NCBI GenBank assembly: GCA_947494145.1
Contig: CANLTZ010000004.1
Location: forward strand, 124,001 to 188,000
Direction of reading: 5' to 3'
Source of the DNA: an uncultured Jannaschia sp.
GTDB lineage: Bacteria; Pseudomonadota; Alphaproteobacteria; Rhodobacterales; Rhodobacteraceae
Length of the DNA stretch: 64,000 bases
The position numbers and the translations under genes are program-made. The notes beneath the pieces were generated by a model. That model worked only from the letters and a program-made list of their open reading frames with translations, was not told the DNA's origin and made no database searches. Position 1 is the first letter of the stretch, and the number at the start of each line of letters is the position of its first letter. Shown piece by piece: positions 1-64,000 of this stretch.

Positions 1-254
1 ACGAAGTTCAGCCCCAGATAGAGCGCATTCTGACAAATCCCGAAGATGACAACGGCCCGCCACTGCCCGGCTGTCAGGCGCAATCGTTGGCCAATGGCAT
101 AGGCGATGGCGATGCCAAGCACGCCCGAGATGGCGAAACGCAGGGACAGCGACAGGATCGGGGGCGCTTCGGCGACGATGATCCGGGCGGACGTGAACGC
201 CGATGACCACATCAAGGCAAAAAGCAAACCATAGGCGAGCGCGCGAACATCCAT
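1..254 (-). CDS. EamA/DMT-family permease, N-terminal part (runs off the window)
   Basis: Only the first 84 codons are present; the gene continues beyond base 1. Translating the minus strand from the ATG at 254 gives MDVRALAYGLLFALMWSSAF, a membrane segment with the WSSAF signature typical of the first helix of EamA (drug/metabolite transporter) proteins. A second hydrophobic helix lies near residues 38-54 and a third starts near residue 68. The family exports amino acids or metabolites across the inner membrane, but the substrate cannot be inferred. It lies 47 bp downstream of hemN on the same strand and could be co-transcribed with it. The family call is fairly safe. Confidence 0.7.
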   Translation of the reverse strand, partial: MDVRALAYGLLFALMWSSAFTSARIIVAEAPPILSLSLRFAISGVLGIAIAYAIGQRLRLTAGQWRAVVIFGICQNALYLGLNF

Positions 255-301
255 GGCGCGACCCTCAGGATTTCCGGTCCGGGCGCAAGCCCTACGGCCG
301 G

Positions 302-1645
302 TCAGATCGCGCGGCTATGGCGACCGTCGGGCACGGCATAGGCATCAAGTTCCATCGCGATGAGCCGCGCAAGCGGACGCGCTTCGTCCTTGATGGTGAA
401 AAGGCCGTCTTCGCCGATATCTGTGGCCCGCGGCCAGCGTTCATGCACCTTGCGAACGAGGTTTGCAGCCTTGCGCGGCTCATTGGTGCTTTGTGGGTTG
501 ATCGAAAAGTCGCAAAGCAGCCGTTCGATCAGAAGGCCGCGGAACAGATCGTCGATGTTCAAAGCGTGCCCGCGGACGGTTGCAAGGCGCCCTTGTCCAA
601 CGCGGCTCCTCCAATCTGCGGTGCGGGCTGCGTTTTGGGCGTAGCCATGGGGGTATCGGGAAATGGCCGAAGCGCCGAGACCGATCAGTACGTCTTCTTC
701 ATCGGTCGTGTAACCTTGGAAGTTGCGATGTAGACGCCCGTTTCGCGCGGCACGGGAAAGTTCATCATCGGGTTTCGCGAAGTGGTCGATCCCGATGGCG
801 TCATAGCCATCCCGAAGAAGGCGGTCGCATGCCAAGCCAAACAGCCCCAGACGCGCAGGCCCGTCGGGTAGGTCCGAATCCGAAATCATCACCTGGCGCT
901 TGGATGCCCAGGGCACATGGGCATAGCCGTACAGCGCCATTCGGTCGGGGCGAAGCGCAAGCGCCTGGTCAAGCGTCCTGCCCAAGCTTGTCGCCGTCTG
1001 GTGCGGCAATCCATAAAGCAGGTCGAGGTTGATCCGGTCCACACCACGGTCGCGCAAGCCGTCGATTGCGGATCGTGTTTGCGCAAAGCTTTGCGGACGC
1101 CCGATGGCGGCCTGCACCGTTTCATCGAAATCCTGAACGCCAAGGCTGGCACGCGTCATCCCCGCAGCGGCGAGCGCGTCGAGGCGAACATCGTCGATTT
1201 CCGTTGGATCGACTTCCACAGAGATTTCAGCCCCAGGGGCGATCTGGAAGGAGTCCGTGACGATCTTGAAGACGCGTTCAATGAGCGGCGAGGGTAGCAG
1301 AGTGGGCGTTCCACCACCCAGATGAAGATGATTAACCTTCAACCCCGCGGGCAGACGCGCCGCGACAAGAAGGGCCTCTTCCTCGATGGCATCGAGATAG
1401 GGTGACAGCGGCGCATCACTGGATGTTCCCTGTGTTCTGCACGCGCAGAACCAGCAAAGGCGCCGGCAGAATGGTATGTGAATGTAAAGCGATATCCCCG
1501 CGCCTTCTGCTATCCGGCCCATCCAGGCTTCTGCCTGCTCTGGTCCGACACGATCATCGAACTGTGTCGCAGGCGGGTAGCTAGTGTAGCGCGGTGCGTT
1601 TCGTTGGAAAAGCCGGTCGTCGCCGATTGGGAGGAGATGCGTCAT
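302..1645 (-). CDS. hemN: Oxygen-independent coproporphyrinogen III oxidase (radical SAM)
   Basis: This 447-residue cytoplasmic enzyme makes protoporphyrinogen IX from coproporphyrinogen III without oxygen, a haem and (bacterio)chlorophyll synthesis step under low oxygen. The radical-SAM cluster motif CRRLCWFC (CxxxCxxC) lies near residues 59-66 after the typical YIHIPFC lead-in, and a GGGTPTLL SAM-binding motif follows near residue 111. The length and the HemN-specific C-terminal region (HRNFQGYTT) distinguish it from HemW. It is divergent from fnrL, and an FNR palindrome at 1680-1693 lies just upstream of its start, which fits anaerobic induction. The same neighbourhood is known in Rhodobacter. 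Confidence 0.93.
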   Translation of the reverse strand: MTHLLPIGDDRLFQRNAPRYTSYPPATQFDDRVGPEQAEAWMGRIAEGAGISLYIHIPFCRRLCWFCACRTQGTSSDAPLSPYLDAIEEEALLVAARLPAGLKVNHLHLGGGTPTLLPSPLIERVFKIVTDSFQIAPGAEISVEVDPTEIDDVRLDALAAAGMTRASLGVQDFDETVQAAIGRPQSFAQTRSAIDGLRDRGVDRINLDLLYGLPHQTATSLGRTLDQALALRPDRMALYGYAHVPWASKRQVMISDSDLPDGPARLGLFGLACDRLLRDGYDAIGIDHFAKPDDELSRAARNGRLHRNFQGYTTDEEDVLIGLGASAISRYPHGYAQNAARTADWRSRVGQGRLATVRGHALNIDDLFRGLLIERLLCDFSINPQSTNEPRKAANLVRKVHERWPRATDIGEDGLFTIKDEARPLARLIAMELDAYAVPDGRHSRAI

Positions 1646-1679
1646 ATTGTACGCCTGCCCCTATGGCGGGACTCCTGCC

Positions 1680-1693
1680 TTGATGTAAATCAA
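1680..1693. promoter_or_regulatory. FNR box between hemN and fnrL
   Basis: The sequence TTGATGTAAATCAA is a perfect TTGAT-N4-ATCAA palindrome, the FNR/FnrL consensus. It lies 34 bp upstream of the hemN ATG and 23 bp upstream of the preferred fnrL ATG, so it may serve both genes. A second dyad, TTGAT-N3-ATCAA, follows at 1696-1708, but its 3-bp spacer departs from the consensus. Confidence 0.85.
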
Positions 1694-1716
1694 AGTTGAT
1701 GCCATCAATGTCAGGA

Positions 1717-2448
1717 ATGACCGCTTCAGTTATACTTACCGGCCCGGAATCCTGTTCGGGTTGCGCGATACGTCACCGCGCCGTTTGTGCCTCTTGCGAG
1801 AGCGAGGAGCTCAGCCGCCTCTCTCAAATGAAGAGCTATCGAAGCTGGACCACTGGCGAAACGATCGTCATGGAAGGTGAACCTTTGCCGTTCGTCGGGT
1901 CCGTTGTGTCCGGTTGCGCGACCTTGACCCGCTCTATGGAAGATGGCCGCACGCAGATGGTCGGGCTTTTGATGCCGTCGGATTTCGTCGGCCGCCCCGG
2001 TAGGACGACCGCCGCCTATGAAGTGGTTGCCGCGACCGATCTGGTCCTGTGTCAATTCCGCCGCGATGCGTTCGAGGAAATGATGGCCGAGACGCCCAAC
2101 GTCTCTCAGCGGCTGCTGGAGATGTCGCTCGATGAACTCGACGCGGCGCGCGATTGGATGCTTGTCCTGGGTCGCAAGACGGCCCGCGAAAAAGTGGCCA
2201 CTTTGCTTGCCAACGTTCTGCGCCGGGCGCCGACCGACCAGCGTCCGCTTCGCGCGGAATTGCCGCTGACGCGGGATGCCATGGCCACCTACCTTGGTCT
2301 TACAATCGAAACCGTCAGCCGTCAGATCAGCGCCCTTCGCAAAGCCGAAATCATCCGTCTCGAAGGAAATCGTACAGTCCTTTGCGACGATTACGGTGCG
2401 TTGCTGACTGAGGCAGGCGACGACGATGACGGGGATGGTCTTTACTGA
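1717..2448 (+). CDS. fnrL: FnrL, oxygen-sensing Crp/Fnr transcription regulator
   Basis: This 243-residue cytoplasmic regulator carries an N-terminal cysteine cluster (Cys13, 16, 24, 27; C-x2-C-x7-C-x2-C) that should hold an oxygen-labile [4Fe-4S] cluster. A further Cys in ATDLVLCQF corresponds to the fourth ligand of E. coli FNR. A cyclic-nucleotide-like beta roll fills the middle. The C-terminal HTH contains ETVSR, the Glu-Ser-Arg recognition triad that reads TTGAT half sites. I chose ATG 1717 because the FnrL family starts a few residues before the Cys cluster; in-frame ATGs at 1699 and 1708 are possible. It probably controls the adjacent hemN, ccoNOQP and ccoGHIS, each of which has an FNR box. 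Confidence 0.93.
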   Translation: MTASVILTGPESCSGCAIRHRAVCASCESEELSRLSQMKSYRSWTTGETIVMEGEPLPFVGSVVSGCATLTRSMEDGRTQMVGLLMPSDFVGRPGRTTAAYEVVAATDLVLCQFRRDAFEEMMAETPNVSQRLLEMSLDELDAARDWMLVLGRKTAREKVATLLANVLRRAPTDQRPLRAELPLTRDAMATYLGLTIETVSRQISALRKAEIIRLEGNRTVLCDDYGALLTEAGDDDDGDGLY

Positions 2449-2455
2449 CATCACC

Positions 2456-2469
2456 TTGACTCAGATCAA
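2456..2469. promoter_or_regulatory. FNR box upstream of ccoN
   Basis: TTGACTCAGATCAA matches TTGAT-N4-ATCAA at 9 of 10 conserved positions. It lies 78 bp upstream of the ccoN start, a normal distance for an activating site centred near -41.5 of the promoter. Confidence 0.8.
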
Positions 2470-2547
2470 GGTCACCCCCAACGCCACTTCGTAGTCAAAC
2501 TTCCGAGAGGGACCGTCTGGCCGGTCCTGACGACGGAAGGACGACCG

Positions 2548-4146
2548 ATGGATTATCTCAAACTCGTTGCTCTGGGCTTGGTCGCGTTGTTCGCGGCCAT
2601 TGCCGCAAACTGGGCGCAAGACGTGGCCTATATGGTCCACGCAATCATAATCATGCTGGTCGCCGGGGGCATGTTCTTGTGGATCCTCCGCGGCATGGAG
2701 GAGCCGGTGGCGGCTGCGCCTGCCCCCGCGCCGACGGGATATATGGACGGCCCCGTCCGGTACGGCGTGATCGCCACGGCATTCTGGGGGTTGATCGGGT
2801 TCCTGGCCGGAACATTCATCGCTATGCAACTGGCCTTCCCGGTTCTCAACTTCGAATGGGGCCAGCCCTTCACGAATTTCGGACGCCTTCGCCCGCTGCA
2901 TACCAGCGCGGTGATCTTTGCATTCGGGGGCAACGCCCTGATCGCCACATCGTTCTACATCGTCCAGCGAACGTCCTCGGCCCGGCTGTGGGGCGGTAAC
3001 CTGCCCTGGTTCGTCTTCTGGGGTTACAATCTGTTCATCGTTCTGGCCGCGACCGGCTACCTGTTGGGCGGAACCCAGGGCAAAGAATATGCTGAGCCGG
3101 AATGGTACGTCGACATCTGGCTGACCGTTGTCTGGGTCGCCTATCTAGCGGTCTTCATGGGCACGATCCTGAACCGGAAGGAACGCCACATCTACGTGGC
3201 CAACTGGTTCTTCCTGGCCTTCATCGTCACCGTCGCGATGCTTCACATCGTCAACAACCTGTCCATCCCCGTCAGCATCTTCGGTTCCAAGTCGGTACAG
3301 GTCTTCGCGGGTGTGCAGGATGCCATGACGCAGTGGTGGTACGGCCACAACGCGGTGGGCTTCTTCCTGACCGCAGGCTTCCTGGGGATGATGTACTATT
3401 TCATCCCCAAGCAGGCGAACCGCCCCGTCTATTCCTACAAGCTGTCGATCATTCACTTCTGGGCGCTGATCTTCCTGTATATCTGGGCCGGTCCGCACCA
3501 CCTGCATTACACTGCGCTGCCCGATTGGGCCTCGACCCTGGGCATGGTGTTCTCGATCGTGCTGTGGATGCCCAGCTGGGGTGGCATGATCAACGGCCTG
3601 ATGACGCTGGAAGGCGCTTGGGACAAGATCCGCACCGACCCGATCATTCGGATGTTCGTCGCGTCGCTGGCCTTCTACGGCATGTCGACCTTCGAAGGCC
3701 CGATGATGTCGATCAAGGCGGTCAACTCGCTGAGCCACTATACTGACTGGACGATCGGCCACGTGCATTCCGGCGCATTGGGTTGGAACGGCCTGATCAC
3801 CTTCGGCGCGCTCTACTTCCTGACGCCCAAGCTTTGGGGCCGCGACAAGATGTATTCCATGCCGGCGATCAACCTGCACTTCTGGTTGGCCACTGTGGGC
3901 ATCGTTCTCTACGCCTCGTCCATGTGGGTGACCGGCATTATGGAAGGCCTGATGTGGCGTGAAGTGGATGCCAACGGCTTCCTGGTGAACAGCTTCGCCG
4001 ACACCGTCTCCGCCAAGTTCCCGATGTACGTGGTCCGTGGCCTGGGTGGTCTGCTCTACGTCGCCGGTGCCGTGGTCATGTGCTGGAACATGTGGATGAC
4101 CATCCGCGACCCGAAGCCCGCCGTAATCGCAACCCCCGCGGAGTAA
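2548..4146 (+). CDS. ccoN: cbb3-type cytochrome c oxidase subunit I
   Basis: This 532-residue polytopic membrane protein is the catalytic core of the high-affinity cbb3 terminal oxidase, carrying haem b, haem b3 and CuB. Ligand histidines are visible in [10 protein letters not shown], in [13 protein letters not shown] (the CuB pair) and in [13 protein letters not shown] (haem ligands). An AGPHHLHY-type segment is diagnostic of CcoN. The length matches Rhodobacter CcoN. An AAGGA-type RBS lies in front of the start. It is the first gene of ccoNOQP and is preceded by an FNR box. Confidence 0.97.
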
Positions 4147-4152
4147 TTGAAA

Positions 4153-4914
4153 ATGACCGACTTCGTTGAACCCGGTGGGCAGCAGGAAGAACCCAAGCCC
4201 ACCTTCCACCAGAAGCTGGAGCGGAACGCGACACTTCTCCTCGTCTCTTCCCTTCTGGTGGTGACCGTCGGCGGCATCGTCGAGATCGCGCCCCTCTTCT
4301 GGTTGGAAAACACCATTGAGGATGTGGACGGGATGCGCCCCTACACCCCGTTGGAGCTTGCGGGACGCGACATCTACATTCGCGAAGGCTGCTATGTTTG
4401 CCACTCGCAGATGGTGCGCCCCATGCGCGATGAGGTGGAACGCTACGGCCATTACTCCCTCGCCGCGGAATCCATGTACGACCATCCATTCCAGTGGGGT
4501 TCCAAGCGGACGGGTCCCGACCTGGCGCGCGTCGGTGGCCGCTACTCGGATGAATGGCACGTGGACCACCTGATGGACCCGCAAAGCGTCGTGCCCGAAA
4601 GCATCATGCCGAAATACGCGTTCCTGGCCGACACGCCGCTGAACGCCAGCAATATCGGCGACTTGGTGGCGACCCATCAGTTTGTCGGGGTGCCCTATAG
4701 CGCCGAAATGGTTGAACAAGCCCGTTTGGATGTGGCTGTTCAGGCTGACCCCGACGCCGACTGGGACGGCTTGGTGGAACGCTACCCAGGGGCCATTGTC
4801 CGCAACTTCGACGGCAACCCCGCGCTCACCGAAATGGATGCGCTGGTGGCCTATCTGCAAATGCTCGGGACGTTGGTGGATTTCTCCACCTTCGAACCCG
4901 ATGCAAGCCGCTGA
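4153..4914 (+). CDS. ccoO: cbb3-type cytochrome c oxidase subunit II, mono-haem cytochrome c
   Basis: This 253-residue membrane-anchored cytochrome c is part of the cbb3 oxidase. A single N-terminal helix (about residues 30-50) is followed by one CxxCH site in [14 protein letters not shown], with Met and Pro residues typical of CcoO. The protein passes electrons from CcoP to CcoN on the periplasmic side. It starts six bases after the ccoN stop codon. A TTG six bases earlier in frame is possible, but the ATG is preferred. Confidence 0.95.
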
Positions 4915-4924
4915 GGGAACGATC

Positions 4925-5158
4925 ATGGACCTCTATTCACTCCTCCGGGAAATTGCAGATAGCTGGGGCCTTCTGTGCCTCTTCACCTTCTTCGTCGGCA
5001 CGGCCGTCTGGGTCTTCCGGCCCGGGTCGCGCCCGCTGCACGATGACGCGGCTCAGGTTCCGTTTCGCGAAACCGAGCCCATGACCTGCCCCAATGCCTG
5101 CCCCGCCTGTACCTGCGGCCAGGTCCCCGACTTCTTTGGAAAGGGGGAAGCGCAATGA
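4925..5158 (+). CDS. ccoQ: cbb3-type oxidase small subunit CcoQ with a cysteine-rich tail
   Basis: This 77-residue protein has a single transmembrane helix (about residues 17-33) followed by the RPGSR segment typical of CcoQ/FixQ, which stabilises the cbb3 complex. The tail is unusual: Cys55, 59, 62 and 64 form CPNACPACTC, a possible metal-binding knuckle, most likely on the cytoplasmic side. It lies between ccoO and ccoP and overlaps the ccoP start by four bases. The identification rests on position and the N-terminal half. Confidence 0.9.
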   Translation: MDLYSLLREIADSWGLLCLFTFFVGTAVWVFRPGSRPLHDDAAQVPFRETEPMTCPNACPACTCGQVPDFFGKGEAQ

Positions 5159-6030
5159 CCGATAAGCGCATTGACCAAGAAACCGGAACCGAGACCACGG
5201 GCCATACCTGGGACGGGATCGAAGAACTGAACACCCCGCTACCCCGTTGGTGGCTATGGACCTTCTACGCCACGATTATCTGGGCGATTATCTATACGAT
5301 CCTGTTCCCGGCCTGGCCCCTGGTCTCGGGCGCGACGGCCGGGATACTGGGCTATTCCACCCGTGGTGAAGTCGCCGCAGAGATCGAGCGCTTCAACGCC
5401 TCCAATGCTGACATTTTCGGCAGCCTTGAGACGATTGAACTGGCCGCTTTGCCTGCCGATGAAGACCTTCATCGGTTCGCGATATCGGCGGGTGAATCCG
5501 TCTTCCGCAACAACTGCTCCCAATGCCACGGCGCCGGGGGCGGGGGCGTTCAGGCTAATGGCTATCCCAGTCTCGTGGACGATGACTGGCTTTGGGGCGG
5601 CACGCTGGAAGATATCGCTCTGACGGTTCGCCACGGCATCCGCAACGAAGATGACCCTGATGCCCGCTGGTCGGAAATGCCGGCTTTCGGCGAAATCCTT
5701 GAAGACGAAGATATCGCCAAGTTGACGGCACATGTCCGCTCCCTCTCTGGTTTGGGCGAGGGGGATGCCGATGGCGCGGTTCTCTTTGATGAGAATTGCT
5801 CGTCCTGCCACGGGGTTGACGGGATGGGCGACCGTTTCCTCGGCGCCCCGAACTTGACGGATGTCATCTGGCTTTATGGCGGCAGCGAAGATGCTGTCTA
5901 CGAAAGCATCAGCCAGGCCCGGTTCGGCGTCATGCCGCCTTGGGGTGAGCGTTTGGGCGAAGCTCAGGTCCGCGCCGTTTCCGCCTATGTGCACAGCCGC
6001 GGTGGCGGCGAAGACATGGCCGCTGAGTAA
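5155..6030 (+). CDS. ccoP: cbb3-type cytochrome c oxidase subunit III, di-haem cytochrome c
   Basis: This 291-residue protein has an N-terminal membrane region (helix near residues 35-58) and two periplasmic cytochrome c domains with CSQCH near residue 121 and CSSCH near residue 217. Each domain has a downstream Met ligand (EMPAFG, VMPPWG). It accepts electrons from soluble cytochromes and passes them to CcoO. It overlaps ccoQ by ATGA, and a strong terminator follows 60 bp downstream. Confidence 0.96.
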   Translation: MTDKRIDQETGTETTGHTWDGIEELNTPLPRWWLWTFYATIIWAIIYTILFPAWPLVSGATAGILGYSTRGEVAAEIERFNASNADIFGSLETIELAALPADEDLHRFAISAGESVFRNNCSQCHGAGGGGVQANGYPSLVDDDWLWGGTLEDIALTVRHGIRNEDDPDARWSEMPAFGEILEDEDIAKLTAHVRSLSGLGEGDADGAVLFDENCSSCHGVDGMGDRFLGAPNLTDVIWLYGGSEDAVYESISQARFGVMPPWGERLGEAQVRAVSAYVHSRGGGEDMAAE

Positions 6031-6091
6031 GCCCTTCCGCGTCGCCTCCATGGCGGCGACGCGGCCAACCCGGCTTGAGGGAGCCGGGTCA

Positions 6092-6130
6092 AAGCGCCCC
6101 AAGGGTCCCAAAGCCCTTGGGGCGCTTTTT
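6092..6130 (+). terminator. Rho-independent terminator of ccoNOQP
   Basis: A 14-bp perfect stem (6092-6105 with 6114-6127) with an 8-nt loop is followed by a short T run. It ends the ccoNOQP transcript. Confidence 0.92.
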
Positions 6131-6411
6131 CGTCGGAGCAGAGAGCTTGCCGCTATGTCACAGGACCGGACTCAAGCCCGCAGGGCGCCGGTCCATCACC
6201 GGGCCGCCCCCCGGCCCCGCGATTTGATTGGCGTTGGCGCGAAGCCTCGGCCCTCACGGATGTCGCTGCCATGAAGGGCAATAGCGCCACGAGTGGATCG
6301 CCATGCCGCGGCCTGCCGATGGACCGGCTTGCACGCATGTTGCCAACCATCGCCCCCAGACAAGATGTCTCACCTTTCCCGAGAGATGCTGGAACCCTGC
6401 CGTAACGGCAG

Positions 6412-6425
6412 TTGATCCACGTCAA
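6412..6425. promoter_or_regulatory. FNR box upstream of ccoG
   Basis: TTGATCCACGTCAA matches TTGAT-N4-ATCAA at 9 of 10 conserved positions. It lies 63 bp upstream of the chosen ccoG start and supports a start at 6489 rather than 6303. Confidence 0.78.
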
Positions 6426-6488
6426 GGAATCGCGCCGCCCCCCATGCGAGGCAGAGCGGACGGGGTCCCCTCCCCCGTGGAGAACGCC

Positions 6489-7928
6489 ATGACTGACACG
6501 ACCCCACCCCCTCTCTTTGCCGCGCAGGAGCCGATCTTTCCCAAGAAAGTGTCGGGCAAATTCCGCAACCTGAAATGGGCGGTGATGATCGTGACCTTGG
6601 GGATCTACTATCTGGTCCCCTGGATCCGTTGGGACCGCGGCCCGAACCTGCCCGACCAAGCCGTCTTGGTGGACCTGGCCGGGCGGCGTTTCTACTTCTA
6701 CTGGATCGAGATCTGGCCCCACGAATTCTATTTCGTGGCAGGTCTTCTGATCATGGCGGGGCTTGGCCTGTTCCTCTTCACCTCGGCCCTTGGCCGGGTC
6801 TGGTGCGGCTATACCTGCCCGCAAACCGTCTGGACCGACCTTTTCATCGCGACAGAACGCTGGATCGAGGGGGACCGCAACGCGCGTGTTCGTCTATGGA
6901 AGGCGCCCTGGACCTTCCGCAAGATTCGGCTGCGCGCCTTCAAATGGACCCTCTGGGCCGTGATCGGCGTGGCCACGGGCGGCGCGTGGGTCTTCTACTT
7001 CGCCGATGCGCCAACGTTGGCCCAGCAACTCTTCACCGGCACGGCACCCGCCATTGCCTACATCACCATTGCGATCCTGACCGCGACGACGGTCGTCTTG
7101 GGCGGCTTCATGCGCGAACAGGTCTGCCTTTACATGTGCCCCTGGCCCCGCATCCAGGGTGCCATGGTGGACGAAGGGACGCTGACCGTCGGCTACCGCG
7201 AATGGCGGGGTGAGCCGCGGGGTAAGGCGCGCGACGAAAGCGCGGGCGACTGCATCGACTGCATGGCCTGCGTGAATGTCTGCCCCACCGGCGTCGATAT
7301 CCGCGATGGCCAGCAGATGGGTTGCATCAGTTGCGCGCTTTGCATCGATGCGTGCGACGACATCATGGCCAAGCTGGGCCGGGAACGGGGGCTGGTGGAT
7401 TACTTGGCCCTGTCCGACACGCCCACGGCCGACCCCAACTGGAAACCGACCTCCGCCTGGAAGCACATCTTCCGCCGCCGCACGATCATCTACACGTTGC
7501 TCTGGTCCGCCATTGGCATCGCCCTCGTCGTGGCTTTGTTCATCCGGCCCGAAATCGACATGACCGTCGCGCCGATCCGCAACCCCACTTTCGTGACGCT
7601 GTCGGACGGCACCATCCGCAACGCCTATGATATCCGGCTGCGCAACAAGCATGGCGAGGCACGGGATTTCCGACTTTCGCTGGTGTCAGACGACCTTCTG
7701 CGCATCGAGCTTGAGGGTCGCGACAGCCTTGTCGTGCCGGTCCCTCCGGACACGACCTTCCGCCAGCGCGTCTATGTTTCGGCGCGACCCCAAGATGCCG
7801 CCGCCTCGGCTGACCGCACCGACCTGCGGTTCTGGGTCGAGGATCTGACTTCGGCGGAACGCGCCCACAGCGACACCATCTTTTTCGGACAGGAGAGCTT
7901 CGATGAACGCAGTCATGACGGGCCGTAA
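6489..7928 (+). CDS. ccoG: CcoG/RdxB, cbb3 oxidase assembly ferredoxin-like Cu reductase
   Basis: This 479-residue membrane iron-sulfur protein acts in cbb3 biogenesis; the family is known to reduce Cu(II) for delivery to CcoN. Two ferredoxin-like clusters are visible: CIDCMACVNVCP near residue 254 and CISCALCIDAC near residue 278. Several transmembrane helices precede them (GYTCPQTVW lies between two), and a C-terminal immunoglobulin-like FixG domain follows (about 380-479). The start at 6489 gives the expected N-terminus (MTDTTPPPLFAAQEP), and the FNR box falls just upstream. It overlaps ccoH by 26 bases. Confidence 0.93.
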   Translation: MTDTTPPPLFAAQEPIFPKKVSGKFRNLKWAVMIVTLGIYYLVPWIRWDRGPNLPDQAVLVDLAGRRFYFYWIEIWPHEFYFVAGLLIMAGLGLFLFTSALGRVWCGYTCPQTVWTDLFIATERWIEGDRNARVRLWKAPWTFRKIRLRAFKWTLWAVIGVATGGAWVFYFADAPTLAQQLFTGTAPAIAYITIAILTATTVVLGGFMREQVCLYMCPWPRIQGAMVDEGTLTVGYREWRGEPRGKARDESAGDCIDCMACVNVCPTGVDIRDGQQMGCISCALCIDACDDIMAKLGRERGLVDYLALSDTPTADPNWKPTSAWKHIFRRRTIIYTLLWSAIGIALVVALFIRPEIDMTVAPIRNPTFVTLSDGTIRNAYDIRLRNKHGEARDFRLSLVSDDLLRIELEGRDSLVVPVPPDTTFRQRVYVSARPQDAAASADRTDLRFWVEDLTSAERAHSDTIFFGQESFDERSHDGP

Positions 7929-8358
7929 GGTCCTTGCCATATTCGTTCTGGGCTTTGGCATCATCATCACGGTAAACCTGACGCTTGCCTTCAATGCCAT
8001 CCGCACCTTCCCAGGGCTGGAGACGAAGAACAGCTACGTCGCGTCGCAGCAATTCGATGCCAATCGCGCCGCGCAGGAAGCGCTGGGCTGGCAGACATCG
8101 TTGGTGCTGGAAGGCGATACGCTGATCCTCGACATGCGCGACCGCGCGGGACGGCCGGTGGGGGATGCAGACATCGTCTCGACCCTGGGGCGCGCGACCA
8201 ATGTGTCGCAGGACATGACACCGGCTTTTGCCTTCGACGGCCAAGTTTGGCGCGCGCCGGTCGATCTTGCCCCTGGCAATTGGGATCTGCGGATGCAGGC
8301 CACTGCCGCTGATGGCACGATCTTTCGCCGCCGCCTGAAGTTGGAGACCATTCGATGA
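7903..8358 (+). CDS. ccoH: CcoH/FixH, cbb3 oxidase assembly protein
   Basis: This 151-residue protein has one N-terminal membrane helix (about residues 8-30) and a periplasmic domain ending in RRLKLET, as in FixH/RdxH. Such proteins associate with CcoNOP and stabilise the complex during assembly. It overlaps both ccoG (26 bases) and ccoI (ATGA), so the operon is translationally coupled. Confidence 0.9.
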   Translation: MNAVMTGRKVLAIFVLGFGIIITVNLTLAFNAIRTFPGLETKNSYVASQQFDANRAAQEALGWQTSLVLEGDTLILDMRDRAGRPVGDADIVSTLGRATNVSQDMTPAFAFDGQVWRAPVDLAPGNWDLRMQATAADGTIFRRRLKLETIR

Positions 8359-10454
8359 CCGCCCTTGCGGACCCCCATGCCCTTCCCGCATCGGACCAGA
8401 CCCAGACGGTCATCCTGTCGGTGCCCGATATGCGCTGTGCGGGCTGTATCGCGGGGGTCGAACGCGCGCTAAACGCCATGCCGTCGGTGGCCTTCGCCCG
8501 GGTCAATCTGGGCGACAAGCAGGTCCGCGTCACTGGTGCCTTTGCCGACGCCCTTCCGTTGATCGAGGCGTTGGATAAGGCGGGTTATGCCGCTGCCGAA
8601 CTGGACGAGGCCGCGCTGGCCCCCAAGGTCGATGTCGAGGGCCGCGCCCTTTTGATGCGGATCGGCGTTGCCGGTTTCGCCATGATGAACGTCATGATCC
8701 TGTCGGTCGCCATCTGGTCTGGCGCGACCGAGGTCACGCGCGATTTGTTCCACTGGATCAGCGCGGGTATCGCGCTTCCCGCGCTGGCCTACTCGGCCCG
8801 TCCGTTCTTTGCCTCTGCTGCAAAGGCGCTAAGCGCGCGCCGCGTGAACATGGATGTGCCCATCAGCCTCGCCATCCTTCTGGCGGCGGGCATGTCGCTG
8901 CATGAGACGTGGATCGGTGGCGAAGATGCCTGGTTCGACGCTGCGGTTTCGCTCACGCTGTTCCTGCTGATTGGGCGCTACCTTGACCATCGCACGCGCC
9001 GGTCGGCCCGTTCGGCGGCTGCCGCGCTGACGGCCCTTGAGGTCCCGCGCGCGACGCTTGTCGTCGATGGCGCGCTGTCCACCGTGCCCACGGCAGAACT
9101 GGTGGTGGGTGACATCATTCAAGTCGCCGCCGGGGGCCGCCTGCCCGTGGATGGCGACGTCATCGAGGGGCGGGCCAATCTGGATCGCAGCATGCTGACG
9201 GGCGAAAGCCTGCCCGTGCTTGCCAGCGCCGGTGCTTCCGTTGCGGCAGGCGAAACCGTGATCGACGCCCCCCTGACCCTGCGCGTGACTGCCGTAGGCG
9301 AAGATACGAGCCTGCGCCGCATGGCGCGCGCCGTTGCCGTCGCCGAAGGCGCACGGGGCCGCTACGTGGCTTTGGCCGACCAGGCGGCGCGCATCTATGC
9401 CCCCTTGGTTCACGGCCTGGCGGCGGCTGGCTTCCTTGGCTGGTTCCTTGCCACGGGCGATGTCCATAAATCGCTGCTGGTGGCCGTTGCCACGCTAATC
9501 ATTACCTGCCCCTGCGCCTTGGGCCTTGCCGTTCCCGCCGTATCGGTGGCCGCGTCAGGCAAGCTGTTCGGCATGGGCTTGCTTTTGAAGTCCTCGACCG
9601 CGTTGGAACGGCTGGCCCAGGTCGATGCCATCGTTCTCGACAAGACGGGGACGCTGACGACCGGACAGGCCAAGTTGGATCATCTTGACCCCCAAGCCGC
9701 CCAGGTCGCGCTGGCCTTGGCGCGCGCCTCTGACCATCCGGTGTCTCGCGCGATTGCCGCGGCCCTGTCCACCGTGGCTGCCGCCGATATCACCGACATT
9801 CAGGAGGTGTCTGGCGAAGGCGTCACCGGCCTTTGGCAAGGTGCCCCGGTTCGCCTGGGTCGCGGGCCGAACGGGACAGAGCTGACGATGCCCGGCCGCG
9901 ACCCGATCAACGTGACCCCCGAAGAAGTGCTGCGCCCTGGTGCCATCGAATTGGTCCGCGCCGCGCAGCAGGCAGGCATGCCCGTGACGCTTCTGTCCGG
10001 TGACCGCACGGCGCCCGTGCGCAAGGTGGCCGAAGCGCTCAACCTGCCTGACTGGCAGGCCGAGGCCAGCCCCGCAGACAAGTTGCAGATCCTGCGGGAT
10101 CGGGCCGCCACCGGGCAAAGGGTGCTGATGGTGGGCGATGGCCTCAACGATGCGGGCGCGCTGTCCGCGGCCCACGTATCCATGGCGCCGGCCACTGCAC
10201 TGGACGCGGCGCGTGCGGCCTCGGACGCGGTGCTGTTGGGCGGCGATCTGTCGATCGTGCCAAAGACGCTGCGGATCACGCGCTTGGCCCGGTCGCGCAT
10301 GCTGCAAAACTTCGGCCTGGCCGCGACTTACAACGCCGTGAGCATCCCGCTGGCGTTGGCAGGCCTCGCCTCACCGCTCATGGCCGCCGCTGCCATGTCC
10401 ACATCGTCGATCCTTGTGGTTCTCAACGCCCTGCGCCTCGGAGGCCGGCCATGA
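8355..10454 (+). CDS. ccoI: CcoI/FixI, Cu(I)-translocating P1B-type ATPase for cbb3 assembly
   Basis: This 699-residue inner-membrane copper pump supplies Cu for CuB of the cbb3 oxidase. An N-terminal heavy-metal-associated domain carries MRCAGC near residue 25. The actuator motif TGESLPV, the intramembrane CPC of TCPCALGLAVP (near 384), the phosphorylation site DKTGTLTTG (near 428) and VGDGLNDAGAL (near 593) are all intact. Its place between ccoH and ccoS identifies it as the oxidase-dedicated pump rather than a CopA exporter. Confidence 0.95.
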   Translation: MTALADPHALPASDQTQTVILSVPDMRCAGCIAGVERALNAMPSVAFARVNLGDKQVRVTGAFADALPLIEALDKAGYAAAELDEAALAPKVDVEGRALLMRIGVAGFAMMNVMILSVAIWSGATEVTRDLFHWISAGIALPALAYSARPFFASAAKALSARRVNMDVPISLAILLAAGMSLHETWIGGEDAWFDAAVSLTLFLLIGRYLDHRTRRSARSAAAALTALEVPRATLVVDGALSTVPTAELVVGDIIQVAAGGRLPVDGDVIEGRANLDRSMLTGESLPVLASAGASVAAGETVIDAPLTLRVTAVGEDTSLRRMARAVAVAEGARGRYVALADQAARIYAPLVHGLAAAGFLGWFLATGDVHKSLLVAVATLIITCPCALGLAVPAVSVAASGKLFGMGLLLKSSTALERLAQVDAIVLDKTGTLTTGQAKLDHLDPQAAQVALALARASDHPVSRAIAAALSTVAAADITDIQEVSGEGVTGLWQGAPVRLGRGPNGTELTMPGRDPINVTPEEVLRPGAIELVRAAQQAGMPVTLLSGDRTAPVRKVAEALNLPDWQAEASPADKLQILRDRAATGQRVLMVGDGLNDAGALSAAHVSMAPATALDAARAASDAVLLGGDLSIVPKTLRITRLARSRMLQNFGLAATYNAVSIPLALAGLASPLMAAAAMSTSSILVVLNALRLGGRP

Positions 10455-10596
10455 ACGTTCTCGTCTTCTTGATCCCGGTTTCGCTTGCGCTGGGCGCGCT
10501 TGGGCTTGTCGCCTGTATCTGGACCTTGCGCGCCAAGCAGTACGAAGACCTGGAAGGGGCCGCTGCGCGCATCCTGTTGGAAGACGGCGAGCCCGA

Positions 10597-13800
<3,204 letters not shown>

Positions 13801-13816
13801 TCCGATTTGGAATGTG

Positions 13817-13846
13817 AAACGCCGGGCGCCACAGCGCCCGGCGTTT
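13817..13846. terminator. Bidirectional terminator between katG and the convergent rdhA
   Basis: A 13-bp perfect stem (13817-13829 with 13834-13846) with a CACA loop is flanked by AAA and TTT, so it can act in both directions. It sits in the 51-bp convergent gap. Confidence 0.85.
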
Positions 13847-13851
13847 CTGCG

Positions 13852-16800
13852 TCAAAGGTCGACCTCGATCACACCGCCCGGTTCAACCGCGCGGCTTTGA
13901 CACAAGATCATCGCGTCCTGCCGTTGCGCCTTCGACAGCACGAAATCCCGATGATCCACTTGCCCTGATAAGACCCGGCATCGGCAAACACCGCACAGGC
14001 CATCGGCGCATTTGACGTCGATCGGGATGCCCGCTTCTGTCAGGACATCAGTTGCATGTCGGTTCGCGGGTATCATCAGGTCGCGACCCGACGTCGCAAG
14101 CCGCAGGATGAAGGCGTGGTTTTCGCGATCTGGCAAGTCCGGGACGCTGAAATACTCCAGGTGCCGCGCGTCTTCGGGAAAGCCTGCCGCCTCGGCGGCT
14201 TGCATCACCGCATCCATGTAGGCTGCCGCCCCGCAGGCATAGACGTGATCCCCGGCCTTATTTCTCGCCAAGATATCTGTCAAATCCGCCCGGGAGCCTT
14301 CATCCGACACGTGCAAAGTTACCCGATCCGCCCATGGCACATGGGCCAGATCCTCCAGAAAGCCCATAGTGTGTTGCGACCGACCGGAATAATGCAAGCG
14401 GAAGTCGCGGCCCCCGGCATGCAGCTCATGCCCCATGGCGATCAGCGGCGTAATCCCGATGCCGCCGCCCATCAGGAAGGTTCGCTTGGCGCCCGGGTCC
14501 AACGGGAAGTTGTTCACCGGCGGGGCTGCGAAGACGCGCCGCCCGGGCTCAAATATGCGGTGCAGCAGCGCTGAGCCACCGCGCCCCGCGTCTTCCCGCA
14601 AGACGCCAATCTGATAGCGATGGCGGTCCGCAGGGTCGCCGGACATCGAATATTGCCTTAGGAATTCCGGCGCCACGACGATGTCGAGATGCGCGCCCGC
14701 GCGCCATTCCGGCAAGGCGCCGCCGTCCTCAGCCATCAATTCATATTTCGTGATGCCCTCGGCCATGGGCTCCACCCGGCTGATGCGCAGGGCCAGCACG
14801 GGACTGTCGCCTGGATCGGCGGGGCGATGCACCGCGCTTTCGTCGCCGTGGGCCAGTCGCGTGCGGTACTCCTCGGCCGAAATCATCGCGTCATAAGCCG
14901 CAATCCCGGCCTCCCGATCCATTGGGAACGGATAGGGCCAGGGATGGGGTGCCAAAGGCGCCGGGTAGACGGCCAATGTCTGCGCATCGGCGTCCAGCTT
15001 GAGGCCCGGCTGCAAGGACCGCGCATTGACCGGGTGGCGTGTTGGGCGGTAGCCGCCATCTTCCTCCAATTCCAAATCCCACCACCATTTCTTGATGGGG
15101 TTCAGCCCGCCATTCCCCACCGCATCGTCCAGCTTAGCCAGCGCGGGCGCCAGTTGTGGGACGTTCATCGCGGCCCAGCGAAACGGGCGTTCCTTGAACA
15201 CGCCTTCCAGGTTCCAGGGGCAGGTCTTCATGCAGCGCCCGCACATGGCCCCGCCATCGGTCGACATCCGATAGGTCGCGCATTTCTGGCTGTCGGATTT
15301 CCAGATCTCGTAGCCGTTGAACATCAGCTTCGGCCCCGCGGTGATCGCGCCCGAGGGGCATTCGCGGGCGCATTTGTTGCACGCCTCGCAAAACCGTTGC
15401 AGCCCGAAATCAATCGGCTTGTCATGGGCCATGGGCAGGTCCGTGGTCACAACCCCTGATTTCAGGCGCGGCCCCAGAAACGGGTTCAGGATGACTTCAC
15501 CGATGCGGCTGACCTCCCCCAAGCCAGACAATAGCAGCAGCGGCGGTTGCAGCACTTCGCTGTCGATGAGGGTGTGGGCCTTGGCGGTGTAGCCCAGATT
15601 GCGGATCTGCTTGGCGATGACCCCGCCGATCAGGGAAAACCGCAGATAGGCCCGCATGGATTGCGCCACGCTGATCCAGTCATCGCCCGACGCGCCTTCC
15701 ATCGTTTCATAGCCTTGATCGACGATCATGCTGATGGCCTGGTCGTGGGGTGGGTCGATGGGGTCGCCGCGCGCGTCGTGGGAATACCAGGCCCAATCGG
15801 GGCAGCGGCTGATACCCACGGCGTCGATGCCCAGGAAATAGCTGGTGGCCTTGATCAGATCGGCGGCGTCTTCGGGGCTAAGCGGTGTCTTCGTCTGTGC
15901 CGAGGGGCCGTCTTGCAGAAGCACGAACGCGGCCAGGGCCCGCCGCTGCGCCATGGAAGGCGCGGTCTTGCGGACGTAATGCCCGCCTTTGGACCTGTCC
16001 TGAAGCGGGCGCCCCATATCGCCGAATTGCGCGCGGGCAAACATATCCGTCCGCTTCGGCACTCGGGCCACCCGCGGCTCATCGATATAGGTGGTGGGCT
16101 CGTCCACGCGTTTGAGCGTCTCGAACGGGTGGGCACCGTCCTTGAAGCGCCGCTTGGCGAAGGGGACCGCGTTCAAGGCACCCTTTGCGTGGCCCAAGCC
16201 CAGCTTCCAACCGGGCCCATGAGCCTTGGCAGGCTGCGTCGGGGCAAGCGGCGCATCGACGGCCAACTCCAACCGGGTGGTCACGGCGGCTAGACCGAAG
16301 CGTCGCCCGATATAGGGGTGGGTCAGCGCGCCGTCTTTGACAGTGGCAAGCCCCGAGGCCACGGCCAGCACGTTCAGGTTCACGTCCGACGCGGTGGCGG
16401 TGTGTCCGCAGGCATCGAAGCCTAGAAGGCGCAGGTAATTGGCCAAGACCGCCGCCGTTTCCGATGCCAGCAGGGCCGCGCGATGGGCCTGTGCGTCCAC
16501 GATCCAGTCTGTGCCGGGCTCATCCAACTTAGGGTCACGCGGGTTCTCATAAAGCAGCACCAGCGCATATTCGTGACCTTCGATGCCGCCCCTTTCGGCG
16601 GACAGCGCGTCGCGCAGATCGGCCATGACGCCATCGATCCCGGAGGCAAGGGTCTTCACCTGTCGCGATTTCAAATCGTCCAGCAAGGCTGCGATATCGG
16701 GGTTCGTCCGGGACGTGCTCAGATGCGCTTCGGTGGGCAGGCGACATACCCCCACCGCAGCTGCGTCGCAGAAATAGGCAAACGCCTTCAGGTGGTTCGC

Positions 16801-17046
16801 CCGTTCCTGTGGATCGCGCGGGATGTCCGCCACCGCCTTGTTCACCGGCCCATCCCGGATCGCGTCGAGCATGGCCTGATGTTCACCCATGGCATTCACG
16901 ATGGAGGCGGGTGCCTCAGCACGGCGAAAGGTGAGGGGCCCCATCGGTGGCACGGCGGACAGGTCGGGCATCGTCCCGCTTGCCAACCGCTCCGAGGGGT
17001 AGGGCCCCAGGTGAACGGGGCGGTTCTTATCCGAGAAGAGGCGCAT
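13852..17046 (-). CDS. Self-sufficient reductive dehalogenase (RdhA-reductase-ferredoxin fusion, BhbA-like)
   Basis: This 1064-residue protein combines a cobalamin-dependent reductive dehalogenase with its own electron supply. Residues 1 to about 330 look like a degenerate copy of the cobalamin domain and 370-545 like the working copy. Two [4Fe-4S] sites follow: CEACNKCARECP (about 548-559) and CATYRMSTDGGAMCGRCMKTCP (about 587-608). From about 755 there is a phthalate-dioxygenase-reductase-like part with RQYSMSGDP (flavin), GGGIGITPL (nucleotide) and CADGLCGVC with a distal Cys (plant-type [2Fe-2S], about 1010-1045). There is no Tat signal and no rdhB partner, so it is probably cytoplasmic and catabolic, as in Comamonas BhbA and Nitratireductor NpRdhA. 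The halogenated substrate is unknown. An epoxyqueuosine reductase (QueG) is excluded by length and fusion. Confidence 0.88.
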   Translation of the reverse strand: MRLFSDKNRPVHLGPYPSERLASGTMPDLSAVPPMGPLTFRRAEAPASIVNAMGEHQAMLDAIRDGPVNKAVADIPRDPQERANHLKAFAYFCDAAAVGVCRLPTEAHLSTSRTNPDIAALLDDLKSRQVKTLASGIDGVMADLRDALSAERGGIEGHEYALVLLYENPRDPKLDEPGTDWIVDAQAHRAALLASETAAVLANYLRLLGFDACGHTATASDVNLNVLAVASGLATVKDGALTHPYIGRRFGLAAVTTRLELAVDAPLAPTQPAKAHGPGWKLGLGHAKGALNAVPFAKRRFKDGAHPFETLKRVDEPTTYIDEPRVARVPKRTDMFARAQFGDMGRPLQDRSKGGHYVRKTAPSMAQRRALAAFVLLQDGPSAQTKTPLSPEDAADLIKATSYFLGIDAVGISRCPDWAWYSHDARGDPIDPPHDQAISMIVDQGYETMEGASGDDWISVAQSMRAYLRFSLIGGVIAKQIRNLGYTAKAHTLIDSEVLQPPLLLLSGLGEVSRIGEVILNPFLGPRLKSGVVTTDLPMAHDKPIDFGLQRFCEACNKCARECPSGAITAGPKLMFNGYEIWKSDSQKCATYRMSTDGGAMCGRCMKTCPWNLEGVFKERPFRWAAMNVPQLAPALAKLDDAVGNGGLNPIKKWWWDLELEEDGGYRPTRHPVNARSLQPGLKLDADAQTLAVYPAPLAPHPWPYPFPMDREAGIAAYDAMISAEEYRTRLAHGDESAVHRPADPGDSPVLALRISRVEPMAEGITKYELMAEDGGALPEWRAGAHLDIVVAPEFLRQYSMSGDPADRHRYQIGVLREDAGRGGSALLHRIFEPGRRVFAAPPVNNFPLDPGAKRTFLMGGGIGITPLIAMGHELHAGGRDFRLHYSGRSQHTMGFLEDLAHVPWADRVTLHVSDEGSRADLTDILARNKAGDHVYACGAAAYMDAVMQAAEAAGFPEDARHLEYFSVPDLPDRENHAFILRLATSGRDLMIPANRHATDVLTEAGIPIDVKCADGLCGVCRCRVLSGQVDHRDFVLSKAQRQDAMILCQSRAVEPGGVIEVDL

Positions 17047-17061
17047 GGGCAGATCCGATCA

Positions 17062-17085
17062 ATTGCACGCATCAGACCGTGCAAT
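17062..17085. promoter_or_regulatory. 8-bp inverted repeat in the araC-rdhA gap
   Basis: ATTGCACG (17062-17069) is repeated in inverse as CGTGCAAT (17078-17085) with an 8-bp spacer. It lies 15-39 bp upstream of the dehalogenase start and could be an operator or a leader hairpin. No matching site was noticed elsewhere in the window. Confidence 0.5.
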
Positions 17086-17096
17086 GGCAGCGCTGT

Positions 17097-17960
17097 CTAC
17101 ACGGGCGCCCGCCGTGCCCGTTCGCGGTAGGCGCGGGGCGTGGTGCCGTATTGGTCGCGAAACAGGCGGTAGAAGTGGCCTACATTGCCGATCCCCACCG
17201 CTTCGGCCACGTCGGCGACGGGCAATGTCCCCTCGCGGATCAAGCGGGCGGCATGTTCCATGCGAACGCTGTTGATCCAGGCAGAGGGCGTCGTGTCCAG
17301 ATGGCGCCGCATGGCCCGGCACAGATGTTCATGGCTGCGGCCCGCGACGCGGGCCAGTCCAGCGGCGCCTTCGCGAAACACATCTGGCGTCTGCGCCGTG
17401 CGGCAGGCGCGGGCCAGCCAATCCGGCAGGTTCAGATCGAAGATCGCGCCTTCTGTCGTCAGATCGGTCAGCAGGTTCGTGAAGAAGGCCTCTAGCCGCA
17501 GGGCCGTGGCTGGTCCGTCGCGCAATAGGCTGCCCGCCTGCACCACGCGGTCGCGCACGGCCGCGCGCAGCGTGATGCCATCGGGATAGACCCCATTGGA
17601 CCAGAAGAACCGCCCGGCCAGCGTGTCCCCGTGGCGGGCACCCAGGGCCGCAATCAAGTCTGAGCGGGCCATGATGTTGAGAATATGCGCATGGTGCCCC
17701 TTGGGCGCATAGACCGCATGGGCATCAAGGGGGCGCAGGAACACGGCGGCCCCAGGGGCAAGTATGTCAGACCGTCCCCCGACATCGTGGCGCAGCGTGC
17801 CGTCAAGCAGCACCATCAGTTCGTGAAAGTCATGGTCGTGGCGATACCGGGGGCGCTGGCTGCCCACCCTCTTGATCTCAGCCCGGAAGGAATCGCCCGG
17901 GGCGGCATAGCTGTCGAAAAGGAAGCGTCGCGTCTCCATTTCTGGCAGTTTAGCGCGCAA
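17097..17960 (-). CDS. AraC-family transcription regulator next to the reductive dehalogenase
   Basis: This 287-residue protein has an N-terminal cupin sensor (RHDHDFHELMVLLDG near residue 40) and two C-terminal HTH motifs, the second in VADVAEAVGIGNVGHFYRLF, as usual for AraC/XylS regulators. It lies 50 bp upstream of rdhA on the same strand and is divergent from the oxygenase/transporter cluster at 18071. It is therefore the obvious candidate regulator of one or both. The effector is unknown. Confidence 0.88.
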   Translation of the reverse strand: MRAKLPEMETRRFLFDSYAAPGDSFRAEIKRVGSQRPRYRHDHDFHELMVLLDGTLRHDVGGRSDILAPGAAVFLRPLDAHAVYAPKGHHAHILNIMARSDLIAALGARHGDTLAGRFFWSNGVYPDGITLRAAVRDRVVQAGSLLRDGPATALRLEAFFTNLLTDLTTEGAIFDLNLPDWLARACRTAQTPDVFREGAAGLARVAGRSHEHLCRAMRRHLDTTPSAWINSVRMEHAARLIREGTLPVADVAEAVGIGNVGHFYRLFRDQYGTTPRAYRERARRAPV

Positions 17961-18046
17961 AGGCGGTTGAATACCAATGCAAATGTCAAAATAGCGTAGC
18001 TTTCGGTCAAATCTGTCACTACCGCGCAGTGTGAAATCAGGACTAC

Positions 18047-18063
18047 CCTCCCCTCAAGGGAGG
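18047..18063 (+). promoter_or_regulatory. Hairpin covering the ribosome-binding site of the first PhyH gene
   Basis: CCTCCC (18047-18052) pairs exactly with GGGAGG (18058-18063), the Shine-Dalgarno sequence of the gene starting at 18071, across a 5-nt loop. The fold would hide the ribosome site. Whether it matters in vivo is unknown. Confidence 0.45.
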
Positions 18064-18070
18064 TTTCGCC

Positions 18071-18892
18071 ATGCTGGATCAGCAGCTGGACTTGCGTTTT
18101 GCGCCGGTTCGAAATGCGCATCCGCGATCTTTGTCCGCCGACCAGATCGATGCCTATAACCATGCGGGCTTCATCAGCCCCCTACTTGCGCTGAGCAAAG
18201 ACGAAGTGCGAGCGCTGCGTGGCTGTATCGACACCTGGTTGGAGGCGAAGGGCGAAGACGGGGCTTATGGCATCAATTGCTATCAAGCGCGTCTGTCCGC
18301 GCTTTGGGATATCGCCCGCCATCCGGTCATTCTCGACTACGTTGAGGATATCATTGGCCCCGATATCCTGTGCTGGGCAAGTGCCGTGCTGTCCAAACCG
18401 GCTGGGGAAACGCGATCCGTCCCCTGGCACCAGGATGCGGGGTTCTGGTCGCTGAACCCTGCGCGCACCGTCACTGTCTGGCTTGCCATCGACGATGCGG
18501 ACGAGGGTAACGCCGCCATGCAATTCATCCCCGGCACACATGACCAGGGCGCCATCGAAATGGCGCCCGTGGCGGGCGAAGTCTTCGCCCACGGCATTGC
18601 TGGGGCCGACGAGCTGGGCACGCCCTTCGTGAACGCCTTACGCGCCGGGGAATGTTCTCTCCATGCGGATATGCTGGTCCATGGATCGGGCCCCAACCTG
18701 TCCGACCGCCGCCGCTGTGGTCTGACATTGCGCTATTGCCCGCCGAGCGTTCGCATCGTGGATGAAGGTTGGCGCCAGGGTGTCGAGGCCGTGCTGTGCC
18801 GCGGCGAGGCCGGGGATTGGACCACCCATCCCCGCCCCGACAATAACGATATCACCGGCCTCGACAGCCCCCGCGCCGTGGGGAACAACTGA
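18071..18892 (+). CDS. Phytanoyl-CoA dioxygenase (PhyH) family Fe(II)/2-oxoglutarate oxygenase
   Basis: This 273-residue protein belongs to the PhyH branch of 2-oxoglutarate oxygenases. The iron facial triad is visible: H120 and D122 in WHQDAGFW and H204 in LVHGSGPN. The intact HxD argues for a hydroxylase rather than an HxG/HxA halogenase. The substrate is unknown. It opens the plus-strand cluster, is divergent from the AraC gene, and overlaps the next gene by TGATG. A second member of the family lies at 21414. Confidence 0.88.
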   Translation: MLDQQLDLRFAPVRNAHPRSLSADQIDAYNHAGFISPLLALSKDEVRALRGCIDTWLEAKGEDGAYGINCYQARLSALWDIARHPVILDYVEDIIGPDILCWASAVLSKPAGETRSVPWHQDAGFWSLNPARTVTVWLAIDDADEGNAAMQFIPGTHDQGAIEMAPVAGEVFAHGIAGADELGTPFVNALRAGECSLHADMLVHGSGPNLSDRRRCGLTLRYCPPSVRIVDEGWRQGVEAVLCRGEAGDWTTHPRPDNNDITGLDSPRAVGNN

Positions 18893-19569
18893 TGCGGGTG
18901 ACGTGGTTCGGCCAAGCTGCCTGCAAGCTGCAGGGTGACACGCTCAACGTGATCACCGACCCCTACACCCCCGATGTGCTGGGCTACAAAGCCATTGAGG
19001 AAACCGCCGATGTGGTGCTGACCTCGTCCGACGATGACGACGCCCATTGCCGGTCTGACCTGATCCCGGGCTCGCCTGCCATTGCCAACGCGCTCGACAT
19101 TGCGGGCGAGGGCCAGGGCGAAGGGATGGTCGGGCCGCTGAAGGTGCGCGCCATCGCCGCCGAGGAATGGGAACACCACCCAAGGGGCGTTGCCAATCAG
19201 AACGCCATGTACCGGTTCGAATTGGACGGGATGCAGATCGCCCATATGGGCGACGTGGGCAACGCGCTTGACGAAGACCAGATCGCCTTCTTTGAGGGTG
19301 TTGATATCCTGTTCGCGCTGACCGGCGGGCCGCCCACCATCGCGCTGCCCGACCTGATGCGCATGATCCACCGGACGCAGCCCAAGCTGATCATCCCGAT
19401 CCACTTCCGTACCCTGGCCTACAGGCCCGCGAACATTCTCTGGATCGAGGACTTTCTGCGCCACTTCAACGACGAAGACGTGGAATTCGCCTTCGGACCC
19501 CATACAAAGATAACCAAGCAGGACCTGCGCCCGCGCACTCGCGTCCGGGTGTTGGACTACCTGCGATAA
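18892..19569 (+). CDS. Metallo-beta-lactamase-fold protein with altered metal motif
   Basis: This 225-residue protein resembles the UlaG/UPF0173-type MBL fold: MRVTWFGQAACKL at the N-terminus, a central MQIAHMGDVG strand and a late LIIPIHF motif. The usual HxHxDH after ADVVLT is replaced by TSSDDDDAH (residues 44-52), so two first-site histidines are missing while one His and several Asp remain. It may bind metal differently or not hydrolyse. It starts on the stop codon of the PhyH gene and precedes a transporter binding protein by 22 bp, so it belongs to the same operon. Confidence 0.75.
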   Translation: MRVTWFGQAACKLQGDTLNVITDPYTPDVLGYKAIEETADVVLTSSDDDDAHCRSDLIPGSPAIANALDIAGEGQGEGMVGPLKVRAIAAEEWEHHPRGVANQNAMYRFELDGMQIAHMGDVGNALDEDQIAFFEGVDILFALTGGPPTIALPDLMRMIHRTQPKLIIPIHFRTLAYRPANILWIEDFLRHFNDEDVEFAFGPHTKITKQDLRPRTRVRVLDYLR

Positions 19570-19591
19570 AGACCACCAAGGGAGGACAAAT

Positions 19592-21322
19592 ATGATCCTG
19601 AAGCACCTCATCACCGGCACCGCCGCGCTGGCCCTCATGGCCGGAACGGCCTTCGCGCAGGATGTTGCGCGCGAAGACACGGTGATCTTCGATCTGGATC
19701 GGACGATTACCGATCCGACGAATTTCAACTGGTTGACCGACGGCACGGGCGTGCGCCGGATGCATGGCGGCCACCAGGTCATGTGGGAGCCGATGTTCAT
19801 CCTGAACTACGGCACCGGCGATCTGGACCCGTGGCTGGCCACGGGTTTTGAGGCCAATGACGACAGCACCGAATTCACCGTCACGCTGCGCGACGGCGTG
19901 GAATGGTCCGATGGTGAGGCATTCAACGCCGATGATGTGATCTTCTCGGTCGAAATGGCCTTGGCCAACGAAGAGATCACGGCCCGCGAAGCGGCCACCC
20001 TGCGCAGTCAGGTTGGCAGCATCGAAAAGGTCGACGATCTGACTGTGAAGATGACCCTGAACGCGCCTAACCCGCGCTTCATGGTCGAAAATTTCGGTAT
20101 TCGCATCTTCGGCAGCTTCCTGATCATGCCCGAACATGTCTGGGCCGGTGAAGACCCTGCCACCTTCACCTTCCCCGAACCCATCGGCACCGGGCCTTAC
20201 ACCTTCACCTCTGCCGCTACGAACCGCGCGATCTGGGATCGCAATGACGATTGGTGGGGCGCCAAGACCGGCTTCCAGGACCTGCCTGCGCCTCAGCGCG
20301 TGATCTTCCTGGAAACTGGGGGTGAAGAAAGCCGCGCGCAGCTTCTGGCCAACAACGATCTCGACGCGTCGCAGAATATCTCGGTCGGGACGTTCGAAGC
20401 CGTCCGCGCGCAGAACCCCAGCGTTATCGCCTGGTATGACGATTACCCCTACACTGCTGCCGATCCCTGCGCGCGTCAGTTGGAAATCAACACCACTGTC
20501 GCACCGTGGGACGATGCCCGGATGCGCCGTGCGGTGGCGCATATCATCGACCGCACGCAGATCGTGAACGTCGCCGCAGAAGGTGCCACCACGGCGTCGC
20601 GCACGATGTTCGCGGAATATGGCTCGATGGCGCCTTTCATCGACGCCGCCATCGAAGCGGGCCATGAATTGCCTGCGACGGCAGATGTGGCCGCCGGTCA
20701 GGCGCTGATCGAAGAAGCGGGCTGGACGCGCAACGGCGACTATTACGAAAAGGACGGCGAAACGCTGTCGGTTGCCATCCACGTCAACTCCGCCTCGACG
20801 GAATACACGCGTACCATCGACGTCATCGTCGAACAGCTTCAGCGCGCCGGGATCGACGCGCGCGCCGTGCCTGTCGAAAACGGGGTGTTCTGGGGTGAAG
20901 TGCTGCCCTTCGGTTCCTACGAGATGTCCTATAGCTGGCTCAGCTGTGGGTCGGTGAACGAACCCTGGGCCTCCATGGGGCGCTACACCGTTCGCGACGT
21001 GGTCCCCGTGGGCGAACGCAGCCCTGGCTTCAACAACACGTCCCGTTGGACGGGCGAAGCGGCCGAGGCCTATTCCGCGATCATCTATGACATGGAAGGC
21101 CGCGCCCTGGGCGACCCGGAAATCCCGTCGATGGTGGCGGAAGCTTACGGCTACCTTGCCGAAGGGATGCCGTTCATCCCGCTCGTGCAATCGGCCAAGT
21201 TGATCCCCTTCAACACGACCCATTGGACGGGCTGGCCGACCAACGAAAACTACTACAACCACCCGTTCTTCTGGTGGAATCACACGCACCAGATCATCCA
21301 CAATCTGGAAGCAGCGCAGTAG
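19592..21322 (+). CDS. ABC transporter substrate-binding protein, family 5 (Dpp/Opp type)
   Basis: This 576-residue periplasmic protein has a signal peptide (cleavage likely after TAFA, residues 18-23) and the SBP_bac_5 pattern (EFTVTLRDGVEWSDGEAF near residue 90). Family members bind peptides, but also oligosaccharides, opines and glycosides. The partner permeases and ATPase are at 23356-27091, separated from it by a PhyH and a P450 gene. A GC-rich hairpin follows its stop codon. The ligand is unknown; the alpha-mannosidase downstream hints at a sugar-containing compound. Confidence 0.9.
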   Translation: MILKHLITGTAALALMAGTAFAQDVAREDTVIFDLDRTITDPTNFNWLTDGTGVRRMHGGHQVMWEPMFILNYGTGDLDPWLATGFEANDDSTEFTVTLRDGVEWSDGEAFNADDVIFSVEMALANEEITAREAATLRSQVGSIEKVDDLTVKMTLNAPNPRFMVENFGIRIFGSFLIMPEHVWAGEDPATFTFPEPIGTGPYTFTSAATNRAIWDRNDDWWGAKTGFQDLPAPQRVIFLETGGEESRAQLLANNDLDASQNISVGTFEAVRAQNPSVIAWYDDYPYTAADPCARQLEINTTVAPWDDARMRRAVAHIIDRTQIVNVAAEGATTASRTMFAEYGSMAPFIDAAIEAGHELPATADVAAGQALIEEAGWTRNGDYYEKDGETLSVAIHVNSASTEYTRTIDVIVEQLQRAGIDARAVPVENGVFWGEVLPFGSYEMSYSWLSCGSVNEPWASMGRYTVRDVVPVGERSPGFNNTSRWTGEAAEAYSAIIYDMEGRALGDPEIPSMVAEAYGYLAEGMPFIPLVQSAKLIPFNTTHWTGWPTNENYYNHPFFWWNHTHQIIHNLEAAQ

Positions 21323-21329
21323 CATAGCC

Positions 21330-21353
21330 GCGGGGCCCCGCCTGGGGCCCCGC
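21330..21353 (+). terminator. GC-rich hairpin after the binding-protein gene
   Basis: GCGGGGCCCC (21330-21339) pairs with GGGGCCCCGC (21344-21353) over a 4-nt loop. There is no T run, so it more likely stabilises the upstream mRNA or attenuates transcription than ends it. Confidence 0.6.
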
Positions 21354-21413
21354 ACCACCCATGAGTGGCGGGGCACGGCGATGAAACCGACCTGCCGCGA
21401 AAGGTCAGGGATC

Positions 21414-22184
21414 ATGTCCGAGATCGCGAAGGCTTTTGCCCAGCACGGCTACTACCACGCCCGCGGCGTCTTCGATGCGGATGCGCTTCGCCGATTGGAA
21501 TCGGACTTCGACCATGTCGTCGCGCAATTGTCGGAAAGCGGCGGCGATATCGACGCCACGTGGGATGGGGATGGCATGGCCCGCCTGGCCCGTGCCGGAG
21601 ACCGCATCCTGCATACGCACAACATCCAGAAATATTCCCGCATCTGGATGGATGCCTTCCTGAGCGATGCCTTCCTTGCCCCGGTACGCAGCATCCTTGG
21701 CGACGATATCGTTCTGCATCACTCCAAGCTGTTCCAGAAGCCTGCCGAGGCGGGGGCGCCGTTCCCCATGCATCAGGACTGGCCCTATTTCCCGACCGAG
21801 CGTGATAGCATGATCGCGGGCATCATCCATGTCAGCGACGCCACCGATCAGATGGGGTGCCTGCGGGTCTATCCCGGCTCTCACAAGTTGGGGCGCGTCG
21901 CGGGCGCAAACGGGCGCCAGCAAAACGATATCCTCGATCAATATCCCATCGAAGACGCACAGATCATCGAGGCGAAGGCCGGCGATGTGGTCTTCTTTCA
22001 CTACTTAACCCTGCATGGCTCCATGCCGAACCGGTCCGATGCCACGCGCAAGACTGTGCTCGTACAAATGTATGATGGCCGCGACCGGGTGGAGCTTGGC
22101 AACAAGCACCCCGATGAACGACTTGTCCTGTCGGGCTGGAACCACCGCATCGACAGAAAGCTTGCGGGCGCGGGTGCGCAATGA
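21414..22184 (+). CDS. Second phytanoyl-CoA dioxygenase (PhyH) family oxygenase
   Basis: This 256-residue Fe(II)/2-oxoglutarate oxygenase carries H120 and D122 in MHQDWPYF and the third ligand H201 in LTLHGSMPNRS; an Arg for 2-oxoglutarate (ATRKTV) follows. It differs clearly in sequence from the PhyH at 18071, so the pair is not a recent duplication. I chose ATG 21414 because of a nearby AGG-rich ribosome site; ATG 21381 is an in-frame alternative. It overlaps the P450 start by four bases, so the two oxygenases are translationally coupled. The substrate is unknown. Confidence 0.88.
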   Translation: MSEIAKAFAQHGYYHARGVFDADALRRLESDFDHVVAQLSESGGDIDATWDGDGMARLARAGDRILHTHNIQKYSRIWMDAFLSDAFLAPVRSILGDDIVLHHSKLFQKPAEAGAPFPMHQDWPYFPTERDSMIAGIIHVSDATDQMGCLRVYPGSHKLGRVAGANGRQQNDILDQYPIEDAQIIEAKAGDVVFFHYLTLHGSMPNRSDATRKTVLVQMYDGRDRVELGNKHPDERLVLSGWNHRIDRKLAGAGAQ

Positions 22185-23359
22185 TGACCCAGGGCGCGCC
22201 ACAACTCGAAAGCTGGGGCCGCCCTGACGATCCGTTTTCTGTCGCCCGCGCGGATACCGGCGCCATGGTCGGGTCGTTCCATGGTGAAGACCTTCTGATG
22301 CTGTTGCGCTGGAAGGACGTGCGCGCCGCCGCCCGGGACTACGACCAATTCGATAGCTCTGTCCTTGGTCATGTGCCGATCCCGCCCGAATACGCGATCC
22401 GGTGTTTCAGGCAGCTTCCCATCGAAACCAACCCGCCCGAACATGGCCGCTGGAAAGAGATCGTGCTGCCCTTCTTCCGCCGCCCCACCGACCCGGTGGC
22501 CAAGCTGGAGTTCGAGGGCGTGGTGCGTGACCACTTGAATGCCGCCCTTGGCGGCGACCCCGTTGAGTTGGTCCGCGACTTCGCTCTGCCCATCCAATCC
22601 GCTTCGCTTGCCATCCTGCTGGACACGGACCGGGCCGTCGCCGCCGAATGGCAGGTTTGGGGTTTGCACGCGTTTCGAACGGACGGCAAAACCGACCCCA
22701 GCAAGGCCGCCCGGTTTCTCGACTTCATCGACCGGATGCTTGACCGCGGCAAAGCGGATCGGACGATCGGCCTGTTTGCCGCGTTGCATCACGCACGCTT
22801 TGACGACCGCCCCCTGACCCGTGATGAGATGCGCGGCGTTTGCCATCTGGCCATGTCCGGTGGGCGCGACACAATCATCAACGCCATCGTCGGCACGCTG
22901 GCGCATCTGGCCCGGGTGCCCGAAGATCTGGACAATCTGCGGGGCGATCCAGCGCTTATCCCCGTCGCGACCGAGGAAATCTTCCGCGTCCTTTCCCCGT
23001 TGCCGATGATCGGTCGCGTCTGCCCCCACGGGCATGACCGCGGCGCGCAAAGCGTGGCGCCCGGTGACCGTGCCGCGCTGTGTTGGGCGGCGGCGAACCG
23101 TGACCCGGCCATCTTCGACGCGCCCGAAGACCTGCGTATCGACCGCATACCAAACCCCCATGTGGCGTTCGGTGCGGGTGCCCATACCTGTCTTGGTGCG
23201 CCCATGGCTCGCCTGCTTATCCGCACGTTGCTGGCGGAACTGGCGAGGCGAGTGGATCGCATCGACATTGTCGAGGCTACGCCCCGCCCCAATCCGTTCG
23301 GCACGCCATACCTTTTCGACGCGCTTCTGGCCCGTCTCATCGCGAGGGAGAGACCATGA
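22181..23359 (+). CDS. Cytochrome P450
   Basis: This 392-residue soluble class I-type bacterial P450 has the haem-binding loop FGAGAHTCLGAPMAR (Cys near residue 337), the ExxR motif in EEIFR and the I-helix oxygen-activation motif GGRDT. No ferredoxin or ferredoxin reductase gene is adjacent, although the [2Fe-2S]/flavin module of the dehalogenase lies a few kilobases away. It overlaps both the PhyH gene upstream and the permease gene downstream by ATGA, so it is co-translated with an importer. The substrate is unknown; it may be the transported compound. Confidence 0.93.
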   Translation: MMTQGAPQLESWGRPDDPFSVARADTGAMVGSFHGEDLLMLLRWKDVRAAARDYDQFDSSVLGHVPIPPEYAIRCFRQLPIETNPPEHGRWKEIVLPFFRRPTDPVAKLEFEGVVRDHLNAALGGDPVELVRDFALPIQSASLAILLDTDRAVAAEWQVWGLHAFRTDGKTDPSKAARFLDFIDRMLDRGKADRTIGLFAALHHARFDDRPLTRDEMRGVCHLAMSGGRDTIINAIVGTLAHLARVPEDLDNLRGDPALIPVATEEIFRVLSPLPMIGRVCPHGHDRGAQSVAPGDRAALCWAAANRDPAIFDAPEDLRIDRIPNPHVAFGAGAHTCLGAPMARLLIRTLLAELARRVDRIDIVEATPRPNPFGTPYLFDALLARLIARERP

Positions 23360-24363
23360 CCTCCATTCCATTGGCCTATCTGAAGAACCGGCTCATCACG
23401 CTGGTCCTGACGATCCTGATCGCGGCGACGCTGATCTGGATCATCCCGCGCCTGTCCCCCGTGGATCCTGCGGAAATCGCACTGGGCCGCATGGCCGCGG
23501 GCGCGGGCTCGGTCGCGAATTCCGAAGAAATCCTGGCCCAGCTTCGCGCCTCCATGGGCATCGATGCGCCGCTAATCGTCCAATATGCCCGCTATATCGG
23601 GAACGTTCTGGTCTTCGATTTCGGCATCTCGACCGCGTCATTCCCCACCCCCGTTTCGGCCCTGATCGCCCAGGCTCTGCCCTGGACGCTGGGTCTCATG
23701 ATCCTGTCGCTGATCATCACCTTCATTATCGGCAACGCGCTGGGCGCTTTCATGGCCTGGGACCGGACGCCCAAACTGGCCCGCGTCGCCATCCCGGCGG
23801 CCATGGTCTTCACCTCGATCCCGCCGATCTTGTCGGGCCTGTTGCTGATGTGGATCTTCGCCGCCCAGCTTCGCTGGTTTCCGCTCACCGGCTCCTACGG
23901 CTTGAACGTGGAGCCGGGGTGGGATTGGTCCTTCGTCGCTTCTGTCATCAGCCACGGCACGCTGCCCGCTTTGTCCATCGTCATCGTCACCTTCGGCTTC
24001 TGGGCCTTGGGCATGCGGGGCCTGATGATTTCCGTGCAAGGCGAAGACTACGTGAAGCTGGCCGAGGCAAAGGGCCTGAAACCCCGATACATCCTTTACA
24101 AATACATGATCCGCAATGCCATCTTGCCCCAGATCACAGCCTTCGCGCTGAAGGTGGGGCTGCTGATCGCGGGCCAGGTGCTGGTGGAACGCATTTTCGC
24201 CTATAACGGCATGGGTAAGCTGCTTTACGATGCGATCCTGAACCAAGATTTCCCCGTCATCCAGGGCGTCAGTTACGTCATCATCCTGATGACCGCGCTG
24301 TCCGTCTTCATTGTCGATCTGCTTTATCCGCTGATCGACCCCCGCATCCGCAGGGAGGCCTGA
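23356..24363 (+). CDS. ABC transporter permease, DppB/OppB type
   Basis: This 335-residue membrane protein has about six helices and the DppB-type coupling loop (EDYVKLAEAKGLKPRYILYKY, EAA motif). It ends in DLLYPLIDPRIR as usual for this family. It forms the inner-membrane channel with the next permease. Its start overlaps the P450 stop by ATGA. Confidence 0.92.
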   Translation: MTSIPLAYLKNRLITLVLTILIAATLIWIIPRLSPVDPAEIALGRMAAGAGSVANSEEILAQLRASMGIDAPLIVQYARYIGNVLVFDFGISTASFPTPVSALIAQALPWTLGLMILSLIITFIIGNALGAFMAWDRTPKLARVAIPAAMVFTSIPPILSGLLLMWIFAAQLRWFPLTGSYGLNVEPGWDWSFVASVISHGTLPALSIVIVTFGFWALGMRGLMISVQGEDYVKLAEAKGLKPRYILYKYMIRNAILPQITAFALKVGLLIAGQVLVERIFAYNGMGKLLYDAILNQDFPVIQGVSYVIILMTALSVFIVDLLYPLIDPRIRREA

Positions 24364-24366
24364 GCA

Positions 24367-25296
24367 ATGGCAGACACCCCCGCAACCCCGCTGACCCGCG
24401 CCGAAAAGGCCACCGCCAAACGTGCCCGCCGCTTCGACAACCCCTGGCTCAACCCCAAGCTTATCTGGGGCGCCAGCCTGCTGCTGGGTATCGTCGCGCT
24501 TGGCATTATCGGCCGGCTTTTATGGAACCTTGAGCTTGTCTTCACCGGCTCCTCCCTGCTGAAAATCCCGCCCATCGGGTTTGAAAACCTGCGCGGCCAG
24601 GCTGGTACGCTGGCCAACCCCGTGGGCACCGATGGGGCAGGCCGGGACATGCTGGCGCTGCTGATCATCGGCGCGCCGAACACCCTGTTCGTGGGTCTCA
24701 TGGCGTCAATGATCGGCATGACAATCGGCATCGTCCTGGGCTTCACCGCAGGTTTCGTGGGCGGGCGCACCGATGACACGATCCGCGTGCTGTCGGATGT
24801 GATGATCACCATTCCCCCGCTCCTGATCTTGGTGGTGGTGCAATCGGTCTTCGGGGACGTGTCGCTGACGCTGATGTCGCTGCTGATTGCGGGGTTCGTC
24901 TGGCAATCGCCCACCCGCCTGATCCGGGCGCAAGTCCTGTCGATGCGCGAAGCGGGCTATGTGCAGATGGCGCGTCTGTCCGGTGCGTCGACCTCCCACA
25001 TCATGTTCAAGGAGATGCTGCCGAACCTCATCCCCTATCTGTTTGGGTCCTTCATCGCGTCGGTCACCACCTCCATCGTCACGGCTGTGGGCCTCGAAGT
25101 GCTGGGCCTTGGGCCGCAACGCGTGCCGACCCTTGGTCGCACGATCTACGAGGCCATCAATGCGGGCGCTCTGATCCAGAACCTCTGGTGGTGGTGGGGC
25201 CTGCCCACGCTGTTGCTGGCGGTGATGTTCATCGGGCTGCTGCTGGTCAATCTGGGCCTCGACGAAGTGTCGAACCCGCGGCTTAGAAAGCTTTGA
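24367..25296 (+). CDS. ABC transporter permease, DppC/OppC type
   Basis: This 309-residue membrane protein has an N-terminal cytoplasmic stretch, about six helices, the OppC_N region and an EAA loop (EAGYVQMARLSGASTSHIMF). The periplasmic GTDGAGRDMLALLI segment is a DppC hallmark. It follows the DppB partner by three bases and precedes the ATPase by 73 bp. Confidence 0.92.
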   Translation: MADTPATPLTRAEKATAKRARRFDNPWLNPKLIWGASLLLGIVALGIIGRLLWNLELVFTGSSLLKIPPIGFENLRGQAGTLANPVGTDGAGRDMLALLIIGAPNTLFVGLMASMIGMTIGIVLGFTAGFVGGRTDDTIRVLSDVMITIPPLLILVVVQSVFGDVSLTLMSLLIAGFVWQSPTRLIRAQVLSMREAGYVQMARLSGASTSHIMFKEMLPNLIPYLFGSFIASVTTSIVTAVGLEVLGLGPQRVPTLGRTIYEAINAGALIQNLWWWWGLPTLLLAVMFIGLLLVNLGLDEVSNPRLRKL

Positions 25297-25369
25297 CCAT
25301 GACCCTACCCAGCCGCCCCGCCCCGCGAAGAGAGCCGACAGGCTCGATGAGCAGACCCGGAGATCGCCC

Positions 25370-27091
25370 ATGACCGTGCTCGACATCCAGAACTTGTCCA
25401 TCGACTTCCCCACGGCGGGTGGCGTGGTCCATGCCGTCACCGACCTGTCGCTCCAGATCGAGAAGGGTCGCCGCATCGGCTTCATCGGGGAATCGGGCTC
25501 CGGCAAGACCACCACCGCCCTGGCCGTCATGCAGATGCTCGCCGCACCCGGTCGCGTGGCGGGCGGCCAGATCATCCTGGGCGGCACCGACATGCTGGCC
25601 CTGTCGGAGGAGGAGATGCGCCTGTCTCGCCTTTCCAAGGTCAGCTACATCCCCCAGGGCGCCATGAACTCCCTCAACCCGATCATGCGGATCGAGGATC
25701 AGCTCTGGGACGGCATCATCGCCCATGAACCCACGACCACGAAGGCCGACCTCAAGCGCCGCTCGGACGAGGCGCTGGCCTCGGTGGGTCTGCTGCCCCA
25801 CACGGCGCGGCTTTATCCACATGAGTTATCGGGCGGCATGAAACAACGGGTCTGCATCGCCATGGGCGTGACGCTGTCCCCCGACCTGATCATCGCCGAT
25901 GAACCCACATCGGCGCTGGACGTGGTCACCCAACGGCATGTGATGCAGACCCTGAAGGACGTGCAGGCCAAGATCGGCGCCGCGCTTATCCTGATCGGCC
26001 ATGATATGGGCCTTATGGCGCAATCGGTGGATGAACTGGCCGTTCTGAAAGACGGTGAACTGGTCGAACACGGGGATGTCCGCCAAATTCTGGAGGCCCC
26101 AAAACACCCCTATACTAAGGACCTGATTTCATCGGTCCCGCTGGTGGGCGGTGAAAGCTTCCTGGACCCGGCCCCGGCGGAGCCACCCAAGGGACGCGGC
26201 AAACCAGGCGTGCCGCTTTTGGCCTTCGAAGATGTGTCCAAGGTCTATGGCAACGTCACGGCGCTGCATCCCATGTCCTTCGCGCTGGACGGTGAAGTGC
26301 CCAAGATCGTCTCGATCGTCGGGCAATCGGGGTCTGGCAAATCCACCATGGGTAGCCTGATGCTGGGCTTCAACGCGCCGTCCACGGGCCGCGTCCTGTT
26401 CGAAGGCCAGGACGTGGCGACCATGGACCAGGCCGCCAGCCTGGATTTCCGCAAGAACGTGCAGGCCGTCTTCCAGGACCCCTATGCCTGCTTCAACCCG
26501 TTCTACCGGGTCGACCATGCCTTGAAATTCCCCTTCAAGCGCTTCGGCTACGCCACGTCTGAGACGCAGACGCAGCAAGCGATGGAGGATGCCTGCGTGG
26601 CCGTGGGCCTTGACCCCGCCCTTATCCTGCGGCGCTATCCCCACCAGCTTTCGGGTGGCCAGCGCCAGCGCCTGATCGTGGCCCGCGCGCTGATGCTGCA
26701 ACCCAAGCTGCTGATCGCGGATGAGCCGGTGTCGATGGTCGATGCGTCCCTGCGGTCCACCATCCTGAAAAACATCCACGACTTGAAGGACCGCCACGGC
26801 ATCTCGATCCTATACATCACGCATGATCTGGCCACGGCCTACCATGTCAGCGACTACGTCATCGTCCTTTACCAAGGTCACGTGGCCGAGGCGGGACCGC
26901 CCAAGCAGGTCATCGGCGAGCCGCAGCATGAATATACGCGCCTTCTGATCGACTCGATCCCCTGGCCCGATATCGACCGCGGCTGGGGCACGCCAACGAC
27001 CGAGGAAGAAGATGCCGCCCGACTAGCGCGCTTGGCCGAAGACCGCCAGACCGTGATGCGCGGCGACATACCGGGCTTCACGCTCAGCTAG
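25370..27091 (+). CDS. Fused double ATP-binding protein of the Dpp/Opp importer
   Basis: This 573-residue protein joins the two nucleotide-binding domains that are separate DppD and DppF in many bacteria. Domain 1 has Walker A GESGSGKTT (near residue 41), signature LSGGMKQR and Walker B LIIADEP. Domain 2 has GQSGSGKST (near 318), LSGGQRQR and LLIADEP. An oligopeptide-transporter C-terminal region lies after each domain. It powers the permeases encoded just upstream. Confidence 0.92.
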   Translation: MTVLDIQNLSIDFPTAGGVVHAVTDLSLQIEKGRRIGFIGESGSGKTTTALAVMQMLAAPGRVAGGQIILGGTDMLALSEEEMRLSRLSKVSYIPQGAMNSLNPIMRIEDQLWDGIIAHEPTTTKADLKRRSDEALASVGLLPHTARLYPHELSGGMKQRVCIAMGVTLSPDLIIADEPTSALDVVTQRHVMQTLKDVQAKIGAALILIGHDMGLMAQSVDELAVLKDGELVEHGDVRQILEAPKHPYTKDLISSVPLVGGESFLDPAPAEPPKGRGKPGVPLLAFEDVSKVYGNVTALHPMSFALDGEVPKIVSIVGQSGSGKSTMGSLMLGFNAPSTGRVLFEGQDVATMDQAASLDFRKNVQAVFQDPYACFNPFYRVDHALKFPFKRFGYATSETQTQQAMEDACVAVGLDPALILRRYPHQLSGGQRQRLIVARALMLQPKLLIADEPVSMVDASLRSTILKNIHDLKDRHGISILYITHDLATAYHVSDYVIVLYQGHVAEAGPPKQVIGEPQHEYTRLLIDSIPWPDIDRGWGTPTTEEEDAARLARLAEDRQTVMRGDIPGFTLS

Positions 27092-27117
27092 CCGCTCCGA
27101 CATCCTTCCAAGGATCA

Positions 27118-27141
27118 GGCCACTCCCACCAGTGAGTGGCC
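27118..27141 (+). other. Hairpin between the ATPase and mannosidase genes
   Basis: GGCCACTC (27118-27125) pairs with GAGTGGCC (27134-27141) over an 8-nt loop, without a T run. It sits in the 66-bp gap before the GH38 gene and may modulate read-through. Confidence 0.5.
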
Positions 27142-27157
27142 TCACCGAAAGCACCCG

Positions 27158-30100
27158 ATGGACCATACTCGCCGCTTCACCGCCCGCAAGATCGCCAAGC
27201 GGATCGACCTGATCCAGCGCATGGTCCATCGGCAATCCCGCCCCATTGCGCCCTTTCGCTGGACCACGCTGCCCAACGCCGATGTGGACCCGCCCTTACA
27301 GGCCAACCCCGCCGATTGGCCGCAGATCGACTGGCACGATTACTGGGCCGGGCAGAACACGCATTACCTGATGACGACCAATTTCACGGTGCCGCGCGGT
27401 TGGGCCGATGGGCCCGTGGCGCTGCACCTGCCCATGGGCGTGGCGGGCGACATCTTCACCCATCCCGAGGCGCTGCTCTATATCGACGGGCAATCCTACG
27501 CTTCAGCCGACCGCTACCACCACACCATCTATCTGCCGCCCAGCGTCATCGACGGGCGCGAACACCGCGTGGACTTGCACGGCTGGACGGGCCTGACAGG
27601 CTGGCCGCCCGACCCAGCCAATACCGACCGGCTGAAGATGGGCGAATGCAAGCTGGTCGAGATGGATTTGCCCACGCGCGATTTCATCTCACTCGCCGAA
27701 GTGGCGCTGGAACTGGCGCTGACGATGGATGAAGGCCGCCCTGAGCGGCATGCCATCCTGACCGCGCTCGATGCCGCGTTCCTGGCGCTCGACACCCGTG
27801 ACCCCATGGGCGAGGCGTTCTGGCGATCGGTCTCCACGGCCCATGACGCGCTAGAGGTCGGGCTGGGTTCGGCCGGGGGGCCCATCGATGTGACGCTGCA
27901 TGCCATCGGCCATGCCCATATGGACATCGCCTATCTGTGGCCCGTGGCCCAGATCCGGCGCAAGAACGCGCGGACCTACTCCAACGTGCTGCGCATGATG
28001 GATCAATATCCCAACTACCGGTTCAGCCATTCGCAACCCCAGCTTTATGCCTATACCGAAAGCGACTATCCCGAGATTTTCGAGGGTATCCGCACCCGGG
28101 TGTCTGAAGGCCGGTGGGAAGTCATCGGCGGCATGTGGGTGGAGCCCGACACCAACCTGCCCGGCGGTGAGGCGCTGGTGCGCCAGCTTTTGCTGGGTCG
28201 GTCCTGGTTTCGCGACCGCTTCGGCGATGTGGAAACCCCTGTCCTTTGGCTGCCCGATACGTTCGGCCTGACCTGGTGTCTGCCCCAGCTTGTGGATCAG
28301 GCGGGGCTGCGCTGGATGGTGGTGAACAAGGCGTCCTGGAACCAATATAACCAGCTTCCCGCCTCCACGCTCTGGTGGCAGGGCATCGACGGCACCCGTA
28401 TCCTGACGCAATTCCTGACCACGCCGCGCGAAGTGCAGCACTTGCCCTTCCCCACCAACTATAAATCCGACCTGACCGCCGATGAGGTCGTCGGCACATG
28501 GGAAGCCTCGACGGCCAAGGAACATGTTCGCGACCTGCCCATCGCCTATGGCTACGGCGATGGCGGCGGTGGCCCAACGGGTGAGTTGATCCGCCGCGCC
28601 AAGGTCTGGCAAGGGATGCCGGGCGCGCCGGAGATCAAGTTTTCCACCATCCGCGACTGCATGGAGGCGATTGAAGATCAGGCCGCCTTGGTCCCCACCT
28701 GGTCAGATGAACTTTACCTGGAAGGGCATCGCGGCACGCTGACCAGCCAGGGCTGGATCAAGCGCGCCAATCGGCGGGCGGAAATCGCGCTCCATGACGC
28801 TGAATTTCTATTGGCGGCCACGGGCACGCCTGCCCCACATGCGTTGCGCGAAGCTTGGGAAAAGCTCTGCCTCAACCAGTTCCACGACATTCTACCGGGC
28901 ACATCCGTGCCGTCCGTCTTCGCGGATTCCTGTGACGATTATGTTCGGATCGCACGCATCACCGATGACGCCATTCTGGCCTGCGAAGACCCCACAGGCA
29001 CGCAGCTTGCCGTGAACACCGCCCCCCATGGCGGAAAGCGCCTGGTGGAGTTGCCCCGGATGATGGACGGGGCCCAAGAGACCGAGACGGGGGCCATCGC
29101 GCTGATGCATTTGGCGCCCTACTCGCTGACACCGTTGGCGCCTTCGCCGCCCGAAGCGCCGGTGGACATTCGCGACGACGGCACGGGGGTCATCCTGCAG
29201 AACGCCCATATCCGGGTCGAAATCGACGCTGCGGGGCGCATGACCCGCATCCACGATCGCACCAACGACCGGGAGGTCCTGGCCGAGGGCCGCATCGGCA
29301 ACCAGCTTCAGGCTTTCGAGGATCGACCGCTCAGTTGGGATGCCTGGGATATCGACAGCTTCTTCGAGGATCGCGGCGAATTGGTCACCGGCCTGTCCGC
29401 GATGGAAGTGACAGAAACAGGGCCGCTGCGCGTATCGGTCCGGCTTGACTGGCATTTCCGCGCCTCGACCATTCGCCAACATATCCGCCTGGCTGCCGAT
29501 AGCCGCCGCCTCGATTTCGAGACAGAGGTCGATTGGCACGAAAGCCATATCCTGCTGAAAGCCGCGTTTCCCGTGGCCGTCTTTGCGCCCTCGGCCACCT
29601 ACGAAATCCAATGGGGCGCCATTTCCCGTCGTACCCATCGCAACACGTCGTGGGATTACGCCAAGTTCGAAGTTCCCGCCCAACGCTGGGCCGATCTGTC
29701 CGAAGGGGATTACGGCGTGGCCCTACTGAACGATTGCAAATACGGCTACGACATCAAGGGCGATGTCATGCGCCTGACGCTCATCAAATCCGCCACCAGC
29801 CCCGACCCCAATGCCGACCAGGGCCTGCACCGCTTCACCTATGCGCTTCTGCCCCACAAGGGTGACTGGCGGGCCGAAGTCCAGGCACAGGCGAACCACC
29901 TCAACATGCCAGTGCGTCTGATGCGCGGGCAGGGCGACGGGACGGCCTTTGTCGAAAGCTCGAACCATGCGGTCGTCGTGGAAACGGTGAAGCCCGCTGA
30001 AGATGGCGATGGCGTGATTGTCCGCCTGTACGAAAGTCAACGGACGCGGGGCCCCGTGACGCTGACCTTTGCTGCGCCACCTTCGCGCGTCACGCGCTCC

Positions 30101-30205
30101 CATCTGCTGGAATTCGATGAAGGGGAGGCGTTGGCGGTCGACGGGCGCGACGTGATTTTGGATATCACGCCTTTCCAGATCGTCACGTTGCGCGCCCGGT
30201 TCTGA
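27158..30205 (+). CDS. Alpha-mannosidase, glycoside hydrolase family 38
   Basis: This 1015-residue enzyme has full GH38 length. The zinc-binding start of the catalytic domain, HAHMDIAYLWP, lies near residue 251. The segment with the nucleophilic Asp, WLPDTFGL, is near 363. The middle three-helix domain (NQFHDILPGTS near 570) and the C-terminal beta domains are present. No signal peptide is seen, so it acts on imported material in the cytoplasm, removing alpha-mannosyl residues. It follows the importer genes in the same direction, which suggests that the transported compound carries alpha-mannose or a related sugar. Confidence 0.93.
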   Translation: MDHTRRFTARKIAKRIDLIQRMVHRQSRPIAPFRWTTLPNADVDPPLQANPADWPQIDWHDYWAGQNTHYLMTTNFTVPRGWADGPVALHLPMGVAGDIFTHPEALLYIDGQSYASADRYHHTIYLPPSVIDGREHRVDLHGWTGLTGWPPDPANTDRLKMGECKLVEMDLPTRDFISLAEVALELALTMDEGRPERHAILTALDAAFLALDTRDPMGEAFWRSVSTAHDALEVGLGSAGGPIDVTLHAIGHAHMDIAYLWPVAQIRRKNARTYSNVLRMMDQYPNYRFSHSQPQLYAYTESDYPEIFEGIRTRVSEGRWEVIGGMWVEPDTNLPGGEALVRQLLLGRSWFRDRFGDVETPVLWLPDTFGLTWCLPQLVDQAGLRWMVVNKASWNQYNQLPASTLWWQGIDGTRILTQFLTTPREVQHLPFPTNYKSDLTADEVVGTWEASTAKEHVRDLPIAYGYGDGGGGPTGELIRRAKVWQGMPGAPEIKFSTIRDCMEAIEDQAALVPTWSDELYLEGHRGTLTSQGWIKRANRRAEIALHDAEFLLAATGTPAPHALREAWEKLCLNQFHDILPGTSVPSVFADSCDDYVRIARITDDAILACEDPTGTQLAVNTAPHGGKRLVELPRMMDGAQETETGAIALMHLAPYSLTPLAPSPPEAPVDIRDDGTGVILQNAHIRVEIDAAGRMTRIHDRTNDREVLAEGRIGNQLQAFEDRPLSWDAWDIDSFFEDRGELVTGLSAMEVTETGPLRVSVRLDWHFRASTIRQHIRLAADSRRLDFETEVDWHESHILLKAAFPVAVFAPSATYEIQWGAISRRTHRNTSWDYAKFEVPAQRWADLSEGDYGVALLNDCKYGYDIKGDVMRLTLIKSATSPDPNADQGLHRFTYALLPHKGDWRAEVQAQANHLNMPVRLMRGQGDGTAFVESSNHAVVVETVKPAEDGDGVIVRLYESQRTRGPVTLTFAAPPSRVTRSHLLEFDEGEALAVDGRDVILDITPFQIVTLRARF

Positions 30206-30213
30206 AACGAAGA

Positions 30214-30238
30214 CCGTCCCCAGATTTTCTGGGGACGG
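30214..30238 (+). terminator. Terminator hairpin after the mannosidase gene
   Basis: An 11-bp perfect stem (30214-30224 with 30228-30238) with a TTT loop lies nine bases after the stop codon. The T run is missing, but the position at the operon end, facing a convergent gene, supports termination. Confidence 0.75.
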
Positions 30239-30335
30239 CCGCGTTGGGTGCCAACCTGGGTCGATTGAGCTGGCTGGCACCAACCTTGTTTCTATCCGGC
30301 CAGGCTTTCGAAGAACCGACCGGGGTTGCGTGGCT

Positions 30336-32297
30336 TCAAAGGAAGACGAAGTCGTCCGCGCTCAGGTCGTCGGCTGTGATACCACGGAGTGTTATATCGA
30401 CCCGGTCGAGATCGATGACCGCCCCGTCTTCACCGTCGGTGATGAGATGTTCGATGTCGTGGAAATCGTCAAACGGCGTGCTGCGAAGCGAGATGATGTC
30501 GATGCCCACCTCGAAATCGGTGATCACGTCCGACCCGGCACTTCCGTGGAAGACGAACGTATCGGCACCTTCGCCGCCTGTCAGCGTGTCGGCTTGGCCG
30601 CCACCGACGAGAAGGTCGCGCCCGGCGCCGCCGTCTAAGATGTCGTTGCCGCCATCGCCCCGCAGAACGTCGTTGCCAGCGCCCCCCAAGCCGACATCGT
30701 CACCGCGGTTGAGGATGATACGGTCATTGCCCGCACCGCCTGACACGAAATCGTTGTCGAGACCCGTGCGCGCCGTGTCGTTTCCGTCACCTAGCACCAA
30801 GAAGTCGACATCGTTGGAGCCGTCCGACTGCAGCAGATCAGCGGGCAGCAGCACACCGTCCAAGACATGGGCAATGCCGTTGGTCGCAGGGATATCGGTG
30901 GCAATGATGGATGGATCCGGGATGTCCGGGTCCTGGTCCACCAGCATCGCGCCATCGACGGTCAGGTCCACGCCCAGAAGCGTCGGGATCGACTCTGAGC
31001 CCAACACCGCCGTGGCGTCCAGCGCGCCGGGGGCGACGTGGAACAACAGCACATCGGTCAGCAACGGGATCGGGTCGCCGCCCGCAGACAGAAGCGTCAG
31101 GGCTTCCACCAGGAAACCGAAAGCCTCCCCTTCATCGGTGCCCTCAAAGCCCAGGGTCTGCGCCAGGCCGACAAACGCATCATCATTGGGTGCGAACACC
31201 GTGAGAAGCGCATCTGGGTCCGACAGCGGCACATCTAGCCCAGTGACCTGCAGCGAGGTCAGCAGCAGATCGAAATCGGTGCCCAAGTCGTCGAAGGTGC
31301 CGCCGCTTTGTTCAACGATCCCCGCCAGGGTGAGGGTCGGTTCGGGCTCTGGCTCCGGCTCGGGCGTTTCGTTGCCTGGAATATCCAGCGGGATGAGAAC
31401 GCGGTCGATGACCTGAATGATCCCGTTTTCGGCGACGATATCTCCGGCCACGATTTCCGGGTTTTCGATATCGGGCTCGTTGTCGACCAACTCCCCGTCT
31501 TCGGAAACGAAGGTCGCCCCGTCCAATAGCGTATCGATCGTACCGGTTGCTGCAATCTCGGCTTCGGTCTGGGCGCCGCCAGATACATGGTACAACAAGA
31601 CGTCGGTCAGAACCGGGATCGGGTCGCCGCCGCCAAGCTCGGTCAGGGCCGCGACCAGCGCGTCGAAGACGGCGTCTTCGTCCGACGTGTCGCCGGTGAA
31701 ACCCAGATCGACCGCCAATTGCGTGAAGGCTGCATCCGTGGGGGCGAAGACGGTGATGTCGGTTGCGTTCTGCACTGTCTCGGCCAGACCGGCCACGCCG
31801 AGCGCCCGGACGAGCAGATTGAAATCGTCAGATCCTTGGGCAATCGCGACGATGTTCGGGACGGGGTCGCCGCCATCCAGGAAATCGTAGGGCAGTGAGA
31901 CCCGCACATCGATGGACGCACCGACCGTCAGCTCCACCCCGGCATCCGGCGCATGGCCGAAATAGGTATAGATCGCGAGATCGCTGCCCTCCTGCTCGAT
32001 CTCGACCAGGAAATAGGTGCGCCCGTCATCGCCATGCAGGGTAAGCGCGCGCTCGGCATAGATTTGACCGCCATTGCCCGCTTCTTCCCCAAAGCGCGTG
32101 ATGTCCGCATCCTGCCCGTTCCGGTCTCTGGCATGATCTCGGAAATCCCCGCTCAGGAAGCCATCGTTGTCGGTGACCGACACGGTGACGGAGGCACCGC
32201 CAGGCTGGGTGAAGCTGTCACCGTGGCCAAGCGGTCCATCGCTGAGGTCTGAAAGATCAAAGGCAGTGAATTGAAAGGTCTGGGCAGGATGAGGCAT
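30336..32297 (-). CDS. Secreted FAS1-RTX protein (two fasciclin domains plus Ca-binding repeats)
   Basis: This 653-residue protein has an unidentified N-terminal beta-rich domain (about 1-150) and a fasciclin domain (about 155-305, ITVFAPTDAAF). An acidic Pro/Glu linker (ETPEPEPEPEPT) and a second fasciclin domain (about 325-485, TVFAPNDDAF) follow. Then come RTX nonapeptide repeats (about 505-600, GGAGNDVLRGDGGNDIL). The end fits a type I secretion signal region, and there is no N-terminal signal peptide. A role in adhesion or biofilm is plausible but inferred. It lies 27 bp downstream of a single-domain FAS1 lipoprotein gene and is probably co-transcribed with it. No type I exporter gene is in the window. 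Confidence 0.88.
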   Translation of the reverse strand: MPHPAQTFQFTAFDLSDLSDGPLGHGDSFTQPGGASVTVSVTDNDGFLSGDFRDHARDRNGQDADITRFGEEAGNGGQIYAERALTLHGDDGRTYFLVEIEQEGSDLAIYTYFGHAPDAGVELTVGASIDVRVSLPYDFLDGGDPVPNIVAIAQGSDDFNLLVRALGVAGLAETVQNATDITVFAPTDAAFTQLAVDLGFTGDTSDEDAVFDALVAALTELGGGDPIPVLTDVLLYHVSGGAQTEAEIAATGTIDTLLDGATFVSEDGELVDNEPDIENPEIVAGDIVAENGIIQVIDRVLIPLDIPGNETPEPEPEPEPTLTLAGIVEQSGGTFDDLGTDFDLLLTSLQVTGLDVPLSDPDALLTVFAPNDDAFVGLAQTLGFEGTDEGEAFGFLVEALTLLSAGGDPIPLLTDVLLFHVAPGALDATAVLGSESIPTLLGVDLTVDGAMLVDQDPDIPDPSIIATDIPATNGIAHVLDGVLLPADLLQSDGSNDVDFLVLGDGNDTARTGLDNDFVSGGAGNDRIILNRGDDVGLGGAGNDVLRGDGGNDILDGGAGRDLLVGGGQADTLTGGEGADTFVFHGSAGSDVITDFEVGIDIISLRSTPFDDFHDIEHLITDGEDGAVIDLDRVDITLRGITADDLSADDFVFL

Positions 32298-32324
32298 CTC
32301 TGAACGCTCCTTCTAGGGTGAGGA

Positions 32325-32837
32325 TTAGGGCAGCAGCACGGTGTCGATGACGTGAATCACGCCGTTCGACGCGTTCACGTCAGCATTGATGACTGTTGCG
32401 TTTTCGACCGTGACGCCGCTGCGTCCATCGATATGCAAGGCCTGGCCGTTCACCGTGGGGATGCTGCCGCGGGTGCCCGACAGGGTGGATGCCGGATAGA
32501 AGGCAGGCGCCACGTGGTATGTCAGGATCGAGGTCAACTGATCACGGTTTTCCGGCAGTAGCAGGTTTTCGACGGTGCCTGCGGGCAAGGCGGCAAAAGC
32601 GTCATCCGTGGGCGCGAAGACGGTGAAGGGCCCGGGGCTCTTTAGGGTATCGACCAGGCCAGCGGCCTGAACGGCAGCGACCAGCGTGGTGAACGAACCG
32701 GCACCCACGGCGACGTCGACGATATCGCCCGGGCCAGAGGTTGTGCTGGCCGGAACGACGCAGCCAGCCAAGGCGCCAGCGCCGACCAGACCGGCACCCA
32801 TCGTCAGAACACGGCGGCGATTGATGAATTTTTCCAT
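32325..32837 (-). CDS. FAS1 (fasciclin) domain lipoprotein
   Basis: This 170-residue protein begins [10 protein letters not shown] followed by a hydrophobic stretch and a lipobox ALAGC (Cys26), so it is a lipoprotein, possibly Tat-exported because of the RRR. One fasciclin domain follows ([17 protein letters not shown], then YHVAPAFY and [12 protein letters not shown]). I chose the ATG at 32837, with GGAG eight bases upstream, over an in-frame ATG at 32897 that would precede the lipoprotein signal. It is upstream of and co-directional with the FAS1-RTX gene. Confidence 0.88.
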
Positions 32838-32869
32838 GGACTTGTCTCCCAATTGGACACGCTGTGGAG

Positions 32870-32950
32870 GCGTGTGCATTTTTTCCACGTGAGACAAGTT
32901 GGCGCGGATGACGGGTTCGTCAACGATTTTAGTGGAAAAAAATCACACGC
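32870..32950. repeat. 19-bp inverted repeat between divergent FAS1 and DUF6502 genes
   Basis: The arm at 32870-32888 (GCGTGTGCATTTTTTCCAC) matches the reverse complement of 32932-32950 at 17 of 19 positions, with 43 bp between the arms. Each arm lies upstream of one of the two divergent genes, with the GTGGAAAAAA side placed the same way relative to each. It may be a shared operator or a pair of promoter elements. Confidence 0.7.
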
Positions 32951-32968
32951 TACCCCAATTAGCAAAAT

Positions 32969-33790
32969 ATGGCCGATGACCCCGACCGCATGCTCCGCGT
33001 TTTGCGTGGATTGATCCGCCCGCTGGTGCGGACATTGATCGCGCGTGGCGTGACGGCCCCGGCCTTCTATCGGATGCTTAAATCCGTCTATGTGGAGGTC
33101 GCGCACGAACAGTTTCGCCTGACCGACGCGCCGCCCACCGATAGTCGCGTCAGCCTTCTGACAGGCGTTCACCGCCGTGATGTTCGTGCCATCCTGTCCG
33201 ATCCCGACGATGCCTGGCCCGCCGCGCGCGCCAAGACCGCAGCCTTCGCCACAGTGCTTGCGCGTTGGCAGACCGACAACGCCACGACCGGCGATGACGG
33301 CACCCCCCAAGCGCTGTCCCGCGCTGACTTCGAGGCGCTGGTTTCCGGTGTCAGTCGCGATATCCGCCCGCGCACCGTGTTGGACGAGTTGATGCGCCAA
33401 GACCTTGTGTCCGAGGCAGAGGATGGCACCCTGACGCTGACCGACGCGGCCCGGGCGGGGCCCGCAGATGCCGATGACCGCCTCGTCTTCTTCGCGGCCA
33501 ATGTTGGTGACCATCTGGCCGCCGCCACCGAGAACCTTCTGGTAGAAGAACCCCGCTTTCTGGAACGCGCGGTGTTCTACAACCGGCTGACCCCTAGCGA
33601 TGTGGATGCTATCGAAGAGGAAGCCCGCACGCTCAGCCAAACCGTGCTTGAGACGTTGAATTCGGACAGTGCCCGCCGACAGCAGGCCAATCGGGATGCG
33701 TCCGACAACGATGAGCGATATCGCTTCGGTGTCTATTTCTATCGCGAACGTCCGCGCCCGCCCAAGGAAGACCCAAGTGACCCAGACTAA
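32969..33790 (+). CDS. DUF6502 family protein
   Basis: This 273-residue, probably cytoplasmic protein matches what I know of DUF6502. The N-terminal helical region (MLRVLRGLIRPLVRTLIARG) looks like a DNA-binding-type helix bundle (GVHRRDVRAIL near residue 65), and a charged C-terminus (RPRPPKEDPSDPD) ends the protein. The function is unknown. There is almost no Shine-Dalgarno sequence before the ATG, so translation could be leaderless. It overlaps the DUF5666 lipoprotein gene by 14 bases, which implies linked function, and is divergent from the FAS1 lipoprotein gene. Confidence 0.75.
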   Translation: MADDPDRMLRVLRGLIRPLVRTLIARGVTAPAFYRMLKSVYVEVAHEQFRLTDAPPTDSRVSLLTGVHRRDVRAILSDPDDAWPAARAKTAAFATVLARWQTDNATTGDDGTPQALSRADFEALVSGVSRDIRPRTVLDELMRQDLVSEAEDGTLTLTDAARAGPADADDRLVFFAANVGDHLAAATENLLVEEPRFLERAVFYNRLTPSDVDAIEEEARTLSQTVLETLNSDSARRQQANRDASDNDERYRFGVYFYRERPRPPKEDPSDPD

Positions 33791-34709
33791 CCGCCGTGCC
33801 CTGCTTGGGCTTCTGGGAAGTGCCGCCTTGGGCGCCTGTGTGCCCGCCGCGCCCGCCATCGTCACCCGCGATGACCCGTTCGAAGGCGGTATCGGCGGCA
33901 CCGGGATCGTTGGCGTTCTGACTGATTTCGGAAGCCTGCGGATCAATGGGCTGCGCGTGGAGTTGGAGGACAGCACCCGCTTTGTGGACCCGTTCGGCAC
34001 GGTTGCAGCGGAAGCCGCGCAGCCTGGGACGACATTGACCGTCTTCGCCACCCGCAACCGCGACAGGCTGGTGGCGCGCCGCGTATCGTTGGACCATGCG
34101 CTTATCGGAACCGTGGCCGCGAATAGTCGTGTCAACGGTGTCCGCGTCCGGGTTGAGCCGGGTGCGATTGGCGGGCTGGCCCGCGGTGCCCGCGTTGCCG
34201 TGTCCGGCATCTGGACGCCGGGCGGTGTCGTCGCCAGCCGCATCGACCGTGTGGGCCCTGGCCCGGACCTGATCGCGGGCGTTCTCAGCACGGGCGATAC
34301 ACCGAATATCGGCGGCGCACCCCTGCAACTGACGACCGTTCTGCCTGGCTCCGGCACTTATCTTGCTGCGCGCGGGCGGTGGAACGGGCAGACCTTCGTG
34401 GCGACGCAAAGCTGGTCTGGCCGGTTCGTCACGGGCACCGGGCCCTTGGCCCAACTTTCCGTCGAAGGTTATCTGGAGCCTATTGCGACCGCCCCCGATT
34501 TCCGCATCGCCGGGCTTGGGCACAGCTTCGCCCGCGACTTGCGGCTGGCCCCCTTGGCGGCGGAGCGGGCGATCTATTTCGGGCGCTATGATGGAACGTT
34601 CCGCGCCTCGGCAGGCTATGTCGTGCCGGAAGTGTTCGACGCGCGCCGGCAGGTGCTGCGCGATGGGTTCGAAGATTTCCCCGGCGCCATCGTCCCCACG
34701 CGGCGGTAA
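33777..34709 (+). CDS. DUF5666 domain lipoprotein
   Basis: This 310-residue protein starts at GTG 33777 inside the end of the DUF6502 gene. It carries a lipoprotein signal with lipobox ALGAC (Cys21). Repeated small beta modules follow (GIVGVLTDFGSLRINGLRVE, ALIGTVAANSRVNGVRVRVE, LIAGVLSTGDT), the pattern of DUF5666 proteins. It is probably anchored at the periplasmic or outer membrane. The function is unknown. Pairing with DUF6502 and proximity to FAS1 proteins suggest an envelope role, which is inference. Confidence 0.75.
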   Translation: MTQTNRRALLGLLGSAALGACVPAAPAIVTRDDPFEGGIGGTGIVGVLTDFGSLRINGLRVELEDSTRFVDPFGTVAAEAAQPGTTLTVFATRNRDRLVARRVSLDHALIGTVAANSRVNGVRVRVEPGAIGGLARGARVAVSGIWTPGGVVASRIDRVGPGPDLIAGVLSTGDTPNIGGAPLQLTTVLPGSGTYLAARGRWNGQTFVATQSWSGRFVTGTGPLAQLSVEGYLEPIATAPDFRIAGLGHSFARDLRLAPLAAERAIYFGRYDGTFRASAGYVVPEVFDARRQVLRDGFEDFPGAIVPTRR

Positions 34710-34829
34710 TCCGTCGCTGGTGTAGCGGGCGCGAAGCCTTTGAATTCTTGAAGCTATGAACCGCGAAATCTCTGACTTTCGTGCCGGCGCATCGTTACCG
34801 TTGCGTCGCGCGACCACCTGCCGTAGCTT

Positions 34830-34866
34830 TGCATAGTTGAAACACTATTCTGCATAGTGGAACACG
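34830..34866. promoter_or_regulatory. Candidate IclR operator upstream of the TRAP transporter
   Basis: Two direct repeats, TGCATAGTTGAAACAC (34830-34845) and TGCATAGTGGAACAC (34851-34865), are spaced 21 bp apart (two helical turns). Alternating inverted ATAGT/ACTAT/ATAGT elements also give two overlapping dyads (34833-34848 and 34843-34859). This suits a dimer-of-dimers regulator such as the IclR protein encoded at 37831. Confidence 0.55.
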
Positions 34867-34877
34867 TGGGAGGAGAT

Positions 34878-35924
34878 ATGATGAACCGATTGGCGATGGT
34901 CGCCGCGGCGGCATGCCTGTCCTTGGTGGGCACGGCACAGGCGCAGACGACTTTGATCCTGGGCGAAGCAGGCCCAAATCGCGGCGCCCGGGCCGCGTCC
35001 TTGCAGCACTTCGTCGATGAAGTCGCGGCCCGCAGCGGCGGTGACCTGACCATTGACGTCCAATGGGGCGGCGCGCTCTTCAAGGCGAACGCAGCGCGGC
35101 AATCCATTGCCGATGGCGTGGCCGATCTGGGCACCATCATCTCGGTTTACTTCCCGCAGGAAATGGTGGGCTACGGTATCGCCGACTTGCCCCTGGTCAA
35201 TGCCGACGCCTGGGTTGGCATGCGCGCCACCGACGACCTGATGCGCTCATCCCAGGCCATCCAGGCCAGCCTGGCCGACCAGAATCTGGTCTATCTGGGC
35301 ACCTTCACCACGTCGCAAGTGAATATCGGCTGCTCGGACACCGCCATCCGGTCGGTTGACGATATCGACGGGCTGAAAGTGCGGGGTGTGGGCGCCTATG
35401 GCGATACGTTCAAGGATTTCGGCGCCAATATGGTCGCGATGTCGATCTATGATGCTTATCAGGGCCTCGATACCGGGCTGCTCGACTGCTCCCAGGGCTA
35501 CAGCTACGCCATGGCCGCGCTGAAGCAGCAGGAGGTCATTGATAGCTATACCCTGCTCAACTGGGGCCAAGTGGGCGCGCTGGGTCTGTTCATGAACAAG
35601 GATGTCTATGACGGGCTCGACCCAGAAGCGCAGGCTGTGCTGGCAGAAGCGGGCATCGCCATGGCGGACAAGCTGGGTGAGTTGATCACCGCCGACAACG
35701 AAGCGGCCATCGCCACCATGCGCGAGGCGGGTGTCGAAATCATCGAGTTGGACGCCGCCGAGCGTGACAAGCTGGTGGAACGTGGCGCGACCTATGTCGA
35801 AGAATGGATCCAAAAAGCCTCTGCCATGGGGATGGATGGCGAAGCGTTGTTGGCGGAATACAACGCACTTTTGGCCAAATATGCCGAAGAACGGGACAGC
35901 CAAGGCTACCCCTGGACCCGTTGA
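34878..35924 (+). CDS. TRAP transporter substrate-binding protein, DctP family
   Basis: This roughly 348-residue periplasmic protein has a signal peptide (cleavage near TAQAQ) and the DctP fold. The segment DIDGLKVRG near residue 165 contains the Arg that pairs with a substrate carboxylate in this family. A GGGAGG ribosome site lies at 34868-34873; the ATG at 34881 is equally possible. The permease genes follow. The beta-oxidation operon downstream suggests a mono- or dicarboxylic acid as ligand. Confidence 0.9.
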   Translation: MMNRLAMVAAAACLSLVGTAQAQTTLILGEAGPNRGARAASLQHFVDEVAARSGGDLTIDVQWGGALFKANAARQSIADGVADLGTIISVYFPQEMVGYGIADLPLVNADAWVGMRATDDLMRSSQAIQASLADQNLVYLGTFTTSQVNIGCSDTAIRSVDDIDGLKVRGVGAYGDTFKDFGANMVAMSIYDAYQGLDTGLLDCSQGYSYAMAALKQQEVIDSYTLLNWGQVGALGLFMNKDVYDGLDPEAQAVLAEAGIAMADKLGELITADNEAAIATMREAGVEIIELDAAERDKLVERGATYVEEWIQKASAMGMDGEALLAEYNALLAKYAEERDSQGYPWTR

Positions 35925-35928
35925 CCTG

Positions 35929-35954
35929 AAGGGGCACCAGTCGGTGCCCTTTTT
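35929..35954 (+). terminator. Terminator-like hairpin between dctP and dctQ genes
   Basis: GGGCACC (35932-35938) pairs with GGTGCCC (35943-35949), extended by A-T pairs and followed by TTTTT. It probably reduces read-through so that the binding protein is made in excess over the permease. Confidence 0.75.
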
Positions 35955-35975
35955 CCCACCTTGTCGGAGCCCAAG

Positions 35976-36497
35976 ATGCTGCAACGTGTCGAACGCTTGC
36001 TATTGGACCTCGCCGTCGTGTCGATCCTGGGCCTTGGGCTTTTGATCACCGGCAACGTGGTGCTGCGCGCGGTGTTCAATACCGGCATCCCCGACGCCAT
36101 CGTCATGGTGCGGGAATTGATGGTGGCTGCCATTATCCTGCCTTTGGCTGCGGCCACGGCGGCGCGGACCCATATCACGGTGGAATTCCTGACCAAGATG
36201 ATGCCGCTTCGGGTGCAAGACCGCTTGATCGTCTTCGGTAGCATCTTCGGCCTGGTCGCCATCGCCCCCCTGCTCTGGGCGGGGTGGCGGGAAGCGAGCT
36301 CAACCCTCGCATCGGGCACGTTCTTCTTTGGGGAATTATCCCTGCCGAAATGGCCGGGTCGCGTGGTTTTTCTGGTGGGGCTCAGCTTTTGCTGGCTGCG
36401 CCTTGCGCTTATGGTGGTGGGGGACATCCGCACCATTCGCGCAGGCGGCCATGTGGCCCCGCCCGACACCACGCAAAACCTGATGGAAGAACAGTGA
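35976..36497 (+). CDS. TRAP transporter small permease, DctQ family
   Basis: This 173-residue membrane protein has four helices, as expected for DctQ (about residues 10-32, 45-65, 85-105 and 130-150). The start ATG 35976 has GGAG six bases upstream; a TTG at 35961 is less likely. It joins the large permease, whose start codon overlaps its stop (TGATG). Confidence 0.88.
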   Translation: MLQRVERLLLDLAVVSILGLGLLITGNVVLRAVFNTGIPDAIVMVRELMVAAIILPLAAATAARTHITVEFLTKMMPLRVQDRLIVFGSIFGLVAIAPLLWAGWREASSTLASGTFFFGELSLPKWPGRVVFLVGLSFCWLRLALMVVGDIRTIRAGGHVAPPDTTQNLMEEQ

Positions 36498-37834
36498 TGG
36501 ACGGCACGCTGGTCGGCATCGTCGCGTTTTGCGCCGTCATCGGGTTGCTGGCCATCCGGGTGCCGATTGCCTTCGCACTGGCGGGCGTGGCCACGGCGGG
36601 CAGCTTCGTGATGTTCGCCTTCCGCACGGGGGATTTCACCCCGCTGCGGGCTCTGCGGCCCACCACGTCCATGGTCTTCTCGAACTCCTTCGACCTGATC
36701 CATTCCTACGATCTGTCGATGATCCCGCTTTTCGTGGCTTTGGGCCACATCGCTTACCGCGCGGACATCACAACCAAGATCTACCACGCCGCCCGCGTCT
36801 GGCTGGCAAGGGTGCCCGGCGGCGTGGCCATGGCCAGTGTCATGGGCTGCGGCGGGTTTTCGGCGATCACGGGATCGTCCATCGCCTGTGCGTCGACGAT
36901 GGGGCGCATCTGTTCACCCGAAATGCTGCGCATGGGCTATGACCCGCGGCTTGCCACATCGTCGGTGGCTGCGGGTGGCACGCTTGGGTCGCTTATCCCG
37001 CCATCTGTGCTGTTCATCATCTATGGTATCTTCACCGAAACCTCGATCAGCCAGCTTTTTCTGGCAGGCATCCTGCCGGGCCTTCTTTCGCTGGCGGGCT
37101 TCATCTTGGTCATCTGGGTCTGGGTGCGCCGCGACCCCGCCGCCGCCCCAGCCTTGGGCGAAGAAACCACCTTGGCCGAACGTGGCCGCGCCGCGTGGGA
37201 GGCATGGCCCGCCGTCGCGCTGTTCGCCATCATCGTGGGCGGCATCTATGGCGGCATCTTCACCGCAACCGAGGCTGCCGCCGTCTGTGTCACCGCCGCC
37301 ACGCTGATCGGCTTCGCCCAGCGCAAGCTGTCCTTTCCTGCCTTGTGGGAAGCGTTGCGTGAAACCGCCATCCAGACCGCCAGCATCTTCTTCATCGCGG
37401 CTTCGGCCAAGATATTCGTGGCCTTCATCGCGCTGACCGGTGTCGCGCCCGACATCGTCGCCGCCGTGACCGCCGCCCAATTGTCGCCCGTTGTGCTGAT
37501 GCTGTCCATCGCGGCCATATACCTGGTGCTGGGCATGTTTCTGGACCCGATCGGCATCATGGTGCTGACGCTGCCCCTGATGATCCCGCTGGTTGAAACC
37601 TATGGCTTCGACCTGATCTGGTTCGGTGTCGTGGTCATCAAACTGCTAGAGATCGGGCTGATCACACCGCCCGTGGGCCTCAACGTCTTCGTCATCGCGA
37701 ATGTCGTGGGCCCCTCCGTCGCCATTGAGCGCATTTTCAGCGGCATCCTGCGTTTCCTGACCGTCGATGTGCTGGTGCTGTTGGCCATTATGGCCTTCCC
37801 GGTGATTTCCCTTCTCATTCCCTATTCGATGTGA
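36497..37834 (+). CDS. TRAP transporter large permease, DctM family
   Basis: This 445-residue protein with about twelve helices is the Na+-coupled transport subunit. Typical DctM stretches are visible: GCGGFSAITGSSIACASTMG near residue 120, GGTLGSLIPPSV near 160 and GLITPPVGLNVFVI near 390. It overlaps dctQ by one base and the IclR gene by GTGA. Confidence 0.93.
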   Translation: MDGTLVGIVAFCAVIGLLAIRVPIAFALAGVATAGSFVMFAFRTGDFTPLRALRPTTSMVFSNSFDLIHSYDLSMIPLFVALGHIAYRADITTKIYHAARVWLARVPGGVAMASVMGCGGFSAITGSSIACASTMGRICSPEMLRMGYDPRLATSSVAAGGTLGSLIPPSVLFIIYGIFTETSISQLFLAGILPGLLSLAGFILVIWVWVRRDPAAAPALGEETTLAERGRAAWEAWPAVALFAIIVGGIYGGIFTATEAAAVCVTAATLIGFAQRKLSFPALWEALRETAIQTASIFFIAASAKIFVAFIALTGVAPDIVAAVTAAQLSPVVLMLSIAAIYLVLGMFLDPIGIMVLTLPLMIPLVETYGFDLIWFGVVVIKLLEIGLITPPVGLNVFVIANVVGPSVAIERIFSGILRFLTVDVLVLLAIMAFPVISLLIPYSM

Positions 37835-38646
37835 CTGCCATGACCGAACTGCCCGAAACAGATCGTCGCTTCGCCACCACATTGGCCCGGGGGCTGTCGG
37901 TGTTGCGGGCCTTTCGCACCAGCGATGATGGCCTGGGCAATGCCGAAATCGCGGAACGGACGGGCCTGCCCAAATCCACGGTGTCACGGCTGACTTTCAC
38001 GCTGCAAAAGCTTGGCTATCTGACCAGCGCCCATCGCCACGACCGTTATCGCCCGGGCCCCGCGCTTTTGGTGTTGGGCAACATGGCATCGGCGTCGATT
38101 AGCTTTGTCGACCTGTCAGGGCCGCTGATGCAGCGCCTCGCCGATGAGACGGGGACCATGGCGCTTCTGCTGGTGCGTGACGGCAAGCGGATGGTCATCG
38201 TCAAGACGTGGCGGCCCCGGGGGGTGGCGTCCCTTTGGTTGGAGGTCGGCCACCGGGTGCCGCTGAACAAGTCGTCTTCGGGGCATGCGTTGCTGGCTTC
38301 GCTCGACACCGAAGCGTTCGAACAGGTCGTGGCCGAGGCTGCAGGCGATAGGGGTCTGACGCCCACCCGCGCCGCCGATATCCGTCGCCAGACCAGCGCG
38401 CAGCTCATGGGCCAAGGCTATGCCCTGGCCGATCCTGCCAGCTATTTCACCGACAGCATCCACGCCGTGGCCGTCCCCTTTCACGCCCGTGACACGTCTG
38501 AGCCGGTGGTGTTCACCTGCGGCGCCATGCCTGACATGCTGACCGAAGCGCGCATGCGGCAAGAGGTCGGGCCAAAGCTGCGCAGCGCCGTGCATGAGTT
38601 GGAGCGGATGATGGGCCAAGCCCCCGCCGCCCGCGCCCTGACCTGA
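37831..38646 (+). CDS. IclR-family transcription regulator
   Basis: This 271-residue regulator has an N-terminal winged HTH (NAEIAERTGLPKSTVSRLTF, about residues 35-55) and a C-terminal IclR effector domain (about 95-260, with NKSSSGHALLA). The GTG at 37831 overlaps the dctM stop; an ATG at 37840 is the alternative. Lying between the transporter and the catabolic genes, it likely controls both, perhaps through the repeats at 34830-34866. The effector is probably the substrate or an acyl-CoA. Confidence 0.9.
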   Translation: MTAMTELPETDRRFATTLARGLSVLRAFRTSDDGLGNAEIAERTGLPKSTVSRLTFTLQKLGYLTSAHRHDRYRPGPALLVLGNMASASISFVDLSGPLMQRLADETGTMALLLVRDGKRMVIVKTWRPRGVASLWLEVGHRVPLNKSSSGHALLASLDTEAFEQVVAEAAGDRGLTPTRAADIRRQTSAQLMGQGYALADPASYFTDSIHAVAVPFHARDTSEPVVFTCGAMPDMLTEARMRQEVGPKLRSAVHELERMMGQAPAARALT

Positions 38647-38659
38647 GAAGGAGGCTGCG

Positions 38660-40726
38660 ATGACCCCGATCCGCTACGAACTGGTCGACCGCATCGCGGT
38701 GATCACGGTGGCCAACCCTCCGGTCAACGCGCTGTCCCATGCCGTGCGCCAAGGCTTGGTCGAGGCCGTTCTCCGCTTCCGCAAGGACGACGCCGATATC
38801 GCGATCATCCTGGGCGATGGCAGGCTGTTCATCGGGGGCGCCGATATCAGCGAGTTCGGCAAGCCGTTGAAGGCGCCGTCCTTGCCGGAGGTGGTGTCAG
38901 ACATCGAAGCCTGCCCCAAGCCCATCATCGCCGCAATCCACGGCACGGCGCTGGGGGGCGGGTTGGAAGTCGCCTTGGGCTGCCATTACCGCCTGGCCAT
39001 GCCGGGCACGAAACTGGGGCTGCCCGAAGTGACGCTGGGCATCCTTCCGGGCGCGGGGGGCACGCAGCGGACGCCGCGGCTGGTGGGCTTTGACGCGGCG
39101 GCCGACATGATCACGTCTAGCAAGCCGATCTTGGCGGAAAAGGCGTTGGAGATCGGTTTGGTGGACCGGATCGGGCAGGGCGACCTGCGGGACGCGGCTT
39201 TGGCCTATGCCGACGACATGCGTGGCGCCCCTGCCCGGCAGACTGGCGCCATGGCCGCGCCCGTCCCTGGCACCGACTTGGCTGCCCGCCGCACCGCCCT
39301 GACCAAGCGCATACGCGGTGAAGTGGCCCCGCTTGTGGCGCTGGATGCCATCGAAGCGTCGACGCGCCTGTCCTTCCGCGATGGATTAGCCGAAGAACGG
39401 CGGCTCTTCATGCATTTGATGGACACGCCCCAACGCGCAGGGCTGATCCATGCCTTCTTTTCCGAACGGGCAGTCACGAAGGTCGATGGCCTGAAAGGTG
39501 TCGCCCCCCGCGACATCGCCCATGTGGGAGTGATAGGCGGTGGCACCATGGGGGCAGGGATCGCCACGGCGGCCTTGCTGGCCGGCTTAAGGGTCACGCT
39601 GGTGGAGCGGGACAACGCCCCCGCCGACCGGGCCCGGGCAACCATCGGGTCAAACCTGGATGCGGCGCAGAAACGGGGCAAGCTGAAAGGCGCGCGCGAG
39701 AGTGTCGATAAGGCCCTGAACATTGCGTTAGACTATGAAGCCCTCAGCGACGCCGACCTTATCATCGAGGCCGTTTTCGAGGATATGGAGGTCAAGCGCG
39801 ACGTCTTCCAAGCCCTCGACAACGTGGCAAAGGCGGGCGCGATACTGGCCACGAACACGTCCTATCTGGACGTCAATCAGATCGCCCAGGCCACGACCCG
39901 TCCGCAGGATGTGGTCGGCCTCCACTTCTTTTCCCCCGCCCACATCATGCGCCTTCTAGAAGTCGTCGTGGCCGACCAGACGGCCCCCGATGTCACGGCC
40001 ACGGCCTTCGCGCTGGCCAAACGGCTTGGAAAGGTGGCGGTGCGCGCAGGGGTTTGCGACGGCTTCATCGGGAACCGCATCCTGTCGACCTATCGCGCAG
40101 CCGCCGATCACATGGTGCTGGACGGCGCCAGCCCCTACGATATCGACCGCGCCTTACGCGATTTCGGCTTTGCCATGGGCCCCTATCAGGTGAGCGATCT
40201 GGCCGGGCTCGACATCGGGTTCGCCACCCGCGAACGCAAGGCGGCCAATGCCCATCCCCGCGACCGGCGGCCCGTCTTTGCTGACGCGCTCTATCATGCG
40301 GGGCGGTTGGGTCAGAAGGCGGGGCGGGGCTATTACGACTATTCCGAAGACCGCAAGGGCCGCGAAGACCCCGAGGCGCTGCGCATCATCGCCGAGGCGC
40401 AGACCAGTCAGCGCAGCTTCAGCGCCGATGATATGGTACGCCGCTACATGGCCGCCATGGTCAATGAGGCGGCGAAGGTTGTCGATGAAGGCATTGCCGC
40501 CCGGCCCCTCGATGTGGACGTTGTTCTGCTCCATGGCTACGGCTTTCCGCGTTGGCATGGCGGGCCCATGCATTGGGCCGACGCACAGGGCCTGGAAAGG
40601 GTGCTGCAGGACATCGCCCGTTTCGCCCAAGACGACGACCATTTCTGGCAACCCGCCCCGCTTCTGACCAAGTTGGTTGCGGACGGGCGCAGTTTTGCCG
40701 ACCTGAACCGAAAGGAAGCCCCATGA
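38660..40726 (+). CDS. Bifunctional enoyl-CoA hydratase / 3-hydroxyacyl-CoA dehydrogenase (PimF-like)
   Basis: This 688-residue fusion carries out hydration and NAD-dependent oxidation in beta-oxidation. The N-terminal crotonase domain has the oxyanion segment [10 protein letters not shown] near residue 55 and the [15 protein letters not shown] region near 97. The NAD-binding motif [14 protein letters not shown] lies near 292. The dehydrogenase C-terminal part includes the HFFSPAHIM loop with the catalytic His. Its architecture and its place before a thiolase match PimF of Rhodopseudomonas palustris. A GAAGGAGG ribosome site precedes it, and it overlaps the thiolase by ATGA. Confidence 0.9.
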
Positions 40727-41898
40727 CCGAAGCCGTGATCGTCTCTGTCGCGCGAACCGCCATCGGGAAGGCGGGGCGCGGCACGTTCAACGCCACCCAT
40801 GGCGCCGTCATGGGGGGGCATGCCGCCGCCGCAGCGGTCGAGCGCGCGGGTATCGACCCCGCGCTGATCGAAGACAGCATCTGGGGCTGCGGCTATCCCG
40901 AATATGTCACCGGCGGGAACATCGCGCGCCAGATCGTGGTGCGTGCGGGCTTGCCCGTGTCCATCGCGGGCACGACGGTGAACCGCTTTTGTGCCAGCGG
41001 GCTGCAGGCCATCGCCATGGGCGGCCACATGATCGCCAACGAAGGGGCGCGCGCGGTGCTCGTGGGGGGGCTGGAAAGCATCAGCTTGGTGCAACCGCCG
41101 GCGCGCCATTCGCGTGAGGCCTGGTTGGAAGAAAACCGCCCCGACCTGTATCTACCGATGATCGAGACGGCCGACATCGTCGCCGCCCGCTATGGCGTCA
41201 GCCGCGAGGCGCAGGATGCGTTGGGTCTGCAAAGTCAGCAGCGCACGGCTGCGGCGCAGGACGCCGGGCGTTTTGATGCGGAAATCGTCCCGATCACCGT
41301 CACCATGGACGTCAAGGACAAGGAAACCGGTGAGATCAGCCAGCGCGAAGTGACCATCGCGCAGGACGAGTGCAATCGCCCCACCACCACGCTGGACGGG
41401 CTCGCCAAGCTGGCGCCGGTGCGTGGGGAGGATCAGTTCATCACGGCGGGCAACGCCTCCCAACTCTCGGACGGGGCGGCTGCCTTGGTGATGATGCACC
41501 CGAAGGAGGCCGAGCGCCTGGGGCTGGAGCCCATGGGCGCCTTCCGCGGCTTCGCCATCGCGGGCTGCGAACCCGATGAGATGGGGATCGGCCCGGTCTT
41601 CGCCGTGCCCCGCCTGTTGGAGCGCGCGGACCTTTCCGTGGACGATATCGACCTGTGGGAATTGAATGAGGCCTTCGCGTCGCAAGCGATCTATTGTCGC
41701 GACACGCTCGGCATCGAAAATGATATCTGTAACGTGGATGGCGGCTCCATCGCGGTGGGGCACCCATTCGGGATGACGGGCGCGCGGATGACGGGGCATT
41801 TGCTGATCGAAGGGCGTCGCCGCGGCGCGAAGCGCGGGGTGGTGACGATGTGCGTGGGCGGTGGCCAGGGGGCCGCGGGTCTGTTCGACATCTATTGA
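40723..41898 (+). CDS. Acetyl-CoA acyltransferase (thiolase; PimB-like)
   Basis: This 391-residue thiolase cleaves 3-oxoacyl-CoA with CoA. The nucleophilic Cys is in [14 protein letters not shown] near residue 88. The catalytic His is in [16 protein letters not shown] near 349, and the second Cys in [11 protein letters not shown] near 379. It overlaps the multifunctional protein gene by ATGA, so the two are co-translated. Confidence 0.93.
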
Positions 41899-41913
41899 AA
41901 CGGGGGAGGGGAC

Positions 41914-43107
41914 ATGAACCTCGATTATTCGGACGACCAGAAGGCGTTTCGGGCCGAGGTACAGGCTTTTCTTGACGCCGAGCTGCCGGAAAGGCTGACC
42001 GATGCGGGCCGCAAGGGACGCGCGCCCAACAAGGCCGAGTATGAGGAATGGCATGCCATCCTGAACCGGCGCGGCTGGCTGGCGGTCAATTGGCCGGTGG
42101 CGTTTGGCGGCACTGGGTGGGATGCGGTGCAACGCCACATCTTTGAGGAAGAAACCACCGCCCGCGGCGCCCCCCGCATCGTGCCCTTCGGGCTGCACAT
42201 GCTGGGCCCGGTGTTGCAGAAATTCGGCTCCGAAGAACAGCAGAACCATTGGCTGCCACGTATCCTGTCAGGGGAAGACTGGTGGTGCCAAGGCTATTCG
42301 GAACCGGGCGCGGGTTCAGACTTGGCATCGCTGAAATGCGAAGCGGTGCGCGATGGCGACCACTTCTTGGTCAACGGCCAAAAGACCTGGACGACGCTGG
42401 GCCAGCACGCGAATATGATCTTCTGCCTGGTGCGGACCTCAAAGGAAGGAAAGCCCCAGGAAGGTATCAGCTTCCTTTTGATCGACATGAACAGCCCCGG
42501 CGTCGAGGTACGGCCCATCGTGCTTTTGGATGGCAGTGCCGAGGTGAACGAGGTCTGGTTCACCGACGTGAAGGTGCCTGCCAGCAACATCGTGGGCGAG
42601 GTCAACAAGGGCTGGACCTATGCCAAGTACCTGCTGACCCATGAACGCACCAACATCGCCGGTGTGGGCTTCGCCAATGCGGGTCTGGCAAACCTTAAAC
42701 GGATTGCGCGGGCCGAGGTCGATGGCGACCGCCCCCTGAACGACAACCCCCATTTCGCGGCGCGCGTGGCCCGGGTCGAAATCGACCTGATGGCCATGGC
42801 CACCACGAACCTGCGGGTCGTGTCGGCCGCCGCTTCGGGGCAGGCGCCTGGGCCTGAATCGTCCATGTTGAAAGTGAAAGGCACGATCATCCGGCAGGAA
42901 ATCAACGCCCTGACCCGCACCGCCATCGGACCCTGGGCGCTGCCCTTCCAGTCGGAGACATTGGAAGGCTCTAATGAAGGGGAAATCGGCCCGGATTACG
43001 CCCAGCGTGCGACCGGGCAATATCTCAACAACCGCAAGCTTTCGATCTATGGCGGCTCCAACGAGGTGCAGCGCTCGATCATCGCAAAATCCCTGTTGGA
43101 GCTTTGA
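41914..43107 (+). CDS. Acyl-CoA dehydrogenase, large partner (PimC-like)
   Basis: This 397-residue flavoenzyme has the ACAD signature YSEPGAGSDLASL near residue 130 and a C-terminal IYGGSNEVQRSIIAK. At the place where many ACADs carry the catalytic Glu it has Gly, as in subunits of heteromeric enzymes. The following ACAD gene begins one base after its stop codon, which fits a PimC/PimD-type heteromer oxidising a dicarboxyl-CoA or another bulky acyl-CoA. Confidence 0.88.
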   Translation: MNLDYSDDQKAFRAEVQAFLDAELPERLTDAGRKGRAPNKAEYEEWHAILNRRGWLAVNWPVAFGGTGWDAVQRHIFEEETTARGAPRIVPFGLHMLGPVLQKFGSEEQQNHWLPRILSGEDWWCQGYSEPGAGSDLASLKCEAVRDGDHFLVNGQKTWTTLGQHANMIFCLVRTSKEGKPQEGISFLLIDMNSPGVEVRPIVLLDGSAEVNEVWFTDVKVPASNIVGEVNKGWTYAKYLLTHERTNIAGVGFANAGLANLKRIARAEVDGDRPLNDNPHFAARVARVEIDLMAMATTNLRVVSAAASGQAPGPESSMLKVKGTIIRQEINALTRTAIGPWALPFQSETLEGSNEGEIGPDYAQRATGQYLNNRKLSIYGGSNEVQRSIIAKSLLEL

Positions 43108-43108
43108 G

Positions 43109-44179
43109 ATGAATTTCGATCTGAGCTCTGAGGCGCAGATGTTGCAGGACAGCCTGCGCCGGTTCTTGTCCGATAGCTACGATGCCGACAGCCGGGCACG
43201 CGCTATCGAGGCGGGCTATTCCCCTGACATCTGGGCGGGCCTGGCCGATCTGGGCGTGATCGGCGCGCTTTTTACCGAAGATCAGGGCGGCTTTGGCGGC
43301 ACAGGCTTCGACATCGCCCTCATCTTCGAAGAATTGGGCCGTGCGGGCGCGGTGGACCCGCTGCTGGATACCGGCGTGCTGGCTAGCGGCATCCTGGCCG
43401 ATCTGGACGACCCAGCGGGCCTTTTGGACGAGGTAATCGCCGGATCGGTGCAGCTTGCCTTTGCCCATGGGGAACCCGGGGGCCGCTATGGCGGTCGGGT
43501 GCAGACTGTGGCGACGCAAGTGGGCGATGATTGGCACTTGGCCGGGCGGAAGGCCGTCGTGGTCAACGCGCCACTGGCCGATCACCTGGTGGTGTCGGCC
43601 CGGAATGGGGACGAAATCAGTCTCTATTTGGCCGAAAAGGGTCTTGCCGGTATCCGGCCCTATCCGGTGACCGGCGGCGGCATGGCGGCTGAGGTGACGT
43701 TGGAAAACGTGCCCGCAACTTATCTGGGCCCCGCGGGCGACGTGATTGCCCGGGCCGAGGCGCGCGCCACGCTCGCGCTTTGTGCAGAGGCACTGGGGTT
43801 GATGGAACATATCCGCACCCTCACCATCGACTATCTCAAGACGCGCAAGCAATTCGGGCGGCCCATCGGCAGCTTTCAGGTCTTGCAGCACCGAATGGCC
43901 GACGTCTTGATCGAGATCGAACAGGCCCGATCTGCCGTCGTTAACCTGGCAGGCAACTTGGACGGCCCCGACCGCGACCGGCATGTCAGCGCCACCAAGA
44001 ACCTCGTCGGAGAGGTCGCGCGCCTGGTGGTCGAGGAATCGATCCAGATGCATGGCGGCATCGGCATGACAACGGAGTATGAGCTGGGCCATTTCGCCAA
44101 ACGGCTGACCATGGTCGATCACCGCTTTGGCGATGCGCTCTACCATCTGGAGCGCTTTATCGCGCTGTCGGCTGCATGA
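43109..44179 (+). CDS. Acyl-CoA dehydrogenase, small partner (PimD-like)
   Basis: This 356-residue ACAD-fold protein is shorter and more divergent than its neighbour. It has the N-terminal helical part (FDLSSEAQMLQDSLRRFL), a reduced middle domain without the usual SEP(G)AGSD signature, and the C-terminal SIQMHGGIGMTTEYELGHF that binds FAD in this family. It is probably the second subunit of the heteromer with the upstream ACAD. The thioesterase gene overlaps its stop codon by ATGA. Confidence 0.85.
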   Translation: MNFDLSSEAQMLQDSLRRFLSDSYDADSRARAIEAGYSPDIWAGLADLGVIGALFTEDQGGFGGTGFDIALIFEELGRAGAVDPLLDTGVLASGILADLDDPAGLLDEVIAGSVQLAFAHGEPGGRYGGRVQTVATQVGDDWHLAGRKAVVVNAPLADHLVVSARNGDEISLYLAEKGLAGIRPYPVTGGGMAAEVTLENVPATYLGPAGDVIARAEARATLALCAEALGLMEHIRTLTIDYLKTRKQFGRPIGSFQVLQHRMADVLIEIEQARSAVVNLAGNLDGPDRDRHVSATKNLVGEVARLVVEESIQMHGGIGMTTEYELGHFAKRLTMVDHRFGDALYHLERFIALSAA

Positions 44180-44592
44180 CTGCGCTGATCGAGAACGAAA
44201 CCGGCGCGCAGCGCTTGATTGGTTATGTCTTGGACGTGGGCGGTGGCGACGGCCGGGCGCGGTGCCGTCTGACGTTGACCGGCGACCATACGAACCGGCA
44301 TGGCGCACTCCATGGGGGGATAACGGTGGCACTTTTGGACAACGCCATGGGCGCAACGGCCAGCCTGACCGTCGATGCAAGCGGGCGCGCGCCCTTCCTG
44401 ACCGTGTCCATGTCCACGCAGTTTCTGGCCCCCGCCCGCGCGGGCGATGCGCTGATGGCTACGGGCCGGGTGACGGGCGGCGGGCGGTCGCTTTTGTTCA
44501 TCGACGGGGTGCTGGAACGCTCCGACGGAGTTACGATCGCCACGGCCTCGGGCGTGTTCAAGCGGGTGCCAAGCGAAAGGCTGACGGCATGA
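44176..44592 (+). CDS. PaaI-family acyl-CoA thioesterase (hotdog fold)
   Basis: This 138-residue hotdog-fold protein has the PaaI pattern HGALHGGITVALLDNAMGAT near residue 41, where the His-Gly-Gly helix and the Asp form the active site. It probably frees CoA from dead-end or toxic acyl-CoA intermediates of the operon. It overlaps both neighbours by ATGA. Confidence 0.88.
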   Translation: MTALIENETGAQRLIGYVLDVGGGDGRARCRLTLTGDHTNRHGALHGGITVALLDNAMGATASLTVDASGRAPFLTVSMSTQFLAPARAGDALMATGRVTGGGRSLLFIDGVLERSDGVTIATASGVFKRVPSERLTA

Positions 44593-45374
44593 GCCTGGCC
44601 CATATCGAAGACCTGGGCGACCGTCTTGTCCTGACAGCGCGCAACGGCGCGCGGCGCAACGCACTGACGCCGGATTACTACGCCGCCTTGACCGATGTGT
44701 TGGACCAGGCGCGCGCCCCGCGGATCGGCGCGGTCATCTTGCGGGGTGAAGGCGGCTATTTCTGCGCGGGCGGCGACCTGTCCCAGATCGCCACCCGCCG
44801 TAAACTGCCCGAGGCGGAGCGTCTGGCCCGGGTCGAGGCATTGCACGACCTGATCCGGGGCATCATGGCCTGCCCGGTGCCCATCATCGCCTCGGTCGAA
44901 GGGGGCGCCGCGGGGGCGGGCGTGTCCCTGGCCTTTGCCTGCGACATGATCGTGGCCGAGGAATCGGCCACGTTTTCCGTGGCCTATGTGAAGGCGGGCC
45001 TGGTGCCCGATGGCGGGCTGACAGCCAATCTGGCGCGCCACCTGCCACGCGCGACGCTGATGCGGTTGGCGATGCTGGGCGACACGATATCTGCCCGGCG
45101 GCTCCATGACTTGGGGGCGGTGTCCTTCCTGGCGCCCGAAGGGCGGGTGTCCGAGATGAGCATGGAATTGGCAGATCGCCTGTGTCGCGGTCCGCGCGCG
45201 GCACAGGCGGTGATCAAACGGTTGGTGTCCGATGCTTACGGCGCAGATATGGCGACCCAGCTTGATGCGGAACGGGATGCCATGGCACAGGCAGCGGCCG
45301 CGCCCGAGGCAGGTGAAGGGATTACCGCTTTCCTTGAAAAGCGGATGCCGGATTTCAGGAAGGCCCGGAAATGA
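44589..45374 (+). CDS. Enoyl-CoA hydratase/isomerase (PimE-like)
   Basis: This 261-residue crotonase-family protein has the oxyanion loop GYFCAGGDLSQIA near residue 56 and the second GGAAGAGVSLAFACDMI near 105. The residues at the two usual catalytic Glu positions are not clearly conserved, so isomerase or another crotonase reaction is possible. In the operon it corresponds to PimE. Confidence 0.88.
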   Translation: MSLAHIEDLGDRLVLTARNGARRNALTPDYYAALTDVLDQARAPRIGAVILRGEGGYFCAGGDLSQIATRRKLPEAERLARVEALHDLIRGIMACPVPIIASVEGGAAGAGVSLAFACDMIVAEESATFSVAYVKAGLVPDGGLTANLARHLPRATLMRLAMLGDTISARRLHDLGAVSFLAPEGRVSEMSMELADRLCRGPRAAQAVIKRLVSDAYGADMATQLDAERDAMAQAAAAPEAGEGITAFLEKRMPDFRKARK

Positions 45375-46375
45375 CCGATGCCGCCTTCGATACGCCGCTC
45401 ACACGCGCCTATGGCACGCGGTTGCCCATCGTGGCGGGTGGGCTGATGTGGTTGGGCGATGCGGCCTATGTCAGCGCTGCCGCAGGCGCGGGTATCATGG
45501 GGTTTCTGACGGCAGCCAGCTTCAAGGACCCAGCCGATCTGCGCGCTGAAATCGCCAAGGCCCGCGCGGCCTGCGGCGACCGGCCCTTCGGTGTGAATGT
45601 GTCCATGCTGCCCAAGCTGGTCGAAGGGGAGAGTGTCGCGGAAACCTTCCGGCTGATCGCGGGCGAAGGCGTCCGCTTCGTCGAAACCTCGGGCCGCAAC
45701 CCGGAGCCGTACCTGCCCATCCTGAAGGATGCGGGCGTCCACGTTCTGCACAAGGTGCCGTCCGTGCGGTTCGCGCAGAAGGCGCAAGCCGTGGGCGTGG
45801 ACATGGTGGCCATCGTTGGTGCGGAATGCGGCGGTCATCCCGGCCTCGACCTGATCGGCAGCGCCGTTAACATGGCCCTGGCAGAGCGGCGGCTGGACAT
45901 CCCCTTCCTGATCGGCGGCGGCATCGGGGCGGGCGGCCAGATCGTGGCGGCCCTGGCCAATGGCGCGGCGGGCGTGGTGCTGGGCACGCGGCTTCTGGTG
46001 GCCCAAGAGGTTTCGGCCCATCCCGACTACAAGGCGGCGTTGGTAGCGGCGAGCGAGCGGGACACGATGCTGACCATGGGCAGCGTGCGCAACACGATCC
46101 GCACGCTGGCCAATGAAACCGCCAAAACAGTGGCCGAGATTGAGCGCACCGACCCCGATGTGGGGATCGACGTGCTGATGCCCCATGTGACGGGTGCCAT
46201 CGGGCGGCGGGCTTACGTGACGGGCGATGTGTCCAAGGGCATGTTGTCGGCGGGGCAATCGCTGGGCCTGACGGACCGCATCGCGCCCATGGCCGATATC
46301 GTCGCGCAGCTAGAGGCGGAGGCCCTGGCGGCACTGGACCGTCTGCGCCCCCGGGCGAAGGCGGCCGTCGCATGA
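45371..46375 (+). CDS. Nitronate monooxygenase family (2-nitropropane dioxygenase-like) flavoprotein
   Basis: This 334-residue FMN TIM-barrel protein shows the family pattern: PIVAGGLMWLGD at the N-terminus, AQAVGVDMVAIVGAECGGH near residue 135 and FLIGGGIGAGGQIVAALANGA near 177. Members oxidise nitronates, but several act as enoyl reductases or quinone reductases. Its place inside a beta-oxidation operon, with ATGA overlaps on both sides, suggests a role on an acyl-CoA or a side product. Confidence 0.82.
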   Translation: MTDAAFDTPLTRAYGTRLPIVAGGLMWLGDAAYVSAAAGAGIMGFLTAASFKDPADLRAEIAKARAACGDRPFGVNVSMLPKLVEGESVAETFRLIAGEGVRFVETSGRNPEPYLPILKDAGVHVLHKVPSVRFAQKAQAVGVDMVAIVGAECGGHPGLDLIGSAVNMALAERRLDIPFLIGGGIGAGGQIVAALANGAAGVVLGTRLLVAQEVSAHPDYKAALVAASERDTMLTMGSVRNTIRTLANETAKTVAEIERTDPDVGIDVLMPHVTGAIGRRAYVTGDVSKGMLSAGQSLGLTDRIAPMADIVAQLEAEALAALDRLRPRAKAAVA

Positions 46376-47871
46376 TCGCGCAGGTCCATCATCTGGTGGA
46401 GGCACGGGCTGCCGAAACCCCCGAGGCGCTGGCCCTGATCGACACGGACGGCACGCGCGTCACCTACGCCGACCATGCCGCCTATGTGGCGGCCCTGGCC
46501 GGGCAGCTGCACGCGGCAGGGCTGCGGCCTGCCGACCGCCTGCTGATCGTGGCCGAGAATTGTCGCGCCACGGCCAGTCTGGTCTTCGCAGCCAGTGCCT
46601 GCGGCGCTGTCGCCGTGCCGGTCAATGCCCGGATGAGCGCACCGGAAATCGACCGCATCCGCGACCATGCAGGCCCATCGCTGATTGCCTTCACCACTTG
46701 CGTATCCGCCGATGCGCAAAGACATGCGGACAAGGCAGGCGCCCGCGCGCTTCCAAACCCCTTCGACGGCATAGCCCTGACCGCTGGCCCCGGCGGTGGC
46801 GAAGCCGCCGCACCCGATACGGCGGTTCTGCTTTATACGACCGGCACGACCGGGGTGCCCAAGGGCGTGATGCTGAGCCATGGCAACCTGCGCTTTGCGG
46901 GCCTGACCTCGGCCAAATTGCGCAAGATGTCAGAACGGGACATAATATACGGCGTCCTGCCCATGACCCATGTGTTTGGCCTGGCCTCCATGCTGATGGC
47001 CGCGACCCATTCGGGCGCCGCAATTCGGTTCGAAGCGCGCTTCGCGCCTGACAAGCTACACGCCGCGCTGACATCGGGCGTCACGGTCTTCCCGGGCGTG
47101 CCGCAGATGCATGCGCTACTGATGGCCCATGTGGCGCGGACGGGCGCGGCCAAGCTGGCTGGCACGGCGCTGCGCTATGTCTCATCGGGTGCCGCGCCGC
47201 TGGACCCGGCCTGGAAGCGCAAGGCAGAGGCGTTCTATGGCCTGCCCTTGCAGAACGGCTATGGCCTGACCGAAAGCACCGCCGGCGTCTGCGGCACGCG
47301 CAATGCCATCGGCAGCCCCGATATCAGCGTGGGACCGCCCTTGCCGGGCGTCGAGGTGCGGTTGGACCCGGACCAAGGCGGCGACGATCCAGGCGTAGGC
47401 GAAGTGCTGACCCGCGGGCCCCATGTGATGACGGGCTATTACCGCGCGCCCGAAGACACCGCGCGCATTCTAGACGGGGCAGGGTGGCTGCGCACGGGCG
47501 ATCTGGGACAGTTCGACGACGAAGGCCATCTGCACATCGTGGGCCGCTGCAAGGAATTGATCATCCGCGGCGGCTTCAACGTCTACCCGCCCGAGGTGGA
47601 GGCCGCGTTGAACGACCATCCCGATGTCATCCAATGCGCCGTGATCGGGCGCGCGGTGGATGGCGACGAAGAGGTGCTGGCCTTCGTGCAATGCGCCGAC
47701 CCCGCCGCTTTGGACGTGGACGACCTGCGCGCCTTTGCCGCCGAACGGCTGGCTGGCTACAAGCGGCCGGGCAGAATTGTTCTGGCCAAGGCCTTGCCCG
47801 CCGCGCCCACCGGCAAAATATTGAAGCACAAGCTGACCAGTGTCTTCGCCGAAGACCTGGCCCACGCATAG
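46372..47871 (+). CDS. Acyl-CoA synthetase (AMP-forming; PimA-like)
   Basis: This 499-residue ligase activates a carboxylic acid to its CoA ester. The AMP-binding P-loop [11 protein letters not shown] lies near residue 155 and the adenine-site segment NGYGLTEST near 297. The [19 protein letters not shown] hinge is near 370, and the catalytic Lys in [11 protein letters not shown] near 484. It would start degradation of the acid imported by the TRAP system. It overlaps the upstream gene by ATGA and lies 11 bp before gcdH. Confidence 0.9.
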
Positions 47872-47882
47872 GAGATCGAGAG

Positions 47883-49100
47883 ATGCCGAAAGACACGCAA
47901 GCGGCCGGGTTTGGGCCCGATCTGGGACAATTCGACTGGACCGACCCGTTCCTTCTGGAAGATCAGCTTTCCGAGGACGAACGGATGCTGCGCGACGCGG
48001 CCAATGGCTTCGCGCAAGCCGAACTCGCCCCCCGCGTGCGCGATGCCTATGCCAATGAGACCGCCGCGCCAGAATTGTTCGCCAAAATGGGCGAAGCCGG
48101 GTTGCTGGGCGTCACCATCCCCGAAGAATTCGGCGGCCTTGGCAGCAGTTATGTGACCTATGGCCTGGTCGCGCGCGAGATCGAGCGCGTGGATTCCGGC
48201 TATCGCAGCATGATGTCGGTGCAGTCGTCGCTCGTGATGTATCCGATCCACGCTTATGGCTCGGACGAACAGCGCCGCAAATACCTGCCGGGTCTGGCCG
48301 CAGGCACGCTGATCGGCTGCTTTGGCCTGACGGAGCCCGATGCCGGGTCCGACCCGGCGGGCATGAAGACCCGCGTGGAAAAGACCGATGGCGGCTATCG
48401 CCTGACGGGCTCTAAAATGTGGATATCGAACGCGCCCTTCGCCGATATCTTCGTCGTCTGGGCCAAGTCCGAAGCCCATGACGGCAAGATCCGCGGCTTC
48501 GTGCTTGAGAAAGGGATGAAGGGCCTCAGCGCGCCGACGATCAAGGGCAAGCAGTCGCTGCGCGCCTCCACCACCGGCGAGATTGTCATGGATGGGGTCG
48601 AGGTGGGCGAAGACGCGCTTCTACCCGGCGTGCAGGGCCTGAAAGGGCCTTTCGGCTGCTTGAACCGGGCGCGCTATGGCATCGGCTGGGGCGTGATGGG
48701 CGCGGCGGAGTTCTGTTGGCACGCGGCGCGTCAATACGGGCTAGATCGCAAGCAGTTCGGCCGCCCGCTGGCGCAGACACAGCTTTTCCAGAAGAAGCTG
48801 GCCGACATGCAGACCGACATCGCCCTTGGCTTGCAGGGTGCACTGCGGCTTGGCCGCATGATGGACGAAGGCCGCGCCGCGCCCGAAGCGGTGTCGCTGA
48901 TCAAGCGCAACAATTGCGGCAAAGCGCTCGATATCGCCCGGATGGCGCGGGATATGCATGGCGGCAACGGGATTTCCGAGGAATACGAGGTCATCCGCCA
49001 CATGATGAACCTTGAGACGGTCAACACCTACGAGGGCACGCATGATGTCCACGCGCTGATCTTGGGGCGCGCGCAGACGGGGTTGCAGGCGTTCTTCTAG
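47883..49100 (+). CDS. gcdH: Glutaryl-CoA dehydrogenase
   Basis: This 405-residue flavoenzyme oxidises and decarboxylates glutaryl-CoA to crotonyl-CoA. The glutarate-binding Arg is in [14 protein letters not shown] near residue 106. The [14 protein letters not shown] segment lies near 153 and the catalytic Glu in [15 protein letters not shown] near 383; this combination is specific to GCDH. It closes the beta-oxidation operon, indicating that the substrate yields glutaryl-CoA, as odd-chain dicarboxylates such as pimelate do. A terminator follows at 49192. Confidence 0.93.
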
Positions 49101-49175
49101 AGGGCTCGATCACTTGCCTGTCGATGGACCGACTCTTTGGGGTGCTGGGTCCCGCCAGCGGTGTAGCGCGCTGCG

Positions 49176-50639
49176 TCAGGTCTTCGGCGCGACCTCCGGC
49201 CCCGTTCGAAGGCCGGGCCGGAGGTTTTGGTAGGGTATCGCACCCAGGTTGCACGGGTTGGCCCCCGGGCTTTCGGCAAACAGGATGTGATCGCTGATCC
49301 GTTTGTAATCGGCCATGAAGTGGATCGCGCTCTTGACACAGATGATGGCGTGGCTGCTGGGGTCCAGCCCCAGGATGCGGAACATCTGCTGGTCGGCATT
49401 TTGCGCGCGGCGGGACGCGACGGCGACGCGGATGCCGGTGCCCACTAGGTGCAAGCGGGCCATGGGGCCCAGATCGGCATGGGTGTTGCTGTAGAAAGGG
49501 CCAGTTAGCAGGAAGGGTCCGTCATGGAGGGCCTCGACGGTAACGTGGGCCTCCAACGGGGCGGAGAATTGGTCGAACGCGCCGCCCAAGGGCAGGGTGG
49601 GTGTCGCGCCCAGCCCAGCCGCATGGGCCGCCCTGGCACTGTCTGGGTCATAGAGCAGGCCAAGGATCGCGTCGGGCACGGCCCCTGCGTTCAGGGCGCG
49701 CAGCAAGCCGGTCGTGTCGCCGGTGCCGCCCGCACCGGGATTGTCCTGCACGTCGGCAATGATGGTGGGGCCAGGGTGAGCGCGGGCCTGGGCGATGGCC
49801 GCTTCGGGGGCCAGCAGGCGCGGGTCGAAGTCGGGCGCGGCCCGGCGCAGATCCGCCAGGATGGCATCTGCTGCGGCATCGGCTTGGGCTTGGCTGGTCC
49901 CGTAGGCAAAGATCGAGGGGCCCAGATCGGGGATATCGGCGGGCGGGAAGCCCAGCGCCATGTCGGCTGAAACGGCATCGGCCTGCGCCACATGGGCATA
50001 GAGATCCCGGCCTGGGGCAAATTCCGTCGATTGCGCCGTGATGGGGATCAGGAAATCGCCCTGACGAAAAGCCTTGGCCGGGGCGCCGTGTTGCAGCGCA
50101 TGGTCCAGAAGGGCGGCGGCGCGGGCGCCGGTGTCAGCCATGTCCACATGGGGATAAGTGCGATAGATCGTGACGATGGTCGCCAGGTCAAAGAAGGCCC
50201 GCGACAGGTTGCCATGCAAGTCCAGACTGACTGCGATGGGCAGGTCGGGCCCCACGGTGTCGCGGACGCGGCGAAGGATTTCGGCCTCCGCATCGGGGTG
50301 GTCGCGCGTGACCATGGCGCCGTGCAGATCCAGATAGACGGCGTCGGGCGCGGCCTTGGCGATGCCCTTCGTGATCTCGGCGGTGATGGTGTCGAAGGCG
50401 GCCTGCTCCACATAGCCCCCGGGTTCGGCACCGGCCCAAAGGATGGGTGCGATGTCGTGCCGGCAGGCGCGCAGGAAGCCCGAGACGGGGATATTGAGGT
50501 CGGCAAAGACATCGCGGATCGCATCGCCGCGCGTCAGGGCGGGCCAGGCGCCGCCGGTCTGGAACTGCCGCAACGTGGTGGGGAAGGGGGCGAAGGTGTT
50601 CGTCTCATGCTGAAACCCCGCCACGGCGATGCGGGTCAT
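49176..50639 (-). CDS. M81-family (MlrC/microcystinase-like) metallopeptidase
   Basis: This 487-residue protein matches the M81 family, which includes MlrC of the microcystin pathway. Metal-binding segments are visible: GFQHETNTFAP at the N-terminus, two LDLHG motifs (VYLDLHGAMVT, VSLDLHGNLS) and TYPHVDMADTG. The glycine-rich DNPGAGGTGDTTGLLRAL segment near 300 is also typical. There is no signal peptide, so it is cytoplasmic. It overlaps the upstream amidohydrolase gene by four bases. Nearby amidase, hydantoinase and peptide-type importer genes suggest cleavage of an imported peptide or amide. Confidence 0.88.
   Translation of the reverse strand: MTRIAVAGFQHETNTFAPFPTTLRQFQTGGAWPALTRGDAIRDVFADLNIPVSGFLRACRHDIAPILWAGAEPGGYVEQAAFDTITAEITKGIAKAAPDAVYLDLHGAMVTRDHPDAEAEILRRVRDTVGPDLPIAVSLDLHGNLSRAFFDLATIVTIYRTYPHVDMADTGARAAALLDHALQHGAPAKAFRQGDFLIPITAQSTEFAPGRDLYAHVAQADAVSADMALGFPPADIPDLGPSIFAYGTSQAQADAAADAILADLRRAAPDFDPRLLAPEAAIAQARAHPGPTIIADVQDNPGAGGTGDTTGLLRALNAGAVPDAILGLLYDPDSARAAHAAGLGATPTLPLGGAFDQFSAPLEAHVTVEALHDGPFLLTGPFYSNTHADLGPMARLHLVGTGIRVAVASRRAQNADQQMFRILGLDPSSHAIICVKSAIHFMADYKRISDHILFAESPGANPCNLGAIPYQNLRPGLRTGPEVAPKT
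49192..49228 (+). terminator. Terminator of the gcdH operon inside the 3' end of the M81 gene
   Basis: ACCTCCGGCC (49192-49201) pairs with GGCCGGAGGT (49216-49225) over a 14-nt loop, with TTTT at 49225-49228 on the plus strand. It lies 92 bp after the gcdH stop codon and overlaps the last codons of the convergent M81 gene. Confidence 0.65.
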
Positions 50640-52249
50640 GCCGTGGGCACCCCGCCCAGTACGGTGGCGACCACGGGGATGTCCTTGAGGGGCGCGCCAC
50701 CCAACGGGTCGCCATCCAGCACGGTGAAATCCGCGCGTTTGCCACACGCGATGGAGCCCACTTGGTCTTCCATCTTCAACACATGGGCCGCGCCCAGCGT
50801 GATGCAGTGCAGCGCTTGGTCCGGCGTGATCTGCTGCGTATCGCCCAGGCGGCGGCCCGTTTCGGTCAACCGTTCCGTCGCGATCCAACCCGTCATCAGG
50901 GGCGCCATGGGCGTCACCGGCGCATCGGAATGGATGGCGAAGTCACCGCCCCAGACGGCCCAGGCGTCGCGGCAGGCATCCATGCGGCGCGCGCGGTCGG
51001 GGCCCACGGTCTTCGTCCAATGCAGATCGCCGAAATAGTAAAGGTGGTTGGCAAATACGTTCACCGTCAGGCCCAGGGCCCGCATCCGCTTGAACTGCGC
51101 AAGGTCGGCCAGCTGCACATGTTCCAGCGTGTGCCGGTGGTCGGCATTGGGGGTTTCCAGCATGGCATCTGCATAGGCCTGAATGGCCAGGTCCGAGGCC
51201 GCGTCGCCATTGGTGTGGACATGGGTTTTGACGCCCGCGCGGTGCAGGGCGCGGACAGCTTCGTGGAAATGATCCAACTCCATATTCCAGATGCCGTGAT
51301 CGTCCATGGCCAGGTAGCCGGGCGGCAGCAGCTTTGCCGTGCCACCCTGGATGGCACCATCCGTGAAAAGCTTGGCGCGCCCCAGATGCAACTTGTCGGT
51401 GCTGCGGGCGCGCAGGGCCAGGGCGCGCGTGGCCTCGTCGCCCGGGTCGCCACGCATGGCGTTCATTACCGGCACATAGCGGGCGGGGAAGGCGGGGTCG
51501 GCGGTGACCTTCTCCAACATGACGACTTCGGGTTCATCCAGATCCGACAACAGGTCCGCCACCGTGGTTACACCGCATGTCTGCGCCACGCGGCCATAGG
51601 CGCGCACGCCGTCTCGGTCGGCCATATCGGCGAAGGCCAAGTTTGCGACCTCCATTACCGGGCCCATGGCGGCGAATTCCTGAAGCTCCCCGTTCGGGGT
51701 GCCGTCGGCGCCCAGCATGACGCCTTCGATATTGGCGCCTGCGGTAATGCCGCCTTTCGCCAGGGCCAGGGTGTTGGCCGAAGCTAGGTGGAAGTTGGAA
51801 TGGACGACAACCACAGGATGCTCGGTCGAGACCTGGTCCAGATGCCCTTTGTCCAGGCGCCGCCCTTCCACGAAGTTCGGATCGAACCCCCAGCCCACCA
51901 CCGGCGCGCCGGGCGGCGTGCGGGCGGCCACGGCGCGCAGGCGGTCAATCAGCGCGTCGTAGTCGCGCAAGCCGGGCCATTCGGTGCCGTCGGGGTCCTG
52001 GCGCGCATAATGCCCGCAATAGGTGAAGCGCCAGATGCCACCGGCCATGACATGGGCATGGGCCTCGATCAGGCCAGGCGTCAGGGTATGGGCGGCAAAC
52101 CGGTCGTCGCGCGTGACCTGCCCCCAGCCATCGCCGCAATCGGGCCCGCCCACGCCCAGGATGACGCCATCGCGGACCGCCACATGCGTGGCGATCGGGC
52201 AATTGCGGTCCATCGTGATGATTTTCTTCGCGCTATAGACGATGACCAT
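50636..52249 (-). CDS. YtcJ-like metal-dependent amidohydrolase (amidohydrolase family 3)
   Basis: This 537-residue amidohydrolase has the metal-binding HAH in LTPGLIEAHAHVM near residue 65, VHTNGDAASDLAIQAYADAM near 330 and the late Asp region IHSDAPVTPMAPL near 440, as in YtcJ/N-acyl-amino-acid-type enzymes. I chose ATG 52249 because the family begins with a short beta domain (VIVYSAKKIITMD). The reaction is unknown; hydrolysis of an amide, imide or related bond is likely. It is divergent from the importer at 52407 and is co-transcribed with the M81 gene. Confidence 0.87.
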   Translation of the reverse strand: MVIVYSAKKIITMDRNCPIATHVAVRDGVILGVGGPDCGDGWGQVTRDDRFAAHTLTPGLIEAHAHVMAGGIWRFTYCGHYARQDPDGTEWPGLRDYDALIDRLRAVAARTPPGAPVVGWGFDPNFVEGRRLDKGHLDQVSTEHPVVVVHSNFHLASANTLALAKGGITAGANIEGVMLGADGTPNGELQEFAAMGPVMEVANLAFADMADRDGVRAYGRVAQTCGVTTVADLLSDLDEPEVVMLEKVTADPAFPARYVPVMNAMRGDPGDEATRALALRARSTDKLHLGRAKLFTDGAIQGGTAKLLPPGYLAMDDHGIWNMELDHFHEAVRALHRAGVKTHVHTNGDAASDLAIQAYADAMLETPNADHRHTLEHVQLADLAQFKRMRALGLTVNVFANHLYYFGDLHWTKTVGPDRARRMDACRDAWAVWGGDFAIHSDAPVTPMAPLMTGWIATERLTETGRRLGDTQQITPDQALHCITLGAAHVLKMEDQVGSIACGKRADFTVLDGDPLGGAPLKDIPVVATVLGGVPTA

Positions 52250-52330
52250 GGCCTGTTCGTCCCCCCTTCTGGCGTCCGGCTTGCCGCCTTCGGGCCACCC
52301 TGCGCCAATGCGGTGTGTCGGCACCGCCGA

Positions 52331-52372
52331 TTGACTCACTTCGGGGATCGTGCATCCCTGACGATACGTCAA
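52331..52372. promoter_or_regulatory. Nested dyad between divergent amidohydrolase and importer genes
   Basis: An inner dyad GGGAT-CGTGC-ATCCC (52344-52358) is enclosed by TTGAC (52331-52335) and GTCAA (52368-52372) with almost the same centre. It lies in the 157-bp divergent promoter region and may be an operator. No adjacent regulator gene is present. Confidence 0.4.
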
Positions 52373-52406
52373 CCATAAGAACACGCTACCACTGGGGAGA
52401 ATAGCG

Positions 52407-53993
52407 ATGTCCTATCTGCGCCTTGGCCGCACAATCCTGGCGGCTGCGCTTGCCGTGCCGCTTGCCCTTGGGGCGACGGCCGACAAAGCCCAAGCCGAGA
52501 CCACGTTGCGGGTCATCCCGCATGCGGACCTCAAGAACCTCGATCCGATTTGGACGACGGCCTACATCACCCGCAACCACGGCTACATGATTTACGACAC
52601 GCTGTTTGCGATGGACGAGAACTTCGAAGTCCAGCCGCAGATGGTCGATAGCTGGACGCAATCCGATGACGGGATGGTCTGGGAATTTACTTTGCGCGAC
52701 GGTCTGACCTTCCATGACGGCGCGGCAGTGACATCGGCGGACGTGATCGCGTCGCTGGAACGCTGGGGCGCCCGCGACGGGATGGGCCAGCAGCTTATGG
52801 CGTCGGCCGCGGGTATGGAGGCCGTGGATGACAGCACGTTCCGCCTGACTCTGTCGGAACCCTTCGGCCTGGTGCTGGAATCCCTGGGCAAGATCAGTTC
52901 AAATGTGCCGTTCATCATGCCCGCCCGCGTGGCGGCCACCGACCCGTTCGAACAGATCACCGATTTCACCGGCTCCGGCCCCTTCGTCTTCCAGGAAGAT
53001 GAATGGGTGCCCGGCAACACGGTCATCTACACGAAGTTCGAAGACTACGTGCCTCGGGAAGAACCGGCCTCTGCCGCTGCGGGTGGCAAGGTGGCCAAGG
53101 TGGACCGCGTGGTCTGGCAATACTTCCCCGACAACACCACGGCCATGAACGCGCTGATGGCGGGCGAAGTGGACTTCTTCGAACAGCCTGCCCCCGACCT
53201 CGCCCCCATCATGGAGGCGAACCCCGACATCACAGTCGAGGTGAATGACCCGCTTGGCAATATCGGCTTCGCGCGGTTCAATCACCTGCTGCCGCCCTTC
53301 GACAATGCCGATATCCGCCGCGCCGCCATCATGGCCATGGGGCAGGAAGATTATCTGGCCTCGGCCATCGGTGACCCGGATTTCTGGAAGACCTGCTATT
53401 CGGTCTTCCCCTGCGGCACGCCTTTGGAAAACGATGCCGGATCTGACGTGATGGCCACCGGTGACGTCGATGCCGCCAAGGCCGCGCTGGACGCGGCGGG
53501 CTATGACGGCACCGAAGTCGTCATCATGCAGCCCACCGACATCCCGGTGCTGTCGGCCTTTTCGCTGGTGTCGGCGGACAAGCTGCGCAATGCGGGCTTC
53601 AACGTGAAGTTGGAAGCCATGGATTGGGCCACGCTGACATCGCGCCGCGCCTCGCGCGAGCCGGTGGAAGAAGGCGGCTGGAACATCTTCCACACCTGGT
53701 GGATCGGCGCGGATGTGATCGACCCCATGGCCATCGCGTTTTCGGGCAACCCCGATGCGGGCTGGTTCGGCTGGGCCGAAGATGCGGAGCTTGAGGAAGC
53801 CCGTGCCGCCTTTGCGCGCGCGACCACGCTGGACGAAAAGACCGAGCTTGCCACCAAGGCGCAGGAGCGTTTGTGGGCCATCGGTGCCTCGGGTCAGTTG
53901 GGTCAGTTCTTCGTCCCGGTGGCGTATCGCAGCAACGTCGAGGGGCTGATCAAGTCGCCCGTCCAGTTCTTCTGGAACATCTCGGTGGAGTGA
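52407..53993 (+). CDS. ABC transporter substrate-binding protein, family 5 (second Dpp-type system)
   Basis: This 528-residue periplasmic protein has a signal peptide (likely cleaved after KAQA near residue 30) and the SBP_bac_5 pattern (EFTLRDGLTFHDGAAVTSAD near residue 92). Two Cys in WKTCYSVFPCG could form a disulfide. It is the first gene of a complete importer and faces the amidohydrolase divergently. The ligand is unknown, probably a peptide, amide or cyclic amide. Confidence 0.92.
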   Translation: MSYLRLGRTILAAALAVPLALGATADKAQAETTLRVIPHADLKNLDPIWTTAYITRNHGYMIYDTLFAMDENFEVQPQMVDSWTQSDDGMVWEFTLRDGLTFHDGAAVTSADVIASLERWGARDGMGQQLMASAAGMEAVDDSTFRLTLSEPFGLVLESLGKISSNVPFIMPARVAATDPFEQITDFTGSGPFVFQEDEWVPGNTVIYTKFEDYVPREEPASAAAGGKVAKVDRVVWQYFPDNTTAMNALMAGEVDFFEQPAPDLAPIMEANPDITVEVNDPLGNIGFARFNHLLPPFDNADIRRAAIMAMGQEDYLASAIGDPDFWKTCYSVFPCGTPLENDAGSDVMATGDVDAAKAALDAAGYDGTEVVIMQPTDIPVLSAFSLVSADKLRNAGFNVKLEAMDWATLTSRRASREPVEEGGWNIFHTWWIGADVIDPMAIAFSGNPDAGWFGWAEDAELEEARAAFARATTLDEKTELATKAQERLWAIGASGQLGQFFVPVAYRSNVEGLIKSPVQFFWNISVE

Positions 53994-54004
53994 TCCGCGA
54001 CCCC

Positions 54005-54034
54005 GGTCTGGGCGCGTGACGCGCCCAGACCTTT
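54005..54034 (+). terminator. Hairpin between binding protein and permease genes
   Basis: A 12-bp perfect stem (54005-54016 with 54020-54031), TGA loop and TTT tail lie 11 bp after the binding-protein stop codon. As in the other importers here, it should favour expression of the binding protein over the permeases. Confidence 0.75.
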
Positions 54035-54077
54035 GCCGCCCCCCGGGTGGCTTTCCGTATGAAAAAGGGGGCTTGGG

Positions 54078-55022
54078 ATGTTCGCCTATGTGCTCAAACG
54101 CGTGGCGATGACCATTCCGGTCATGGGCGTCGTGGCCCTGTTCGTCTTCGCGCTTTTGCGGCTGGCCCCGGGCGACCCCGCCGCCGTGATTGCGGGCGAC
54201 TACGCCACCGCCGAAGACGTGGCCCGCATCCGCGAACAGCTTGGCCTGTCCGAGCCGCTTTTCGTGCAGTTCTTTACCTGGGTCTGGTCGCTGCTACAGG
54301 GTGATCTGGGCACGTCGATCTTTTCGGGCAAGCCGGTGATCGAGTTGATCGGCCAGCGGATCGAACCCACCATGTTGCTGGCGCTGACCACCATCATCTT
54401 CTCAATCCTCGTGGCCGTGCCTTTGGGGACCATTGCGGCGTTCCGCGCGGGCTCTCTCGTGGATCGGTTCGTGATGCTGTTCTCGGTCGGGGGCTTTTCC
54501 GTCCCGGTCTTCGTGCTGGGCTACATCCTGATCTATGTCTTCTCGCTCAACCTGCGCTGGCTGCCGGTGCAGGGCTACCGCTCCCCCTTCACGGAAGGGA
54601 TCGGGCCCTTTCTGTCCTACATCACTCTGCCGACGCTGACGCTAAGCGTCATCTTCATCGCGCTCATCGCGCGCATGACCCGGGCGTCTGTCATCGAGGT
54701 GTTGGAGGAAGACTATATCCGAACCGCCCGCGCCAAGGGTCAATCCGAACTCAAGGTGCTGATGCGCCACGCGCTGCGCAACGCCGCCGTGCCCATCGTC
54801 ACCGTGATCGGCATCGGCATCGCCCTTCTCATCGGCGGCGTGGTGGTGACCGAAAGCGTCTACAACATCCCGGGCCTGGGCCGCCTTGTGCTGGACGCGG
54901 TGCTGGCGCGGGATTATCCGATCATCCAGGGTCTGATCCTGTTCTTCAGCTTCATCTATATTCTGCTGAACCTGCTGATCGACCTGACCTATACGTTCCT
55001 CGACCCGCGGATCCGCTACTGA
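54078..55022 (+). CDS. ABC transporter permease, DppB type (second system)
   Basis: This 314-residue protein has about six helices, the N-terminal MFAYVLKRVAMTIPVMGVVA, the RLAPGDPAAVIAGDYAT segment and the EAA loop EEDYIRTARAKGQSELKVLM. It ends in TFLDPRIRY. It pairs with the DppC-type permease that starts on its stop codon (TGATG). Confidence 0.94.
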   Translation: MFAYVLKRVAMTIPVMGVVALFVFALLRLAPGDPAAVIAGDYATAEDVARIREQLGLSEPLFVQFFTWVWSLLQGDLGTSIFSGKPVIELIGQRIEPTMLLALTTIIFSILVAVPLGTIAAFRAGSLVDRFVMLFSVGGFSVPVFVLGYILIYVFSLNLRWLPVQGYRSPFTEGIGPFLSYITLPTLTLSVIFIALIARMTRASVIEVLEEDYIRTARAKGQSELKVLMRHALRNAAVPIVTVIGIGIALLIGGVVVTESVYNIPGLGRLVLDAVLARDYPIIQGLILFFSFIYILLNLLIDLTYTFLDPRIRY

Positions 55023-55915
55023 TGGTGGATCAAAGCACCCAACCCGATGCGACCGCCGCCATCCCCGATAGCGGCGCCAAGGATATCAGCCTTTGGCGCA
55101 TCGCGTTGCGCAATCGCGGCGTCTATTATGGCGGCGTGATGCTTGCCATCATCGTCGTGATCGCCATCGCCGGGCCCTGGCTGGTGCAGGACCCCACATC
55201 GCTCAACCCCATGAACCGGCTCAAAGCCCCGGGCGAAGGCGGGCTGTTCGGCACCGACCAGCTTGGTCGCGACGTGTTCAGCCGGGTGCTGAATGGCGCG
55301 CGGGTCTCATTGGTGGTGGGCATCTTCGTGGCGGTGATCGCCATCAGCATTGGCCTCGTCCTGGGGCTTGTGGCGGGCTATATCCGCTGGACCGACGCGA
55401 TCATCATGCGGGTGATGGATGGGCTGATGTCCATCCCCGCGATCCTGCTGGCCATCGCCATGATTTCGCTGTCCGGTGCCACGCTGACGACCGTGGTCGC
55501 CGCCATCGTCATCCCTGAAATCCCGCGCGTGACCCGCCTTGTGCGGTCTGTCGTCCTGACCGTGCGGGAGGAGGCCTATGTCGAAGCCGCCATCGCCGCC
55601 GGCACGCGCACCTACCTCATCATGGCGCGGCACGTGTTGCCCAACACCATCGCGCCGCTGATCGTGCAGGCCACCTATATCTGCGGCTCCGCGATGCTGA
55701 CCGAAGCCATTTTGGGTTTCCTCGGCGCGGGCATCCCACCCGAAATCCCATCCTGGGGAAACATCATGTCCGAAGGCCGGACTTTCTTCCAACTGACCCC
55801 CTGGATCATCTTCTTCCCCGGCATCGCGCTGGCGGTGACCGTGCTGGCCGTCAACGTGGTGGGCGATGGGCTGCGCGATACGTTGGACCCGCGCATCGCG
55901 AGGAACATGCGATGA
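55022..55915 (+). CDS. ABC transporter permease, DppC type (second system)
   Basis: This 297-residue protein has the OppC-type N-terminus, the FGTDQLGRDVFSRVLNGARV segment near residue 75 and the EAA loop EEAYVEAAIAAGTRTYLIMA near 180. It overlaps its DppB partner by one base and the ATPase gene by ATGA. Confidence 0.94.
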   Translation: MVDQSTQPDATAAIPDSGAKDISLWRIALRNRGVYYGGVMLAIIVVIAIAGPWLVQDPTSLNPMNRLKAPGEGGLFGTDQLGRDVFSRVLNGARVSLVVGIFVAVIAISIGLVLGLVAGYIRWTDAIIMRVMDGLMSIPAILLAIAMISLSGATLTTVVAAIVIPEIPRVTRLVRSVVLTVREEAYVEAAIAAGTRTYLIMARHVLPNTIAPLIVQATYICGSAMLTEAILGFLGAGIPPEIPSWGNIMSEGRTFFQLTPWIIFFPGIALAVTVLAVNVVGDGLRDTLDPRIARNMR

Positions 55916-57519
55916 CCGAGCCCGTTCTGGATGTCCGTGGCCTGACGGTCAAATTACCGCCCGCCGCCGACCGGCCCTTTGCCGTCGAAGGGATCGACCT
56001 ACACGTCAACGCCGGTGAGATTGTCTGCGTCGTGGGCGAAAGCGGGTCGGGCAAATCGGTCACCGCCTTCACCGTCATGGGCCTGCAAGACAAACGCGCC
56101 CTGACCCCCGTGGCCGGGCAGATCATGATGGGCGGGGAAGACCTACTGAAAGTGGGCGACCGGCGCCTGCGCAAACTGCGCGGCGAAAAGATGTCCATGA
56201 TCTTTCAGGAGCCGATGACCGCGCTCAACCCCGTGGCCAAGGTGGGCGAACAGATCGGTGAGATGCTGGAGATCCACACCGACCTGTCAGCCTCGGCCCG
56301 CAAGTCCCGCGTTATCGCTGCCATGGAAGATGTGGGCCTGCCCGACCCGCCCTCGATGTACGACGCCTATCCGCACCAGCTATCCGGTGGGCAGCGCCAG
56401 CGGATCATGATCGCCATGGCGCTGGTGTTGGAGCCCGTGCTTCTGATCGCCGATGAACCCACAACGGCGCTGGACGTGACGACACAGGCCCAAATTCTGG
56501 AGCTTATCCGCGACATCCAGCAACGGCGCGGCATGGGCGTGTTGTTCATCACCCATGACTTTGGCGTCGTGGCCGATATCGCCGACCGCGTCATCGTCAT
56601 GCAGCATGGCCGCGTGGTCGAACAGGGCCCGGTGGACCAAGTGCTGGGCGCCCCCGAACACCCCTATACCCGCATGTTGATGGACGCCGTCCCCTCCATG
56701 ACGCCACCTGCGCGCGACCCCGCGGCGGGGGATAGGGCGCTGACGGTGCGCAAGCTCGACAAGGTCTACGGCCATGCAGGTCTTCTGGGGCAAGGGCGTC
56801 AGGTCCATGCGGTCAAGACCGTCGATTTCGACCTTCAACGGGGGGAGACGCTGGGCATCGTGGGCGAAAGCGGGTCGGGGAAGTCCACCGTGGCGCGCTG
56901 CGTCATGCGCCTGATCGACCCGACATCGGGCGAAGTGCTGATCGACGGCGACGATATCGCCCGCGCCCGCGAAGGCGCCATGCGCCACCATCGCCGCGAT
57001 ATCCAGATCGTCTTCCAGGACCCCTACCGCTCGCTCAACCCGCGCCGCACGGTGGGCCAATCCATCGTGGAAGGGCCAACCAATTTCGGGCTCGACCCCG
57101 GTGAAGCACTGACGCGCGCCCAAGACCTGATGCGCGTCGTTGGCCTGCCGCCTGAGGCGCTGGATCGCTTCCCGCACCAGTTTTCGGGCGGGCAGCGCCA
57201 GCGCATCTGCATCGCCCGCGCTTTGGCCATGGAACCCCGCGTGTTGATCGCCGACGAAGCGGTGTCGGCGCTGGATGTCTCGGTCCAGGCCCAGGTGTTG
57301 GACCTGTTGGACGACGTGCGCGACCGCTTCGACCTGGCCATGCTGTTCATCACCCACGACCTGCGCGTCGCCGCCCAGGTCTGCGACCGCATCATGGTCA
57401 TGCGCCAGGGTGAGGTGGTGGAACACGGGCCCACAGCGTCGGTCTATGCCGACCCGCAGCACGACTACACGAAGGCCTTGCTGGATGCGGCGCCGGGGCA
57501 CCGGATGTTGCAGGCGTAG
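55912..57519 (+). CDS. Fused double ATP-binding protein (second Dpp-type system)
   Basis: This 535-residue protein carries two nucleotide-binding domains. Domain 1 has [11 protein letters not shown] near residue 42, LSGGQRQR and [13 protein letters not shown]; domain 2 has [11 protein letters not shown] near 319, FSGGQRQR and [12 protein letters not shown]. In domain 2 the Walker B extension reads DEAVSALD, a common variant. It energises the two permeases just upstream and ends the plus-strand operon. Confidence 0.94.
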
Positions 57520-57535
57520 GGTTTGCTGATGACGA

Positions 57536-57596
57536 CCGGGGGCCAGCCCCCGGACCCCCGGAGTATTTTCGGACCAGTGATGGGGGCAGGCGCCCC
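57536..57596. repeat. GC-rich palindromic repeat between convergent genes
   Basis: GGGGGC-CA-GCCCCC (57538-57551) is followed by ACCCCCGGAGTATTTTCGGACCA, then by a second small hairpin GGGGC-AGGC-GCCCC (57583-57596). From memory, closely similar CCCCCGGAGTATTT elements recur in intergenic regions of many roseobacters. It lies in the convergent gap and may also terminate transcription. Confidence 0.5.
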
Positions 57597-57610
57597 GGCT
57601 TGGGCGGCTG

Positions 57611-59065
57611 TCAGGGGCTGACAGGATCGATGGGTGTGGAGGGGAGGCCCAAGCGGTCTTCGATGGCGGCGGCCACTTGCAACAGGCGGGCTTCGCCCCG
57701 GGGTGGGCCCACCAGTTGCAGGCCCACTGGCAGGCCCTCGGCGGTGAAGCCTGCGGGCATGGACAAAGCGGGCAGGGCCGTCGTGGTCGCCAGGAAGGAA
57801 AAGCGCAGCCAGTCGACATAGTCTTCCATCGGCTCGCCATCGACGATGGTGGGGAACTCTTCTTCCACCGGGCCTGCGGCGATGCCGGTGACCGGGATGG
57901 CCAGGACGTCGTAGGTTTCCAGAAAGGTGCGCATCCGCTGGTAGAGATCGCTGCGCGCGCGGGTCGCGGCGAAGATTTCATCCGCCGTCAGCGCTAGGCC
58001 CTGTTCCATGTTGCGGCGCAGGGTCGGCTTGAAATGGGCCTTCGCCGCTTTCGGCAGGTGTGCCACGACCGCTGCATAATGGATGCCGCGCAAGGTGCGG
58101 TAAGTATCATAAAGGCCCGGCAGATCGGGGCAGATGTCCTCCACCACCAATCCGTCACCCCCGATGGTCTCCATCGCGGCGCGCAATGCTGTGCGGACAT
58201 TCCCCTCCACCGGCGCAAAGCCGCCCTGGTCGTCTGAGAAAGCCACGCGGATCGGCCCCGGGTCGCGGTCCAGCGCGGCTTGGAAGCCTTCGACCGGTTC
58301 TTCCAGAGACAAGGGATGGCGCGGATCGAAGCCCGCCATGGCATCCAAGAACAGGGCCGTGTCTCGGATATCGCGCGCCATCGGGCCCTGCACGGCTTCC
58401 AGCGCGAAGGCCGTATCCACCGGCGCGCCGCCCGCCCGGCCCGGTGTGGGGCGCAGACCCACCGCGTTGCACATGGCGGCGGGCGTGCGCAGCGACCCGG
58501 CCAGGTCGGACCCGTGGCTGAGCCAGACTTCGCCCGTGGCCAGCGACGCTGCCGCCCCGCCCGACGACCCGCCCGCATTGCGCGTGGTGTCCCAGGGGTT
58601 GCGGGTGCGCCCGAAGACAGCGTTGAACGTGTTCCCACCCGCCCCGAATTCCGGTGTGTTGGTCTTGCCCGCGATGATCCCGCCGCGGGCTTCCAGCCGC
58701 GCCACCAGCGGGTCGCTTTCATCCGGGACGAAATCCGCCAGGGCCGGGCTGCCACCGGTAGCGCGCATTCCTTCCACGGCGATCAGGTCTTTGATCCCGA
58801 TGGGCAGGCCAGCCAGCCAGGCGCGGTGGTCGCCCGCCGCCAGGGCCCGGTCTGGCAGCGCGCGCAAAGCGGCCCGCGCCCGTTCGTCGTGGCGGATGAC
58901 CGTCGCGTTCACGACCGGGTCGACTTCCGCCATGCGCGCCCAGGCAGCGTCGAGCATCTCGGCAGGCGACACTTCCCCCGTGCGCAGTTTCGCCACGGCG
59001 TCCCGGGCCGTCAGTTTGCAGAGTTCGGGTCCGGTGAAGGCGGGGCGCTCGGGGGTCTGGGTCAT
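57611..59065 (-). CDS. Amidase (amidase signature family)
   Basis: This 484-residue amidase has the Ser-cisSer-Lys triad: Lys in GIKDLIAVEG near residue 86, cis-Ser in SHGSDLAGSLRTPA near 170 and the GGSSGG core near 146-151. The family hydrolyses aliphatic, aryl or cyclic-derived amides. It is the last gene of the minus-strand operon that begins upstream with hydantoinase A, four bases after the FAD oxidoreductase gene. The substrate is unknown. Confidence 0.92.
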   Translation of the reverse strand: MTQTPERPAFTGPELCKLTARDAVAKLRTGEVSPAEMLDAAWARMAEVDPVVNATVIRHDERARAALRALPDRALAAGDHRAWLAGLPIGIKDLIAVEGMRATGGSPALADFVPDESDPLVARLEARGGIIAGKTNTPEFGAGGNTFNAVFGRTRNPWDTTRNAGGSSGGAAASLATGEVWLSHGSDLAGSLRTPAAMCNAVGLRPTPGRAGGAPVDTAFALEAVQGPMARDIRDTALFLDAMAGFDPRHPLSLEEPVEGFQAALDRDPGPIRVAFSDDQGGFAPVEGNVRTALRAAMETIGGDGLVVEDICPDLPGLYDTYRTLRGIHYAAVVAHLPKAAKAHFKPTLRRNMEQGLALTADEIFAATRARSDLYQRMRTFLETYDVLAIPVTGIAAGPVEEEFPTIVDGEPMEDYVDWLRFSFLATTTALPALSMPAGFTAEGLPVGLQLVGPPRGEARLLQVAAAIEDRLGLPSTPIDPVSP

Positions 59066-59069
59066 GGGC

Positions 59070-60461
59070 CTAGTCTGGGTTGCCCGTGTCCATTTGGGAA
59101 GCCCGCGCTGCGCCGGCCGCGCGCCCCAGTACGATGGCGGCCAGCAACCCATTGCCCGACAGATAGCCGCTGTCGCCCGCGCCCGAGACACCGCACGCTG
59201 CCCCGCCCGCCGCGAACAGGTTGGGAAAGGGTGCGCCATCGGTGCCCTGCACGCGCCCGGTCCCATCGGTGCGCAACCCGCCCTGGGTGTGAAACAGCGC
59301 GCCTGTGACACGCACGCCCAGATAGGGCGGCACTAAGTGCTGCCCCGACCAGTCCCGCCCGAATGCGTCGCGCCCCTTGGCGGGGATGGCGGCAAGGGTC
59401 TCAACCAGCGCGTCCGGCGGCAAGTTGAACGCCCGCGCCAGTGCCTCCGGCGTATCGGCGCGGTGCAACGCCCCCTGCGCCTCTGCATCGCGGAAATCTT
59501 CGAATTGCCGCGCGATATCCGCGATCCGCGCGTCGAAGACCGTCACCGCCTTCCCGCCCGGCTGGTCTAGGACGGCACGGGCGGCTTCCGAATAGCCCTG
59601 GCTTTCGTCCCAGAAGCGGCGTCCGTCACGGTTCACCTGCACCCCGCCTTCCGTAACCGTGGCCCAGGTAATCAGGATACCATGGGGATGCGCCACGTTC
59701 CCGTGGCCCTGATAGGCGCCCAGATGGTGTGTCGCCGCCCCAAGCGCCTGCCCCCAAAGCACGGCCTCACCGCGATTGCCGTCATGGCCAAACCACAGCG
59801 CGTCTTCGATGGCGGGCATATGTTGGCCCACCATGGCGCGGTTGCCGCCAAAGCCGTTGCAGGCCAGCACGAGCTTGTCGCAGCCCACATACTCCACCCC
59901 GCCATCGGGGCGGGTCAGTGTGGCGCCGGTGATGCGGCGCCCTTCATGGTGCAGAACCGTCGCGCGCCGGTCGCAGATAATGTCGATGCCCTGGGCTTCG
60001 ACCGTGCTGCGCAGGCGGTCGATCAATTCCCGACCCGCGCGGCTGGGCAGGCCGTGCATCCGGCGGCGGGAATGGCCCGGATAGTCGAAATCCGTCACGA
60101 CCGAGAAGGGCAGCCCGTAGCGATCCGCCAGCCACTCAATTGTTGGCGCCGCGCCTTCGGCCAATGCCGTGACCAAGGCCGCGTCGTTCTCTCCCTTGGC
60201 TTTCGCCTGGATGTCGGCGCCAAAGTGGCCAGCGCTGTCCTCAATCCCCGCTGCGCGCTGAAACCGCGTGCCAGCCGCAGGGATTAGCCCGGCAGATAGC
60301 GCGGTGGAGCCCTGGGGCACCGCATCCGCCTCTACCACCAGCACGGCTTGCCCCGCTTCCTGCGCGGCCAAGGCAGCCACCATTCCGCACGCGCCCCCGC
60401 CGATGATCAGCGTTTCGACGGTGAAGTCGAAGGTCGCGGGCGTGGGGGCGATGTCAGCCAT
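59070..60461 (-). CDS. FAD-dependent oxidoreductase (fumarate reductase/succinate dehydrogenase flavoprotein-like)
   Basis: This roughly 463-residue flavoprotein has the N-terminal dinucleotide motif LIIGGGACGMVAALAA and the C-terminal FAD segment AAGGAACGVSGAGDSGYLSG of the FAD_binding_2 family (fumarate reductase, tricarballylate dehydrogenase, ketosteroid dehydrogenase relatives). It probably oxidises or reduces a C-C bond next to a carboxyl or keto group. The start is uncertain (ATG at 60461 or 60467); both overlap the end of the lyase gene upstream. Confidence 0.85.
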   Translation of the reverse strand: MADIAPTPATFDFTVETLIIGGGACGMVAALAAQEAGQAVLVVEADAVPQGSTALSAGLIPAAGTRFQRAAGIEDSAGHFGADIQAKAKGENDAALVTALAEGAAPTIEWLADRYGLPFSVVTDFDYPGHSRRRMHGLPSRAGRELIDRLRSTVEAQGIDIICDRRATVLHHEGRRITGATLTRPDGGVEYVGCDKLVLACNGFGGNRAMVGQHMPAIEDALWFGHDGNRGEAVLWGQALGAATHHLGAYQGHGNVAHPHGILITWATVTEGGVQVNRDGRRFWDESQGYSEAARAVLDQPGGKAVTVFDARIADIARQFEDFRDAEAQGALHRADTPEALARAFNLPPDALVETLAAIPAKGRDAFGRDWSGQHLVPPYLGVRVTGALFHTQGGLRTDGTGRVQGTDGAPFPNLFAAGGAACGVSGAGDSGYLSGNGLLAAIVLGRAAGAARASQMDTGNPD

Positions 60462-61317
60462 TGCCATCCCAACGGCGCCCATCTTTCAACATGGCCTCGG
60501 TCCCCAGCACAGTGTTGAGGCCATCGAAGTCAAACATTCGGTCCCTAAATGGCCGGTTAGAGCCGTTCTGCGCCAGGTTGGCGTAATATTCCTTGGCGGT
60601 GTGGGCCAGCGCGCGGACGATGCCGCCGGGGAAGATGGCGATGGAAAAGCCCATCGCTTCCAGGTCGGTGGCCGAAGACAGGGGCGTCGCACCCCCTTCG
60701 ACCATATTCGCCAGCAGCGGCAGGCGCGTGCCGAACGTGTCGGTGATGCGCGCCATTTCCGCCTGCGACCGGGGCGCCTCGACGAACAGCGCATCGGCCC
60801 CGGCGCTGGCATAGGCGTCGGCGCGCGCCAAAGCGGCCTCGAAGCCTTCCACGGCGATGGCATCGGTGCGCGCGATGATCAGCGTCTCATCGCTGGCGCG
60901 GGCATCGGCCATGGCGGCGATCTTGCCTGCCATTTCAGCCGTCGGGATCAGCGATTTGTCCGCCAGGTGCCCGCAGCGCTTCGGATAGGTCTGGTCTTCC
61001 ACCTGCAAGGCCGCCGCCCCCGCGCGTTCATAGGCGCGCATGGTCCGCTGCGCGTTCAGCGCGTTGCCGAAGCCGGTATCGGCATCGATGATGACCGGCA
61101 GGGCCACGCGGTCGGCGATCAGGGCCATGGTGTCGGCCATTTCGGACGCGGTGGTTAGCCCAATGTCCGGGCGCCCAAGCCGGGTATAGGCCACAGCGGC
61201 GCCCGATAGGTACAGCGCCTCGAACCCAGCCTCAGCGGCTAAGGCGGCGGTCAGGCCATCATAGACACCGGGGGCCACCAGAATGTCGGGCTGGGTGAGG
61301 CGGGCGCGCAGGGTCAT
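60454..61317 (-). CDS. Isocitrate lyase/PEP mutase family lyase
   Basis: This 287-residue TIM-barrel enzyme has the metal-binding DADTGFGN near residue 86 and QVEDQTYPKRCGH near 113, in which the Cys corresponds to the catalytic Cys of 2-methylisocitrate lyase. Members include methylisocitrate, dimethylmalate and oxaloacetate lyases and PEP mutase; the exact substrate cannot be read from the sequence. Its start overlaps the end of the isochorismatase-fold gene by four bases, so it belongs to the same operon. Confidence 0.88.
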   Translation of the reverse strand: MTLRARLTQPDILVAPGVYDGLTAALAAEAGFEALYLSGAAVAYTRLGRPDIGLTTASEMADTMALIADRVALPVIIDADTGFGNALNAQRTMRAYERAGAAALQVEDQTYPKRCGHLADKSLIPTAEMAGKIAAMADARASDETLIIARTDAIAVEGFEAALARADAYASAGADALFVEAPRSQAEMARITDTFGTRLPLLANMVEGGATPLSSATDLEAMGFSIAIFPGGIVRALAHTAKEYYANLAQNGSNRPFRDRMFDFDGLNTVLGTEAMLKDGRRWDGNG

Positions 61318-61931
61318 GACGCGGCTTTCAGCGCTTCGGTGACGTCTGCACAACTCGCCTGTAGCCCAAGCGATGATAAAGACAGCAGCGTCGCGTCATG
61401 CACATCCTGGCGGAAGGCCGCGCAACCGTCGGTCAGCAAGACGGTATGCAGGTTGCGCAGATGCGCATCCCGCAGTGTCGAGGCCACGCCGCCATTGGTC
61501 ACGATACCGCCCACGATGATCGTATCGATATCGAGTGCGCGCAGGATGTATTCCAACCGCGTCTGGTAGAAGGCGGAATAGGCGACCTTTTCCACGGTGT
61601 AATCAGCAGGCGCCAAACCCGCCACCAGGTCGTGGCCGAAAGCGCCGGGGGCGAAGTCGCCCTTGCCTAGAAAAGGCCGCAGCCTCTTCAGATGCGGGGC
61701 GATCAGGGGCGCCCCGCCCGGGCCCGGCACCAACGTGAATTGCGCCGAAACATAGGTGCCGCCTGCCGCGCGCATCGTGTCGCGCAAGGGGCGGATGCGA
61801 TCGGGCAGGGCGGCGATGGCGGGGGCACTCTGGCCCGCGCGGCCATAGGCGCCGTCGGGGTGCAGAAAGTCGTTCTGCAAGTCGATGGTCAGCAGCGCGC
61901 AGCGCTTCGGGTCCAGGTCATCCAGGTCCAT
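61314..61931 (-). CDS. Isochorismatase-fold cysteine-hydrolase relative lacking the nucleophilic Cys
   Basis: This 205-residue protein has the fold of isochorismatase/nicotinamidase-type hydrolases. The general base Asp17 (TIDLQNDF) and Lys115 (VEKVAYSAF) are present, but the nucleophile position reads TNGGVAST with Gly148 instead of Cys. True isochorismatases such as PhzD also lack this Cys and use an Asp-based mechanism, so it may hydrolyse something other than an amide. It has a GAGGGG ribosome site, and its start lies inside the end of hyuA (14-bp overlap). Confidence 0.85.
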   Translation of the reverse strand: MDLDDLDPKRCALLTIDLQNDFLHPDGAYGRAGQSAPAIAALPDRIRPLRDTMRAAGGTYVSAQFTLVPGPGGAPLIAPHLKRLRPFLGKGDFAPGAFGHDLVAGLAPADYTVEKVAYSAFYQTRLEYILRALDIDTIIVGGIVTNGGVASTLRDAHLRNLHTVLLTDGCAAFRQDVHDATLLSLSSLGLQASCADVTEALKAAS

Positions 61932-63981
61932 GTGCGTCCCCTCGGGTGATGATCGTATTGCCGAACCTGTCCACCTCACCGCGCAGGCCGGGCTCGATCA
62001 GAACGGTCGTATCGAGCTGTTCCAAAATGGCGGGCCCGTCGATCTGGGCACCCACGGGCAGCGTCAGACGGTCATAGATCGCGGTGTCGTGCCAAGCATC
62101 GCCGAAATGGACCTGTCGCCTGCGCGTGGGCTGGGTGGAGCCACCGTGCGGCGCCAAAGTCGTCAGGTCGAACTTTGGCCGCTTGCCGATCACGGTGCTG
62201 CGCAGGTTGATCACCCGCCGCGTGCCCCGCGCCAACAGGCGGCCATAGGTGGCGTGATAAGTCGCATCGAACGCCGCCGCGATGGCGTCCTGCGTCGGTG
62301 GCTGCACCTGGCCATCCGTGACCACCACAGGCAGGGGCACGGCCACGGTATGCGTCTGCCCGGCATAGGCCATGTCGAGCTCAAACCCGGTCTCCCGCCG
62401 CTCAAACCGGGTGGGCGTGGCCTCCAGCGCGGCCATGCCCGTATCCACATGGGCCTGCATGAAGGCCACCAGGGCATCGATATCCAGCCCCTCGACTGTT
62501 GCATTGACCGTCTGCACGAAGTCTTGCCGCATATCTGCGATGACCGCGCCCATGGCGCTGGTCACGCCCGGGTAGCGGGGCACGATGGCACGGGCCAGGC
62601 CGACCTCTGCCATCAGCGCGCCGGTATGCAGCGCGCCACCCCCGCCAAACGGCATGAAGGCAAAGCGCGCCGGGTCGAGGCCCCGCTCGATGCTGACCAG
62701 CCGAATGGCGCCCGCCATGCGGGCGTTGGCCACCCGCAGAATGGCTTCCGCCGCGGCCAATGTGTCCAGGCCCAAGGGTGCGCCCACATGGGTGTCGATG
62801 GCGCGCGCGGCGGCGTCCACGTCCAGCCGGTCCAGCTTGCCGCCAATGGGCCGCTCCGGGTCGATGCGGCCCAGCACCACGTTGGCATCGGTTACCGTGG
62901 GCCGGTCATTGCCCAACCCATAGGCCACGGGCCCGGGGTCGCTGCCCGCGCTTTCCGGCCCGATATTCAGCAATCCGCCCCGATCCACCCACGCGATAGA
63001 GCCGCCGCCCGCCCCGATCGTCGTGATCTCGATCATCGGGGTGCGCACGACCATGCCAAAATCGATGGAGGTCTCGGGCGACAGCATGGACCGCCCCCCC
63101 GCGATCAGCGAAACGTCGAAGCTGGTGCCGCCCATATCGCCTGTGATCACATCATCGAACCCCGCCTCGCCCGCGATATGGGCCGCTGCGATCACACCCG
63201 CTGCGGGGCCCGACAGCGCCGTGCGGATGGGTCGCGCACAGGCCGTGGCCACATCCATGACGCCGCCATTGGATTGCACGATCATGAAGTCCGACGCGAA
63301 GCCGCCTTCGGTCAAGGCACCTTCCAGCCGGTTCAGATATCCCGACACCTCCGGTTGCAGATAAGCGTTGAGTGCGGTGGTCGAAAACCGCTCTAACTCC
63401 CTGATTTCGGGCAAGACTTCCGAGGACGTCGAGACATGGGGGTTGGGCCAGATCTCCCGCAGGGCCGCCACCGCCAGGGCCTCATTTTCAGGATTCGCAT
63501 AGCTGTTGGCGAACAGGATGGCGACCGCTTCGCATCCGGCCTCCAGCAGCGTGCGGGCAGCGGCGCGCACGGCGTCCAGGTCAACGGCCCGGCGGATCGT
63601 GCCATCGGCCAGCGTCCGTTCCGGGACCTCCAGACGCAAATCTCGCGGCACGACGGGTTCGAAATCGCCGCGCAGACCCCAGGTGCGGGGGCGGTCGCGG
63701 CGGCGCATTTCCAGCACATCGCGCAGACCTTCGGTTGTGATCACACCGATGCGCGCGCCCTTGCGTTCCAGCAAGGCATTGGTGCCCGCCGTGGTCCCGT
63801 GGATGACCGCTGACACTGTGGACAGGTCCGACACTTCGCGCCCGATCCCGTCCAGAAAGCCGCCCGACTGGTCAGGCCGCGTGGTGGGCACTTTGGCCAC
63901 ACGGGCCATGCCGGTTTCATCGTCCAGAAAGAAGACATCCGTGAAGGTGCCGCCCACATCCACGCCGATCATGCGGGTCAT
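61918..63981 (-). CDS. hyuA: Hydantoinase/oxoprolinase subunit A
   Basis: This 687-residue protein has the actin-like ATPase start MIGVDVGGTFTDVFF, the GTTAGTNALLERKGA segment near residue 68, MGGTSFDVSLI near 292 and GGGGALHTGA near 449, as in hydantoinase A and 5-oxoprolinase. With a B subunit it hydrolyses cyclic amides such as N-methylhydantoin or 5-oxoproline at the cost of ATP. No hyuB lies on the downstream side; it could be upstream of the window's right edge. It overlaps the next gene by 14 bases. Bases 63982-64000 are too short to assign. Confidence 0.92.
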   Translation of the reverse strand: MTRMIGVDVGGTFTDVFFLDDETGMARVAKVPTTRPDQSGGFLDGIGREVSDLSTVSAVIHGTTAGTNALLERKGARIGVITTEGLRDVLEMRRRDRPRTWGLRGDFEPVVPRDLRLEVPERTLADGTIRRAVDLDAVRAAARTLLEAGCEAVAILFANSYANPENEALAVAALREIWPNPHVSTSSEVLPEIRELERFSTTALNAYLQPEVSGYLNRLEGALTEGGFASDFMIVQSNGGVMDVATACARPIRTALSGPAAGVIAAAHIAGEAGFDDVITGDMGGTSFDVSLIAGGRSMLSPETSIDFGMVVRTPMIEITTIGAGGGSIAWVDRGGLLNIGPESAGSDPGPVAYGLGNDRPTVTDANVVLGRIDPERPIGGKLDRLDVDAAARAIDTHVGAPLGLDTLAAAEAILRVANARMAGAIRLVSIERGLDPARFAFMPFGGGGALHTGALMAEVGLARAIVPRYPGVTSAMGAVIADMRQDFVQTVNATVEGLDIDALVAFMQAHVDTGMAALEATPTRFERRETGFELDMAYAGQTHTVAVPLPVVVTDGQVQPPTQDAIAAAFDATYHATYGRLLARGTRRVINLRSTVIGKRPKFDLTTLAPHGGSTQPTRRRQVHFGDAWHDTAIYDRLTLPVGAQIDGPAILEQLDTTVLIEPGLRGEVDRFGNTIITRGDAHGPG

Positions 63982-64000
63982 GGGCGCGCGCCTTGCCACG

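Follow-up and report, generated by a model that had tools for sequence, protein, structure and literature searches.

Reductive dehalogenases (RdhA) that carry their own reductase on the same chain have already been described. One is BhbA (WP_015585978), encoded on plasmid pBHB of Comamonas sp. 7D-2, and another is JtRdhA (WP_104007082), a debrominating and deiodinating enzyme from Jhaorihella thermophila, a marine member of the Rhodobacteraceae. According to Fisher et al. 2023 (PMC10463259), JtRdhA was purified as a self-sufficient, NADPH-dependent RdhA-PDOR fusion. With NADPH it debrominates 3,5-dibromo-4-hydroxybenzoate and 3-bromo-4-hydroxyphenylacetate (the values being those obtained under N2), and it is active under aerobic conditions too. 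Putative bhbA homologues are widespread in the Roseobacter clade, as stated in a further source (PMC13101508), and other RdhA literature was also drawn on (PMC5316534; PMC7565698). An earlier note on the DNA considered here had pointed to related catabolic RdhAs in marine Rhodobacteraceae; it overrated the novelty of the gene, since BhbA and purified JtRdhA were both in print. How, then, does a gene of this kind in an uncultured Jannaschia sp. compare with these enzymes?

The window is a 64,000-nucleotide stretch of contig CANLTZ010000004.1 (assembly GCA_947494145.1). An ORF check found a single intact frame of 1064 residues, with exactly the limits listed for rdhA in Table 1. Its translation scores 207 bits against the NCBIfam "reductive dehalogenase" model TIGR02486 (cut-off 160.35), and the Pfam models Fer4_16, Fer4_7 and Fer2 all exceed their own cut-offs. 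The Pfam Dehalogenase model PF13486 gave no match to the protein at E ≤ 10, and a search of the genome with it came back empty, as it did in all 14 control genomes. Among solved structures, the protein matches NpRdhA of Nitratireductor pacificus (4ras, E 6.8e-163; 6zxu, E 9.2e-163) and, over its C-terminal part, phthalate dioxygenase reductase (2pia, E 7e-57). The reductase and the [2Fe-2S] domain thus lie on the same chain as the RdhA core, and the alignment with NpRdhA points to a degenerate N-terminal duplicate, the duplicated cobalamin domain being a feature known from the literature (PMC10463259). ORF, profiles and structure matches agree with what had been read from the letters, namely one 1064-residue frame holding an RdhA core, a reductase and a [2Fe-2S] domain. 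BhbA is a full-length match with 51% identity (53.8% for residues 1-730, 48.5% for residues 740-1064) and has the domain order that the earlier note had ascribed to both proteins.

Table 1. Features of the rdhA locus, in window coordinates
Feature	Coordinates	Strand	Basis
rdhA gene, predicted self-sufficient RdhA-PDOR type	13852..17046	(-)	ORF, TIGR02486 and structure matches
N-terminal region corresponding to the vestigial NpRdhA duplicate, about residues 1-270	16237..17046	(-)	4ras alignment (residues 1-104, then 156 on); boundary approximate
Cobalamin-binding core, residues about 390-545, including Y467 and K529	15412..15879	(-)	boundaries approximate
Cysteine motifs of the two [4Fe-4S] clusters, C553-C609	15220..15390	(-)	Pfam scan, motif reading
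Phthalate-dioxygenase-reductase-like flavin/nucleotide module, residues about 744-967	14146..14817	(-)	structure and profile matches
Plant-type [2Fe-2S] ferredoxin domain, Fer2, residues 993-1053	13888..14070	(-)	Pfam scan
Y467 codon (NpRdhA Y426, proton donor)	15646..15648	(-)	NpRdhA alignment
K529 codon (NpRdhA K488)	15460..15462	(-)	NpRdhA alignment
R593 codon (NpRdhA R552)	15268..15270	(-)	NpRdhA alignment
Possible partner cassette, not counted with the enzyme itself: an AraC-type regulator gene plus, divergently oriented, PhyH, metallo-hydrolase, ABC importer, PhyH, P450, GH38	17097..30205	(.)	neighbour genes
AraC-type regulator	17097-17960	(-)	neighbour gene

As regards the traits of respiratory RdhAs, a simple pattern search found no twin-arginine motif in residues 1-60, in keeping with the absence of a Tat signal claimed before, and the gene is flanked by katG and an araC-type regulator gene, neither of them an rdhB anchor gene. 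The highest 19-residue hydropathy is only 1.28, so the protein has no obvious membrane segment. Other matches in the same genome at E ≤ 0.001 were limited to two reductase-domain proteins, and a promoter and terminator scan gave no more signal than shuffled sequences.

Aligned with NpRdhA, the RdhA part is identical at 304 of 672 residues (45%). The loss of the catalytic Tyr or of Lys/Arg, named beforehand as the finding that would count against an RdhA, was not observed: all three residues have their counterparts (Table 1). All 12 cluster cysteines are also present, in the two [4Fe-4S] motifs C553xxCxxCxxxCP and C589...CxxCxxxCP and in the [2Fe-2S] motif C1013xxxxCxxC...C1049, together with an R797QYS motif. 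The Y/K/R set and the 12 cysteines are kept in 113/113 distinct full-length homologues; of the 124 loci read, L134 (no single long frame) and L014 (shorter than full length) were set aside. Judged from its sequence, the window protein is thus almost certainly a B12 reductive dehalogenase of the BhbA/JtRdhA type. Could it instead be a QueG epoxyqueuosine reductase, or some other class III B12 enzyme, that has been mistaken for an RdhA? The QueG model does match weakly, but at 24.8 bits for a cut-off of 200, against 207 for a cut-off of 160 with the dehalogenase model; NpRdhA is the top structure match and a reductase is fused on the same chain. The score rules out QueG itself, and the chance of a misreading of this sort is negligible.

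The pocket differs in part. NpRdhA F291, S422 and M423 are retained as F336, S463 and M464, but F290 is replaced by M335, F310 by Y357, A419 by V460, N452 by L493 and K307 by S352. Because of these differences, the substrate preference of NpRdhA cannot simply be transferred to the window protein.

Clues to the substrate come mainly from the surroundings of related genes. Within the flanking stretches of 80 relatives' loci, pobA was found at five and hmgA at four (at least 45% identity), against 0.34 expected per single-copy gene, an enrichment that is partly post hoc because both genes were chosen after the neighbour clusters had been viewed. These clusters were sorted by hand, the initial clustering being crowded with shadow frames inside rdhA. 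Three of the pobA and two of the hmgA genes exceed the NCBIfam cut-offs, and at three loci (L092, L094, L089) pobA directly adjoins rdhA on the same strand. Eight control genes (hemN, fnrL, ccoN, ccoP, copA, katG, tsf and murA, the last two taken from loci beside an rdhA) occur at 0-2 of the 80 loci; 71 loci have neither pobA nor hmgA within the stretch examined. The presence of these two genes beside relatives' rdhA indicates halogenated 4-hydroxy-aromatic acids as substrates, and this is the least certain step of the reading. From BhbA, pobA had been expected beforehand: it lies near the BhbA gene (L131), as a pobA-type stretch detected by tblastn along with annotated ligAB, and is annotated near the homologue of Nitratireductor OM-1 (L135). 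In the window itself, no aromatic-catabolism gene adjoins rdhA. The same genome carries pobA (630 bits, cut-off 538.7) and an HgmA_C match corresponding to hmgA (240 bits, cut-off 21), both on contigs other than that of the window. It also has genes of the CobN/Mg-chelatase family, one of which may be a bacteriochlorophyll chelatase; CobN matches alone do not prove B12 synthesis.

These data are probably best explained by a soluble, cytoplasmic, single-chain B12 enzyme that would use NAD(P)H to dehalogenate bromo- or iodo-4-hydroxy-aromatic acids, its cofactors, NADPH use, halogen preference and oxygen tolerance being presumed by analogy with characterised relatives. Hydride from NAD(P)H would reach the flavin of the C-terminal module (FMN in JtRdhA), from which electrons would pass through the [2Fe-2S] domain and the two [4Fe-4S] clusters to the cobalamin. 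There, the carbon-halogen bond ortho to the phenolic hydroxyl would be cleaved, with the proton coming from Y467/K529 and the phenolate kept in place by S463/K529/R593. The likeliest substrates would be marine acids of the bromo- or iodo-4-hydroxybenzoate or 4-hydroxyphenylacetate type, and the product could be channelled into the 4-hydroxybenzoate pathway (PobA) or the homogentisate pathway (HmgA) of the host.

Matches to rdhA at E ≤ 1e-100 occur in 12/20 Jannaschia genomes and in 151 of the 394 genomes of the family, and copies are found on plasmids as well. In the gene tree, the Jannaschia copies fall in three places, so the gene appears to move between genomes. Its neighbours vary even within the genus: of 11 other Jannaschia stretches, three have it at a flagellin-gene site, three at a toxin-antitoxin/CBS-domain site, and five at different ones. 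Varied neighbours, plasmid copies and movement between genomes would suit an accessory gene that stands by itself and is tied to no particular pathway, whose product removes or detoxifies whatever halophenols enter the cell rather than serving carbon catabolism. Such a role for the same enzyme is possible but doubtful, set against the enrichment of pobA and hmgA beside relatives' rdhA and against the growth on a brominated acid of E. coli W expressing JtRdhA (PMC10463259).

The immediate neighbours in the window suggest two further readings. On one side, rdhA faces katG at a distance of 51 bp, and past katG stands an OxyR-like LysR gene. This gene order recurs in another genus (G119, L141), where the outer flanks are different, and katG and an OxyR-like gene are also found next to rdhA in two MAGs of Litoreibacter (L069 and L106), in L069 about 45 bp ahead of the homologous rdhA start, or 6 bp if the longest frame is used. 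In some lineages, rdhA could accordingly belong to a peroxide or hypohalite response, clearing halophenols formed when haloperoxidase and peroxide halogenate tyrosine-like rings. This is very improbable. A katG match is present in 135 of 147 rdhA genomes searched (75/80 and 60/67; 161 bear rdhA and 14 were left out), yet by eye it lies within 1 kb of rdhA only in the window genome (G000) and G119, the next case, G298, being at about 24 kb. The few sightings are not significant, as thousands of neighbours are possible, and the LysR proteins score 221-231 against an OxyR cut-off of 329.

On the other side lies the cassette of Table 1, its araC co-stranded with rdhA across a gap of 50 bp. It could be an undescribed AraC-controlled system for uptake and breakdown, comprising a dioxygenase of the PhyH type, a metallo-hydrolase, a dipeptide-type ABC importer and a GH38 glycosidase (plus, in the window, a second PhyH and a P450), which takes up and degrades a marine natural product that is halogenated and perhaps also glycosylated, and from which RdhA strips the halogen. 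The cassette has no evident link to halogenated 4-hydroxy-aromatic acids. Its first PhyH gene, PhyH1, occurs in 27/394 family genomes, and rdhA is present in 19 of these 27 against 132 of the 367 others (Fisher p 0.0007; without the window genome, 18/26 and p 0.0013), counts made by eye against the 151 rdhA genomes with kinship and lifestyle uncontrolled. No such excess is seen in genomes with only an AraC relative (7/29), nor for an unrelated solute-binding protein of the window taken as comparison (15/39). The two adjoin in the window and in one other genome, G364, where 420 bp separate an rdhA of 63% identity from the GH38 end in tail-to-tail orientation, an arrangement different from that of the window; the AraC relative is at 11 kb there and, in G142, stands alone 14 kb from rdhA. 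In 17 of the 19 carriers, however, cassette and rdhA were seen by eye to be apart, on different contigs or separated by 63 kb (G249) or 125 kb (G269). A tblastn search (E 1e-20, at least half length) of 85 loci surrounding other rdhA genes turned up no AraC, PhyH, metallo-hydrolase or GH38. Neither PhyH protein looks like a halogenase, as each carries the hydroxylase-type HxD iron motif. A joint system of this kind is unlikely.

Among the matches listed in the open-licence PMC literature, no title concerns this Jannaschia gene, which adds one more genome to a marine reservoir of such debrominases that is large and was known before. The by-products of the analysis are the family census, a marine-set pocket unlike that of the solved NpRdhA, substrates made testable by the pobA and hmgA neighbours, and the unexpected association with the cassette. 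With BhbA, the window protein shares its full-length architecture and its catalytic and cluster residues, but in its pocket BhbA has F, S, S, A at positions that are mostly M, Y, V, V in the marine set. JtRdhA, going by its published description, likewise lacks a Tat signal, carries a duplicated cobalamin domain, 2x[4Fe-4S], a PDOR-like reductase and a [2Fe-2S] domain on one chain, and has the Y426/K488/R552 equivalents; its function has been assayed, that of the window protein predicted from sequence. NpRdhA (4ras, 6zxu, 6zxx) keeps the catalytic residues but has no fused reductase, as stated in PMC10463259. Ros_A3X954 of Roseobacter sp. MED193, compared by description only, is a Roseobacter-clade catabolic debrominase that also lacks a Tat signal; high oxygen sensitivity is reported for it, the passages available do not call it self-sufficient, and its content of about 8 Fe per protein gives no sign of a [2Fe-2S] module (PMC13101508). 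Finally, phthalate dioxygenase reductase and the P450-fused reductases (2pia, 6kbh, 6laa) have the same type of reductase-ferredoxin module as the C-terminus of the window protein, but theirs serves an oxygenase whereas this one would serve an RdhA.

The rdhA gene is a single intact frame of 1064 residues, as the earlier note had it, and its product scores 207 bits with the NCBIfam model for reductive dehalogenases, above the cut-off of 160.35. By sequence, the closest solved relative of residues ~1-730 is NpRdhA of Nitratireductor pacificus, with 304 of 672 aligned residues identical, and residues ~744-1054 come closest to phthalate dioxygenase reductase and P450-fused reductases. Fer4_16, Fer4_7 and Fer2 exceed their cut-offs in a Pfam scan of the protein, from which the Pfam Dehalogenase family is absent. 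NpRdhA residues F291, S422, M423, Y426, K488 and R552 are kept as F336, S463, M464, Y467, K529 and R593, the catalytic roles being taken from passages of PMC7565698 and PMC10463259. Neither a Tat motif nor an obvious membrane segment was found in the protein. The passed model, the kept catalytic residues, the reductase and Fer2 in the same chain and the missing Tat motif support the proposal that a reductive dehalogenase is here fused to its own electron-supplying domains. Read as QueG, the protein fails that model, with 24.8 bits against a cut-off of 200. No second RdhA was found elsewhere in the window's genome.

Coordinates of the features discussed (in the window unless a locus is named)
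Feature	Positions	Strand	Remarks
hemN-like gene, Fnr-like regulator, cytochrome cbb3 oxidase set, copper-type P-ATPase	302-10639		upstream; read from translations
OxyR-like LysR gene and katG	10597-13800		adjoin rdhA
katG	11386-13800	+	convergent with rdhA, 51 bp apart; TTG start uncertain
rdhA	13852-17046	-	ATG start
Codon of L493	15568-15570		within rdhA
AraC-type regulator	17097-17960	-	50 bp from rdhA
AraC cassette	17097-30205		second PhyH and P450 inserted in the window version
Divergent cluster	from 18071	divergent from AraC-type regulator	beyond that regulator
Two fasciclin-like-looking proteins	30336-32897	-	by reading; one with RTX-like glycine-rich C-terminal stretch
Set resembling that of L174	37831-44179		8 kb past cassette; translations read
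OxyR-like LysR gene and katG, L069	595-3815		adjoin rdhA
OxyR-like LysR gene and katG, L141	13239-16438		adjoin rdhA
IclR regulator, enoyl-CoA hydratase, thiolase, acyl-CoA dehydrogenase-like genes, L174 (genome G034)	10859-19236		directly after the cassette's GH38 end; translations read
rdhA match, L134 (Yoonia sp. SS1-5 plasmid)	10001-13202		split over two frames around residue 365; no annotated gene

Could the neighbouring katG and OxyR-like genes place rdhA in a peroxide response? Such neighbours, in two arrangements, recur in G119, a genome of another genus that keeps the window's gene order between different outer flanks, and in L069 and L106, two Litoreibacter MAGs. For three of the LysR products (window, L069 and L141, the last being the G119 locus) OxyR is the best-scoring model, though the scores stay under its cut-off. 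Among 147 rdhA genomes, katG lies within 1 kb of rdhA solely in the window and G119, so the peroxide reading stays weak.

On the other side lies a cassette that is conserved in the family and runs divergently from AraC; it comprises PhyH1, metallo-hydrolase, family-5 solute-binding protein, permeases, ATPase and GH38 glycosidase. Beyond the window it occurs in L169, L171-L174, L176-L178 and L180; PhyH1 and the metallo-hydrolase stand beside AraC in 9 of 11 other AraC loci, and the cassette is also seen in eight of ten further PhyH1-centred stretches, in one case truncated by the stretch end. That rdhA functions with this cassette is a minority reading. PhyH1 was found in 27 of 394 family genomes, and rdhA is present in 19 of these 27 against 132 of the 367 others (p 0.0007, kinship ignored), or in 18 of 26 with the window left out (p 0.0013, kinship likewise ignored); no such excess appears in genomes having only an AraC relative (7/29), nor in those with an unrelated solute-binding protein that the window also encodes (15/39). 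In G364, rdhA lies 420 bp from the cassette's GH38 end, tail to tail. However, the two are apart in 17 of the 19 co-carrying genomes, and no AraC, PhyH, metallo-hydrolase or GH38 genes were found in 85 other rdhA loci. The cassette itself may feed beta-oxidation.

For the dehalogenase, the substrate class proposed is that of halogenated 4-hydroxybenzoate- or 4-hydroxyphenylacetate/tyrosine-type compounds, because pobA and hmgA are enriched beside its relatives and the window's own genome carries pobA, hmgA and CobN/Mg-chelatase family genes. Across 80 rdhA loci (1.37 Mb of flank), pobA was near rdhA in five and hmgA in four, against 0.34 expected for each, and eight other genes in the same count reached 0-2 loci each; in three loci pobA adjoins rdhA on the same strand. 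These nine sightings are fewer than nine independent events, since two pobA loci (L089 and L094) form one small tree group and the four hmgA loci one larger group. Of a first set of 16 stretches, 15 contain rdhA, L155 being centred on a katG instead. Among the 11 Jannaschia stretches of this set, three share a flagellin-gene site, three a toxin-antitoxin/CBS-domain site, and five differ.

The RdhA family is common. Homologues over most of the length occur in 12 of 20 genus genomes (the window's included; G013 matched in two pieces), and 151 of 394 sampled family genomes match at E <= 1e-100, with 52-74% identity among the matches listed, the window itself excluded. Of 209 candidate stretches from the collection of named genomes, 201 code for a relative, and the 80 best were retained. 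Among plasmid records, eight have matches spanning 80% or more of the query; identity is 60-80% in five of them and 51-57% in three, one of these being BhbA of Comamonas plasmid pBHB. The Yoonia plasmid copy looks broken or misread, given its two-frame match and missing annotation. In a quick tree of 113 distinct full-length proteins, built without bootstrap, G006 pairs with window RdhA (SH-aLRT 99) within a set holding J. helgolandensis and three other Jannaschia; copies from other Jannaschia sit at two further points of the tree. These scattered positions, together with the plasmid copies, point to horizontal spread.

Across the same 113 proteins, BhbA and the Nitratireductor OM-1 homologue included, none of the catalytic residues F, S, M, Y, K and R varies. 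M (98/113), Y (109/113) and V (111/113) are the most frequent residues at NpRdhA positions 290, 310 and 419, respectively; position 452 (N in NpRdhA) is V in 110, A in two and L only in window RdhA, whose L493 lies in a stretch reading LIDS in place of VMDG. BhbA and OM-1 carry F, S, S and A at these four positions. In the marine set the pocket varies little and is the same as neither that of BhbA nor that of NpRdhA.

Window RdhA adds one member to a known kind of enzyme, close relatives of which have published biochemistry. According to PMC10463259, JtRdhA of the marine bacterium Jhaorihella thermophila holds cobalamin, FMN, two [4Fe-4S] and one [2Fe-2S] in one chain, couples NADPH oxidation to debromination 1:1, aerobic conditions included, and accepts bromo- and iodophenols, the chloro compounds tested not being converted. 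All the sequence features named for that mechanism occur in window RdhA, which would be expected to act in a JtRdhA-like manner because its characterised relatives work so.
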